DNA from: Verrucomicrobiaceae bacterium | GTDB taxonomy: Bacteria; Verrucomicrobiota; Verrucomicrobiia; Verrucomicrobiales; Akkermansiaceae | Direction: 5' to 3' | Length of the DNA stretch: 64,000 nucleotides | NCBI GenBank assembly: GCA_027487435.1 | Contig: JAIYDP010000498.1 | Location: 1-64,000 of the forward strand | Part shown: piece after piece, positions 1 to 64,000 of the stretch | How the letters are laid out: every line of letters begins with the position of its first letter | Position numbering within the stretch: position 1 is the first letter of the stretch | Translations under genes and position numbers: made by a program | The notes under the pieces: model-generated | The model's input: the letters and a program-made list of their open reading frames with translations, nothing else | What the model was told of the DNA's origin: nothing | Database searches by the model: none

Positions 1-1
1 C

Positions 2-378
2 CCTCTCGCCACCCTCAAGTCATCCGCCGCCGACGCGGCCCTCCTCCTCAAGCACAACGCGTTCCCAAACAAATCCAACATGTCCACCCGCTTCCCCAAC
101 TGGCTCTGTCCCCTCTGTCCCGACCCAAACGACGACCTCCACCACGCCCTCAACACGTGTGTCCACCGCCCCAACATCGCCCGAAACGAAGTCTTCGACC
201 CCCCCAGGATATCCCGAATGTTAAAAACCCCGCGGCACACCAAATCCAGTGGAACGTCATAGGCGAAATGTACAAACAGCGACGGCTCCAACAGCACAAC
301 GCCCACGACGACGATGACGCGACTCCGCATGAAGCGCCCCCCGACCCGCCTCCACCCGTCCCGCCTGACCCGCATTGA
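2..378 (+). mobile_element. C-terminal remnant of a non-LTR retrotransposon-like reading frame (cut by window start)
   Basis: An open frame enters from the left edge and ends at the stop near 378. It carries a CPLC...H..L..C pattern (residues CPLCPDPNDDLHHALNTC) preceded by an alanine/leucine-rich helix. That arrangement is typical of the zinc-knuckle-like tail after the reverse transcriptase of LINE-type elements. The last part is proline- and aspartate-rich and may lie beyond the true end. Codons are very rich in C at third positions, unlike the other genes in the window, which supports a foreign or mobile origin. No reverse transcriptase motif is inside the window, so the assignment rests on the tail pattern and on the telomere-like repeat that follows. 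Confidence 0.45.
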
Positions 379-410
379 GTCCCTTGAGCGAATTGACACG
401 TGAAAATATT

Positions 411-429
411 TTTAGGGTTTAGGGTTTAG
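411..429 (+). repeat. Short TTTAGGG telomere-type repeat
   Basis: About 2.7 perfect copies of the heptamer TTTAGGG lie directly after the retrotransposon-like frame. A single reverse-oriented unit (AACCCTAAA) occurs at about 581-589. This is the Arabidopsis-type telomere motif, also known from several protist groups. So few copies suggest an interstitial or eroded subtelomeric array, not a chromosome end. Confidence 0.7.
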
Positions 430-437
430 AAAAATTT

Positions 438-643
438 GTAACGTGAGCGCCGTGTAGACAATGGCATGTGAGTAAACATCCCTCTCACCTAGGAAGATGG
501 AAATCTTTTAGACAAAATCGTAGTGTCAGCGCCATGTAAGCATTGGTATGTGAATAAGCATTCTCCTCATTTTTACTCTCAACCCTAAATCTGTAACGTG
601 AGCCCTGTTTAGACATTGGCATATGAGAAAACCAATTCCCTCA
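438..643. repeat. Three degenerate tandem repeats of about 50 bp
   Basis: Three related units begin at 438, about 523 and 593. Each reads roughly as GTAACGTGAGC, then a C/G-rich step, then TGTAGACATTGGCATGTGA, then AAACA and CCCTCTCA. The spacing is about 85 and 70 bp, so the units are separated by unrelated spacer. They lie between the TTTAGGG array and the first gene, as expected of subtelomeric satellite. Confidence 0.6.
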
Positions 644-884
644 TCAAAATCCTAACCTTAAACTCACCTTAGATTCGTTGATCTTTGCAGTCAGCTCTGC
701 AAATATTGACTTTGCCACATCCGACGCTGTTTAAATCGCTTTTGAGCTGGACCAGTCGGGCAAAGTGACAAGGGCACGTCAGCGATTGAGTGATGTTTTG
801 TTTAGAAGAAATAACAGAAATTACAAGCAGCAGCCGAGAATTCAACACAAAATTAATGTATCTGCGTAGCGAAAAAAGGCATGA
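644..884. other. Intergenic, nothing recognised
   Basis: The stretch between the subtelomeric repeats and the stop codon of the IP3 receptor gene shows no convincing reading frame, RNA or repeat. Confidence 0.5.
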
Positions 885-3800
885 TCATGGCAAAAACTTT
901 CTCGCTGGCATGAAATCAATTTGATTTTGAAGAATCTGCAAAATAAATTGTGAAAGGGAAGAGAACTTGTTTGAAAACATGCGATTCGAGTCCTGAAAGA
1001 TCTTCTTTTTTCTTGCATTGCAAGTGAACAATGAAATGAAGATAATCCCAAATGTTGTGGCCACGCGAAACGTGAACAAGAAAACCTACAGAGTGAGAGG
1101 GCTGTGCTTGAGACAAACCTTCGGAAAATCGCAAGTCGACTTCTTCTCTGGTAAGACCACAAATGAAGCATTTTGATTCGATGTCACGCTGCAGCTTCTC
1201 CCGTAGTTCTCTCAATGCTTGAAAATGAGTTCAAATCATAAACTCGCAGATACTTTTAAAGGCGTCGACAATGATCCCAAAAATGATCTTCATGATAACG
1301 GTTGTGAAGACCACGAAAAAGAGGAAAGTAAACAAAATTCTAGGAAGAATGCGGACATTAGGCCATGCCAACAGGTCACTGTCTATCCAAGGCAGACGAT
1401 CCATTGCATTTCCAACATCTCTGGTACGGACCCTTCATTGTAAGAGCAGATACAGAGACATCAAGTGCCCGATGTCAAACACGAGCAAGACACACGTCCA
1501 GACGTTCTTGCATGGAACTGCAAACTCACTGACATCTTGTGCAATTGTATTCCCATGACGGATCGATGATCGGCGAACCTTACCGTTGAGAACAACAGGG
1601 TGCACAAACTTGAAAAATGTCAGCAAATAGAAGAAATCCAACGACTCCGAACCAATACAATATCACCACTCCAAGTGCCAACTGCTCTGTCAGAACAAGG
1701 CAATTATCAAGAAAAGAACAGTCTGCATTAGAGAACTTCCTTCCTGTAGGATAGCTTTCAAAACGTACAACGCGCTTTCATATCTGTTGAAAATTTCAAG
1801 CAATTGGACGCCAAACAACAAATAGATCCTAACGAAATTTAGAAAAACTCCGCGCAAGTACCATGAATATTGCGTCTGACGAAAATAGAGGCAGACAGAG
1901 CTGATGACAAGAGTGCTGGACCTCCACAAAAGCTTCTTGTCCCTCAGTAAAGCGCGTCCTATCAGAGCCAAAGACTTCTTGCCCATTGCCCGCCCATATC
2001 GCTAACTCATGAATACAAGAAAACAGGTATAGAGGACCTTTCCTGTGATGGCAATAGATACTGAAGCAGACGTCTGTGGAAGGGTCTCAACCAAATGCAA
2101 CAACCAAACGCAAAGCTCTAAAAGAAAGCACAAAGGTGACAATAAAAAGCGGAATGAGTCATGCCATGATTGAGAGGCAAAGTGAACGGTCTGAAAAGGC
2201 CCCAGCGGGTTTCTGTTTTGTGAGTTAACGACATCTTCCAACACACTTTTCAGTATCGTCAATGTAGACAAGGCAAGAGCTGAGTAGAATGTTGATGAGG
2301 ACGAACCACGTCAAGTAAATACGGTCAAGGAAAGACGCAATTCGAAGAAATCGCCCGAGTAATGGTGCTTTGTAGATGCTAAGTCTCCATTCCAATTGGC
2401 TATGGAGCTCAACAACTTTATGGCAAAAGTCGGTCAACCGAGACGCATCGTTAGATCTGTAAATGTCAAAAGCGACCGCGAATATGAACCTATCCACCGT
2501 GGACAATATCTCCTTCTTTTGTAAAGTTGTAAGCCCAATGCTAAGAGGTGGCTTAACAAAAAAGCACTGCGCTATAATCAATCCAATCGAAAAATGAAAA
2601 ATACCCGCTCGAGCTCTCCATTAGAATTACTTATCTCAACAACACCAATGCGCTTACAGAGCCTGTCAAAAAATTTTGGATCACACGACTGCTTAAAACT
2701 ATTCAAAATCTAAGAAAGTAAGGTCGACCTTAGACGCTCTTACATTGGAAGGGCTCTCGACGCGGTCTTCCTGACATTCATTTGACTTCAGAACGAGAGC
2801 CAGAAAGTTGGAAGCCATTCTAGTGCATTCGTCAGTGAATGAGACCTCATTCATATGATTCATAGAAACGAGATTCGCAACGGAAGAAACCTCAGCAAGT
2901 TAGCACAGAATGTTGTTGAACATACAATGACGCTAACATCAAAGTAGGGACAAAACATCCGTTTTCGCAACAGTCGCAAGTTTGACGATGCTCCTTCAAG
3001 CAGACTGCTTAAAAATACTGAAACAGATTCCTGCCGATTCATGAAGAATCTACAGCGGCCTTGGCCAAAAGGGCCTTGCAGACAAGCGAACATATACAAT
3101 CATTGTGTGCTTACGTGTGTCTTGAGAAGAGAGTTACGAAGAGAGATTGCATGAATCCGATCAGCGTCAAGAGCTCCACTCTTCACCAATGTTTGCTGAA
3201 ACATGTTTGTCATTTTCAGGTGGCGGCAAGTCGCCTCGACGACCTTTGCTCCAAGGAGAACAGTCTACGACATAAGGAGGAGAAAGTATAGACAAAGACC
3301 TGTATCTCCTCGCAAGGCCCTTGACACAATTCTGAAAACGTAGACAGGAGCTACATACGTTACACTGAGCTGACAGCTCTGAGACCTGCTGTAGAAACCG
3401 TTGTGACAATCTCACAACGTGTGCTTCAATGAGAGAGAAATCAGCTTCAGAGCTAACTACATAACTCATTCGACTGTATGTCTCCATGAGCTCCGACAGA
3501 GTATTGGATGACCCGCCACTCCTTGTCCGAAAAAAATCCTGTCAAGTGACACAAGTTATTCAAATGGATGTGTGAATATCGTACCTGCATGGGTCGGAAA
3601 TGACCTTCACAACAAAGTTGTATCAGTCGCATCGCCTTAAGAGCGCCGTCCGTTTCCAAAAGTGATCTCTCTTCACCCGGAGCAGTCACATCCCAGACTG
3701 GCACTGCTTTCCCTTGCAATAGCGAACATCCGTCGCCCTTGCTTCCACTCGCTTTCATAGCTTCAAGTAATTCTTGACTTCCGCCATTCACTAGTCTCAA

Positions 3801-6800
3801 CAAATATCCCAAAAAGTAAGTGCAGCGAGTGTCGTCCTTGAGTAATTGATGAAAAAGAAGAGACTGCTTCGTTAACAGAAAACCATCTTGAGCTTCCACC
3901 TGAATATTATCGGAATCATGCGCACGAAGCTCGCGAAATGTACAGAATTTTTCGAGCGCTGTGACGAAAATATTCAAACAATGGGGTTGAATATTAAGAG
4001 AGAAATGGTCAACGTTCGTTTCGCATGCCATCAGCAAATCGAGAACCTATATTGATGAAAAAAGTCATTCAAAGCATTCTACTGAATCGAAGAGTTTGCT
4101 AAAATCAACTAAGGAACGCAAGGAGGGCGGATCTTTCCACGATTCGAACGCAAACGAGAGACAACGCAAAAGATTCAACAAATGGGACAGATTCTGAGGA
4201 GAGCCAAGCTGTGGCCTGTTACAGTATTAGTCAGCCCCACTCACTTCGACAAAGTGCTGCACAACCATACCTTGTCATTGACTCTACGATAGGTTTCATA
4301 ATCGGTAAATGCAACCTCAAAACGTTTGAAAGCAGCTTATCTTCTTCGGCGACACTGAGTCTGTTTGCCCTGCCTATGTGAGAAACTGCTGCACGAATAG
4401 ACAACAATTGGCGGCAAAAATCTTCATATGCGCGCAGAACAAAATCACTCTCTCCCGTTCGTGAATTTGCTGGTCTGTCATCGACATACTTCTCTTGAGG
4501 CTCTGAAAAAATGCGTGCTCGGTTGGAAAATAGTCCAGAAAGCTCGGTGAGAATCATCAGATGGCCCTTTCTCTCATCTCCACAACTGGAAAAAACATGA
4601 GAACTTGCTGTAGACATGCTCTTGACGCATTTTTCTGCCATTGCCCAATGCTCAGAAAAATCTTCTAAAAAATTTGCAACTTCAATGGCCGACGCCAAGC
4701 AATCCACAACATCATGCAGATAGTATGAAGCCCTTGCGAGAAGTCTTGGATTCAATCGTCTACTACGGTCAAAATATGGCGGTGTTGCAGCTGCACTCCT
4801 CATCTATTCGCAACAATGCATCAAAAAATTTAGAGAAGAAGGAGAGCAAAAGCACATAAAACTCCTGCCGTTCAAAGGCTGTCTCACAGGGACTACAGAG
4901 TCAGATTCGCACCGGCGACAAACTCTGAAAACCCCGAGTCTCCATCACTCTCGATAACATGGATACGCGTTTGGAAATACTTCGACACTACAACAACAAT
5001 TCTTGAAAGATCAAGCACGCGAGCCGGCTCTAGTTTGCTGCTTCCCGTATTGAACAAACACTAGACTCGTGAAAAAAATTCACCACAATACCAAACCCTG
5101 AGAACGTATTTCAATACTTCAGCTCGAAGTGGAACGGGATAAGATGTTTCAACAACCATTGATAACATCTCAAGAGGGTCCAAAACTTTGAAACATCGTC
5201 CCAAGAACGACTTCAGAATCAATGTTGGCATCGCAACAAGACCTTATCGCCCCCAACACAAATCTCGGCCATCAGTCGAAGGAAGGCTTGGGCAAACATG
5301 AAATTATCGGACGATAACAGAGTTGCTGAGATTCTGGAAGATTAAAAACAATAAAAATACATCAAATCGACTTGAGACTTCCACAGATTTCGAGGTTTTG
5401 CTCAATAAGTTGCAAGCAATAGGCTTGCAAATTTTTTAAAGGGGCGCCATCACAAACGAGGACGTTCTGGGGGATTCAGGAAAAGCAAACGAATGGACGC
5501 ACGGATAAAGAATTCAGAAGCTCAACGCTGTCAGAAGGACTCGCATGCCTCAAGAGCATGTCAAACAAGAGGCCGGCATACTGAGCTCCACGTTGACTGG
5601 ACAAAATTCGATTTCTCTTAACGTTCAATCAAAGGCAGAACAACAGGAACATGAAACACTGACTCCATCAAATATCGAACTTTTCGACACAATATTCGGT
5701 TGTTCGGATCTCCTTTGGCAAATTTGAGAAATGTCGAAAATTCCACGGCAACACATGACTGAACTTGGGGACTTGTGATGCACATCTGTTCACGTCATTC
5801 ACAGAAGGTGAAATAGTTCACAATAGACAACAACGAGAGAGAAGACATGACAACATTCAGAAAATTTCCTGAAGTTATCGTCTCCATAGATTCAGATTGC
5901 AGCAACAGCCTACAACGAGCCTGGGACCTACTCAATCAGTAGATTGCCTTGACTCTAGCGAACAAGAACAAAGAGACGACTTCCATGAGATGCCTGTGAA
6001 CTCCGTGAGCAACCAGGATGCTGAATCTTGAAGATGCATCACGCCAAGACATGAAATCGAAATCTTTCTCTGTGAGGTCAATTCGAAAGCAATTAAAGAA
6101 AGAGTAGACGCGGAGAGGTATCATTAGAAGGAAGAATCGCTGCCAGTAACTGGGAGAACCGGTGGTAAAGCAGAGATTCCTCAGAAGACATTTCAGCATT
6201 TTCTGGTTGGGACGCAAGTAAACCACGCAAGTCTTGAAGCGTAAATAACATCTCTGATACGAGATGGCGGTGAATGTGAACTTGAGTAGAATCCACGAGA
6301 AGCTGCACACGCTGTAGTGTTTGGCATAACGAGAAACGCTCTCTGTAAATATTAGAGTTGCGACCGATTGCGGACGTCAGCAACTCGAGTAGAAGACCTA
6401 AGCTGGGCTTACACAGCTGATTCACAGATGATTCCAGTAAACTATCAATCAATTCCAAATCATCCAACGAGCCTAATTGTAGAATATATTCCATCATTGG
6501 ATCTCGCAGGCCTTTGTACATCTTTGGAGAGTTTTCCAACTTCCCTTGCGAGTTGCTACGAGAATATCGAGACGATTCTACCTTTTCAGAGAACATCACA
6601 TCACTCAGCATCGAACCAAACTCGAACATGAATGATCTAAGAATCATACGAACGCGATCATTTTTGCGGATGCTTCTCATCATCGAAAATATTTCGCACA
6701 CAGACTTGCGAGCGACCTCCTAAATGAGAACTAGAAAGAAAGATTATCACTTCCAAGAGATTCGGAAATCTAGAATTTGAGCATTTAGCCAACAGGATGC

Positions 6801-9800
6801 GAAGAGGCTGAACCAAAACATGAGATTCCTTAGTAACAGCAAGCTTTCGAAAGAGAATCTGAATACCATCGTCCGGCACATCTTCGAAGCCTTTGAATTG
6901 CATAGCAGATATTCTATTGGCGCTCCTGCATCGACAGAGCAAGTTCCGATACCACTTGTTTCCACAACGAGAGATAACGGCAGATATAGAGTCTTCAAAA
7001 TATCCCCAGCAAACCAGGTCTCTCACTAGATGCAACAACTAGAACCTCAGAAACGAAAAACATGGATGAACAGACAAAACAAAAATGAAATTGTCTTCAT
7101 TGATGTCATCGGATTCAAATGCTTCGAATTGACGCAACACCCATGCCTATCGAGTTATGAAAAATAACAGATCGACCAACCTTTAAAAAATCAGCGACAT
7201 GATCACTGACGCGCACAGGGCTGGGGGGATTCGTACCAAGCTCAGAGACGACCTGTTCACTAAGAACGCAAACACGACAAATGAACGTGTAAATTTTGAA
7301 ACGAGTCTACGCGAATCGCATCAGAGCGCAACTGAGGCGACACGATGTGTGCACATCGAGTAAGATCGACAAGCACCTCAACAACTAAGGCTGGTAATGA
7401 ATCAACATGGTCCAATGTTGCCATCAAGACAGGTAGGGGAGGGACCACGTGTTCAATATCTGTTCGATGTGTTGCAGAGAGCCCCGCGTTCTCATGGTTC
7501 AATCTCAACTTCTGTTGCACATACCTGCAAAATGTTTGCGATCGCTGTCATGAAGCATATCCAATGAGTACGCTCGTCAGTCTCAACACAAAAAAAGACC
7601 CAAGGATCAGATTCTGTCTGCTCCTCACCCAATCCTTCCCGAAGAATTCGGACGACACCAAGAGAAATCTAATTCTGTGAGAAGGATTGCTGATTTCATC
7701 AACTGCCAAGCGAGGTATATTCCTGGACAACGTCTTCAAGCAGCCAATAATTGCATCCACGACTGAGGGGCAACAGGACTGACCTGCGAACGACGCGAAA
7801 AACTTCAGTTGACTGGCAGTGAGACAAAACGTGTAAGTATGTACGCTGTTGAAGTCGGCGAAAGTTGAATAGCTCGCAGAAGAACATCATGCACATCACC
7901 GCAGGTGCTAATCTTGTTCAAAAGGACATCGGATGGCAGTCGGTCAAAGAAGTACAACGAAAAGAAGTCAAACCCGAACCGCTGCGACTGTAATACGTAA
8001 GGGGCGCTGGGAAAAAAAGGTACCAAGAGAAAAATCTCTTCAAAATAATTCAAACAAACTGACAAACAATACGACGACGCTTCGCACAACCCATCGATCA
8101 AATGAAAAATAGATTTCGTCAGAACCACCCCTTCTGCGTCGAGAACAAATGCAGGAAATGCCCTTGTGACTACATTCAAGAACTTTGAAAGTGAGTCTGC
8201 TAACAAAAAGGAGAATACAGATGCAGATACAAGTAACTCAGACCGACTCCTTTTCTCTTTCTGGTCTTCACACAGCCAATTGGTACAAGACGAAATTATA
8301 TACGACAACGATTCCAAATCGCTTGCAGAATTCTTCTCTGTCAGGTCGAAACTCAAAATTGTCACAATCGAAGCATCACCCGAAACTTGGACACCGGTCA
8401 TGCTTTCAAGCTGTGCGACAATGGTCATCACAAACCAAATTTCCCGCTGTTGCTGCTGACAAACAACGTCAACAGAAAAGAAGCATGAGGCATCATAAAC
8501 TGGAGAAATCTTGACAATTGAGAAAATATGATGGCGACTGACCTGATAGTTCAAATATCCATTTGCATCAAAACATCCTGAGAAAAGGCCCAGAAATTCG
8601 TCAGTGCCTTCATCGTAGACCTCAATCACGGAGATGCAGCGAGAGGAGAACGTTGACTGAAACTCAGGGGGAAACACAAGTATCATACATGTTGAATGGT
8701 ATCGACATCGAGGCTAGGAGAAATTCGAAGACGCAATACGACAGAACGATGCTGTATGGAATTTCGAGTGTTTGCAATGCTCCTGGAGGACCGTTTCAAC
8801 GGCTCAAATTCGAGATTGACGATGTCATTGTTTTCGTCATAATTCAATTGACTTCCAATCCACGTGACAGAGACTCCATGTACGCAAGATGCGCTCCCAT
8901 CGAGTGGCTTTGACTCCGAATCATCCGAAATTCTAAAGAGTTGATTGGAGATCACGTGAGTGAGACGAATGTAGTCCAAGACCTTCATCATCATGAAGTA
9001 GGTTAGACGCCCTACATATGGGTACTCTTCCGTTCTCCGTAGCGGCTGTGGCTGAACTGGGTGCCTCAGCCAGCTCCGAAACCTTCTTAAAGTAAAAGAG
9101 GAGCCGCCCTGACGGCACAGAAACACTCGTGACTCTCTTGATCGAACGTTCTCCTTTGGGCCTTCCATTTGAATTTTCAAAGGCTCTCCATAGTTAATCT
9201 ACCACCCAGTAAGTAAGCATGGGAATATCAGCCACGACCTCAGCTAACGAGCGCCAATCACTGCCATGAAGTAAACACAAGGATGCGTTGGGACAGCCGG
9301 GGGATAGGTAAATTTGGTTCGAAGGTAAGCGTAGATCCGAAGTCAGCGAAAAAAATAAGTTTGATCGCAAGTGTAGCAGCTACATGTTTGAGCGACACGA
9401 ATTCGCAAACAACCTGTATCGTATCATTTCCTCTGACTTGTCGCCCTCTAAAGAACTCTTGCTCTTGCAAATTAAGGCTCTGCTCCTCTCTTGCCTCCTC
9501 CTACATCGACTTAATATCCAAACGAGGTGGCAAGAATTTTATTGTGACACCTGAAGCTTGCTTATTCTCTTGATGCGTCTGAGGACTTTGTCCTCTCTGT
9601 CATCTGCGTCAGGCTGAACACTGTTCAGAATCGCGGGATATATGTAAGATCTTTTCGCGACTACTTCAAACAAGCAGTCTATAGAAGTCATTGAGATTCT
9701 TCAGAGGACTGCACTCTCGAGGTCTTGAGGGTGCATTACAATGGAGAGAGGAACAAGAGAACACAATCGGTTGTTCGACAACCTAGGGGCATCAATCCCG

Positions 9801-10125
9801 TTGTTGCTGAACAACCCGTCCCCTGAAACAAGCGATTGGAGTTCGCTACTCTGCAAAACCACAATATCGCCAACGCAAACGACCCCGCAATCGACGATTT
9901 CTTTCGGATAATACATTGAGTACTAAACAACTCAAAAAGATTACTCGTTTTGTCAAAAATAGCGATGATGACGGCCAAACGACTTGCTTTTGTCTTCCTC
10001 TCGTCTGCAGTTTTGATGATGATACTACGCACCTCGATAATGCGTTCTGCTACTGTCTGGTCTCGGGGCTGGCCATTCTGATCTTGGTAGACCTCCAATC
10101 TCTTGAGCGAGCCGGGAATGTCCAT
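885..10125 (-). CDS. ITPR: Inositol 1,4,5-trisphosphate receptor (intracellular calcium-release channel)
   Basis: This is a full-length IP3 receptor expected in the endoplasmic reticulum membrane, split by many introns of about 31-36 nt (one upstream intron is over 100 nt). From the N-terminus, the suppressor domain is visible at 9700-9916 (VCVGDIVVLQSSE), a MIR-like segment at 9258-9470, long helical RIH regions through 4.2-8.7 kb, and the RIH-associated signature LKAMRLIQLCCEGHF near 3600. Six membrane segments follow between about 2.4 and 1.3 kb. The C-terminus is diagnostic: IIFGIIVDAF (S6), CFICGL, GHNIWDYLHFIV and SHVFKQILQNQIDFMPARKF. These match the vertebrate receptor only when introns of 33 and 31 nt are removed, which places the stop at 885. 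The GGGVGD selectivity filter is replaced by SLDVGN. The first ATG (10125) lies 14 bp from the divergent neighbour; a later ATG at about 9910 is possible. Confidence 0.92.
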
Positions 10126-10139
10126 CACATCTGCTGCTG

Positions 10140-12566
10140 ATGGTGACTATTCTTCTGTCTTTTCTCATGTTTGCAGATTTAAACAGTGATCCTGATTCAT
10201 CGACGAACGAGTTCATTGACTCTTCACCGGAAGACAAGGGCTTGAACGCTGTGAACGAAGCAAATCGAGCTGGCAACCAGCAGCGGAAACAGGAGGAGCG
10301 CTCTGAGTATTTGAAAGCATTTGCTGATGCCAGAACCGATTTGGAGAAGCAAAAGAAGCAGAATGAAGCCCAAAAAGTTGCAGAAGAGCGAGCTCGTCGA
10401 GAAGCTGATGCTTTACGACGCAAGAGAGAGCAAGAGCGTAGAGAGAGATTATGGTGGTCTCAGAAACGCTACTATGATGCGTTAAAGAAAACAAGGTCCG
10501 GCGAAAATGATCTCATTGCAAAGAGAGACAATGAAATTAGCAAGCGATGGCTGCAAACGATTACAAATTCTCGCGGATTCACGCTTCGGGTCAAGACTCA
10601 CAAGAAGACAAATAGAATCGTTGTCCCTTTTCGTGGCATAGTTTACAATAGGCTCCTCGGCAGTTCTTCCATGTTCAAGAGGCGAGGGTCCGTTCCGAAA
10701 ACGACTCCTGCTCCGCATGAGCTTGATCATAATGTGACGATTGGGCCTGTACCGCAGGACGAGTGGCCAGATATGATGAGACGGCAGCCATGCCCATGCA
10801 ATGGGCTTCCAGGGTGCCCATGTGAATTTCCAAACGTCACATGGGTTCCGACAGAATGGTCTAAGTGCGGCGCATTTTGTGGTGAAGGTCTGAAGACGCG
10901 ACAGTTGAGCTGCCGGTAAGCTGCACTGCACATCTCTCACATCAAAGTGACGTTAATGGTCTAGAGGTTCCTCCCGAGCGCTGTGCCAAGTACATCAAAC
11001 CCGCTGTCATCAACCGCTGCAATGCTGGCAGACCGTGTCTGCCGATCGATCATGAATTGGAATTGCGTAAAGTCGAAGGTCCTGATTGGACTACGGCGCG
11101 ATGCCCTGAGGGAAAATTTCCTGTCGCAGGAGGCTGCGATGCTATGTCACCTCCGTTTCGATATCAACGAAATTCGATTAATGACGATGGAAGTGGATGG
11201 ATATGTGGAGGACTTGGTAGTGCGAAGGTAGCATCAGTGTTGTGCGCTCCTCGTGGAAAGCACTGCGCGTGGTCGTCGTCTGTTGGCACTGACAGCACTT
11301 CTCAGGGATGTGCATCTGGGTAGGTTCTACTTTAATTCTGTCAGTACTATTCATTTTGCTCCACTTCGATGTTCGATTACCACGCATTGATTGCGCTCCT
11401 CAATTTGTAGATATTCTATAATTTCTGGGGGCTGCGATAGTTTCTCTCGTCCACACTTCGCTGGATCATCTGGTTTCAAGAGCAGTGAGGTATGAAATTG
11501 TTATGTCTTGCCTAAGCTTGAAGTACGTATGCTCCGGCAATGGCGGTGATAAGAGAGTTTATTCTCTCTGTTGCCCAGTCCTTCCTCAAACGTGTGAAAG
11601 GCGTATTCTGAGAGGTCCTGGAGCCGTCGAAGTCAGTTGTGGTGATGGCTTTCAAGTGGTTGGTGGCGGATGTGAGGTGCTGGGGTCTCCGTAAGGAGCT
11701 CTTTTTCAATGGCATAACTCTGCAGAGTGGAGATTCAATCAAATCTCCCAATTGATGTGAAGACATGGAGATGCAGTGGTAATTCAACTGAGAAAATTGT
11801 TTCTATCCTGTGTTGCCGACTCCCGCCTACTTCGATTGCCGGCAAGATGTTCATCGATGGCCGAAGTAAGTTCTGTTCGAGTTTAGTAATGGTGTAGCGT
11901 CGTGGTTTTCGCCGTTGGAGACTGCGAATGTGTCACTTTCATTGGGAACAATGCATGGTGGAGATGAGTTCAATGACATTTCGCACTTGAATCAAACTCG
12001 GTCTTACCGTATCGCAAAGATTTCGTGTGGGTGGTCCAAGTTCATGCAAAGCCTCACGGTGACTTACGCGGACGCTGTTGGAAGAACATACACGTTTCCA
12101 AGAGGTAACTCAAAGGCAGAAATGTCGGCCGACTTGGCTTTGTCTTCGATTGAATTTGTTCATCAAATTGAGGTGTTTTCTACTCCTGAGAGTGCTGTGT
12201 TGTCGTTCATCATCCAAACAAGCGAAGATCAGAAGCTAGTTTGTGGAAATCCTGGAAACGTTGCTCCGTCGTTTCAGTTCGTAACAAGAAAATCTGGACT
12301 TGTGGCAGGTTTTTCTGGTACTGCTGGAAACTGGATCGACTCTTTGAAGGTAGTTGTTGCCCGAAGGTTGCGGGGTTTGGAGAGGAAAGATTGAATGCCT
12401 TTGTATCCAATGTAAAGTACAGTAATTCTGAAGGGAAGATTGTCTTGAATGTTCGTGTTTGTTGGGTAGGTCTCTCTTTTTCAATGACGCCCATAAGCTC
12501 GCAGGTCTCTGGCATCAGACGGAAGGATCGAAAATTGATAACGTGAAATGGGGGTGCAAGATTTAG
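10140..12566 (+). CDS. Secreted multidomain protein: coiled coil, VHKK/PFRG box, TSP1, PCSK9-C-like repeats, jacalin-like lectin domain
   Basis: The protein begins with a short hydrophobic signal (MVTILLSFLMFA), then a charged coiled coil rich in E, R and K. Next is the family box (RVKTHKKTNRIVVPFRG), a cysteine-rich linker (IGPVPQDEW, PCPCNGLPGCPC) and a thrombospondin type 1 repeat (EWSKCGAFCGEGLKTRQLSC). Exons at about 10965-11900 encode cysteine repeats of the form CPEG..VAGGC...GWICGG and YSLCCP...VSCGDGFQVVGGGC, which resemble the PCSK9 C-terminal modules. The exon at 11900-12360 (MHGGDEFNDI, LTVTYADAVGRTYTF, GLVAGFSGTAGNWIDSLKV) has the layout of a jacalin-type beta-prism lectin. A final segment (RLNAFVSNVKYSNSEGKI, VKWGC) weakly recalls an H-type lectin. 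The stop at 12566 is uncertain; open frames continue to 13226. It is a paralogue of the gene at 13708-15573. The likely role is an extracellular, carbohydrate-binding matrix or surface protein. Confidence 0.8.
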
Positions 12567-13707
12567 AGATTTTCGTCAGAAGCTCTTCACCAAGAGGTGG
12601 AGATTATCATGAAAGAAATTGGTCTATGCAGACAGTTCCTTTTAGCACTGGTGCTGCCCTCTCCATCGATCATCTCCAACTCTGTGGGATGAGGGTTCTC
12701 AGTTGGTGTCGTGAGCGGAATACTCGAACGGTTTGCAAGGCACAGCAACTCCCCAAGCCAACCCTGGTCCTGCGGATCGGTCTGACCAGTGTCCTGGCAA
12801 ACGAAGCAAATATATGCCCACACGGGTCCACGAATGTCATGAGGTGAGTAGGACCTGACTGAATAGTAGTTGCAGCAGTGTTGCCACCTTAGCTTTTTTC
12901 TCCTGGAGCCGGTCCTCAACGCCGTCCACTTTGGTCGTCGGCTTGGGCTTTCTAGTTTCCGTTGTCCAAATCTTCCCCCTCTTAAACCTTACAGTCCAAT
13001 TGAGCTGCTCTGCCATTCACGGAATTTGTCCACAGGTGATACAGTCCTGCGTATCTTAATTCTGCCATTTCCCTTCTCTCGGACGTCAGACCTCCAACGC
13101 CGGCAACCTTTTCGGTTTGAACACGTCTCCATCGCTCTATTTGCGAAGATTTCCTGGACGCAGAACATAAACCTTGTCGCCGCCTCCGTATTGCCTTCCG
13201 GAAACACATCCGTTTCGGCTGAATAAGAATGGTCGTAGATTGGCTTAAGTAGATGTCCAATCTCCCTCTCGCAGACCCCGTGCCCCTGTAGTCCTGTAGC
13301 CCCGGCCACACAGTAGCCCCCGGCCACACCCGTGGCCACACCCGTGGCCACAAGTAGATTGGCTTTGATCGCTGGCCTTGACCGCTTCCTGCATCGGCCG
13401 TTTTCTTTAGCTTCTTTCAAGAAAAAAGAAAATCTTGATCAAAAGTCAAGCAGACAAGTAGATGATCCAAATCCTGCACTTTCGACGTCTACATCCAAAC
13501 TTGGCCCCCCCCCGTCTCCAGCTGCTGCCCCCTCTCCAATTCTTTTCTACATTCGAGGCAAGTCAAATGTATGGACCTTGCAAGCAGAAAAAAAAAGAAT
13601 GCCAGCAACGTAAACGAAAATCGAAAGAGTTGAAACACTTGGAAGGGTCTCAGGAAAAGTATTAAACTTCAAACTTCACACTTGAACAATATTTACATTT
13701 AACAAAT
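12567..13707. other. Region between convergent paralogues, possible 3' exons of the upstream gene
   Basis: Frames on the plus strand to 13226 could be further exons of the lectin-like gene: a plausible donor follows at about 12845, and an open frame ends VAASVLPSGNTSVSAE before a stop at 13226. No family signature is visible. From 13227 to 13707 the sequence has a CCC-rich stretch, A-rich runs and a small tandem repeat, and I see no gene. Confidence 0.3.
13322..13352. repeat. 12-bp minisatellite (GGCCACACCCGT)
   Basis: About 2.6 copies of GGCCACACCCGT, preceded by two looser copies (CCGGCCACACAGTAGCCCC). It produces low-complexity frames on both strands, which should not be read as genes. 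Confidence 0.7.
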
Positions 13708-15573
13708 TCAAACAGCACCCTGGAACTTGCAGCAAACTGCCCTAACACTCTTTTGAGTTTTGTGCCCTGTGCAACGCCAAGTATCGATTGCAGAAGGATA
13801 GCTTGCATTGAAAAGGAATCTACAAACATGAGAAACACCACGAATCGAACATATTACGGAATCGAAATGGCTTTGCAGCCTCCACCAACTACCCGATACC
13901 CTTCGTCACACGAAACCTCTGTCACATCTCCTCCTCGAACCTCTTTCTCAACACAACCTGGGACTGGGTTGCAGCACAAAGAAAAGGCACGCTTGCGCCC
14001 GGGAAGATCCCCTCCACACACAAACTGAGAAGTCAATATCGAAGAGAACAAACGGAGACCGCCCGCTTGTCGAGATACATGGCAGACCCTGTCTTCGCCC
14101 CTTCGAAATTGTCACAACCACCACTGACCGCATTCCTTCTGCACAATCAGGAGGAAAACAATAACCAAACCCGGGGAGGCATCTCAATGCATTCCAAGAG
14201 GTTGGCCCAATCGCAGTGTTCCATTGGCACGTTTTCCCAACTGGAATACCACATACAGCGACAGCAGTTCTGTTGCCCTTAAAGCCTCCGCATGACCACC
14301 CTCTGCTGTCTCGAGTCGGAGAGCTTCTCTGAAAGAAAGCATCACCTGAGCTGGCGATGCAGCCTCCGGTGATGATCATAGTACGGTTTGGACATTTTGC
14401 AACAGCCCAATCCATCGACCAATCAGAGACTATTGTAAAATTGGTGTCAATCGACGTGCACGCACGAATATTGCACAGAGACTTCGTTTCCGGCTTCACA
14501 CCCAAACAATCGGACTCACCCTTCGCAGGCCGACCTTTGACCAAGCACCGGACCAGCCTGGTGCGATTCCCAGGCCCACAAAGCGTGGAGCAGTCACCCC
14601 ATGGTCCTGCATACCACATACCAGCTGTGCAAGGGCAATGCGGCATGTTGACGCAAGGACATGGTGGCTCCCGCAAGGTGCTCGGCCATTCTGTCATTGG
14701 GACAGGGCCAATGTCGCCTTCCTCGTCGTCTTGCAAATCTAGCGGTCCTGGAAGTGGTCCGTGAGGATACACGCCTCGGTATGGATGACTGATTGATGGG
14801 AGATCTTTTGAATCGAATGCCCATTTGTAGTCAGACTTCGTTGACGTTCCATCTTGCTTCGTCATTGACGAGATCAAGGCTCCGTTGCTTCCAGGATTGA
14901 ACGTCCAGTACTGCTGGTTTCCTTTTCTACTCAGAACCCCTCGGAATGGCACAATGATTCTATCGCTCTTCTTGTGGACCTTGACTCGAACAGTCTGGCC
15001 TCGAGAATTTCCAAGAGTCTGAGATATCAGAAAACGAAGGAACGGAAAAACTCGGAGAATTCTGTCTGTTATGTCGTTGTTTCTAGCTTCGATCTTTTTG
15101 TTCTCTACTTCACGAATGCGACGAAGATCCGCGTAATACTTCTTTTGAGCGGTGAAGAGCCTCGCCGCGCGCTCCCGACGCTCTTGCTCTTGCCTCTGAC
15201 GCTCGAGGCGCGCAGCTTCTTCTCGTCGCATCCGAGCCTCTGCTTGTGCTTGAGCTTCCTTCGCGATGGCTTCGGCACTTGCTTTCTCAAAGCTCTCCGC
15301 AGCTTTTCTTTCTGCAGCCGCCCTCTCAGCTTCCACACCATCCTTCGCGTTTGCAATACCACCGAGTTCTTTTGCGTTCTCCGACCTGGAGTAATCTCGA
15401 TCCTTATTTTCGTCGACGTTCGATTCCATTCCAACGTAGTCCTGCTCATGGTTTCGAGACACAGAGTCGGACACCTGAAGAGACTGCAAATTGTTATTCA
15501 TCGAGTGCCTACAGTCGACAGCAAGAAGAAGGCAGAGGGAGACGAAAACAAGAACTGCATGAACAGCCTGCAT
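13708..15573 (-). CDS. Secreted coiled-coil / VHKK box / TSP1 / PCSK9-C-like cysteine-repeat protein (paralogue)
   Basis: It starts with a clear signal peptide (MQAVHAVLVFVSLCLLLAVDC). A long coiled coil rich in A, E, R and K follows, then the family box (RVKVHKKSDRIIVPFRG) and the linker IGPVPMTEW...PCPCVNMPHCPC that it shares with the gene at 10140. A TSP1 repeat (GPWGDCSTLCGPGNRTRLVRC) comes next, then PCSK9-C-like modules (AKCPNRTMIITGGC...GWSCGG, FSLCCNPVPGC, EVSCDEGYRVVGGGC, and TWRCTGH...VCCKFQG). The first exon runs uninterrupted for well over 1 kb. Removing an intron of about 38 nt (GTAATATG...TTTGTAG) joins the last exon and gives a stop at 13708. The jacalin-like domain of the paralogue is absent. 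It lies tail-to-tail with that paralogue, so the pair looks like an inverted duplication. Confidence 0.88.
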
Positions 15574-15870
15574 GATGTGCCTATTTTTACAAGTAAATTA
15601 ACAAACAAAACTGAGGAACTTGAGTTTACGAGTGTTTCCCATTTTGTCGAAGCTGTCGAGTTATTGACAAAACAATCCAGAAACCTGATCTCTTGCTTTG
15701 TAGAATGCAAGGATGTCTTGGTCAGCGTCCCCTGCACAGTCATTTTTCGCGGTCAATACGCACGATTTCCAGTGATAGTTTGCTCCATGTTGAAAGTGCG
15801 AACGGGAAGGGCTTCTTCCTGCAGAGATGAGAACAATAAAAGTCAACTCATACTTTTGGCTTCAGCTGTT
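15574..15870. other. Intergenic between two minus-strand genes; open plus-strand frame of unclear meaning
   Basis: Between the start of the TSP1 protein and the stop of the kinesin, one plus-strand frame stays open to 15918 (ending VVPAFDIWP). It lacks a good start and any recognisable motif, and it would overlap the kinesin C-terminus. I treat the interval as promoter and 3' flank. Confidence 0.35.
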
Positions 15871-18499
15871 CATGAGATGCAGAGGAGGGTTGTCCCTGCT
15901 TTTGATATTTGGCCATGATGTCGAACCTCAGCAGTCAATTGCAGACTGCAGCTAGTGCACCAGTTCTCGAAATCTGTCTGCAGCTGTATGCGGCTCTTCT
16001 CCAGCATTGCTTGGAGGTTTTCGATTTCTGCCTTCAGGTCTCTTAGAGAAGCAAAGCTGTCCTTGTATCTGCAAATTTAGGAATCATTTCATTTTCATAC
16101 TTCTGCTTCTCTGCATCAATTTCTCGTTTTAGCCTTGATTCCTGCGGATCTTCAGCGTCGTCAAGTGTACCCTGCATCGCCCTCTCCATGCGCAACTGCT
16201 CTATTTGACACTTGACGGTGTCTGCTTGTGAGCTCGATCAAGGCAAAAATACTAATTCTTGATCTGCTATCATTGACTGCCTGTCCCAGCCGCTTCGCAT
16301 CCTCGTATTTGTCTCGAAGCAGTTGCTTATTCTCCTCGATCACTTCGTTTTTTCGATAGCTTTTTCGGAACACCTCAAACGCTTTGTTTCGATCCCTCAA
16401 TAATTCTATCAAGTCAACACTCTTTGAGGAACATTAGATGTACCGGGGTCAGAGAGTGCTGATGACTCAGACTCCTTCGCTCTCCTGACTCCAACCGCCA
16501 CATCCCGCTTGCCCTGTTCCGAAACAATCGGTTTCTCCCGAGATTCTCGGGATTCATCCCCAGGATCCGCCACTCCAGCTTGCACAGTTGCTTTTCCTTT
16601 CTTCAGCATCGACACGAGAATATCTTCGTTGTCAAAAAACATCGAACGGCAGAGTGACTGATTTCGTTATCGCGCTGCTGAAGCTGCAATTGGAGTCGCT
16701 TGATTTGATCTTGAGCTTCCTTTGACACGAACCCATCTACATCGGTCAAGGCCGACGAAAAGGGCGCACCGTCTTCACTGTGCGCTTTCGAACCAGACAA
16801 TAAACCCTAAACGAATGAGTAAACAGAAGAGGAAAGAGGGACGAACCTTCAACACGAAAAAACAAAATCGAATTTTTGTCATGTCAGCGCCAACCGAGAG
16901 TGCCGCATCTGGCGCAGGATCGTCTACGTAAGCCTTCACCATTGCAGTGAGTCTTGGACGTGAGGCTGATCAGAGGGGCTTCTACTTCTCTCTGTCCTCT
17001 TCTCCAATTCCTTCCGATTCGACCTGGACATCAGAGCGGAATGCGGACTGAGTACTGCATCTCCCTTCAGCATTGATATCTCCTCTTTCAATTCAACAAT
17101 TTCTCGCTTAAGACGCTTAATCAGTAGCTGAGGATCGATTTCTTCGTTGAGAGAAACGGCATTGCGAACACAGGCTACTCTCTGAGCAAATCTGCACGTG
17201 GATAAACTTTCCTTGGAAAGTCAGATTGGGATGGCTTCCTCTGACGTCCATTTGATCGGTATCAGGATTAATTGTAGCAACCATGGACGTCCTACAGTTG
17301 CCACCAAGGGAATCTCGTAGCACCGATGTCCTGTCAAGTAAACATTGCAATCATAAGGCTTCCCACATCATAGAGTTTCTGTAGGGAATATGAGACCTTG
17401 CCTTCCCCTGAGACCTCTCCTGCAACGCAATGATGACCATCCTAAATCATGAATAGGACAAAGAATAGACCTGCTCTAAATAATGTAGAGACGTGTTGAT
17501 GAACTTTGCCTCCCGGAGCAACGTTCCAGAAGCATTTGTTTTGTGAACTCTCTCAGATCTGAAAAATTAGAGAAGGAGTGGCATGTCATACCCTGCCAAA
17601 TCGACGAGATGCACTTTGGAGCGCCGAATCATGTCGGATCCCGCCTTGATCGCAGTGATGTAGATTGTAAAGATACAATGAGAACCTACATCGTGAGGAC
17701 TTGTATGACTTGTAAACGAGATGATGCCAAGTTCATTGGAGTCTCCGAAACCGTTCGATTCGTGTCCTCAGGGGTCAAATGAGCGACGAGAGTAAAAACT
17801 CCAAGAAAGAGCAAATTTAGAGCCTCTTCTTCATTCTGGGCCAAATGAATAGAAATATTCCTAAGTACGATATCGCCCTCTTCATTTTCATAGAGAGAAA
17901 CACGTCTTCAGCGTCAGAGTGGTGGAGTTGAGTGAACGGCAGATCCTCTAAACTTTTCACATCATCCGAGGATACCAACAGGTCATGCCCGACTTCATTG
18001 TATATTTCTAGGTATGAAATATGAACTTGGTACGAATAGTCGCTCCGCTATCAATGTCAAGTGGCGAACACCGTGACCCACCTTCGATACTTCACTGTAA
18101 AGAGCAGACAACGTCCTCGGAAGCAAACCTCGATCAGAATATTTTTCAGGACCACCAGTAATCGTAAACGTCTTGCCAGAGCCAGTTTGCCCGTATGCAA
18201 ATATGGTTCCGTTGTAGCCCTCGAGAGCGCTGGAACATTTCAGCCTCGAGGTTGTGAAAGACAGACCCTTGAAGAATCGGCCTTGCAACTTGTTCGAAAA
18301 CGTCCTCCTGCTTCGTCGAAGTATCGAAAATGCTACTGAACAGAAACTCAAAATGTTCTTTGGTGTTGTTGATGAGCCCACCTCTTTCGTCTTTCGGGAC
18401 ATCAAACGAGATGCGATTGCCACTATCGATCGCATAAATACCAACGGATTTAGGAGTTGGCCTCAATCTCAAGAAAACATCAATGCGTTGGTCGGACAT
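15871..18499 (-). CDS. Kinesin-9 family motor (KIF6/KIF9-like)
   Basis: This is a microtubule motor with an N-terminal head and a coiled-coil tail, in several exons. The head starts [14 protein letters not shown]. After an intron it shows [19 protein letters not shown] (P-loop GQTGSGKT) and [19 protein letters not shown], the wording typical of kinesin-9. The tail ends [19 protein letters not shown]...[15 protein letters not shown], which closely follows the conserved C-terminal segment of KIF6 and KIF9. The last codons (LLCIS) and stop at 15871 follow in the same frame. Kinesin-9 members are known from motile cilia and flagella, so the gene suggests that this organism makes a flagellum. The start codon at 18499 is 103 bp from the divergent MTHFR gene, so the two probably share a promoter region. 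Confidence 0.85.
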
Positions 18500-18602
18500 T
18501 TTCTTAATTCCAAATTCGACCTTCCGCTAACAAACAAATATGAACTAGAGATGGTCAGATGTACTTCTCCGAAGGCAAATCCACTTCGCTTCGTTTGCCA
18601 GA

Positions 18603-20707
18603 ATGAAGGTGATTGAAATCATCAGAGGCCATGAAAATGCCGGGACGCACTTTTTTTCATTGGAATTCTTCCCGCCCAAGACTTCTTCAGCGATTGTGTC
18701 TTTGTATGAAAGAGTCGCTGCTTTGGACGACTACAGCCCTGCGTACATAGATGTAACTTGGGCAGCTGGGGGCCTCAGTGCCGAATTAACTCTTGAAATG
18801 AGGTGGAGGCACTTTTTGCTCTCTGACATCGTGCAGTCGGAACTTTCAGCGAGAATGCTGCATTGAAACTCAAATGCATCTGACCTGCACCAATGTTGAT
18901 CCTAAGAGGGTGAAAGATGCCCTCTCTGAAGCGAAGTCTTGCGGAATCCAGAATATTGTGGCTCTAAGAGGAGGTCTCCTTGAAATTTATAGGAATTGAT
19001 GTGACCAGATGCGCCTTGGGGTCAGGCGAAAATAGAATTTCCTGAGAGCGAGTTTCATTATGGAGTTGATCTCGTCAAGTTTATTCGATCTCAATACAAT
19101 GACCACTTTGGCATTGTGGTGGCTGGCTATCCTGAAGGCCATCCAGAGACCAAAGGATCCGAAGAAGAACTTTTTCATCTGAAGGAAAAAGTTGATGCTG
19201 GCGGTGATGCCATCATGACGTCCATGTTTTACGATCTCGACATCTTTCTTGCGTACGTGAAACGAGTGCGGGAGGCTGGAATTACTTGTCCTATTTTGCC
19301 AGGCATAATGCCTGTGCATTCATATGCTCTGTTCAAGCGGTTGACAACTGTATCCAAGGTCAAAGTACCGGAGGTATGGATGAATGCAATTGAAGCTGTG
19401 AAAGTTTGTCCTTGTGTTTTGTTTTGATGCCAAGGACAATGACGACATGGTCCGCCATGTTGGTAATCAATTTATTGCCGAAATGGTCAAGCAGCTCTGG
19501 CAACATGGCTTTCTTGGCATTCACATTTTCACTCTGAACAACGAGAAATCTGTCTCTCAGCTGTTGGAAATGATTGGATTTTCGAAGAGGCAATCTCACC
19601 GGTCTCTTCCATACAAGCCGGTATGCAATCACGTTCATTTCTGACTCAAATGTAGCGCATTCGATCGAATGTTTGGGTGAAGTATTTCTTGTGTTTACTC
19701 CGCTAGGAGGATGTCCGCCCAATCTTTTGGTCTAACAGGCCATGGAGCTATCTTGCGAGGACGATGAGCTGGCATGAAGTTCCCTCTGGCAGATGGGGAA
19801 AGCACACCTCCACGGAGTATGGCGACTATCACGTGGACAATCTGGACAAGGCCCACAGCCTCTTGGTCTTTTCTCGATGGCTTTTCTCACGTCGAAGAGA
19901 GAAGATCGCGTACGCATTTGGGGCACTCCTTTAAAGTCGACTAGTGATCTTAATTCCATATTTTTGGGTACATTTTCGGGTTTATTGATTGTTTACGAAA
20001 ACTAGGGTTTTTGAAAGGAGACATCGAGAGGCTGCCTTGGTGTGATCACACTGAAAAGGAAACGGATTTAATCAAGGTCTCACTGATTTTGCTGACGTCA
20101 ACACCTGCAGACGACGTTGCTAACGATGAATGACCACGGGTTGCTCACCATCAATAGCCAGCCTGGTCTCAATGCAGTTCCATCTGAAGATCCTATTCAT
20201 GGGTGGGGTGTTCCCAAAGGCTTCATTTTCCAGAGGGTCACTTTTGGATTGCTTCTGAATTCTAATATTGCAGTCATACGCCGAGTTCTTTTGCTCGCCT
20301 GAGCTTGCCTCTAAGCTTCAATCTGTGTTTGAAGACGACCACAGTATTGTCATGTACGGGCTCGATCGCAATGGAACCCAGATCAGCACTGTTGATTCGT
20401 TCGTGGCAGCCCTTTCTTGGGGTGTATTCCCAAATTCTGAAATTGTGCAACCAGTTGTTGCAGACACAGATGCATTCAAAGTCTGGAAAGTATTTTCCTG
20501 CTCCGACATGATCTGATTTCACAGGATGAAGCATTTTCCCTCTTCGAAACGGAATGGCTTGATTTGTACGAATCGGGATCTGATTCTTACAATGTCATCA
20601 AAACCGTTATGGACACTTTCTACTTGGTCACCTTGGTGGACAACAATTTTGTGTTCCCTACGTTGTATGCAAAGCTTGACATGTTCTGCAAGGTCATGCT
20701 GCGCTAA
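18603..20707 (+). CDS. MTHFR: Methylenetetrahydrofolate reductase
   Basis: This cytosolic flavoenzyme reduces 5,10-methylene-THF to 5-methyl-THF for methionine synthesis. The catalytic barrel is clear across several exons: [73 protein letters not shown] and [13 protein letters not shown]. The eukaryotic regulatory half follows: [59 protein letters not shown], then after an intron [11 protein letters not shown] and [12 protein letters not shown]. Both halves are present, so it is the long eukaryotic type. The frame ends at 20705-20707, 32 bp before the start of UNC50 on the same strand, a gap short enough that the two transcripts must nearly abut. Confidence 0.95.
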
Positions 20708-20739
20708 ATACAAAGTCATGTGTACCCATTTGTTCTCTC

Positions 20740-21584
20740 ATGTTGCCTCATTCACTTGGCAGCCAAGGATATTTCAAGCGAATGACGCAGTTACCGCAAA
20801 TGGATATTGAGTATGCGATGTGGCAACTACTTTACCTGTGCATTAACCCGAAGAAAGTGTCAGGAAAGTGGTCTCCTCCTTCTCACTCGCATAGGTACAA
20901 AAACACAGCTCTGCACAAGCGTATTGCTGATTTACGATCCGATCTAAGTCTTCAGAGACAAAAAATCAGTGGGCCAGAGATGATCCTGCTTTCAATCTGA
21001 TCCTTTTCTATTTTGTTGTGGTGACTTCGGTGTCGTACATACTTGGCTTCCAATTGTACTCTATTTTGGAAGTCTTGAAGCTCCTTGTCTTCAATATTGT
21101 TGTTCTATACATAGGTTCGGGTATCCTTGTGGCCACAGCTTTCAGGTAGCTCTTGCAATTTCGGACTCACCGTCCAGTCACTTGTCCAATCTTTATCTTC
21201 GAGAGCATCTTCCTCACGGAGTTGAGCAGTCAGTGGAATGGCTCTACGCATTCGACATTCACTGCAATTCTTTGTTTCCAACGTTTTTGCTCCTTGAGGT
21301 TTTGCACTACTTTCTTTTGCCAGTCCTTCTGTCCTCGTCCTACACATCCATATTTCTTTCGAATATCTTGTTTCTACTTGGTGGGATCGTCTACATGTCC
21401 ATCACTTTCCTCGGATACTCTGGTGAGATTTTCTCAAGGTTTCTAACACGCTGCAGCACTGCCGTTTATTCGCCAATCGATAGTATTTCTTGCCCCTCTT
21501 CCGATTTGTTTCATTGTGTTCTTAATTCTTCTGGTCATGGGCATCAATCCCTCTATTGTATTTGCAACAATGCTTTTATCTTAA
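20740..21584 (+). CDS. UNC50: UNC-50 homologue (Golgi membrane trafficking protein)
   Basis: This multi-pass membrane protein acts in the Golgi; animal UNC-50 is known for receptor trafficking. The N-terminus has FKRMTQLPQMDIEYAMWQLL and YLCINPKKVYKNTALHK. Removing an intron of about 39 nt restores HKQTKNQWARDDPAFNLIL, the most conserved block of the family. Several membrane segments follow, then VEWLYAFDIHCNSLFPT and YMSITFLGYS. A second intron (GTGAGATTTT...CTGCAG) joins GYS to ALPFIRQSIVFLAPLPICF and a last membrane helix, with the stop TAA at 21582. Length and order match the family's usual form of about 260 residues. The start chosen is the first ATG in frame after the MTHFR stop. Confidence 0.92.
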
Positions 21585-21959
21585 CGTTATTGTACAAATC
21601 CTACCCCGACTTGGGTTTCTACGCCGTCAGCTATGAAATAATGAATCGCCAACGATAGATTCTGCCGATTTCTTTAGATCATCGAGGGCAGAGCGAGGAG
21701 CTTCAGCAGGATATTCAATGTATCTTTTCTTCACGCATCAAAACGTTAAGCAACACAGACTGTTTTGATAAAAGTTTCCACGACCTCTGGAATTGTGTAC
21801 ACATACACAGAAACTATTGGTATCGACAAATACAGACAAAATTTGAAAGCCTGCTAAAGTAAGCGAACGCCAACATTTGTAAAACTTCAAGTTTCTTCCC
21901 TCCCATAAATCCAAGAATTAGATAACAGCTCTACTCTATTTGTTAGAGAGCTTGTTGGG
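21585..21959. other. Intergenic, nothing recognised
   Basis: The 375 bp between UNC50 and the next plus-strand gene contain no convincing frame or RNA. It is one of the longer gaps in the window and probably carries the promoter of the downstream gene. Confidence 0.4.
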
Positions 21960-24280
21960 ATGTCTGCACACAAGTGGCTGCTCGACTCGTTCTCGAGTCT
22001 TCAAGAGCTTTCACATTTGACAAGCATTGAGAAGGAAAAAGTTGTAGAGCTTGAGGTTGCTGCTCAAGTTCGAATCCTTACTTCTCCGAGGACTCTCGAG
22101 GGTTTGAGTCCGAAATGGAAGTGCTTTCGGCAACATCCTCGAGCTTGATGTCGAAGCTTCATGAGCTTATTGCATACGGAGAGTTTTTGGTGATTGCAAA
22201 GTCTGCCATCGTTGATGCTTCTGCGTTTCCAACTCTCTCGGTTGCAGAATCTGTTCAAAAGCTGCGTCACGCAGAACACACCATTCTGGTTAGTCTTTTG
22301 TTCAGTTTACTCTAAGTCATTGTAGGCTATCAGAAGACCTGATTTTCTAAGGAGTTTCCCACTTCAGAATGCAATATCATCAAGATATGCTGATTTGAAT
22401 GATTCTTTTCTGGCGTATTTACGTGACAATATTGCATCGTTTGCTTGTGCTGTGCATTGCTAACCTTAAAGAGGAGTCTCTATCGTATCAGAAGACAACG
22501 TCTTAAAGTTATCTGTCACGACAGTGCGTCTTTCGGAAGCATTCTAATTGATGAGGGATGGCGAGACTCTTATTATGCTCTCCATGGCATTAAACCTCAG
22601 CAAAGTGAAAACGTTACGCACTGCTACTTGTAGATTTCTTACAAGCTGTCAGGCAGCCAAAGAAGCGCTTGAGAAGATTACCAGCAAGACTTTGCCGCTG
22701 CTGTTCGGGTCTTGTTGTCCATCATTTTCTGTCACAGACAAGCATCTCATCATTTCGCTATCCACCAATAGCGACCGAATCAATTTTTGTGACTTGTCAA
22801 GTCGTAGCGTCTGATCGTTCAGGTGCGCAATGCGAAGTTGTTGCAGGTTTGTTGAGGTTCCTCGCCGAGAATGTCGGTTTTCCGCCTCCCTCACCCTTTT
22901 GCGTGTTTTCGACATCTGTTTGTTGTTCTTCTTCCCTTGATTGATTACACAGTGGATTCCTATCTTGCTCTCTACGCTGGATGCTCTTCCCCGTGACGTC
23001 CTCGCAAGCTCTCAGGTTTCACCTTTCCATTCAACTGCTGACTTCCGGAGGCGGCTATTTTGTCCTCCGCTGTCGCAGTTGATGACGTGATTTGCGCATG
23101 TGACCCCACTGCAAAGACAATTGTAGAAGCTGTCCAAGCGGCCATTAAGGAGATGGAAGATCTTGCAGCTACATCCTTTATTGGTCGCGTTCGATCTGAT
23201 ATGTGATATGCGGCTTTCTGCCGCGCTGACAGTGCAGAGAATTGTATTCGCCGAGTTCTTTGAACCCCATTGTGTTCGAAGGGCTCATTTCGTTGTATCA
23301 GGGCCTCGATGATTGCAATGGTGAACACCTTCCCCACGCGGGTGTACGTTGTGTGTCACCAGCTGGTGCAAAGCTGTGCCGCATCATCGCGGATGAAGTT
23401 TCAAAGACTGAAGCGTCTGCGATCGAACATCTTGCAGCGTTTGGGAGCTTGGTCCTCATTGTGAGCGATTTCAGTTCCTATTTGATACGAATAAGCACAT
23501 GGACGCATATGCAGCGACTCATGTCGAGCTATTTGCATTGAACGCCGACGCTGCTGCAGTGGCTGGGGCCCTCTTCGGTGCGCTGATTTGTCTGGTCAAT
23601 CATTTTTCGGAAGAAGGCGGTCTGGCTCAGCTCGCGATCGTTGTGGCCAACGCGGCTCGTTTTTCCCAACAGGCTATGTCGATTTTATATGTGAGGGAGA
23701 CTATTGGCCACCTGACTGCGGAGGACACAATAAGGTCCGATTTCAAGAGGGCTGTATTTCAATCAGAGAGCGCTACCTGTGTTGGTCACTGCGCAAAGCT
23801 GCTCACAGCATATATTACCTCGGCAGATACGTTTTTCTCTCAACCTGAGATCCGAGGTGAAGTTGCCAACATGGCCATGGCAGGAATGTGCGATGGTCTC
23901 TTCGCTATGCAGGTATTTTGTTCTTGAGTCGAATTCGCTGAGTTCGCGAGAGCATTCCCGATCAATTTTCAAAGGACATGAACGAGGCTCTTGAGGACTT
24001 TCTTTCAGTCTTCACTGTCAAGTCTGGGCCTTTGCAAGGGATGAAGCTCCCAGCGAGATCAAGGCTGATGTCTCTGTCACAACTCATCGTAATGCATCTG
24101 AAGGTTCTCCATCATCTATTTGTGTTCATGTTGCAGGAAATCCGCAAGGCTTTTGTAAGCAAATCGTTCGACCTCTTTTCAACCTCCGAATTGGAAGACA
24201 TCATCAAGGCGCTATTCGAAGATTCCAGCGAGCGAAAGTCGTTGCTTAAGTTAATCCAGATATCGAAAGCGCGCCCGTGA
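21960..24280 (+). CDS. Probable ZW10/RINT1 (Dsl1/NRZ) family vesicle-tethering subunit
   Basis: This is a multi-exon, all-helical protein. It starts MSAHKWLLDSFSSLQEL and continues with exons such as SSLMSKLHELIAYGEFL, HMDAYAATHVELFALNADAA and GEVANMAMAGMCDGLFAMQ. The recognisable part is the C-terminus: SLSQLIVMHLKEIRKAF, then LFSTSELEDIIKALFEDSS and ERKSLLKLI. It follows the ending shared by ZW10 and RINT1-type subunits (F...EV..LI.ALF.....R...L..I). Those proteins tether Golgi-derived vesicles to the ER; ZW10 also serves at kinetochores. The middle of the protein is not recognisable, so the choice between ZW10, RINT1 or a more distant tether is open. It ends convergent with the ankyrin gene, 183 bp away. 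Confidence 0.5.
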
Positions 24281-24463
24281 TAGTGGGCTTCCTTTTTCTC
24301 CGATATATTTCATCGAGCTGAGCGAAGTCAACACAGTCCACTCGTTCGATTTGCGCAGTTGCAGGTCAAAGCAAGGGTTGTGCGATCCGATTTATTTTAA
24401 AGACATATGCGCTAGACAAAACAAACACTCCCATGACATGACACAACCACACGGGTGCTTCGG

Positions 24464-25522
24464 CTAAGACACATCCATTCTGACACGCACAACGTCCGGC
24501 CGCATCAGCCGCATCTTCTTTGCTTCTGTAAAAGAAACGTCCATCTTCTTCGCATCTTCCAGGCGGCCTGCGTAGCGGAACTTCGCTGCCGCAGACTCAA
24601 AATGCCCCATTGCCTCTTCGAATCGCTCCCGGATGATGGCAATGTCACCGTTTTCAGCCTCTCGCTGTGCTTGTTCCAGCGCGTCGGCTCTTTGTTTTGA
24701 CTCCTCTTGTTGCAGAATGCCGGCAAGGGCAACGTGCCCTCCAGCGGCAGCAAGCATCGAAGGCACTCGCCCCATCTACATTTGTAAGCGGAAACACAAG
24801 AAGGAGCACCTTATCTTCAATGGGTGCTTCTGCATTATTCTTGAGGAGTAACTTGACAACCGCATCATGGCCATTCATAGCCGCAAGATGCAGGGCAGTA
24901 TGGCCTCCCTGTTCGAAATGAATGACACTGACACCGTGCTGAGCTTACATTGGATTTCTCATCAATTAGTGCCCCTCTCGCAAGGAGTGCTTGGACAACG
25001 GCATCGCGCCCATACATAGCCGCGTAGTGCAAAGGTGTATTCCCCCCCTTGTAATCAGCAAAGGCCCATCACGATGCGTGGTGAAGGCAGGAGACTATGA
25101 ACAGAAGGTCATACTGTTGTCTTGACGTCCCTCTCCGCTCCGACCTGAACGAGCGTTTCAACAACGGGCACACTGCCAGCTCGCGCAGCATCATGAAGTG
25201 GGGCCCAATTTTCCTACCGAGTCAATCGACACTCTGCAAACCAACGAAGTTCTTCGAGTTCACGTCGGCGCCGTGGTCGATCAGCATCTTCACAGCGTCT
25301 ACGAAGCCCCTACTGGCAGCCCAATGAAGGGGAGTCCATCCCATCTGAATTTCTTGTAAACTCGAGCTCGACTGAGTTACGTACCGTGTCCTTTTCGTTT
25401 ACATCAGACTTATTCTGGTCGAGGCTCGTCCCCAGCGCTTCAATCTGCGACGTCAGCGCTTGAAATGTAGGCCACGAAACCTCTCCTTCTCTGCAAAACT
25501 TGTGTGCGGAAGTGAAAACCAT
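24464..25522 (-). CDS. Ankyrin-repeat protein with C-terminal coiled coil
   Basis: The protein begins MVFTSAHKFCREGEVSWPTFQAL and, after a 40-nt intron, runs into at least five ankyrin repeats spread over short exons: GWTPLHWAASRGFVDAVKML, NWAPLHDAARAGSVPVVETL, NTPLHYAAMYGRDAVVQALL, HTALHLAAMNGHDAVVKLLL, and a degenerate GRVPSMLAAAGGHVALAGIL. The tail is a charged helix (ESKQRADALEQAQREAENGD) followed by a basic end that closes MRPDVVRVRMDVS. Ankyrin repeats bind other proteins; nothing here identifies the partner. Confidence 0.8.
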
Positions 25523-25637
25523 TTCAGTTTACTCTAACTGACTGATGGGTCGTTAATTTTTTGATGTCTGTCACGTTATCAAATCTTCGGCTGGTGATTC
25601 ATCTTGATACAAGTTCATTTTTTCACAGTCCGTGAGG

Positions 25638-27685
25638 CTACCCCATGCCCTTTTCGAGTCCTCCGCACTTCTCGCAAGTTCGCTTCAACGAGCCACGTCC
25701 GATTCTTTCGTCCAGCCGCCGGAACCTCTGCTCCTTGCAGCGTTGCTCTACCTCCTTCAGCGCAGCCACATGCTTGGCCTTTCGCTGCCGATACTCTTCT
25801 TCGACCGCAAATATTCGCGCAGCTGTTTCTCGCTCTATCTGCTCCAGTTCCATATCTCTTTTCTTGTCGACAACCGAGAATTTGTGCTTCAGCGCTTCGT
25901 TTTCCGCTTGAACAACTAGGAGTTCTTTCTCGACTTCGGAATGTTTGCTGCGCAGCGAAGAGAGGTTTGCTGAAAGAAGCGTGTGGTCGAGCTGCAGCGA
26001 GCCGAATTCTGCAACTGCTCTCTTCGCTCCTCGGATTTTTTCGTTGTTTTCCAGCACAACCCCTTTAAGTGTTTCGCACTCCATCCCTTTGGCGGCCAGC
26101 TCCTCCCTTAGTCGAGTAATTTCTTCCCCTGCGTGTCTCAAATCAAGCTCAAATTGTTTCCTCGCTTGCGCTGCATGCGACTGAAACTCCTGCGTAGCAG
26201 AACGTGCGTCGTGGAGTTGTCGCCTGAGATCAATGCAGGCCTCAACTTCCTTGCAAACTTGTTGATTCTTTTGCTCAACTTCAAATTCCAGTTTTTCTAT
26301 TCTTTCTTCGAGCTCTTCAATCGCCTTAAGGGCCGCTTGATCCTTCGGCTTCTCCAGCGCACGATATTTCCCATACTCCTGCCTGCATCGGGCGAAATCA
26401 GTGGCCACTTCCTCTAGTAATTTCTTTGCTGTCGCTGTCTCAAGTTGAAAAACCCTCACTTTTTCGTTCGCCGAAACTAGCTCCGATCGAAGAGATTCAA
26501 TGGTCTTTTCCAGTTCCAACGATTTCACATAACACTCAAGCCGTCCAGCGTTGGCTTTCCCCACCTGTTCCTGCAGCTCAGCACGCTCATCTTTGTCCAG
26601 GAGTGGCGGAACAAATAGCATTTCCTTCCGGATCGAGTCCAATTCGGTCTGCAGCAGGCGAACCTCCATTCGCAGTTTCTCCCTCTCTCGCTCTGGTGAG
26701 TGCTCGACCGTTGCGTTTGTTGATTGGTAGGAATTTGATTCTAATAAAGATTGCTCTGCATGCTGTTGACGCGGGGACGTTGACGGGATAGGAGCATCCG
26801 AAACAGTTGCCCGTTGTTGGACTTTCCTCTGCCGAGGTTGCTTCCTCGACTTTGCCGCACAAAATTCTCCAACGACAGCCTTGGGCACTCTGGGCATGAG
26901 AATCAAAGCGAAAGTATCAATCAACATCTTTTTTTGCTCTTCTTGAGACACCAGGTTGCTTGCATCCACTTTCACTTGAATTGATTTTGCTTGGACTGGT
27001 AGAATATGTCGATCTGGCAATATTGTAACACCCTCTATGCAGTAAGAATACCGGCATATTGAGAAAGCACGATCAGGACACAAAAAAATGGCCTTGCGAA
27101 GAAGAAACGACGGCTTAAACGCAACAGATTCTGTGCGACAGTACTCGGAACCATGAAATACTTCAGTGAACGAGTTGAGGTCAACAAGAATGTCCACCCA
27201 CTGTATCGTTACACAAAATAAAATAAAAAGGAACATTATTTCGTGGAAATAGGGATCTCCGCATCGGCAGTTGCGTCAACTGAGGGAGGTCTCGAAGAAC
27301 TTTGTTCTGAGCGGACGAGAAATAGAATGTTCGAGCCATTGCTTTAGAATCAACACACCTGGTTGTCAGATCGCCGCTTCTGAAGCTGAAAAATACCTGA
27401 CCTCGAATCCAAAATTTGACGAGTCAAATGCGTAAAGTTGCAGCCAGAGAATCGGAAGGTCACAAGATACTTGAAACTGTGAGCAAAAGCGCAGCGAAAA
27501 AGTACGGTACATTTTTCCAGTCTGCAGGCTTTGTCTATGATCAGGTCGCAAATTCGCTTGCTTGCATCATACTCCACAGCCATCGGTTTCCCATCCGCTG
27601 TCTGTACACCAGCGACTGAGGACGGAGAGTGCGCGTCGACGGCGACGGCGGTGGACCCCTTGTCTTGAACAACCAAATTCCTCAT
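25638..27685 (-). CDS. Long coiled-coil protein with N-terminal globular region
   Basis: I do not recognise the family. The N-terminal exon (27.4-27.7 kb) starts MRNLVVQDKGSTAVAVDAHS and includes KRICDLIIDKACRLEK. Splicing then gives LSCDLPILWLQLYAFDSSNFGFE. A second globular block near 27.0-27.2 kb (WVDILVDLNSFTEVF, SIQVKVDASNLVSQEEQKKM) is followed by a basic, serine-rich linker. About 300 residues of continuous coiled coil come next, uninterrupted by introns, ending in CEKCGGLEKGMG with a CxxC pair. The arrangement resembles centrosomal or ciliary scaffold proteins with an N-terminal C2-like fold, but that is only an impression from layout. Confidence 0.7.
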
Positions 27686-27899
27686 GGTTTGATTCGAACA
27701 GTTAAAGAAGATCCTTTTTTACCGCGACGTTCTCCCTCTTGGTTGCTTCATGTTCAGGAGCCAGTAAAAGTGTAAGAACGAATAGAAGTTGACTAAAGTT
27801 CCTTCAGATAAGGCAACTTCAACCAAGGTCGCTGTGTATTTCAGACTAACTTGTTTTGTTTGTATGTTGGTGAAGTGAATTGAGACTGCTGAGCTAACC

Positions 27900-29018
27900 T
27901 GTCAGTCCTCAAGTGCGACTCATCCGAAGGAGCCATATGTACGTTTTCCTCTGACCTGTCACTGCTAAACGTGTTTAGGTTGTTGTCATTGGAGGACTCA
28001 TAAGAGATATTTTGTTCAAACCGAGCGAGCCGCTCCTCCCTGCGACATCCAACCACGGCGACATAAAGAAGAGTGCTGGAGGTGTTGGTCGAAACATTGC
28101 AGTTGCTGCATCAAGACTAGGCGCGAAGATTTTCTTCGTGACTGCAGTTGGTGACGACTCAGATGGGAAAGACTTGAAAGAAGAACTTCGTCACGAAGGA
28201 ATTGTACTCTTTCTGAAATCAGTCTGACAAGATAGAATTCGAAGTACGTTTTTCGTGTGAAACACAGAGCAACACCAGCATACATTGCCGTCCATCGTCC
28301 AGATGCGGATCTAGCGTTCGGTCTTTGCGACGTCTCTACTCTCGATGCGATTGATCCAAATGTTATTCGCTCGATTCATGCATTGCTCTCCTCTTGTTCT
28401 CTTCTAGTTCTCGACGCGAATCTCTCGAAGGAAACGATCCGAGCGGCGGTGGACGAGGCTCACAGAGCAAGCACTCCGATCATATTTGAGTGTGTGTCCG
28501 TTGTCAAGTCACGCAAAATTGTTGATGCAGGGTGTCTCTCCAACGTCAAGTATCTCACTGGAAATGAATTTGAGATAGACGAAATATTCAGGCGCCTGAA
28601 AGAAGCAGAGAAGTTAGACGATTCCAAAGAGCCCACAGGTGCACAGCTTGTTCGTTGTGGGGTCGAGTTTGTGATCGAATCTCGGGGGTCGAAAGGTGTT
28701 TGCATATTCCGGAGAGATGACAGCGGCGCCATAATATCTGATTTCTTGTCGTCGATTCCTGTCAAACTCATTGCAAACACAAACGGCGCAGGTTTCTGGT
28801 GAGATCCTCTAAATAACACATCAGGCGATTCTTTGGTAGGGGGCCTTGTTGCTGGCTTGATGTCCGGCCTAGATGTCGTGCGATCTGTGCGTGCTGGGAT
28901 GGTCTGAGAAACATTGGTTGTCTGATTGAGGTAGGAGGCTGCGTTCCTTACTCTCCAGAGTGAGCACAGCGTAAGCCCGAAACTTGGTCGACAGATCCTA
29001 TTTCGTGCTGCTCTGTAA
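27900..29018 (+). CDS. PUKI: Pseudouridine kinase (PfkB family)
   Basis: A PfkB/ribokinase-fold enzyme that phosphorylates pseudouridine, the first step of pseudouridine breakdown. Visible blocks are VVVIGGLIRDILFKPSEP, SAGGVGRNIAVAASRLG, FFVTAVGDDSDGKDL, LLVLDANLSKETI and the catalytic anion-hole motif NTNGAGDSLVGGLVAGL. An intron splits that motif between A and G. The GGVGRNIA and KPSEP wording is that of the pseudouridine-kinase branch, not sugar kinases. The last intron joins VRAGM to EAAFLTLQSEHSVSPKL, and the stop TAA is at 29016. The first exon is not certain; the coordinate is approximate. The partner glycosidase lies 3.7 kb away on the opposite strand. Confidence 0.85.
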
Positions 29019-29126
29019 CTTAAAAATAATATACATGCCGACAATAGCTGTCTCAATAAGACAGGATTCCAATCGTATCCATCTAGTCTTCATGGCAACG
29101 TTGCAAACTCTCGTTGTACTTAAATA

Positions 29127-29402
29127 TCAACTCGCTGCAGAATTAGATACGCAAGAGAGGTTCTGGTACTCTAAATGCTTGATCTTCATCTGCTCTTCTT
29201 CAATCAATTTTCTTTGCTCAGACTCGCTGAGAGTGCTCTCGTCGAGACGCTTGATTAAAGCTGCACATCGATCAAAGCGCGACTTCAGCTCTTTCGTCTT
29301 CGAAACAACCTCGGACTCGTGCGCTCCAGAGTGAATCAACTTAAGAATTTCGGCAACGATGGGCACGATTCGAAGTTCTCCAAGATTAAACTCATCATCC
29401 AT
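29127..29402 (-). CDS. Small helical protein, MED9-like
   Basis: A 91-residue frame without introns starts MDDEFNLGELRIVPIVAEIL and continues through two predicted helices (VVSKTKELKSRFDRC, IKRLDESTLSESEQRKLIEE). It ends KHLEYQNLSCVSNSAAS. A short N-terminal hydrophobic helix followed by a coiled coil with an S.SEQ turn is the layout of Mediator subunit 9. The match is by pattern only, because MED9 is poorly conserved. An alternative is any small coiled-coil subunit. Confidence 0.4.
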   Translation of the reverse strand: MDDEFNLGELRIVPIVAEILKLIHSGAHESEVVSKTKELKSRFDRCAALIKRLDESTLSESEQRKLIEEEQMKIKHLEYQNLSCVSNSAAS

Positions 29403-29539
29403 TCTAAAGAAGCAATCTAAAAAAGAATTTGAGTCACAGCATCTGCTGAGAAGTTTTGTGACCCAACCGCTCAATAATTTACAGAATATCTTCACCACAT
29501 ACTTACAAAATGGAACAAGATGCAGACCTCACTGCGAGA

Positions 29540-30358
29540 TTAGAAGTGGTAAAAAAAAAATGGTAGACTGTCTGCGGACTCTGGCAGAGTCTCAACTCTC
29601 CTTATTGGTTGGGATTGATGCTGGACTCGATCTCTATCACGACGCTCCCTCTCCCTGTCTTGCTCTCGTTCTGTTCTAGGAATCTGTGGCACAGAGTTGG
29701 AGATGACAGTCTGTGGTGGTCGAGGAGGTAACTGATTTGCTTGTTGCATTTGCTGCTGCTGATGCTCCATCAAAGACTGCTCCAGCAATATCCTTGGGGT
29801 GTGTCCTTCCTCGGTAAGATCAGGAATGCAGATTCACAACCAAATTTCATGTGAGCTGGCGAACAAGGAGGAGTCATTCCTGTTTCATTGAAAGGATCTC
29901 TGTGGAATTTGCGGCGACAAAGAGGGCACGATGCGTCTTTCTGTGAACGAAAAGCCTTCTTGATACAGTTGTAGTGAAAGTAGTGAGAGCACCTTGCAAC
30001 AAAAATGGACGCTTCCCCAGCAGCAATAGGGTCGAGGCAAATGCAACACACTTGCAAATGAGACTCTGAAGAGATTCGCCTACTATTGACCCCATCTGCC
30101 GCTCGTTCTTGAAATGTGAGGACACGAGCAAGCTCAGCTGACACGTGAGAACGGTTTAGGCATGAAAACATTTCCGAGAATGGAGCTCCTGCATGACTTG
30201 ATTGAGCTCCTCTAAAATTTTAGTTGAGCGAAAGAGCACAGCACTATACCGGTTTTTTGCTGGAGAAGAAGCTCTTTTTGCCGAGTAGCTTGAGACATCG
30301 GCGTTGCTGTAGGTGTAACCTGAATAGCCGCATCTCTAATCGGTTCTGCATCCTCCAT
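29540..30358 (-). CDS. RING-H2 finger protein with Q-rich and RE-rich tail
   Basis: The protein starts MEDAEPIRDAAIQVTPTATP, followed by a Q/K helix. After an intron the RING-H2 domain appears: CCICLDPIAAGEASIFVARC, SHYFHYNCIKKAF, then CPLCRRKF, giving the full C-C-C-H-H-C-C-C set of zinc ligands. Removing a 35-nt intron joins MKFG to HTPRILLEQSLMEHQQ, and the rest is low-complexity Q, P, then RERERRDRD. It is probably an E3 ubiquitin ligase; the substrate is unknown. The start is 59 bp from the divergent TTC4 gene. The last codons (SLPFFFYHF) overlap a T-run, so the true end may differ slightly. Confidence 0.8.
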
Positions 30359-30417
30359 GCCTTCAAAAATCAATTCGTTGAGTAAAAAATGAACTCCAAA
30401 TTTATTTGTTTGTACCG

Positions 30418-31668
30418 ATGTCGGACGATGAGATTGACAACATCCCGCTGTTCATGAACGTGGTAGCTCGTAGTCGTGTGTTGACGTCAAAAGACCCTGC
30501 CGGAAAATCCAGAGGAAAATGCTGCCCTCTCAGCCCTGATGCACCTTGATGATGTTGAACGGAATTTTGCGTTGCTCATGCTCAGGAAGATGAAGAGCAA
30601 TCGTCTCAATACTACCGACAGAGAGGAAATGAATATTTTAAAGTGCTTTCGTTTCTTTTTGCCTTACTTGAAAGAGAGGTCCAATTTGGTACGACAATGC
30701 TCTTGCTTTCTACAAGAAAGCAATAGAGGCAAGTGGATCTGTAGAAGATGTCGTAGCTTGTCTTGCAAACCGCGCTGCAATCAATTTGTCAAAAGGTCCC
30801 ACTCGTGTCCTGAATGCTGATGATGAAGGGAATCACGGAAGAGTCATTGAAGATTGCAAGAGGGCCTTGAAATTGTGCCCTGGTCATGTCAAATGCATAT
30901 ACAGAGCTGCCAAGTCGTGTCTTGATCTTCACCGATACGACGATGGTCTCCGGGTGTTGAGTTTGCTCAAGGTGAAGTCTTTCTGTGAGGTCCAACTCTG
31001 TAAGGAGCCACCTTTGGAGAAAGAGGTGATCGATCTCAGGATCAAGCTTCAAAAGAGATTTGATGCGGAAAATGCCAAAGTCGCTGAAGAAAAAGAACTA
31101 GCATTGCAGCAGAAGACACAGTCGACATTGATGCAAGATCTCCTTCAGCAGAGGTCGATCACATGGGGTGCAAATCACTTCGAAGAAGTTATGAAGGTCA
31201 CTAACGCAATATTTTCCTAATATCCAGCGAGAGAATTTAGAACTGTACGTCGACGATAGCAATGTCCTTCATGTTCCGTTGATTTTGTTGTACGACGAGT
31301 ATGGGCAAACCGTCTCTTTTTTGATGGTCTTCCTTAATCATCCAGGACATATTAAGAGATTGTATGGAATCGGATTCGGTCATATCGGTGTTGAAACAGG
31401 TTTTTGCAGAAGGACAGAGCGCGCCATGGGACGTTGATCACAAATACAAGTTGAGCTCCATCGAGCTCTATTTCATTGGAACTGATGAGGTGGGGTTGTT
31501 TGTTTTCGTTTGTCACCCCTCAAGGAATATCATCGCGTTTCGATTATGGAATCTCTTGGCAAAATGATGCGGAGTTCGAAATATATACTTCATGGCTTAG
31601 TGTCGCTCCATGTCGTTGTGAAAGGTTCTTCATTTCGAGAGCATTTTCTCTCCAATAAACCAAGATGA
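30418..31668 (+). CDS. TTC4: TTC4/CNS1-type Hsp90 co-chaperone (TPR protein)
   Basis: The start MSDDEIDNIPLFM and, after a short intron, TLPENPEENAALSALMHL match the N-terminal region of TTC4. TPR helices follow (ALAFYKKAIEASGS, VACLANRAAINL, VIEDCKRALKLCPGHVKCIY, RAAKSCLDLHRYDD). The family-specific C-terminal domain is visible: LYVDDSNVLHVPLILLYDEYGQ, SAPWDVDHKYKLSSIELYF. After an intron, EYHRVSIMESLGKMM, LVSLHVVVKGSSFREHFL lead to the stop TGA at 31666. TTC4/Cns1 is a cytosolic Hsp90/Hsp70 co-chaperone that is essential in yeast. The gene ends 27 bp before SURF1 on the same strand. Confidence 0.9.
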
Positions 31669-31695
31669 AATATTGTTCAGTTTACAGGTGTTCAC

Positions 31696-32666
31696 ATGTC
31701 AAGGCGATTCTTTGCCTACGCGTTGTTCGGAGTTCCAATCGCAACCACCTGCTCTCTGGGAATCTGGCAGCTCAGCCGACTGCAGTGGAAGCAGTCTCTT
31801 ATCGACCAACGACTCAAGACACTTGAAGAGGCTCCCATTCCATTTTCACATGACTTGTTCGCCAAACTGTTCGTTATAATTTCACAATCCGAGGTCTTTG
31901 CGCGAGGAAGGGTTCTACAAGAGATACCTGTTGACTGGCCATTTCATTCATGATAAAGAGTTTTTCGTGGGTCCCCGGCCCGCCCCGGTACGAGGACGTT
32001 TGCCTCGAGCTGACGTGTCAGAGACACATCAGTTTGCCAAAGTCAGAATCGAATTCCGGATACTTCATTGTGACTCCGTTTACTACTGTCGAAGGGTTGC
32101 TAACGTTGTGTTGTAATAACCCGACGCAGAAAAATCGTGCTTGTCAGCAGAGGATGGATTCCGTCGCGGTTACAAGAGAGGAGTTTGAGATCGAATTCTA
32201 ATGTTTCTATCTGAAAGATGTCTGACCCATGTAGGATGAAGGCCTCACATCTCTTGTTGCTGTTGCAAGACCGGATGAAGATGTCTGTGTTGTTGAAAGT
32301 CCCTGAGGCCTCCAGACGCACACAGTCATGCCTCCAAACGAGCCTTTGCGCCAACAATGGTTTTCCATCAAAAGGGACGAGATGGCGAGGCATCTGGGCG
32401 TCAACCACATCATTCCTCTTGTTGAAATAGTTCAGGGTTGGTATGCAAGCAGTCTTTTGTGATGGAGCAGAACCATCAGCGTTTCTTTCATATCCTGCAG
32501 CGAAAACAAGGGAGTCTCTGACGTCATTTTCGATTTCCCCGACGACCCATGTCATTTATGCATCAACTTGGTTTGCAAGAGGACCAAGCCATTATGATTT
32601 CGCAGGTTTGCATTGTGCGGTGCTCTCGTTGCACTTACTCGATACCGACTCAAGCGTGTACTATGA
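31696..32666 (+). CDS. SURF1: SURF1, cytochrome c oxidase assembly factor
   Basis: This inner-mitochondrial-membrane protein helps insert haem a into cytochrome c oxidase. The N-terminus has a membrane helix and the family motif LGIWQLSRLQWKQSLIDQRL. Later exons show LLTGHFIHDKEFFVGPRP, SNSGYFIVTPFTTVEG, IVLVSRGWIPSRL and NEPLRQQWFSIKRDEMARHL, all expected SURF1 landmarks. The last intron (GTTTGCAAGAGG...TTTCGCAG) restores THVIYASTWFALCGALVAL, the conserved second membrane segment, and gives the stop at 32664. It stops 7 bp from the stop of the convergent pseudouridine glycosidase. Its presence implies a standard respiratory chain. Confidence 0.9.
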
Positions 32667-32673
32667 AGATCTC

Positions 32674-33880
32674 TCACAGCGATGCCAACGCCTTGGCAAT
32701 TTTCGCCCCAGCTAGCGCATTGTTCTTGACAAGGGCAATGTCTACCTCGTTTGAATTTTGCATGAACTAAATGATTACTTGACTTCAAGGACTCTCCTTT
32801 CGTAAGCTCTGAGACCCTCTTCAACAAAAAAGGAGTAATTCTGGGACCATGGATGTTCTGCTCACTGCGACGTCAAACGAAAAGAAGACAATCAACTCTG
32901 CTTCACGAAGTGCGCACTGAATAGCATTCTCGGTTTCTGAGAAATTCGCCTCGTCCTGCATCTGTCAAACAAACGTGGATTGGGCCAACGGCCAAAGGAA
33001 TGGGAACTGTGATCAACTGTCCTGACGTCATCCCAATGCTGTGGCTTGCATGAACGACACGAGCTAACTCAGAGAAGTCGTCAATACGAAATGGCGCATT
33101 TACTCCAGAGTGCCTTTGGAGTCAAATTGAACAACTTGGAAAACCTCGTGTAGAACGCTGGGACTTCATCAGTGCCCATAGCAATGACCGGGACTCCCTG
33201 CGTTTCCTGAACAAATTCAACTTCATGTAAACGGACAAACCAGGTACTCCATTGTCCTGGGTATGTCGAGAATCGCCTTCACACCAGCGCACACGACAGC
33301 GACAGGAGTGCGCCCAAGCTCTGTTAGGTCTGCAGACACATCCATGCCTTCTGTTTCAGATGCAAACTCTTAGCGCATACTAATTTCTCCACCTCGATGA
33401 ACACCACCAATTCCTCCGGTTACAAACACTTTTATGCCAGCCTGCCTCTTCACCATTGGCCAAGAACGCAAACCTTATGGGCCAAGAACATGGTGCCGGA
33501 TACAGTAGTTGCGCCCATTGCTTTAGAGGCCATCTGCGATTAGGGACAACGACTATCAATCAAACCACAAAAGCAATGTCCCTGCGGGACGTTTTCCTAC
33601 ACGACGTTCCAGCTCGTCCAAGACTATCAAGAACATCGTCTTCAAGGCCTGGCGAGTATTAAATAGGTATAGGATGCCACCCACCAATGTGCGGAACACC
33701 TTCAATGATCGCAATAGTAGCTGGAGTAGCGCCAGCCTCACGTATGATTGCTTCTACTTCTCTTGCAGTCTTCACGTTGTCCGGATATGGCATCCCATGG
33801 GAGATGATGGTGCTCTCTAGAGCTACGACCGGCGCGTTCGCAGCTAAGGCCTTCGCTACGTCAGATGCAATCCGAATCAT
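32674..33880 (-). CDS. PUMY: Pseudouridine-5'-phosphate glycosidase
   Basis: This enzyme splits pseudouridine 5'-phosphate into uracil and ribose 5-phosphate, the second step of pseudouridine catabolism. Conserved blocks in order are [105 protein letters not shown] and, after an intron, [19 protein letters not shown]. The stop is at 32674. The chosen start ([12 protein letters not shown]) is the first ATG followed by uninterrupted family homology. Upstream ATGs at 33919 or 33944 would add an N-terminal extension, possibly a targeting peptide. In fungi and animals this domain is commonly fused to the kinase; here the two are separate genes. Confidence 0.88.
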
Positions 33881-33944
33881 TCCTAAATAATATTCTTTAA
33901 ATTCAGATTTAACACGCATTCGAAAACAGACGCAAACGCCGCAT

Positions 33945-35317
<1,373 letters not shown>

Positions 35318-35325
35318 ACAGCAAT

Positions 35326-36486
35326 TTACAATTCGTTGTGACTGGCCCGTGTTTTGAAGTCATCATGGTACCAGTCGCACAATCTACAAAGGTTCCAGCG
35401 GTATGATGTCTCTCCAGTGATCAAGCCGTCAAATGCGTCCTTTTTTCCCTTCCAATTGAGTAGCTGAGAATACTGGATAGGATCCTTTGCAACAGCAACA
35501 AGGTGGCCAGCTAGTTCTTCCGGACTGTCAAAATAGGATGCATCAACAACGCCCCCACTCGGAAAGTAGTCCCTCCAATTAGGAGCACCCAAGTACACTG
35601 GCACCACTCCGATTTCCAAAGCGTCGTACACCTTCTCAGTCACCCAGTCATATTCGACGGAGTTTTCAAAAGCAAGAACGAAGAAATAGTCTTTCATGAT
35701 TTCGTTTTTCACCTGAATTCTTTTTCGAGGATCTCTGTTCAGTTCTTGCAACGTTGCCGGGATCTCTTTGTTGTTGTTGCAGCTTCCGAAAGAATCGATT
35801 TGCATCACGCTCATCATTCGAGACATCCATATATTTCGGGTATCCCCGTGGCAATTAGAGATGAACGCACACGCTAACTTCGTTGGAAACCGCTCCCGGT
35901 GCGGACGTAACAACATTTCCATGAGATTATGCGGCACAAAGGTAGAATGCATATCGAAGTAAGCTCTTGAATATCCTAAAGTCAGATCGAAACCAAATGT
36001 TGGAAATTCTTCTCGAAGATTGGAAATGTAAGGATAGTAATGGCTGCTTTCTGAACAGAGCGAGACAATTGCTTGGCCTTCACGACGGTGTCGCGGCTGT
36101 GATTTCCTTACAAACTTGGCGTTAATGGCAAACACTAAGATATCAGACTGCGACGCGAGATGCGGTTCTCGAGAAAAAAAAACGAGAGATCCACTAGGGC
36201 ATCGCTCCCACCGAGGACATCTCTGACAAGATCCAGTTTCGCACATACTACATGTTCCATCATCTTCAGTCCCATCGCTCATCACTGTCCACTCTGCAAT
36301 AGAACAAGCCCGGCCGTCAACAACGGGCTCAATCCCTCGCGAGCAATTTTGAACTGAATTATACGAGACCAGGCCTTCATTGCACGTTGTATCCAAGCTA
36401 TCAGTGAAACCAGCCCCAATCTCAGGTAGCTCCGCTTGAATCGTTGTAAAAATGAGAAGTACAAAGTTGACTACATTCCACAACAT
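35326..36486 (-). CDS. GT10-family alpha-1,3-fucosyltransferase-like enzyme
   Basis: A 386-residue protein in a single exon, which is rare in this window. The N-terminal hydrophobic segment (MLWNVVNFVLLIFTTIQA) is a signal peptide or anchor. A cysteine-rich stretch (GTCSMCETGSCQRCPRWERC) follows. The GT10 core is clear: FGFDLTLGYSRAYFDMHST, CAFISNCHGDTR, IDSFGSCNNNKE, FVLAFENSVEYDWVTEKVYD and VPVYLGAPNWRDYFPSGGVV. FENS...D..TEK is the GDP-fucose-binding signature. It is expected in the Golgi lumen, adding fucose to N-glycans or related acceptors. Absence of introns may reflect retroposition or late acquisition. It starts 24 bp from the stop of the cyclase-like gene. Confidence 0.88.
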   Translation of the reverse strand: MLWNVVNFVLLIFTTIQAELPEIGAGFTDSLDTTCNEGLVSYNSVQNCSRGIEPVVDGRACSIAEWTVMSDGTEDDGTCSMCETGSCQRCPRWERCPSGSLVFFSREPHLASQSDILVFAINAKFVRKSQPRHRREGQAIVSLCSESSHYYPYISNLREEFPTFGFDLTLGYSRAYFDMHSTFVPHNLMEMLLRPHRERFPTKLACAFISNCHGDTRNIWMSRMMSVMQIDSFGSCNNNKEIPATLQELNRDPRKRIQVKNEIMKDYFFVLAFENSVEYDWVTEKVYDALEIGVVPVYLGAPNWRDYFPSGGVVDASYFDSPEELAGHLVAVAKDPIQYSQLLNWKGKKDAFDGLITGETSYRWNLCRLCDWYHDDFKTRASHNEL

Positions 36487-36510
36487 AACAAGTAACTCAT
36501 ATTCCTACAT

Positions 36511-39500
36511 TTACCCAAGCACACACACGATTTCAGCGGACAACAAAGTCAAGAGCAACAAACTCGCAGCGCAATTCATACGCCTGGTCCTTGCAGGTAG
36601 CATCTCGGACAACTTCTGAACGTCTCCTTTGGAACCCCCTCGCTGTAACATATGGACGCAAGCATCGTTCACATCATCTTCACATCTCTCGAGTTCATCC
36701 ACATACGATTGGAGACCAAGCGATGAGAGCTCTTGCTTAAACGAATGCATTGCAAGGGGTACTGCTACCCTTACCTTTTCCACGCTCACTTCTCGCGTTT
36801 TAAACACAACATCTTGAATGGCAACTTCAAGAGCATTCTGGGTTCTTTGGTACAAGTCTTCACCCGAATCCCCTTCATCAGCCTCAGTAGAAGGAGAAGC
36901 TCTTGAGATTCTGGCGATTACGTCATCTTTGGCTTCTGGATCTAGAGCGGCCCCATTCGGCCGCGGAATCATCAGCACCGTGACTCCAATCGAAGCAGCT
37001 GCTAGAGTCTCCAGTTCATTTTTCTCCTTCTCGCTGGACGCAAAGATTGCTCTGCAAAACTGCGCGATTGCAACCCATCCAGTTGCTCCCTGTGAGCTTG
37101 CAATCGTTTCTGCTGTCACGAGCAGCTCGAACGCTCTGAGCGCGGATCCAGACAATGCATGCACCCTTGCTTGCAGAATCAAAATTTGAGCCTTCACAAA
37201 CGGAAGGCCTCTTGATTCTGCCAGATTCAATCGTGACTCAACAAAGGACAATGCTGCAGAAAATGATGGAAATCCCAACGAGCCTTCGCCATTGCTGCTG
37301 CCTCCTAGCACTTCCAGGATAGCAGAATAAAGTGTGAGAGAGCGAATAATATGAAAATTTCGACGAATCCTACAAGAGGGTCAGGTAAGGTTCAAAATCG
37401 AGAGGACCTCGGGTTGTCGAGAGGAATGAGGACTTCCCGGATGATCAAGGACGCCTCATCAAATCGCCCAACGCGTGCAAGAAAAAGGGCTAGCGTCGCT
37501 CCGACGTAACTCAAATCACTATTCGGCTCATATTGACGTCTTCGAAGATCTTGAAGCTCCTTTGTAACTGCTGGAAGGAGTTTTTCTGCTGAATCCATCT
37601 CGCCGATGCAGACGAGAGTTCGGAATGCCCCTAGCAAAGCAGCACGATGAAGAGCAGTCGATTTGCAGTGGCTCCCAACGAGGGCTGCCAGCGCATGGCT
37701 CTGAGCAACAGCCCCAATGAAGTCGCCGCGGACATGGAGAACCCATGACAGGTCGTTTAGGCAAGCGCATTGCCCTAACTTGTCGAACGAGGACGCACAC
37801 AGGTTCAAAGATTCGCGGAGAAGAGCCTCAGCTGAATCAAATTGAGCGTTGATTGCGTGCGACAGGGCTCTACGTCTTTGTACCGTTCCCCGAATGGCAT
37901 CGTCGGGTTCGCATTTTTGCCACAGATGCTTCACATCGCGGCTGAACACTGAGACCTCCGTCGCGGCACATGCACTTGTCAAAAGAAGGTGCAGCCTCGG
38001 TTGCGCCGTTGAGTTCTGCGAGCGAAAGGCTGAGTAAAATGACACCGCTTCAATTTGTTTTCCGCGCTCGGGCAGTGCGTCCATCGTCCGAATAAGTGGG
38101 TCCATCACATTAGCAAGAGCCGTGCAATCAAACTCTGGCGCTGAGCTGATCTCAGAAAAGTACCTGGGTGGCCCGGCCTCCCGCCGCAGCACAAGCAGAG
38201 CCAGGAACCGGTGGGAAGCCCATGCAATGTCCGGCGCGCAGTCGAAAAATGGACAACCGAGGAGCTGCATTGCCGCTCGAAGATGTGCCTCGGCGGTTGG
38301 CATGGCACCCAACGCCATGTACGAGATGCCAACAAGCCGCTCGAGCTCAATTCTCAAAGGCAGGGCAAAATCCATGCCACCAGAGCGAATGGCATCGAGC
38401 TCGGCGAGGCCTCGAGCGGCGAGCGAAACCGCATCGCCCCAGCAGCCAAAAGACGTTGCTTCACTCGCTGCCTCCATGAACAACTGCGCGGCTCGAGCCC
38501 TGAGGAATCAACACACAAAAAATCGTGACAAACTTCTTTCCCGATAAACTGAAGTGCCGCGCGACCTCAACAGTGACTGTGCGCAAACGAAGCGAGCGGC
38601 TCTCGGTCAAAGCTTTTGCTGCTGCTGAGTGGACAGCAGCCTGAGCATTGCGCGCTGCCGTCGAGTCGATCTCTGACCGAACAGCAGCGGAGAGAAAGCG
38701 TGTGACGTTGTCATCAGTAGGAGGAACCAAAAAGCGTGCTTCGATGAGCGAGTCCAGGATTTGATTAAGAGGAACGGAGCATGGTTCTATGATAGCCATG
38801 ACGGCAGCCAACAGCCTCAAATCGACGATCACTCCCAAGGCAGCAGCTGCTCGAAGGACAGAGGATTCCTCAGCACTGCATGCGGCAGCGCGAAGCTGCA
38901 CGACTGCATTAAGCGAGGCGCTGTGCAGATGGATTGGGGTTGTGCCAGAGGAGGCTGTGAGTGCCCCCTCCGACATCAAGAAGCACCACTCCGCACAACG
39001 AAATGGATGTCCTCCGGCTTGCGCTACCGCATTTTCGATGCGCCGCTGCGGGACGCCTTCACCACCCATCAGCGCTCGGGCCATCTCCGCTGCTGCTAGG
39101 ACATCTAGCGGCTGGAGCTCTGTCGCACAGCAGCGATCGCCGAAGGTATCACAGATCAAGTCTTTCATAGCTGTGTTGTCGGCCCCATCAGAAGTCACCG
39201 CTGCCAAAAAGAGTACGCTAGAGGCTTGAGATCGAAGAACTTTTATGAAATCCATCGACAAAACATCGGCGAGGTCAAGGTCATCAACTATCACGCACAG
39301 CCGAAGTTGCAAATCAGCCACCAATCCACACACAACAGCGACTCCAAGCGCAGTAGCAAGTTCGCCTCGAGCATTAGGCTCCACATACCGACACGATGGA
39401 TTTGCTGATTTGAACAAGCAGCTTGCAACGTCAAGATAGTCGATCAGATGTGGCGGGGTGTACTTTTTTGCTATTTCTAAATCAGAGAGCAGAGCAAAGT

Positions 39501-41600
39501 CCGGATATCTCTTTGCCTCTGCGATAAGCTGCGCCAGCAATGACGAAGCAACTACCCAACACGCCGTGCGGAAAAAGGCATCGCCACGGCAATAAACGAC
39601 AGCGAATCCTCGTGAACGGGCCGCAAGGGAGAGATGCTCTAGTGTTCGACTCTTGCCCATCCCTTGAGCGCCTGCGACAACAAGGGCCATCGAAGATGGT
39701 TCTGAGATGTCGAAGATGCTATCAAACATAGAGACAACTTCCTGCCGGCCAACGAATGGCCCTGGAAAGACGTCTTCGGGAACGGGGAAAGGATGCGGCT
39801 CCGTTCTCTTGGTGCCCATCAGCTTACACGCCGCCAAAGAAGAAGATGCGCAAGCAGGCAGCGGGGTGAGGACGTAGGATGCGCAAATGGCTGCTGCGGT
39901 CACAGGGCAAACGAGAACGCAGGCTGATATGACGCTGTCATCCGCTTGCTCGATAGGAATGTCATTGATATCAAACTTAGACATGCGACAAGACATGTCC
40001 ACCACTTCGCCAGCAAGCATAAACTCAAATCGCTCAGCCTCGCCGACCTCTCCACAAAACACAAGGCCTGTTGAGATACCAACAGATACGCGAACAGCGC
40101 CGACAAAAGGGTACTGAGGAGATGCAACATCGCCAGGGGAGTGAGTGCCTGGTTCCAAAGTCGTGGCTGTGTCAACAGCGGCTGCGGCAAAATCAAGGGC
40201 AAACCGCGCAGCACGACTGGGATCATCAACATGAGCGAAGGGAGGGGTTCCAAAAGCACCAACGATGCGCAGCCCCACCTCATCTACAAGCACGTTGGAT
40301 AGGACGCCTTCAGATTTGTCAAGAAGCGATTGGGCTACGGCAAGCAGATGGTGAGCGATGGCGTGGGATGAGACGCAGGCATGGAGGTGGGGTAGCGCCA
40401 GGGTGACAATAGAGGCGCGGCGAAAGCTGGGATGGTTGGGATACGCCGATGAGGCAGCCGTTATGACAGGAAGGGGGAGGTATGAAATAGTAACGAACGA
40501 CGTTGGAGGCAACGGGGACTGCGGAGCCTGAACGATCGTAAGGAGTTGCAAATGACAAGGTACCGTTTGGAGGAGGAGGGGCCGAATCTTCTCTTCGAGC
40601 GCAACCAAGTGCAAACTATTTGAGACATGGAGACAAAGAGGAGTCAACAACGTCCCCAGGGAAGCCTTCTCAATTTTGGAAACGTGAGCACGAAGAATTT
40701 CATCCTCAAAATCGTTGACATCAGCAGCCACTTGGCCAGCTGCGCACTGGTTAAGCAGCTGCCGTAGAGTTACAAACAAACGGCCTTCGATATAAAACGA
40801 AGCAACAAGGTCGTACCTGTGACGATGTACTCCCAGCGATAATCGATTCCTCCAACATGCAACCCAAACAATGGCCCTTCGGAAACGCCGCATCGCACAC
40901 TCAGGTCAGTCGCAGACGTCAGTTGGAGCCCGTTAAGGGCTCCAACTAGCGAGCAAGCGCATCGAACAGCGACGTCTTTTGAAGTTGCATCGTACCATGC
41001 GACGACGATTGATGAGGCAGCTGCAAGGTTAAGGCTGGCATCGTCCAGTGTGACTGAATTTGATGACGTCCCCAGAGAATAGGCGAATGATCGAATTCGA
41101 CAAGCAGAAGACGTCGCTAAGAATGCGGGCAACGTCTTCCGCACCTGAGGCGCCTCTCTTTGCAATGTGCGAAGTTGTTTCTGTTAGGCCACTTGCGATG
41201 TTCAGAATGACTTCAAGCAATGAATACGATATCTGGGCAACAAGAACTACAGCTTCTAAGGGCTCGCAGAGGCTGAACGGGCGATCCTCCCCAAGTGCAA
41301 GGATATTTGCAAGTCGGCGACTGATGAATCGAGATCCACGGGACAAGCGTCCTCCGAAAGCAGCTCTATGAAAAATCAGTACAAACCTGTAGCTCTCACG
41401 ATGAAGGGTCCGTCGGTTTGAAAAACTGCGATCCATGGACACGCAAAGGGACGCTGGGATCCACGCCAGACCTCACAGCAACAGCCTTTGCGCTTTCTTG
41501 CGAAATGAGCTTCAGAGACTCAAAGAAGGCAGAGCAAAATCAGAATCCTGGTAATTGTTTCTCGTCTGCTCATATACCTCGTTTGGAAGTAATCGACGAT
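36511..41600 (-). CDS. Soluble adenylyl cyclase (ADCY10)-like protein with degenerate cyclase domains
   Basis: A very large protein with the full ADCY10 plan: two class III cyclase domains, a STAND/AAA-type ATPase and long TPR-like repeats. C1 is rebuilt by removing two introns of about 35 nt: VVLVAQISGLTETTS and LFSGDVIKFTASSIVVAWYD. C2 shows VLSNVLVDEVGLRIVGAFG, VSVGISTGLVFCGEVG and AGEVVDMSCRM. The ATPase has FVGRQEVVSMFDSIFD and a Walker A, GAQGMGKS. The C-terminal 37-38 kb region is helical. Against mammalian sAC, the first metal aspartate of C1 (VDISGF) is Q, the second (GGDILKF) is kept as SGD, and the catalytic asparagine of C2 (VNLAARM) is D while the arginine is kept. Activity is therefore doubtful. 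The 5' exon is uncertain. Confidence 0.85.
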
Positions 41601-41810
41601 CCTGCCCCCATCAGTCAGCCGTCATGGTCAAAAATCGCTTTCATTTTCTTGTGAGAAATATGCTTACAGCGATAGCTTTTAGGACTCAAAGAACAGTTTT
41701 CTTGCAGCTTTAGATGCCTTGCAGCGCACTTTGGAGCTTGTTGAGATAAAAGACTGTTTGTCTCATTTATTTTTAACCAATTTGTAATTCGTTGAGGGCA
41801 TGTTCGCAAC

Positions 41811-43360
<1,550 letters not shown>

Positions 43361-43427
43361 TAGGGATTTCGTCACCATTTGTACATTTTGTTCATTTTCA
43401 TATCGAAGAGTATTCATCGCTGTGTGC

Positions 43428-43934
43428 CTACCCCCCCTCGCCGACAAAGGGAGCCAGCAATGGGCCCAAGAATTCGGTGTCAAAATAGAGTGAGCCATCA
43501 GCCGGGCGGAGATACCTTGCTCCAATCAAAATGGTGTCGATTAGCGTCCAAAGACCCAATCCCCCAAACGTGAATAGCTTGAGGAAACCAAGACCAACGT
43601 GTCCCAAGTAGAACCGATCAGCTCCGAAACCGCCAAGCATGACGCTGAGAATGAATGCGGTGGACCAACTAGAGCCTGTTGTGAAGTCGCATTTGCCCAG
43701 TTTCGGAAAAGTCCTATTTCCTGTTTGCGAGTCAATACAAAAGCAATCGGTTTAACCTAAACAGAGAACGCTGTCACTGGTTTCGCACGTCATCAATGAT
43801 CTTTGGCTGGAGGTAGAGCTGCATGGACCATGTGGACGACAATTGTGCAAACTAGCAGAAATACTGTAGCAGTACAAACAAACGAAAGGCCGATTGAAAG
43901 TTCGTGGGCCCTGACCATCAGACATTCCAAACAC
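43428..43934 (-). CDS. TM2D3: TM2D3-type membrane protein (TM2 domain)
   Basis: After an intron the lumenal cysteine motif reads [20 protein letters not shown], nearly the same as human TM2D3. [39 protein letters not shown] and [20 protein letters not shown] form the two-helix TM2 domain with its DRF motif, and SLYF follows. The stop is at 43428, close to the convergent kinase. TM2D3 (almondex in fly) is a membrane protein linked to Notch signalling in animals; finding it in a protist points to an older, unknown role. The first exon is uncertain: a hydrophobic signal-like segment in another frame ([16 protein letters not shown], up to about 44023) probably belongs to it through an intron. Confidence 0.85.
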
Positions 43935-44175
43935 AAATCACCCAGCACGGGATGTTCGAAAATGTTGTACAGGAAATGTTGAACACTTCCCCGAAAGAGC
44001 AACTTGAGGGAAACTGAGAGCATGTACTTAAATTGAGGGCCAGATTCTCACAGCGCGGAATCTATCCTGTCAGGATGATTATTCGACTTCAAACGCTTAG
44101 ACAGAAAGCGGTGGATACGAAAAGGAGGACCAACAAATGTGGATAAAACATCCAAAGTCAAAAGTACACCGTAAG

Positions 44176-45836
44176 ATGATTCGGCGAAGCTTGTCCAATG
44201 CAGCGCTTGTGAAGGACTATGCGTTTGAAGTACGGACCCTTGCGCGACGCGTCACATTTTAGCTTGCAGGCTCCGCCATCCGATTTGGGAAAGGCGCCAC
44301 CCGAGAAGTTGGCTTTGACTTGAAAGATCTTGGCGCAACGCGAGTGTTGGTGCGAACTCATGTTGCGTCTCTCATACGTCAGGTCGTCACTGACAAGAAT
44401 TTGAAGTCTACTGTGTCCGTTTCCAATGCTCTTGAGAGCATAGATGACCGCAAGACGATTCGATTCACCGTTTTCGACGACGTCCGCGTGGAACCGACGG
44501 ATACATCATTTAAGACGGCTATTCGCTTTGCTCAAGAGCATGGTCCCTTTGATGCCTTCGTTGCCATCGGAGGAGGGAGCGTAATGGACACTGCTAAAGC
44601 GATCAATCTCTACACGACGTATCCTCCAAAACACTTCCTTGTGCGCCATTCTCCCGACCTTCCTAACATACAGGATTACGTCAACCCTACTGTTGGCAAG
44701 GGAATCCCAGTCCCTGGTCCATTGAAGCCTCTCATTTGCATTCCCACGACAGCTGGGACTGGATCGGAGACCACAGGCGTCGCCATTTTCGACTATGAGC
44801 CACTCCATGCGAAGACCGGCATTGCCCATCGGCGTTTTGTAGCGTATTCAGAGTCTGAGAATTCAGGGCTTAAGCCTACGTTGGGAATCGTTGATCCGGA
44901 CAACACTGCAACTCTGCCTCCATCGGTCGCAGCGTCTTCAGGATTTGATGTTCTTTGTCACGCCCTTGAGTCATATACGGCCATTCCCTTTGACCAGCGC
45001 CCACGACCCGAAGAGCCTCTCCTCCGACCTGCGTACCAGGGTTCTAATCCAATCAGTGACGTTTGGTATTCTTGAATTATATCGATTTTTACCCTTGAAA
45101 AGGTCGCTCACAGCATTACAAATGCTGTCAAAGTGGATGGCCCGCGCTGTAGAGCATCCCGAGGACGAACTAGCGAGGAGCCAAATGCTTCTTGCTGCAA
45201 CTTATGCTGGAATTGGTCGCAGCTAATAGGCAATCCACCATTGATTCTTTTAGGATTTGGAAATGCGGGCGTTCATCTCGCTCACGGCATGTCCTATCCC
45301 GTGTCGGGCCTCAATCCAAAAGGGTGCCCATTGCGCACGCTGAACTGATTGAAGGTGGCGCCCAGCCGAGGGATACTGCCAACATCACCCTCTTATCCCG
45401 CACGGTGTCTCTTGTGTTCTGAACGCCCCTGCTGTTTTCAAATTCACAGCAAAGTCCAACCCGGAGCGAGTCTGTTGTCTCCTGTAGTCCCTCATGCTGT
45501 AGCACTTACGAGTTGCGGAGATGATGGGTGCTGACATTTATAACAAGAAAGACTCTGATGCAGGTTGTCCCTTGTCAAGCACCATCAATTTCTAGGTCTG
45601 ATTCTGAGCGACCGAATAGTCGCAATGATGCAGAGAATGAAGATCCCGAACGGACTTCAAGCGATAGGCTTCGAAAAGCACCACGTGTGCGACCTTGTCA
45701 AAGGAACTCTACCTCAGCATCGTGTGATAAAGCTGAGCCCTGTTGCTGTCTGTGCCTATGACCCATGCATTTGACTTCTCAGGTTGGCGAAGCGGAATTA
45801 GAGCACTTGTTCCACGACGCTATGAATGCGTGGTAG
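44176..45836 (+). CDS. ADHFE1: Hydroxyacid-oxoacid transhydrogenase (iron alcohol dehydrogenase family)
   Basis: A mitochondrial enzyme that oxidises 4-hydroxybutyrate while reducing 2-oxoglutarate. The start [18 protein letters not shown] is a presequence leading, after an intron, into [20 protein letters not shown]. Then come [133 protein letters not shown] and [16 protein letters not shown]. This is the ADHFE1 order throughout. The last exon, [17 protein letters not shown], ends at the TAG at 45834. The iron-binding D...H...H...H residues lie in the [16 protein letters not shown] and related blocks. Confidence 0.93.
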
Positions 45837-45901
45837 TATATTCACTTATAAGCACATCATTCATACGTTACAAACTGATGCCGCGGCCTATCAACGGATA
45901 A

Positions 45902-46219
45902 TTATGACTGGGAAAGTCCCAGCGGCTCGTGTCCGTAACAGAGCTTGGAAGAACAGAAAAGACAATTGAGCTCGACGAGACCAGACCGCTTGCCTTCAAG
46001 GATCTTCGGGCGAACCCTACTTGCAGATGATCCCCTTCCAACCCCCCCACCTTTTGCAATGGACATCAATTCGGCGAGAGGGGTATAAGTAAACCGTGAA
46101 GAAGGAACCTTTGGAAAACTTTTCAATTGCAAGTGAAAGCTTCGATCGATTGCTAACACAACAATCGCAAATATCACAATGATGTTAACAGAGACGATGA
46201 GAATGGTCACTGCGTCCAT
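45902..46219 (-). CDS. Small single-pass membrane protein, unknown
   Basis: A 105-residue intronless frame. It begins with a strong membrane helix (MDAVTILIVSVNIIVIFAIV then VLAIDRSF), followed by a basic, glycine-rich tail and a cysteine cluster (LNCLFCSSKLCYGHE). I do not recognise it. It sits alone in the gap between the stop of ADHFE1 and the start of the TPR gene. The gap size fits a real gene in this compact genome, and the opposite strand has no better candidate. Confidence 0.45.
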   Translation of the reverse strand: MDAVTILIVSVNIIVIFAIVVLAIDRSFHLQLKSFPKVPSSRFTYTPLAELMSIAKGGGVGRGSSASRVRPKILEGKRSGLVELNCLFCSSKLCYGHEPLGLSQS

Positions 46220-46258
46220 GTGACCTGTTAACAGATATTAAAATTGAGTTCAGTATCG

Positions 46259-48701
46259 ATGGGAAACGAGAGAGCAACTTCGGAACAAAAGCTTGTAGGT
46301 TTCAGACAGCATTGCTCACGTACTCAATCTTAAAACGATTGCTGATGATGCTCTCCGCAGTGAATGACCTATGCAATGTAACCATTGCTGATTTGACCAC
46401 TTTTGTCCTCATGAGATCTGACTCCTGAAAGGGAAACGAGTATTTCAGGAAGGGAGAATACGATGAAGCAATCAAGCATTATTCTCTCAGTTTGGAAGTG
46501 GACTCTAAGAATTCGATTGTTTTTTCTAATCGAGCACAAGCGAAATTGCATCTACACAGGTTGATGTTTTGAATGACCGCATTCTCATTGTAAGGTATGA
46601 AGCTGCCGAACTGGACTGCACTGCAGCAATATTGTTGGATCCATTGAACATGAAGGCCTTCTATCGTAGAGGGGTGGCCCGACATTCGCTCCAACGATTC
46701 GACGACGCCGCAGAAGGTCAACGATCTTGTCCATGATTTTCTTCCTAAGTTTTCAGACTACAGACATTGCCTCCAGTTGGAACCGTCAAACGATGCTGTG
46801 GTGACCAAATTGAAAGAGGTTGAAAGACTCGTCAAGAACTTCCCACTCAATGCCACACCGCTCGCACCCGAGGACAGAGTAACTGAACTAGGCCCGCGCC
46901 ATATCTCTGAGCTTTTTAGAATTTCATTCGATCAGAGCCAAAGAAAGTGAAAGATTGCCTGAAGTCCTTGACGCGACCTGGCGATCTCGATTCGGATACG
47001 ATGCGCAAGTCTCTGTCTTCCCTTTCAGATCTCCTCTCCAATACGGCAAACGCTCAGGTTTTCCTCAGCGATGGCGGTCTACGATGGATCTCGTTCTTCT
47101 TCAAGTCGTCTGGCGACACCGAAGTGACTGACGCACGTCTCCCAAAAATCATGATTATCGGCGTTTCGTACGTTGTCTGCATTATCACCGACCATAGCCC
47201 GAGCGTCATCAACATGCTGACCCTTCCGTGCCCTCTTCTCTCCTACACGTTTGTCGATGCGCTGGGCATGTTGTTCGCTGCATGCCACACCTCGTCTCGG
47301 TCTCTTGAAGAGCAGAGAGTCATCCAAATATCCCTCCTCCGTCTGTACTCCTCCCTCGTGTCAAGTAGCGCCGACATTTCCGTTGAGTTCGCCCGGAATG
47401 CAAACGTTTCTGCAGTGGCAACCAAGTTGCTCTCATCATCCGAACTCTCTGACATTCCTGTGCAAGTGGCACTCACAGATGTTCTCCTCTGTGTAGCGAG
47501 TCCGTTGGGGCTGTGGACTCAAGCGCTGTGCAACATGGATTTCATGAACGGCATGGTGTCCTGTCTTTCAATGTGCGTCGAAAATATTTTGTCTATTGAC
47601 CACATGCCCATTTTGTTAAATCTACTCGGGACCTTCTACGCTTTCGTTGCGAAGGACTCATCCGTGCCCTACCTTTTGTCACGCGTGAGAAGTTTCTCCG
47701 CTGTGGTGTTGCGTGTGGTTGAACATTTTTCATTGGTGGGCTCCTTCGAGACTGCAGCTCAGGCCGCGTGCTTTCGTTGTGCCCTTTGCATCCTTCGCAA
47801 GATGATCGTGGCCCATGATCAGCTCCAATTTTTGATCGATAGCGACATATGCAGCATGCTTTGCCGAGTCCTCGTGATGCCGTCACTTCATCGCAATGAC
47901 GTCGAGTGCGTTGTCCAAGTCTCTTGCTTGGTGTTCCTGGGTGATTTCAGTGTTTCGGAAGGTGGACAGCAGGCTCTTCGAGCCAGCTGCTTGAGCGACG
48001 TTCTATGTGGCATGTCGTTGCCAGTTCCTTCGAGTGATGCTATTATGTATGCGAGGACAACGTTTATCACAGAGGCTTTCACTCAATGTCTGATTGGATC
48101 GAAGGACATATTGCCGATAAAGGATGACTGCATTGGAGGAGCGCCTGCAACGATCTCTCAATACATGGATGCAGCGTATTTGATCACGCGGTATGTGCAG
48201 ATATCCAAGATTACAACTGTTGTTCTGCTGGACATGATCAAGAGGTTGGAGGAGAACAACAATGCTGTGGTCCGCTCGCCAGGCTTGTGTTTTACCTATT
48301 TGAACTTTTTGGAGAGATTGCAGACGGAGCTATCGACAGCGGAATGGTCTTGGTCGGTGGACACGCCGATTTCGTCTGGTACCCGCATCCGTTAGATTCA
48401 TGACCACTCAGAGAGTCAATTTGTCACAACGTACAGGGGAGTGTCGTCGTCGGATATCGGTGTGTGTGTCATGGAAGTTGCCGCTGAAAATGATGACATG
48501 CTTGGGAAAATTCCAGGTATCTTCTATCAAAGAATCCGATGACCAGTTCAGGTGGAAAGTCTTTTTCCGGTTTCTGCTTCTGTTGCTTGCCATTGTTTTC
48601 ACGAGGGAATGTCCATTTTTCAAGAGATCTCGCTGAGTGCTTCGCAGCGAAGGCTAAACAATACTTGTCGCATCAGAGGACAGCTGTACAGTGAAATTTG
48701 A
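46259..48701 (+). CDS. TPR protein with long C-terminal helical-repeat domain (TTC12-like layout)
   Basis: The N-terminal exons give a three-motif TPR domain: GNEYFRKGEYDEAIKHYSLS, SIVFSNRAQAKLHLHR, YEAAELDCTAAILLDPLNMK, AFYRRGVARHSLQRFDDAAE, DYRHCLQLEPSNDA. About 480 residues of leucine-rich helices follow without interruption (46947-48395), with an armadillo-like rhythm. The frame stops at 48395, but an in-frame 39-nt intron (GTGGACACGC...CGTTAG) and a 30-nt intron (GTATCTTC...GACCAG) extend it through VAAENDDMLGKIP and GMSIFQEISLSASQRRLNNT to a stop at 48699. A TPR followed by ARM-like repeats is the layout of TTC12, a cytosolic dynein-arm assembly factor, which would fit a flagellate. UNC45 or an RPAP3-like protein is possible too. 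Confidence 0.65.
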
Positions 48702-48861
48702 ATCGTTGCTGCACAAGAGTGGCGGACGTGGATAGAATAAAGGAGGCTACGAAGGAGCAACGAGAAGGAGTGCTACCAATCGTCACACCTCGTCTAGAGG
48801 GACCGTGTTGAAATTTGAGCTGTAGTCATCATTATTGTTTAGCTAAACAGCTTGAAATAGC

Positions 48862-49713
48862 ATGAGGGCGGCCCTTGCAGGACTGCTCCTGTTTTTCTTC
48901 GCTCTGGAATCTGTGAGGACGTGGGAGAGTCTGGACTCGGAAGATGCCACTATGCTTTCGCTTGCTGGCAGTGGAATTGACGACGATTCCTCCTCCAGCG
49001 AGTCGATCGAATCCATGGAGGACGCGGTGGACAGCAGCAACGATAAACAGCAGTCAAGAGGAGATAACTTTGACGATCGGCATGTTGGTGGATATGGCTC
49101 CATGACTGCCATCGCCAGGGCTCGCGATGATGAGGCTCGTCGGAGGCAAGAAAGTGAAGCGCGTGCAGTGCGAGAATTTGAGAAGGCAGAAGAAGCTGCG
49201 ATCAGGGAGTCCAGAGAGCAAGAGCGCCAGAGGATGATTAGGAGGCGCCAAATGGAAGAAGAGGCCGCGAGAAGAGCTGCAATGCAAGCAGAAGCTGAAA
49301 AAAGGAGGGCTTTCGAAGCGAATAAAAAGTATTGGGCAGCCAAAAGGAAAGCTGAGGAGGAGTATCGTAAGAAGGTTTCTGAGCGAGATGCCGAGATATC
49401 ACGACGTCAACGAGAGGTATCGCTTTGCAAACCTTGTCATCCATTTTGATTATTTTTTTTTGCTACGTTCCATCTATTTCTGACCTTGTAGACTGTCCAG
49501 AATCATAGAGGCGTGGAGATACGCGTAAAGGTGCACAAGAAGACGGATAGGATTGTTATCCCATTTCGGGGAGTCCTATTTAAGCGCCCTTCTTTCATGC
49601 AGCCGAATATTCCATTCAATCGAATCCCTGGTCTAGAGAAGGCAGCCAAGAGGAGGCGCCGGATTTCGAAGAGGCGGGCGAAGCAGACGAACAATCGAAG
49701 TCGCCGCAAGTAG
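48862..49713 (+). CDS. Short member of the coiled-coil / VHKK box secreted family
   Basis: The signal peptide MRAALAGLLLFFFALESVRT is followed by an acidic, serine-rich stretch and a long charged coiled coil (ESREQERQRMIRRRQMEEEA region). After a 75-nt intron containing a T-run, the family box RVKVHKKTDRIVIPFRGV appears. It is nearly identical to that of the genes at 10140 and 13708. The protein then ends in a strongly basic tail (AAKRRRRISKRRAKQTNNRS). TSP1, cysteine repeats and lectin domains are all absent. It therefore defines coiled coil plus box as the core of the family. The intron just before the box is in the same place relative to the box as the end of the coiled-coil exon, but the paralogues lack it. 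Confidence 0.82.
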
Positions 49714-49864
49714 TCATTTCGGCTGGCGTCCAATGCTTTTCGCATCTGCTGTTATTGTGCTGCATGTAAAATAAATGAAATGCGATCTTTATCCTTGCGA
49801 TTTATTGTGCGGCTTGTAAAAAGAACTGCGCTCAAAAGTATGTAGGATTTGCTGTTTAATTTCG

Positions 49865-50667
49865 ATGGAGTTGCAAATAGTTGAAGACGACGATGGGAAC
49901 CCGCTTCCGGGAAAGTATGTGCCGCCTCCTCCGAATCCATCGGCAATGGATCTTGCAAGAGCGAGTAGAGCAAGACCGCAGCTCTCCCCGCAATGTTTGG
50001 TCGTTGCTGTTGCTCAAGGTAATTCCGCAGTGTCTCTGTAATTTCACGAGATGAATTCCGAAGAAAACATTTGGGGCCATCATTGAGCCCCCCAGGTCAT
50101 TGGACTGCCAAGACTCCACCACCACCACCTGGAGAGTCTAACATTCCCACCGGAGTTATCTTAAGAGGGCTCCCACACAATTGCACTGAGGAAGAAATCA
50201 CTTGCCTTTTCACAGAGTTCAAGATAGAATGCAGTGCAGTCACCCTTATGGTGCAGCCAGATGGTTGGCAAAGCGATATCGCATACGTCGATTTCAACAG
50301 TTCTCGGGAAGCAGTCTTGGCAGTCAACAGAGCAGACCTAGGACGGGTTCGAGGAAAGGTTGTTCGAAGCTATCTTCGAGCCCGTCGATACATCCCAATG
50401 CCACTACAGGCGATTTTGCCGCATCTCTCACCTCTCAAAAGGTGAGGAATGCAAGAAATGGGCTCCAAGGTTGAAAAACAGTCTTTTAAGGTTGAAGGGA
50501 TCAAAGGTGCGCTCATTTGAATGAAGCGGTGTTGGGGGTATATGGTCGCTGAGTGGTTGCCAGTTGTAGACAGTCGTCTGGTTCTAACAGTAAATTGGAC
50601 CAATTGTGGGGCGGAAAAAGCTGTGCGCAGCATTCGACCGCCTCTCAAACGTACTAAGTACTTCTGA
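49865..50667 (+). CDS. RRM-domain RNA-binding protein
   Basis: The first exon MELQIVEDDDGNPLPGKYVP has a proline-rich segment. After an intron of about 80 nt a proline-rich linker leads into an RRM-like fold: GVILRGLPHNCTEEEITCLF, TEFKIECSAVTLMVQPDG, IAYVDFNSSREAVLAVN. The RNP2-like LRGLP and RNP1-like AYVDF strands are present. Downstream short exons (SFKVEGIK, VVDSRLVLTVNWTNCGAEKA, SIRPPLKRTKYF) extend the frame to a stop at 50665, five bases before the next start codon. The specific RRM family is not recognised; the GLP wording resembles hnRNP F or RBM12-type RRMs. Confidence 0.65.
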
Positions 50668-50672
50668 CTAGA

Positions 50673-52033
50673 ATGAGGCTCGCTCTGTGCGTGCTTGTTA
50701 TTGGATTTGTCTTTGAGGCGTCTGCAAGAAGCGTCACTTTGGCATACGAAATTGCACCTCCATTTGTTGTCAACACATCCGCTGGTATAGGAGGCGCTGC
50801 AGTTGATGTCTTCTCATTTTCTGCCTTGCTAAGCAATTGGACCTTCTCTTTCCGAGACTATAAGACCCTTTGTCCCACATGCACTCGGCCTGAAGAAGCT
50901 CTTGGGCGGGGAGCCGATTTCGCTTTCTCAATGTCACATGAAAGCTCTGAGCTTGAAGTTCGATACGACAGAAGCTTTCCTTTCTACGAATCCTTTTACC
51001 GCGTCATGGAGCTCTACAATGGGGATCGCCTTGACGTTAGACAGTTTGACCTACCCATTAGTCTAGTATGCATTCTTTTGATTGTCTGCTTTGCCACCGC
51101 AAACCTCCTCTGGTTCGTCGACATCTTATTTGCCTCCTCAGCCGAGGCTATTTTTTCTAAGAATTATCGAAAGGGCATATTTGACTCTCTTTGGCTCATC
51201 ATCACGACTGTGGCTACTGTAGGGTATGGAGACCGCTGCGCAACGACAAAATCAGCCAAAGTTATGTCAGGCAAGCACGCTGAGCCGTCTGACGTTGCAG
51301 CCTCATCAACCTCATGTGCATCGGAGCCGTTCTCTTCAGCGTCGTTTCTGGTGGCTTCGCTTCGGGCTTTTCTGTGCTACAGACATCCCCTCCCAAAATA
51401 TCCAGTGTCGCTGACATGGCCAACAAGAGGCTTGCGACGCTGCCCGTCGTCTCGGTCATTTCGTACCTGAAGAATGTCTCCTTGGAACCTCTTGTCACTC
51501 CCAACGCCTCTTTTGCGCAGCAGGCTGTTTTGTCGTCGGTTGTCGCTGGGCTTGTGTTGGATGAGCCGCTTCTTCGGCAAATCCAGTCGTCGTCGTCGTC
51601 GAGGATGCGAATTACCGCCTCGCTTCCGTTGCGAAGAGAGTATTTTTTTGTCGCTCCTAGCAATAGCACGTTGCTGCGAGGTCTTAACACGGGAATCCTC
51701 TCACTTAGAGCGGACGCGGTCCCGTACTCGGCTTACAACTCAATTCTTGATCGATGGCAAATAAGCGTCATCAAGGAGCCGCTGAATGCGCCGAAGAGCG
51801 GGCTGAGTGGATGGGTCATCATTTTTCTGATTGTGGTTGGCAGCGTGACAGGCTTTTATGTTGTCATCATAACGGCGCATTGGATTCGATCGAATTGCCG
51901 TGAGAGGAGTCTGAGGGGGGGTCGGGCGGCACATGCGGACTCAGACGATTCGATACTGGCATCGAAGGCCCTTGCTGTGGCGGAGACGCTCGCCCTGCAA
52001 AATCGCTCGCTGCGGAGCAGTCATCGAGGGTAG
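50673..52033 (+). CDS. Glutamate-receptor-like channel with a potassium-channel selectivity filter (GluR0/AvGluR1 type)
   Basis: The protein has a signal peptide (MRLALCVLVIGFVFEASA), then a short ligand-binding lobe S1 (VTLAYEIAPPFVVNTSAG to VRYDRSFPFYESFYRVM). A membrane helix M1 (LVCILLIVCFATANLLWFV) leads to a pore loop, LWLIITTVATVGYGDR. After a 34-nt intron comes M2 (VILINLMCIGAVLFSVVSGG), followed by a second lobe S2 of about 130 residues and a last helix (GWVIIFLIVVGSVTGFYVVI). S1-M1-P-M2-S2-M3 is the ionotropic glutamate receptor plan without the amino-terminal domain. TVGYGD at 51216-51233 is the potassium-channel signature, as in bacterial GluR0 and the rotifer AvGluR1. The ligand cannot be told from sequence. 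Expected location is the plasma membrane. Confidence 0.85.
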
Positions 52034-52386
52034 TTTGTGGTAGTTTGTGGACCATGGTTCGCTATCATTGAGCTTTTCTCCCATTTCAGGACAGTACGAC
52101 CTGAATTGAACGCTTGTACTCTTGAGTAATTCAAATAGTACATATTTAACCCGATATAACGATACATCCTCAATTGAATAGGAGAGGGTCTTTCAGCGAC
52201 GCATTCGTAATTGCCTCCGCTTTAGTGTCAACAGAGAAGGCACATCACGCAACCTGACACATCGATATCATAACGAAGATTCGTAATCTTGAAGCCGCTA
52301 AAAAAATCCCTTACACAGATGAAAGTCATGACGATTAAGAACACTCTGACCACAAGTGAGAGTGCAACTACGTCATCAGTCGGCAA
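52034..52386. other. Intergenic, AT-rich, nothing recognised
   Basis: The gap between the convergent channel gene and the next membrane-protein gene is AT-rich (runs such as TATTTAACCCGATATAACG) and holds no convincing frame, repeat or RNA. It is long for this genome. Confidence 0.4.
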
Positions 52387-53383
52387 TCAAAACCAATTCC
52401 CACTGATAGCGAGTGCGCCGCCTCTCACAAATATATCCGACGGGGGCATGTGAGCGGACGTATCTTCCATGATGAGAGTGTATGTGTACATGCCAGTGTA
52501 AGCTGCGCATGGTCAGAACAAAAACAACGGCAAAAACCTGGAAAGACGGCGCAAAGAGAAGCGAATAGCACTGTCATGATGGTCCTCTGCTGGCGGACCT
52601 GAGGATTTAGTTTGGATGAAGGGGCGGAGACTGCATAATAACCCCAAAGCATGCCGATCGGGTGCATGACGGCAATCCCGATGGCCCCAAAGAAGAGAAT
52701 ATGGCCAGGCTGGATGATGTTCTTGACATTGAAAGCAAAGATGAGAAAGAGAATGATGACAATAAAGTCCAGGCGTAGCAGCGCAAGCCAGGCCAGCCAA
52801 CGGAAAAAGACAGCTATGCAAAATGAGAGAAGAATGCTGAATGGAGACCTCTAAGTCGGGGATTCATACCAGCCCGTAATAGAACAGTCCAGTCGAACGT
52901 GCGCGCCAACATGGGTGCAACGATTATCATGCCAAGCAAGGTCACGGCGATGACGATTACTGTCGAGATCGTCAAAGTGAGAGGAACAAGGGACATGGAG
53001 GAGCAAGATTCGCCAAAGTCGCGCCGTTTCACGATGTGGAGAATGGTCAGAGCGAGGCTTAAACAAGACGAAAGAATGCTGACCATAATTTGAAAAGTGT
53101 TGCAGTTTAGAACAGCATCTGCTGAGATGTAGACGAAAAAAACGTTAATAGCAAGAAAGCTGATATCAAGCGCTCTAACAGGGGGGCACGAGGCCGATTG
53201 GGCAATGCATACTAAGCCGAACGCTATGCACATAACAGCTTGGATGGACACAAGCGCAACAAATGCACGGCCAATTCGCTTCGTATTTTTCCACTTCACC
53301 TTCGCAACCTTGTAACGGAACCGAATCCACTGTGAGCCCCTCCGTGTGGGGTCACCAAAGACGGAACCTGCTCTTTCGTCCAT
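52387..53383 (-). CDS. Polytopic membrane protein, unknown
   Basis: It starts MDERAGSVFGDPTRRGSQWI with a basic cytosolic N-terminus. About eight hydrophobic segments follow, including AFVALVSIQAVMCIAFGLV, ALDISFLAINVFFVYISA, TLTISTVIVIAVTLLGMIIV, FIVIILFLIFAFNV and HILFFGAIGIAVMH. Three short introns are needed to keep the frame: after VLLRAG, after FPGF, and in the TGMYTY region. The last exon reads AYTGMYTYTLIMEDTSAHMP, then FVRGGALAISGNWF, and stops at 52387. I do not recognise the family. Seven to eight helices with cytosolic N-terminus would suit a receptor-like or transporter-like protein, but no signature supports either. Confidence 0.6.
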
Positions 53384-53442
53384 TATGTAACGAATATAAA
53401 TTCGGAACTAGAGCACTCTATAGTACAAAAAGAAACATCGCA

Positions 53443-54803
53443 TTACATATTTTCAAGACGCAACAAGATTTCGGGAAACCGAGGACGTTGCTGCGGAGCT
53501 TGCAGCCAGCAGTCTCGGATGAGAGCGACAAACTGTTGAGGGAATCCCCGAGGCAGAATGGACGGCAGCATCGGTCGCATGCCGTGATAGCCAACCAGGC
53601 CTACAAGTTGCAGGCTTTCCTTGTCCGCCCATGGCACTTCCTTCGTAAGGACCTGCATTGATGAATCGAAGTAAAGCACGTTATGACCTCCCAACACAAG
53701 ATTGCGAACGAGTACACATCAACTCGTTCGTCGAAGGGCTGGCTTTGCAGGATTTCTGGAGCCATCCATGCCGGACTTCCAGCTGCTCTCGCAGAAGAAA
53801 TCGTGAGCGATTTCCTAAATGTCGCAAGACCGAAGTCGCACAATTTAACAGCACCTGATTCGTCTATCTGCAAATTTCAGAAGTCAGAGACAACTCGAAT
53901 ACCAAAACGCTAAAGAGTTAGAAACGGTGGCATCAAACGATACTTTGCGCTTTTGATGTCGCGATGAATGATTGGAGTTTCGCGAGAATGTAAATAAACT
54001 AGCCCTTTGCAAACCTGTCCACTCAGTCTGCGACTGCATGCGCCAACTTCTATCAGTGCGCGACGGCAAAGAGGCCACTCTACATTTCCGGCAGGGTGGT
54101 GGAGAATCTGGTACAAATTTCTTCCCTTCACGTATTCGGTGATGATCGCGTAGTCTGAGAGTGATGCGCCGATGAATGCGACAACGTTTTCATGGCGCAC
54201 AGTTCTGGAGGATGAGTCAATCAACGACGAGGGATCCCATACGAGAGGACTTTGACTTCCATTCCGAAATCAACGATGTCTTGCTTCGTCGTGATCATCG
54301 TGTCGTGCATGACTTTGACAGCAACAGTCTGGCCGCCATACTGAGCCCTGAATACATTGGCAAACACTCCGCTGCCAATCTTGTCCCCAAGCTTAAGATG
54401 CCTCAGAGGGATGTGCAACGACGACAAGTGTGCTGCTTTGTAAATGAGGAAAAACACAACTAACATAGCTCTGGCGGAACCAGAGTTGGCTGTGCGACGA
54501 CGTGGAACGGTACGAGGGATGAAGTCACGATGGTCGGTTGGTGTGCGACAGTCTCAGCGGCTGCACTGTTTGACGCCGACTGGCTCGGCGCAACAAAGGC
54601 AGGAATGCGAATAGCCTCGGGCATTGCGTCGATTTTGGAAGGCTGGCTGACAAGCGTGTTGAAGTCCTTCACTTCTCGTGTATTTAATGGAGGCTCACTG
54701 TCAGAAAATTCTTGACCGAGTGACCGAGAGACATGCGATCGCGGAGCTGACGGATCAGGTCACACACCCAAATGGAACTCTGAAGTGGGGATGCATCAGA
54801 CAT
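53443..54803 (-). CDS. TKL-group protein kinase
   Basis: The N-terminal part (MKDFNTLVSQPSKIDAMPEA and on) is disordered, rich in A, P, S and V. A 31-nt intron (GTTAGTTG...AAAGCAG) joins PEL to SHLSSLHIPLRHLKLGDKIG, then GSGVFANVFRAQYGGQTVAV, KVM. Further exons give VRHENVVAFIGAS, AIITEYVKGRNLYQIL, GLVYLHSRETPIIHRDIKS, GAVKLCDFGLATFRKS, AAGSPAWMAPEILQSQPF and DVYSFAILCWEVIT, then LVGYHGMRPMLP and LIRDCWLQAPQQRPRFPEIL. GSPAWMAPE and the CW...P..RP ending are typical of tyrosine-kinase-like (Raf/MLK) kinases. All catalytic residues are present. The first exon is approximate. Confidence 0.85.
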
Positions 54804-54863
54804 CAGTGAGCTAACAGGAGTGGACCTTTCCGACCTGTCAATTAGTGCTCGTAGAGATTGTGC

Positions 54864-56184
54864 TTACGCGATTGAGCCTTCCGCAATCGAGGTCAAATTC
54901 AAATTCTGCAATCGTGACACCGTTGCCAGAGCACTCTCCCGAATATCGTCCACATCACGGCGAGTGGAAGCAAGTCCTACGGATGCAAAGCTTGTTGAAA
55001 AACGAGAGGCCGACGGTCTCTCCAATTCACTCACCCCATCGTTGGGGAAATTCTTGAAACGAATCAAATATGTGTCTCTGATCGGCTGAGACGTCGACAC
55101 ACGAAACACGCGAGCTACAAGCTCTTCGCTTGCAACAAACTGCATAGTTCAAATTCGCAGGAAGGATGCTCACAACAAGGATTCCGTTTGGCTCCAACAG
55201 ACCGTAGAGCGATTGTCTCAGATCCTCGGGGACTGTGGCACACACAAGAACGCGATCGTATCGCTGCGCCGAGGAATCGATGTGGAAACAGTTGCACTTT
55301 GTAACGGTAATGTTGGACCCCGCCATCCCACACGAGGTCAAGCAGTTTCGAACATTTGCCTCAGAAAAGGAGACGATATCGTCGGAGATATCTATACCGT
55401 GCACAATTCCAGACTATTTTCGATTAGAAGCGTCAGGAACCGAGAACCTGGCCGACAAGAAGGGCGGCGATCGCAACGGAATATCCGCTACCACATCCGA
55501 CGCAGAGAACTGACATGCCCGTTCGAATATGAAGAAGCGCCATGCATTGAGCAATAAGACTTGGTGCGCTGTCGCATGAGTCCGAGTAAGAGGAATCTCT
55601 CACCACATGGTGAATCCCAATATCGTACGGATGGGAAAATCATTGAACGCAAACTCTTCTTGGCCCCTAGGCACGAATTTCTCTCTAGATACAACCGTCA
55701 TCGCGTGCATAAGGTCCGCATCCCTGCATGTTCCGCTGTGCGCAAGATAGAGCAGCATTTCATGATTACTTCGTAAATTGTACTTGAATAAATCGCCTCT
55801 AATGGGACCAACTGAAGCTAAAAGCAGCCCTCCAGATGGCTTCCGCGCTTCTGCTTCTTCTTGAATTATCATCTTATCTATATCAGCAATGGTGAGTCCA
55901 GTGGTTTGCGGTTTCAAGGGGGCAGACACCGGCTTTCGAGGTGTTTGGGCTGCCTGCCTTTTAACCTGGGGGATGCCACGGTTGAGAAGGTCGGGGGTAG
56001 ACATTGTTGGTGCGGTGTACATTTGAAGGGAAGTGATCGAAGAGAGCCGTGGCGCTTGGTAGTTTACAGGGGCTCGAGGAAGGTTCGGGCTCGATGGGGC
56101 CTTGCGAGGAGAGAGTTGGGCCATTGGATTAACATACTGTACACTTCCAGAGTAAAAATACGGAGGATATTGCTGATAAGCCAT
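54864..56184 (-). CDS. Protein-L-isoaspartate O-methyltransferase-like enzyme with disordered N-terminus
   Basis: About 100 residues of proline- and serine-rich N-terminus (MAYQQYPPYFYSGSVQYVNP) precede a PIMT-like domain: ADLMHAMTVVSREKFVPRGQ (the AM..V.R..F.P motif), then an SAM-binding region with MSVLCVGCGSGYSVAIAALL, HGIDISDDIVSFSEANVRN and YDRVLVCATVPEDLRQSLYG, and LLEPNGIL. A 40-nt intron (GTTGTGAGC...ACTATGCAG) joins NGIL to FVASEELVARVFRV and TYLIRFKNF, continuing to a stop at 54864. The SAM motif GCGSGY and the ATVPE loop fit this family. The C-terminal tail beyond the enzyme fold is unusual. Role in repair of isoaspartate is inferred; the substrate may differ. Confidence 0.75.
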
Positions 56185-56375
56185 CCTGCATCTCCTGTTT
56201 TGCTGTACCTAACAGACAATCAAAATTTTGTTAAACCTGCCTTAACGTTTTTCGTGATGAGAGTGGAAGGGGCAAATAATGCAGGAAATTTAGTAAATTT
56301 GGTTCTAACAGATGGTTTCAGTGCTGAGCTGGTCGGCTGTTTTATATTATAGTACTTTCGACCTTCTGTTAAATC

Positions 56376-59300
56376 ATGAGTAGCTCAGACCTCTTCGTCC
56401 GAAATCTGCCCTTTGATGTTACAGACGATGAGTTGCTGAACATTTTCTCAGACATTGTGCCAGTGAAGAGAGCTTTTCTGATCCGTGACAGGTATCTGCT
56501 CGCTCTCTTGTCTAATTTTGCAAGGGGCAAGAAAGAAGGTCCACACAGAGGATTTGGTTTCGTTCAGTTTGCTCTTGCGGTCGATGCTGAGAAGGCATTG
56601 TCTGCTTTAAATGGCACGAAAATCAGGGATCGCAAAATCTGTGTAGATTTTGCCAAAGCGGCGGAAAAAATCGATCCCGGCTCGAATCGCAAATCGAAGC
56701 CAGCTACAGCGCCTCCAGATGTCTTACCGACTCCAAAGCAGCTGGAGCAACCGAAAACATCTCAACAAGCCCAGGAGCAGACTAAAGATCAAAGCTTGGG
56801 AGCGGTAGAACAAACTACCACAACGTCAACCAACTCGACACGCCCTCCAAAGAACTTGCGGAATGCGCTGAAAGTGCAGGGCTCTTTGCTAGAGCCAGTC
56901 AGCGCTAATGCGGTAGAAGCTTTCAGCCCAAAGGAACTTGTGGCACCTGGACGGAAGACCCCTGCAAGTGTCGTTCAACAAACGTCTGACCGAAAACAAA
57001 CTCCAGCTGGCGCCGCTGTCGTTGCAACAAAGCCGATCCAACCTGTTGTCACAAAAAAGGCGCAAGCTACGAGGTACTGTCTCTGGGGAGTGGGCTTATG
57101 CAGAGCAGGAAGCCTCGTGATTCTGCGTCAGATCCGAATGCAAATCGCGTCATTGTCCGAAATCTGCCGTTCAAAGCGACAGAGGCGGACGTCAAAGCTG
57201 CATTGAATCGATTCGGGACCGTCCGGAGTGTTCACATCCCTCTGAAGCCAGGCACGTCATTGATGAGGGGGTTTTGCTTTGTTCAAGTGAGCAATGGTTT
57301 GCGCCTCTGATGTGGCAAGTTCGAAAAGGCGGCTGGTGCTCAAAAAGCTGTTGCCGATGGAACTTCCGTTTCCCTCTTGGGTCGTGTGGTGGCAATTGAC
57401 TCGGCCGTGCCAAAAGACAAGTACGCGGAGGCCTCAACAGGGGCATCTGCTCCAGAAGAGAAAGAGGAGTTACTGCAGGAAAATGAATCTGCTTTGGGGA
57501 ATGAGATGGTTCCCCCTGACGAAGACGGGGACGATGAAGGAGGAAGTGACGAAGATAGTGATGATGAGGTGTTGGATGACGAGGAGGATGCTGACGGAGA
57601 TGACGGTGGAGCTGAGGACGATACAAACGAAAGCAGCAAGCAGCCATCTCTGGGTCGGACTGTGTTTCTTCGAAACGTCCCGATCGAAGCTAGCGAGGAT
57701 CAAATATCGGAGCTGTAGACGTAGTCCGGTTGTCTGCGCTCATAACGTTAGGTTTGCTCAATATGGGCCGGTGGAGTACTGCAAAATCGTCATTGACATA
57801 GACACCCAGCGCAGCAAAGGCAGTGGTTGGGATTTGGCAAGTTGTCTCATCACGGTCGCAGCGTTTGTGTGTTTTCGGACGCCCAAGGGAGCTGCCGCGG
57901 CCCTGGAAGCGGGGCGGTCAATCCGCTCACAGCCTCTCTCACTCCCACAAGGTTCGACGCAGCAACTGAAGGGTTCGACTCGCAGCAGCCGAAGACGAAG
58001 AACCCTGTGTTCATGTCGTTGCTGACGGAGGGACGGCGAAGCGGGATTCACATGATGGGGCGTCAAATCATTATCGACGCTGCGGTGGAGGTCTCTCTAT
58101 TTGATATCTGACGATAATAGATAGATAAATCATCCGCAAAGAAACTCGTTTGCAACGCAAACCATGAAGCTGAACGCGCAGGGTGAACAGGCGAAGGCGA
58201 AAGAGGACCGTCGGAACATGGCGCTTGCACGCGAAGGCCGTTGAGGGGCCCATATTTGCATTTAACTTTTTGAAGTCGACTCTGGAGATAACATCGGGCA
58301 GCAGCTTTCTCCTCAAGACATCGCGATGAGAAAAATGGCTGTTCGGACAATTTTGTGTACCTCCTCATATCCTAGTGGCGGCAAAAGCGCAAGCGGCTTG
58401 AGAACCCTAACTTCAAAGTGTCAACCACAAGGCTGTCCGTCAAGGGCTTGCCCAAGCAGGTTCATCGTGCTGTAGAACATCTCACGGCGCAGCTGTCAGA
58501 AAAGGAGCTCAAGGAGATCTTCGTAGAGGCCGCAACGGCACAAGGCCGCAGCGTTGGGGGCTTTCGGCAAGTCAAAATCGTACGGGACAAAAGCCGTAGC
58601 GACGGCGACGGCAATGCGAGCTCCCGCGGGTGAACATTCAGTCCTTGCCGTCAATTTTTTCTTATCATTGGCAATTTCAATGACGGCGACAGCTTTGGGT
58701 TTGTTGACTTCAAGTGGGCTGAAGATGCGTTGGCAGCTTGCCGCCGCGTCAGCAATCGTGGGTTCAACTTTAGTTCATAACATGGCAGCAAAGTTCTCAC
58801 ACGCTTTATTGCGAGGACGTCGGTCGGATTTTGGCGTTGGCATTTCTGATGATGCCACAGGTTGTTGGTCGACTTCGCGTTGGAGGACGTGCGCGAAGTC
58901 CATCGTCGCTTGCAGCGGGTGGAGTTCCAAAAGAAGCGCGCTGTCGAGGCGCTGTGAGCCGTACTGACGTCGACAGAAAACCTCAAAAAAATTCGACGAA
59001 GAACTCGGAGACGTTGCAATCGAGAGGAAGAGGTCTCTTCTTGACTTACGATCTAATCGAACAGAAAGCTGGCGCAGCACCGAGAGGGTTCCAAAGGCAA
59101 GGGGTCGACAACAGCGGAGGCGCAAGGAGAGGAGAGAGCTCCGAAAGCAGCCAAGAAGGAGACAAGCGACGACTCGAAACGGCACGGAAAGGCCGAGAAG
59201 AAGGGGAGGGTGGAATTGTCAAGCCCAGTGCCAAAGAAGCGCCAGCCTGAGAGCGACGCAAGAGGGCAAGTAGATGTGAGAGGGGGCCGGGATGAAAAGA

Positions 59301-59452
59301 AGAGGCCGTTCGCGGAGCAAGGGGATGATGGGGCGAAGCACCGCCGCAAGAGGCCATCGAAGGAGAAAGACAATTTTGACAAACTCGTCACGACTTACAA
59401 GTCGCAACTGTTTGCAGCACCGCAAAAGGGAGGGAAGTGGTTCGACGAGTGA
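56376..59452 (+). CDS. RBM28: RBM28/Nop4-type nucleolar RNA-binding protein (four RRMs)
   Basis: The protein has four RRM domains in the RBM28/Nop4 order. RRM1 starts at once (MSSSDLFVRNLPFDVTDDEL, HRGFGFVQFALAVDAEKAL, VDFAKAAEK). RRM2 is NRVIVRNLPFKATEADVKAA, RGFCFVQ. An acidic stretch (DEDSDDEVLDDEEDADGDD) precedes RRM3 (GRTVFLRNVPIEASEDQISE, FAQYGPVEYCKIV, AFVCFRTPKGAAAAL). RRM4 follows RNMALAREG-type and TTRLSVKGLPKQVHRA segments (GFVDFKWAEDALAACRRV). The basic C-terminus ends FDKLVTTYKSQLF and KGGKWFDE, the conserved ending of this family. Yeast Nop4 is needed for 60S ribosome biogenesis. It is tail-to-tail with the LONRF gene, 49 bp apart. Confidence 0.88.
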
Positions 59453-59501
59453 CGTGATGCAGCTTGACGTTTGTAAGAGTACAAATGTAGAAAGGACGCG
59501 C

Positions 59502-61630
59502 TCATTGCAAAAAGAGCCTCCGCAGCGTGGCGACGCGGCTTGCGATCGAGCGCTGTTGTAGCCAATTGTAGCCGTACTGATCCGATTGCATCCTCGAGAT
59601 TATGGACGCAACCCAAAACGTGAAAGAGCTGACATTGTCCGGCATGGGCCCGACAATATCCTCCAGCTCCCGCAGCACACGGGTTCTCTGACGTCCGTTC
59701 AGAAGGCCCCTCTCAACAGCGTCCTTGAGCTCGGCAAAGTCCTCTGCATGTCGTTCGTCTGCACCCTCTGCGTCCGTGTCGTCGAACCACTCGACCGTCG
59801 CTGTGTTGTAGCCGTCGCGCTCCCCTCGCGACAACACGCGAAACCTCCGCTCACCCATGGCATCGATAAAGAGCCGGCCATCGTCAAGATGCTCGACACT
59901 GGCTATCCGCAAAATTGTCCTGCGGCCATAAGAGCAGTCAGCCTCGGTGAGACCCAATCGTTGAGAAGCCCTCAGGAGTATGAATGCACATTCCGAACCG
60001 CATCGAACCATCTTGCATGCATTGTCGAATCATCAACCTTGACACTCAGAGAGCTGAAGGACCATGTACCGATATCGGGGCTCAAAGACATGAAGCTGAC
60101 AGCGAGTGCCTGGGAAAGCCGTGCAACAAACGAAAATGGGAATGTTCCGACTCGCCTCTTCGCGCTCGCGTTCAAACTGAGCCTGCCGCTCGGCCATTTG
60201 CTCCTGCCAGTGTCAAATAAACGTACCCCCTCAAGTACTGGAAAGCACTTTGTGATCATCAAGTCCAGGCCTACTGCCGGGTTAAAGGATCTACGGGCGA
60301 GCTGTGGCGATAAATCAGCCCGACAAACAGGGCATGATGGGCGATGGTCGAGGGCACGCTGCAGACAAGGCAGGCAGTAGATGTGTCCGCAAGTTGTTGC
60401 CACAGGGCGAAAGAACAAATTTGAACACAAGAGGCACTCCAACGCCTCAGCATTTTCGCGGATGGACGTCTCGACTTGACGTTCGGCGTCGTCTAGAAGA
60501 GGAGGGCTGAAATTTGATGCCTCAGCAATTGATTGAGCAATGGCTTCCTCTGGAAGGATTGGGCCCGCTGATGCGATAGCTGCAGTGGCAGCAGCAACAC
60601 CCATATCTCTGTCAGCTGCGCAAGCTGACGCTGCAAGAACCGTATGCAACGGCACCGACCTCGTGCGAGACGCGCTAAGAATCGACACGGAGTGAAATGT
60701 AAGACAGCGAAAAGACGCAGTCTGAGGCGCTTGAGCCAACCGAACCCGCGGATCATCGAAGGGCACGGTTAAGTCCATAGCAGCAGCGAAGCCTGACTCG
60801 ATGGAAATCTCGAGTTCTTTTGCGACCCTTTTTGTGGAGAGAGACAAGTCCAGGAGGTTGCCAAAGGGAACGTTGACGCTTTCAAGTAAGAGGAGGAAGC
60901 GATGGTTGACCTTGATTGCAACGACTGCATGCCGCAGACAGGGCAAACTACAGAAGTTGCAGAGATGCACAGTTTGCAGACGGCATGGCCGCAGGAAAGA
61001 ACAATCGGATGAAAAATAAGAAGGAGGCATTTGCCGCAGCGGAGGGGGGACGGATGCTGTCTGTCAGAGAGGTGAGCGAAAGCAAGGAACCTCCTCGAAG
61101 ACTCTCTTCTTTAAGGGCTGCAAGAGTCTGAATATGCAACTGAGTAGAGATGCCACCAAGAACCCGTTTGAATTCTCAAAAATGGCAGCTTTAAGCCAGT
61201 TGACGCTGGCATCTTGCATCAAACCGATACCCTCCAAAGCGGACGCAAGCCTGGATGGATTATTCACTATCACTTTCTCCTATAAAACCTTGAGTAGCCT
61301 CGAGACCATTGTGGCCGAAGGGAAATGACCTTCTCCGCAGCAGATTGAGCGTTGGAAAACTGCGTCTGCGTTAGACGAAATAGCAAGGTGATGCACTTGT
61401 CCTACAGCGGAGTACGATGCCGACAAATTGCTCAACGTGATTGAATACAGTTCCTGGTCTTCGCCAAGCTCCTCTAAGATTTCTGAATATTTCTGAATTG
61501 CCTTTGCAAAGCTGCGCCCATGAGAGCTGCGCTGAGCATATTACTTTCTTGTCTTGAAGAGACGATCAGCTTCAACTTTTTTTACCTCCTGATTTTTAAG
61601 AAAATGGGACCCACTCGTCTCTGTCACCAT
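59502..61630 (-). CDS. LONRF-type protein: TPR, RING fingers and LON substrate-binding domain
   Basis: The N-terminal exons give TPR-like helices (FAKAIQKYSEILEELGEDQE, LYSITLSNLSASYSAVG, NAQSAAEKVISLRPQWSRGY). A first RING follows near 61.0 kb (CGKCLLLIFHPIVLSCGHAV, CKLCISATSVVCPVCG). Another spacer leads to a second RING near 60.4 kb (CLLCSNLFFRPVATTCGHIY, CLPCLQRALDHRPSCPVC). The LON N-terminal domain ends the protein: IPIFVCCTAFPGTRCQLHVF, EPRYR, then TILRIASVEHLDDGRLFIDA and GERRFRVLSRGERDGYNTAT. RING-TPR-RING-LON is the layout of the LONRF ubiquitin ligases; cereblon shares only the LON domain. The first exon start at 61630 is inferred. Confidence 0.82.
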
Positions 61631-61837
61631 CCCAAGGTTTGTGTTTTTGCCTGGAGCAAGACTTTACTCTAAAAAACAGATTGAACAGAAGAAATTCTTA
61701 CCACCGCCACAGTGACGGAATGAAATTAGCAGCAGAAAAAATGTTATTTGTGTCTAAATTACTCTGTTCTCAACAACTGCCGATACATCGATCCAGCACC
61801 AATTTAAATTAACAAATGCGAAGGGAATTAGAGCAGG

Positions 61838-63177
61838 ATGGCGAACAGAACGGACCCCTTGGCCGCGTCCGTCCATGGCACCAATCCCCAGTTCTTGATT
61901 GAGAAGATCCTGCGATCCAAGATATATGATTCGCGCTACTGGAAGGAATTCTGCTTCGCACTTACTGGTGAGGAGGTTGCAACACTTTTAACCATGCAGC
62001 TGAAACGATTGTAGACAAGGCTATGGAGCTTGATCACATTGGGGGAACTTACGGGGGAAACAAGAATCCTACTCCGTTCCTGTGTCTTGCAACGTTGCGA
62101 TTATTGTGTGTACTTTGATGCGGTAGAAAAATGTTGCAAATTCAACCCGAAAAGGAAATTGTGATCGAGCTCATCAAGAATGAAGAATACAAGTGCGTCA
62201 TTCGGCTTATGATGGTAAACTTGTAGATATGTGCGAGCCCTTGGAGCCTACTATATGCGATTGGTTGGAACTACCATGGATGTGTATCAGTACCTTGAGC
62301 CTCTTCTCAATGACTATCGCCGTATACGGAAGATTACTGGTTGCATAGTTTAGTGTAGTGCTGATCTGGAAGGGCAAGCAACAGCCGGGGTTGTTCAGAA
62401 GAATTCCCGTTTTCCAGAAAAGATGGCATGGGCAGGTTGTCGTGTATTTGCTCCGAGTTTAGATGTCAGGCTATGAAGTTCTGCATATGGATGAGTTTAT
62501 TGATTCGCTGTTCCATGACCAAGATGTTCTCGATATCAAGCTACCTCATTTGCCTAAGCGATGGGTTCTGGAGGCCACTGGAGACTTGCCTTTGCGTACG
62601 TTTTGAAATGTATTTTTAAACCCCTAGGTGTATCAGCTCTCGACGAAGACCTTGACCTTGCTGAAGAGGATGAGGAGGAAGAGCTCCGGCGCAAACAGCG
62701 ACTGCAAATCAAATCCGACGTGATTGTCCCGTATGAAATGGCTAACATCGTGAGCCCGATGCCGTTGCAAAGGTTAGTCGCGAAGATAGCTCAACCAAAG
62801 TTAAAGAAGAAAAGCAGAGGAGCAGGTCGCGATCTCGGCACCGGCGTCGCTCCAGGTCGCGATCAAGACGGCGGTCGCGCTCTCGCTCGCGATCTCGAGA
62901 AAGGAGGCGCTCTCGTGACCGGAAACATCGATCTCGTTCGCGATCAAGAGATCGCCGGCACAGGAGCCGGAGCAGAAGTCGAGAGAGGGAGAAGAAGAGC
63001 GCAAAGAAAACATCGAGTAGCTTTCCTTGTGGATATCTCACATGCGAAGAATTGTTCAAGGAGAAGAAGGAGGTGCCAACAGACGATCCAGCCCAAGATC
63101 CTAAGGCAATGCAACAAGAAATCGAAGATGCAAATGCCCTGCGAGCCAGATTGGGACTTAAGCCACTTAAAACGTAG
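61838..63177 (+). CDS. PRPF38A: PRP38 pre-mRNA splicing factor
   Basis: A spliceosome protein of the U4/U6.U5 tri-snRNP needed for activation. The start MANRTDPLAASVHGTNPQFL, IEKILRSKIYDSRYWKEFCF, then after introns AETIVDKAMELDHIGGTYGG, NKNPTPFLCL, KMLQIQPEKEIVIELIKNEE, YVRALGAYYMRLVGTTMDVY and EVLHMDEFIDSLFHDQDVLD match PRP38A along its length. The C-terminal half is an RS-rich domain (SRSRERRRSRDRKHRSRSRS), which alternate frames hide. The end DANALRARLGLKPLKT is the conserved hydrophilic C-terminal peptide. Eight or so introns of about 35-50 nt interrupt it. Stop TAG at 63175. Confidence 0.93.
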
Positions 63178-63196
63178 TGATCAACACATTAATACA

Positions 63197-64000
63197 CTAC
63201 TCCTTCTTGTGTACACCCCTGCCACTTCCCTCTCCCCGTCCAGACCGACCACGACCGCGTCTCTCGGTCCTGCGTCTATCTGAAGGGATCTTTGGTCCTG
63301 CTTCGACGGCGCGCTTTCCTGATTCAACCGGCAGGGCAGCCAACGGTTCCGCCGCTTGAATCGCCATCCGTGATTCGTCGGCGTCGTCTGCTTTTGATTG
63401 CGTTGCCTCTTCCGACGTCCTCACTACTGGCATCTGATGAATCAGTCGTAGTGTAGCTGATACGACCTCCGCCTGTCCGAAGCGTTTCTGCTGCAACTCA
63501 CGCAATGGGTTGCTCGTTTTCTCTTCCGCTGTCTTGCATACGAAGAGATACGCAATAGATATTTCATCTATGGAACCCTCAATGTGCATAATGACCTTGT
63601 CTGCCCCTTTCTCTGAATTTCTAAATGCTCGCACCCTCGTCCCCGTTTCCTTTGCGATAACATCCAAGAAATCTTCATCTGACTGACAAAATCCTCGATA
63701 AACATGTGGAGGGATATCAAAACTGAGATCTGCATTGATAATTTCAGTGATCTCATCGACGGCTTTGATAGCTTCAAAAACGTCTGGGGCTCTTCCTGAA
63801 ATTCGCACTACACTGAACTTGGATGTGTCTTTGTCCATCAAGCTCTTGAATGGAGTGACAACAGAGGCCGCAAGCTTCGATTGCAGCGCACTGATTGTTC
63901 GTCCTTGTATTCCAATGAGCAACCCAACGCTTGCTTTCAGGACGTCTGCTTCTACCTCCTTGAGTTAGTTTCAAAGCCAGAAGAAAGGTCCATCCCAATG
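63197..64000 (-). CDS. KH-domain RNA-binding protein with RGG-like tail (cut by right edge)
   Basis: The gene runs off the right end; only the C-terminal part is present. An acceptor (AACTAACTCAAG) near 63965 precedes EVEADVLKASVGLLIGIQGR and TISALQSKLAASVVTPFKSL. The GLLIGIQGRTISALQ core is a KH-domain loop (GxxGxxI). A second related fold may follow (FSVVRISGRAPDVFEAIKAV, and VIMHIEGSIDEISIAYLFV). The C-terminus is basic and glycine-rich (DRRRTERRGRGRSGRGEGSG). It probably binds RNA; the identity is open. Its stop is 19 bp from the stop of PRP38. Confidence 0.65.

Follow-up and report, generated by a model that had tools for sequence, protein, structure and literature searches.

Three related, probably secreted proteins with a common short box on a contig that looks eukaryotic

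The stretch of DNA analysed here, hereafter the window, spans 64,000 nucleotides and contains three genes whose products follow a common plan: a hydrophobic signal-like N-terminus, an acidic region, a charged helix of ~100 residues, a short box and an exchangeable C-terminal end. This end consists either of an EWP-CPC module, a TSP1 domain and three Cys repeats, with or without a jacalin lectin domain, or of a Lys/Arg tail. Gene 1 probably occupies 9965..12394 on the + strand (reading frames and GT-AG sites, both ends inferred), and seven introns are proposed for it, giving a product of ~711 aa. Its signal-like sequence and acidic stretch are followed, all on the + strand, by the charged alpha-helix (10233..10547; AlphaFold2 and ion-pair test), the box (10557..10652), the EWP-CPC module (10737..10832; profile search), a TSP1 domain (10842..11040, end approximate; Pfam) split by a 32-nt intron at 10916-10947, three Cys repeats of the form C..GGC..C..CC or CA (11090..11828, with introns at 11320-11410, 11490-11523 and 11691-11725) and a jacalin-like lectin domain (11957..12352; PF01419, E 7.8e-9 to 3.9e-8). 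The preliminary description had started this gene at 10140, which is probably wrong because the residues VTILLSFLMFA fall in a 34-nt GT-AG stretch (proposed intron 2, 10143..10176, +) that was then taken as coding and has a length like that of the other introns. The probable start is instead 9965, with a first proposed intron of 36 nt, placed by eye, at 10055..10090 (+); crude hydropathy does not distinguish the two starts (2.48 vs 2.59).

Gene 2 (13708..15573, - strand; reading frames and Pfam) encodes 575 aa once spliced, in the order signal-like sequence, acidic stretch, charged helix, box (14923..15018, -), EWP-CPC module (14620..14715, -; profile search), TSP1 domain (14458..14616, -; Pfam) and three Cys repeats (13726..14406, -; introns at 14139-14170, 14025-14059 and 13820-13857). 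Gene 3 (48862..49713, + strand; 258 aa) combines a signal-like sequence, an acidic Ser-rich stretch (14 D/E and 13 S in 62 residues), a charged helix, the box (49492..49587, +) and the Lys/Arg-rich tail already described after it, the net charge from RVKVHKK through the C-terminal end being +21. Directly before the box, both genes carry a phase 0 intron at the same site, of 33 nt in gene 2 (15019..15051, -) and 75 nt in gene 3 (49417..49491, +).

The C-terminal ends of genes 1 and 2 contain one TSP1 domain each, as first described, with PF19030 scoring 37.3 and 42.3 bits, respectively, against a cut-off of 23.8; gene 3 has none. With the TSP1 proteins (PF19030 / PF00090), these two genes share a TSP1 domain in a Cys-rich, modular protein with a signal-like N-terminus, but the box, the EWP-CPC module and the Cys repeats lie outside TSP1, and gene 3 lacks the domain altogether. 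Gene 1 alone carries the jacalin domain (32.1 bits with the product after splicing, PF01419 cut-off 22), and likeness to the jacalin-like lectins is confined to this C-terminal domain, which may bind sugar. TSP1 and jacalin domains are usual components of extracellular adhesion proteins; a literature search for jacalin, thrombospondin type 1, extracellular matrix and protist did not find the four combined. The Cys repeats, three in tandem with a C..GGC..C..CC pattern, may resemble the C-terminal repeats of PCSK9. Of this likeness, which had been proposed earlier, the three repeats per gene stand in genes 1 and 2, whereas PDB searches with 4-row and 6-row repeat profiles (E up to 10) matched no PCSK9 chain, and an AlphaFold2 model containing one repeat (mean pLDDT 39.1) is too poor for comparison. 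Overlooked at first was a second conserved module, IGPVxxxEWP...CPCxxxPxCPC, here called EWP-CPC.

The box itself is present in the three genes as TITNSRGFTLRVKTHKKTNRIVVPFRGIVYNR (gene 1), TLGNSRGQTVRVKVHKKSDRIIVPFRGVLSRK (gene 2) and TVQNHRGVEIRVKVHKKTDRIVIPFRGVLFKR (gene 3), located by tblastn and profile search. Within the window, the three copies retrieve each other by tblastn with E values no higher than 9.2e-11, and the next match has an E of at least 1.1. A profile built from them gives its own boxes 71-77 bits, and no other piece exceeds 8.3 bits among 2214 stop-to-stop pieces drawn from the window, the end of its contig and C240, another contig of the same assembly. Thus, the common box noticed in the preliminary description is real, and it is better conserved than the flanking helix. 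Identities for pairs 1-2, 1-3 and 2-3 are 19/29, 18/29 and 20/32 in the box, 24/55, 12/53 and 25/55 in the main helix, 13/31, 10/31 and 11/31 at the helix end, and 7/61, 8/61 and 18/61 in the N-terminal region, so that the box exceeds all other regions, nearly equalled by the EWP-CPC module (17/30, genes 1-2). The copies are old, because their third codon positions are just 34-44% identical, and their conservation does not stem from recent duplication. Pfam-A searches with the three spliced proteins (E up to 10) returned TSP1 and Jacalin and otherwise weak matches to DOR (E 0.056), DUF2080 (3.1) and Edc3_linker (6.6), DUF2080 on the gene 3 box being the best match over the box, and a PDB profile search with the box gave nothing better than E 0.42. 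With no significant Pfam-A or PDB profile match, the box corresponds to no named domain of these collections, as had been suspected.

A confident compact fold, which the preliminary description had named as a sign in its favour, did not emerge from AlphaFold2, whose block mean pLDDT over the box is 50-60. In the gene 1 model, the box part forms low-confidence strands at residues 109-113 and 119-124 with a short bridge at 131-132, and NSRG and HKKTN are placed in turns, again at low confidence. Each window box contains one match to the strict pattern XBBBXXBX, in which His is counted as one B. The pattern arises by chance in 824-1361 of 20000 shuffles per box (4-7%), and three related boxes amount to one observation. 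XBBBXXBX is a form proposed for heparin sites, in which B is “rarely His” according to an excerpt of PMC3412806.

Ahead of the box, all three window genes encode an acidic region with a net charge between -6 and -10, and the charged helix has ion-pair scores of 22.5, 18.0 and 28.5 against shuffle means of ~0, none of 5000 shuffles being as high in any of the three (i/i+3 and i/i+4 spacing, with random residue order as the only baseline). In the AlphaFold2 model of gene 1, which spans 10227 to 10916, residues 3-107 form one unbroken helix with block mean pLDDT of 80-97 for residues 11-100; the alignment behind the model contained the C240 protein as two pieces, no repeat row, and a gene 2 row that included 11 residues translated from the 33-nt intron. 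Heptad a/d hydrophobic periodicity, scored by a simple in-house test that counts Ala as hydrophobic, was matched by 290, 371 and 55 of 500 shuffles for genes 1, 2 and 3, respectively. The coiled coil of the preliminary description therefore lacks support in genes 1 and 2 and is borderline in gene 3. Given the weak heptad and strong ion-pair signals, a charged single alpha-helix (SAH) is more likely than a coiled coil. The window helices resemble SAH (ER/K) domains, with which they were compared on the basis of an excerpt of PMC5812594, in their high charge, i/i+3 and i/i+4 ion pairs and long modelled helix, but differ in an Ala content of 12-22%, and their monomeric state is a prediction. The same excerpt records ion pairs in coiled coils as well (PMC5812594). 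The earlier view, in which a true coiled coil capped by the box would build a multimeric scaffold, can point to the single long helix of the AlphaFold2 model and to the periodicity of gene 3, the best of the three, but the shuffles for genes 1 and 2 and the extreme ion-pair spacing argue against it, and it is rather unlikely.

A diverged fourth relative sits on contig C240. The firm link is its EWP-CPC stretch, which has 28/70 residues in common with gene 2 (E 1e-10, single comparison). Its box fragment alone reaches 7.6 bits against the three-box profile, a score attained by none of 300 column-shuffled controls; the C240 piece is absent from the best 13 of the 2214 pieces searched with the three-window-box profile, and it lacks the XBBBXXBX pattern. 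Its last 120 residues carry a net charge of +20. By crude hydropathy, which for the C240 protein covered the first 99 residues, each of the four proteins has a signal-like N-terminus, and the three window proteins show no TM-like segment further on.

Domain order and signal-like N-termini bear out the initial view of modular, probably secreted proteins with a common box, and modular adhesive secreted proteins are frequent in protists. The preferred reading, which we hold tentatively and at somewhat less than even confidence, is that the proteins form a small protist family, are secreted into a cell coat or extracellular matrix, and join a spacer helix to a basic box used for docking and to interchangeable ends that are either adhesive or basic. 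The helix would act as a rigid monomeric spacer of the single alpha-helix type. The box may fold as a short beta element with two conserved turns, NxRG and HKK[ST][ND], that expose a basic patch. Through this patch the protein would attach to an acidic component of the coat, either a polysaccharide (acidic or sulfated) or the acidic regions found in its sister proteins. The variable C-terminal ends would add adhesion or charge. A bolder and doubtful extension sees in the box an extracellular assembly module that has so far had no name and belongs to a protist lineage not yet charted. It would clip differently equipped secreted proteins (lectin/TSP1 vs polycationic tail) onto one common coat polymer, and swapping the ends behind this unchanging docking element would alter the composition of the coat. 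If true, a short invariable module common to lectin/TSP1 proteins and a polycationic protein would offer a new handle on surface building in an uncultured eukaryote.

Alternatively, the box could be a sorting or processing tag, either directing secreted proteins of varied build to a single compartment or coat, or being cut by a protease at its basic HKK cluster. This is rather unlikely: the common short box precedes very different C-terminal ends in genes 1-2 and gene 3 and, in genes 2 and 3, has an intron immediately ahead of it, but the conserved hydrophobic residues of RI[VI][VI]PFRG reach well past a simple basic cleavage site, and VHKK together with PFRG was not found in a literature text search, which is weak evidence. 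Mineral-templating polyampholytes of a biomineral or scale matrix, anchored by the box, would fit the acidic Ser/Asp stretch and Lys/Arg tail, that is, the acidic Ser-rich region of gene 3 and the strongly basic tails of gene 3 and the C240 protein, but Pfam-A gave no match to such a family and this reading is improbable. A derived AbrB/MazE-type swapped-hairpin element, suggested by the similar look of the basic strand followed by a DRIVIP-like core, by the weak DUF2080 match of the gene 3 box and by a nominal pairwise hhalign P-value of 0.02, is rejected as hardly credible, since the profile-profile similarity (hhalign probability 2.35, just 8 columns aligned) does not rise above column-shuffled controls, 8 of 200 being as good. 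For that comparison, 26 of 30 loci of the MazE_antitoxin family were used, leaving out L058, L066 and L071, which match the later profile part only, and L074, which is below the cut-off.

In its own assembly, the box profile (E up to 10) matched four places, the strong ones being the query rows, with no further strong copy, and the EWP-CPC profile matched 12, three strong ones that are again query rows and nine at E 0.397 or worse. The expansion suggested in the preliminary description would so far amount to three copies and one diverged relative in an incomplete bin. No confirmed relative was found in prokaryotic genome contigs searched with the box and EWP-CPC or in viral contigs searched with the box, EWP-CPC, P0002 and the C240 protein; over 57 genomes (its own and 56 others that share its genus, family or order), the box profile matched the own genome only. 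These absences say little on eukaryotes because the collections searched are prokaryotic or viral. No light-harvesting family was found in the bin, which carries little weight in a partial genome. The contig of the window looks eukaryotic, although it was binned with a prokaryote. The short introns of the window are unlike those of MAST-4, which average 260 and 332 bp according to an excerpt of PMC5269757. Eukaryotic DNA, possibly several megabases of it, would sit in a bin assigned to a prokaryote species, and short introns (32-38 nt) that stay in frame can be mistaken for coding sequence in such contigs.

Three genes of the window, 9965..12394 on the plus strand (gene 1), 13708..15573 on the minus strand (gene 2) and 48862..49713 on the plus strand (gene 3), were found by a sequence search within the window to carry a box, a short stretch with the consensus RVKxHKK[ST][ND]RI[VI][VI]PFRG, at 10557-10652 (+), 14923-15018 (-) and 49492-49587 (+), respectively. 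A profile of the three boxes gave 71-77 bits with its own copies versus at most 8.3 bits with all else among 2214 stop-to-stop pieces, and the shared box put forward in the preliminary description is thus real. As was also claimed there, the box is the best conserved part of the three proteins: each gene pair has 18-20 identical residues over 29-32 aligned box columns, whereas the main helix has 12-25 over 53-55 columns and the N-terminal region 7-18 over 61. Third codon positions of the box are 34-44% identical between the window genes and the same codon is used at only 7-9 of the 19-20 residues common to box pairs, so the copies are old, and it is the protein sequence that has been preserved. 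A Pfam-A search of all three spliced proteins, with an E limit of 10 and filters that drop most matches above E of about 0.1, returned DUF2080 as the sole match over the box (E 3.1), and a PDB profile search with the box gave nothing better than E 0.42. The box is real, old, conserved and unexplained by any domain tested, and the earlier statement that it belongs to no named domain holds for these Pfam-A and PDB profiles.

The encoded proteins comprise about 711 (gene 1), 575 (gene 2) and 258 (gene 3) amino acids. Genes 1 and 2 have in common a TSP1 domain and three Cys repeats, both found nowhere else in the whole assembly, and a second conserved module, IGPVxxxEWPxxxxxxxCPCxxxPxCPC (EWP-CPC), between the box and TSP1; gene 3 ends in a Lys/Arg tail, as initially described. 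Gene 1 also bears a previously unreported jacalin-like lectin domain, one of only two jacalin domains found in the assembly, the other being on contig C240. Judging from reading frames and splice sites, the genes would have very short GT-AG introns: gene 1 introns of 32, 91, 34, 35 and 32 nt, with two further proposed introns of 34 nt and 36 nt (the latter by eye) at its 5′ end, gene 2 introns of 33, 32, 35 and 38 nt, and gene 3 one of 75 nt. Eleven extra residues ahead of the box in gene 2 would be intronic, with site and phase 0 matching the intron of gene 3; gene 1 has no intron there. Intron positions in Cys repeats 2 and 3 correspond, by eye, between genes 1 and 2. The start of gene 1 had been placed at 10140; the VTILLSFLMFA that follows is most likely intron, and 9965 appears to offer the better signal sequence, though crude hydropathy (2.59 at 9965, with two Lys/Arg before the core; 2.48 at 10140, with none) does not discriminate.

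The charged stretch of 94-101 residues had been taken for a coiled coil. Its hydrophobic a/d periodicity is no better than that of shuffles in genes 1 and 2 (290 and 371 of 500 as good), where that reading is not supported, and is borderline in gene 3 (55 of 500). At i+3 and i+4, opposite charges greatly exceed the chance level (0 of 5000 shuffles as high in each gene), and these results seem more in keeping with a single alpha-helix than with a coiled coil; ion pairs are not exclusive to the former, as they also occur in coiled coils according to PMC5812594. An AlphaFold2 model of gene 1 from 10227, computed from an alignment of 5 rows, predicts a helix at residues 3-107, two strands (109-113, 119-124) and then a short bridge (131-132). 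Block means of pLDDT are 50-60 over the box, so the confident compact fold expected of box plus helix did not emerge; NSRG and HKKTN would lie in turns of this low-confidence region.

The window, which covers most of a 69,539-base contig, holds introns, RRM genes and RING genes, and actin-family genes are present on other contigs; together these point to eukaryotic DNA within a prokaryote bin. Since the six loci with actin matches range from 48 to 63% G+C, more than one eukaryote may be represented. The assembly measures 9.39 Mb at 82.38% completeness, nine genomes of the same genus measure 2.9-4.4 Mb, and a profile search found the box in none of 56 relatives' genomes. Large eukaryotic contamination is probable; the listed contamination value is just 0.61%.

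A diverged fourth relative lies on C240 of the same assembly. An open reading frame there has an EWP-CPC stretch that is identical to gene 2 at 28 of 70 positions (E 1e-10, single comparison). The box-like stretch upstream, 22-29% identical to the window boxes, scores 7.6 bits with the profile of the three window boxes, a value that none of 300 shuffled controls reached, and is absent from the best 13 rows of the open profile scan; taken alone, it would be a weak candidate. The gene has a signal-like N-terminus, an acidic stretch, a basic tail and, by eye, an intron of about 34 nt; no charged helix was seen in it. The tetranucleotide correlation of C240 with the window is 0.94, compared with 0.953 between window halves and 0.974-0.982 for 18-kb window pieces against the whole; three short loci with bacterial-family genes gave 0.56-0.66, scores that fall with shortness (0.77-0.91 for 3-kb window pieces). 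C240 is thus close to the window in composition, not identical, and comes from the same or a related organism.

We regard the box as a modest orphan module, protist-derived, in a known kind of protein, the modular secreted adhesive proteins. The genes could encode a secreted coat protein that combines a rigid spacer and exchangeable ends with the box, a putative small and basic beta element that would dock on something acidic. This coat or matrix reading is tentative as a whole, falling somewhat short of an even chance, and the docking partner is less probable still. Each window box contains the strict XBBBXXBX pattern, as given in PMC3412806, but with His at one B position; the pattern also arises in 4-7% of box shuffles and is absent from C240.

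C240 is rich in surface-type genes. A few kb from its box gene, 6553-6936 (minus) encodes a signal-like sequence with the jacalin domain, and next comes, at 4503-6512 (minus), a second jacalin-looking sequence, by eye and with no Pfam jacalin match, plus a PQPQ repeat region. The basic Gly/Lys/Arg-rich frame at 6914-8284 (minus) contains TLRVLKNARSLIVPIRT, which faintly resembles the box, and then a charged stretch that looks helical, so that the modules stand in reverse order; the box profile did not find this frame. Cadherin-like and Ig-like repeats with ephrin-receptor-like Cys modules occupy 16419-18674 (minus), and a GT49 glycosyltransferase 2407-3405. Within the window, 35326-36486 (minus) encodes a GT10 fucosyltransferase and 38461-40893 (minus) an AAA_16 ATPase that also matches a nucleotide cyclase weakly, below the cut-off; it is adjoined at 37392-38483 by a protein whose TPR matches lie just below cut-off. 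Window positions 50673-52033 combine a signal-like sequence with an ion-channel pore segment (Ion_trans_2); by eye this is a channel of glutamate-receptor-like type that may include a short intron.
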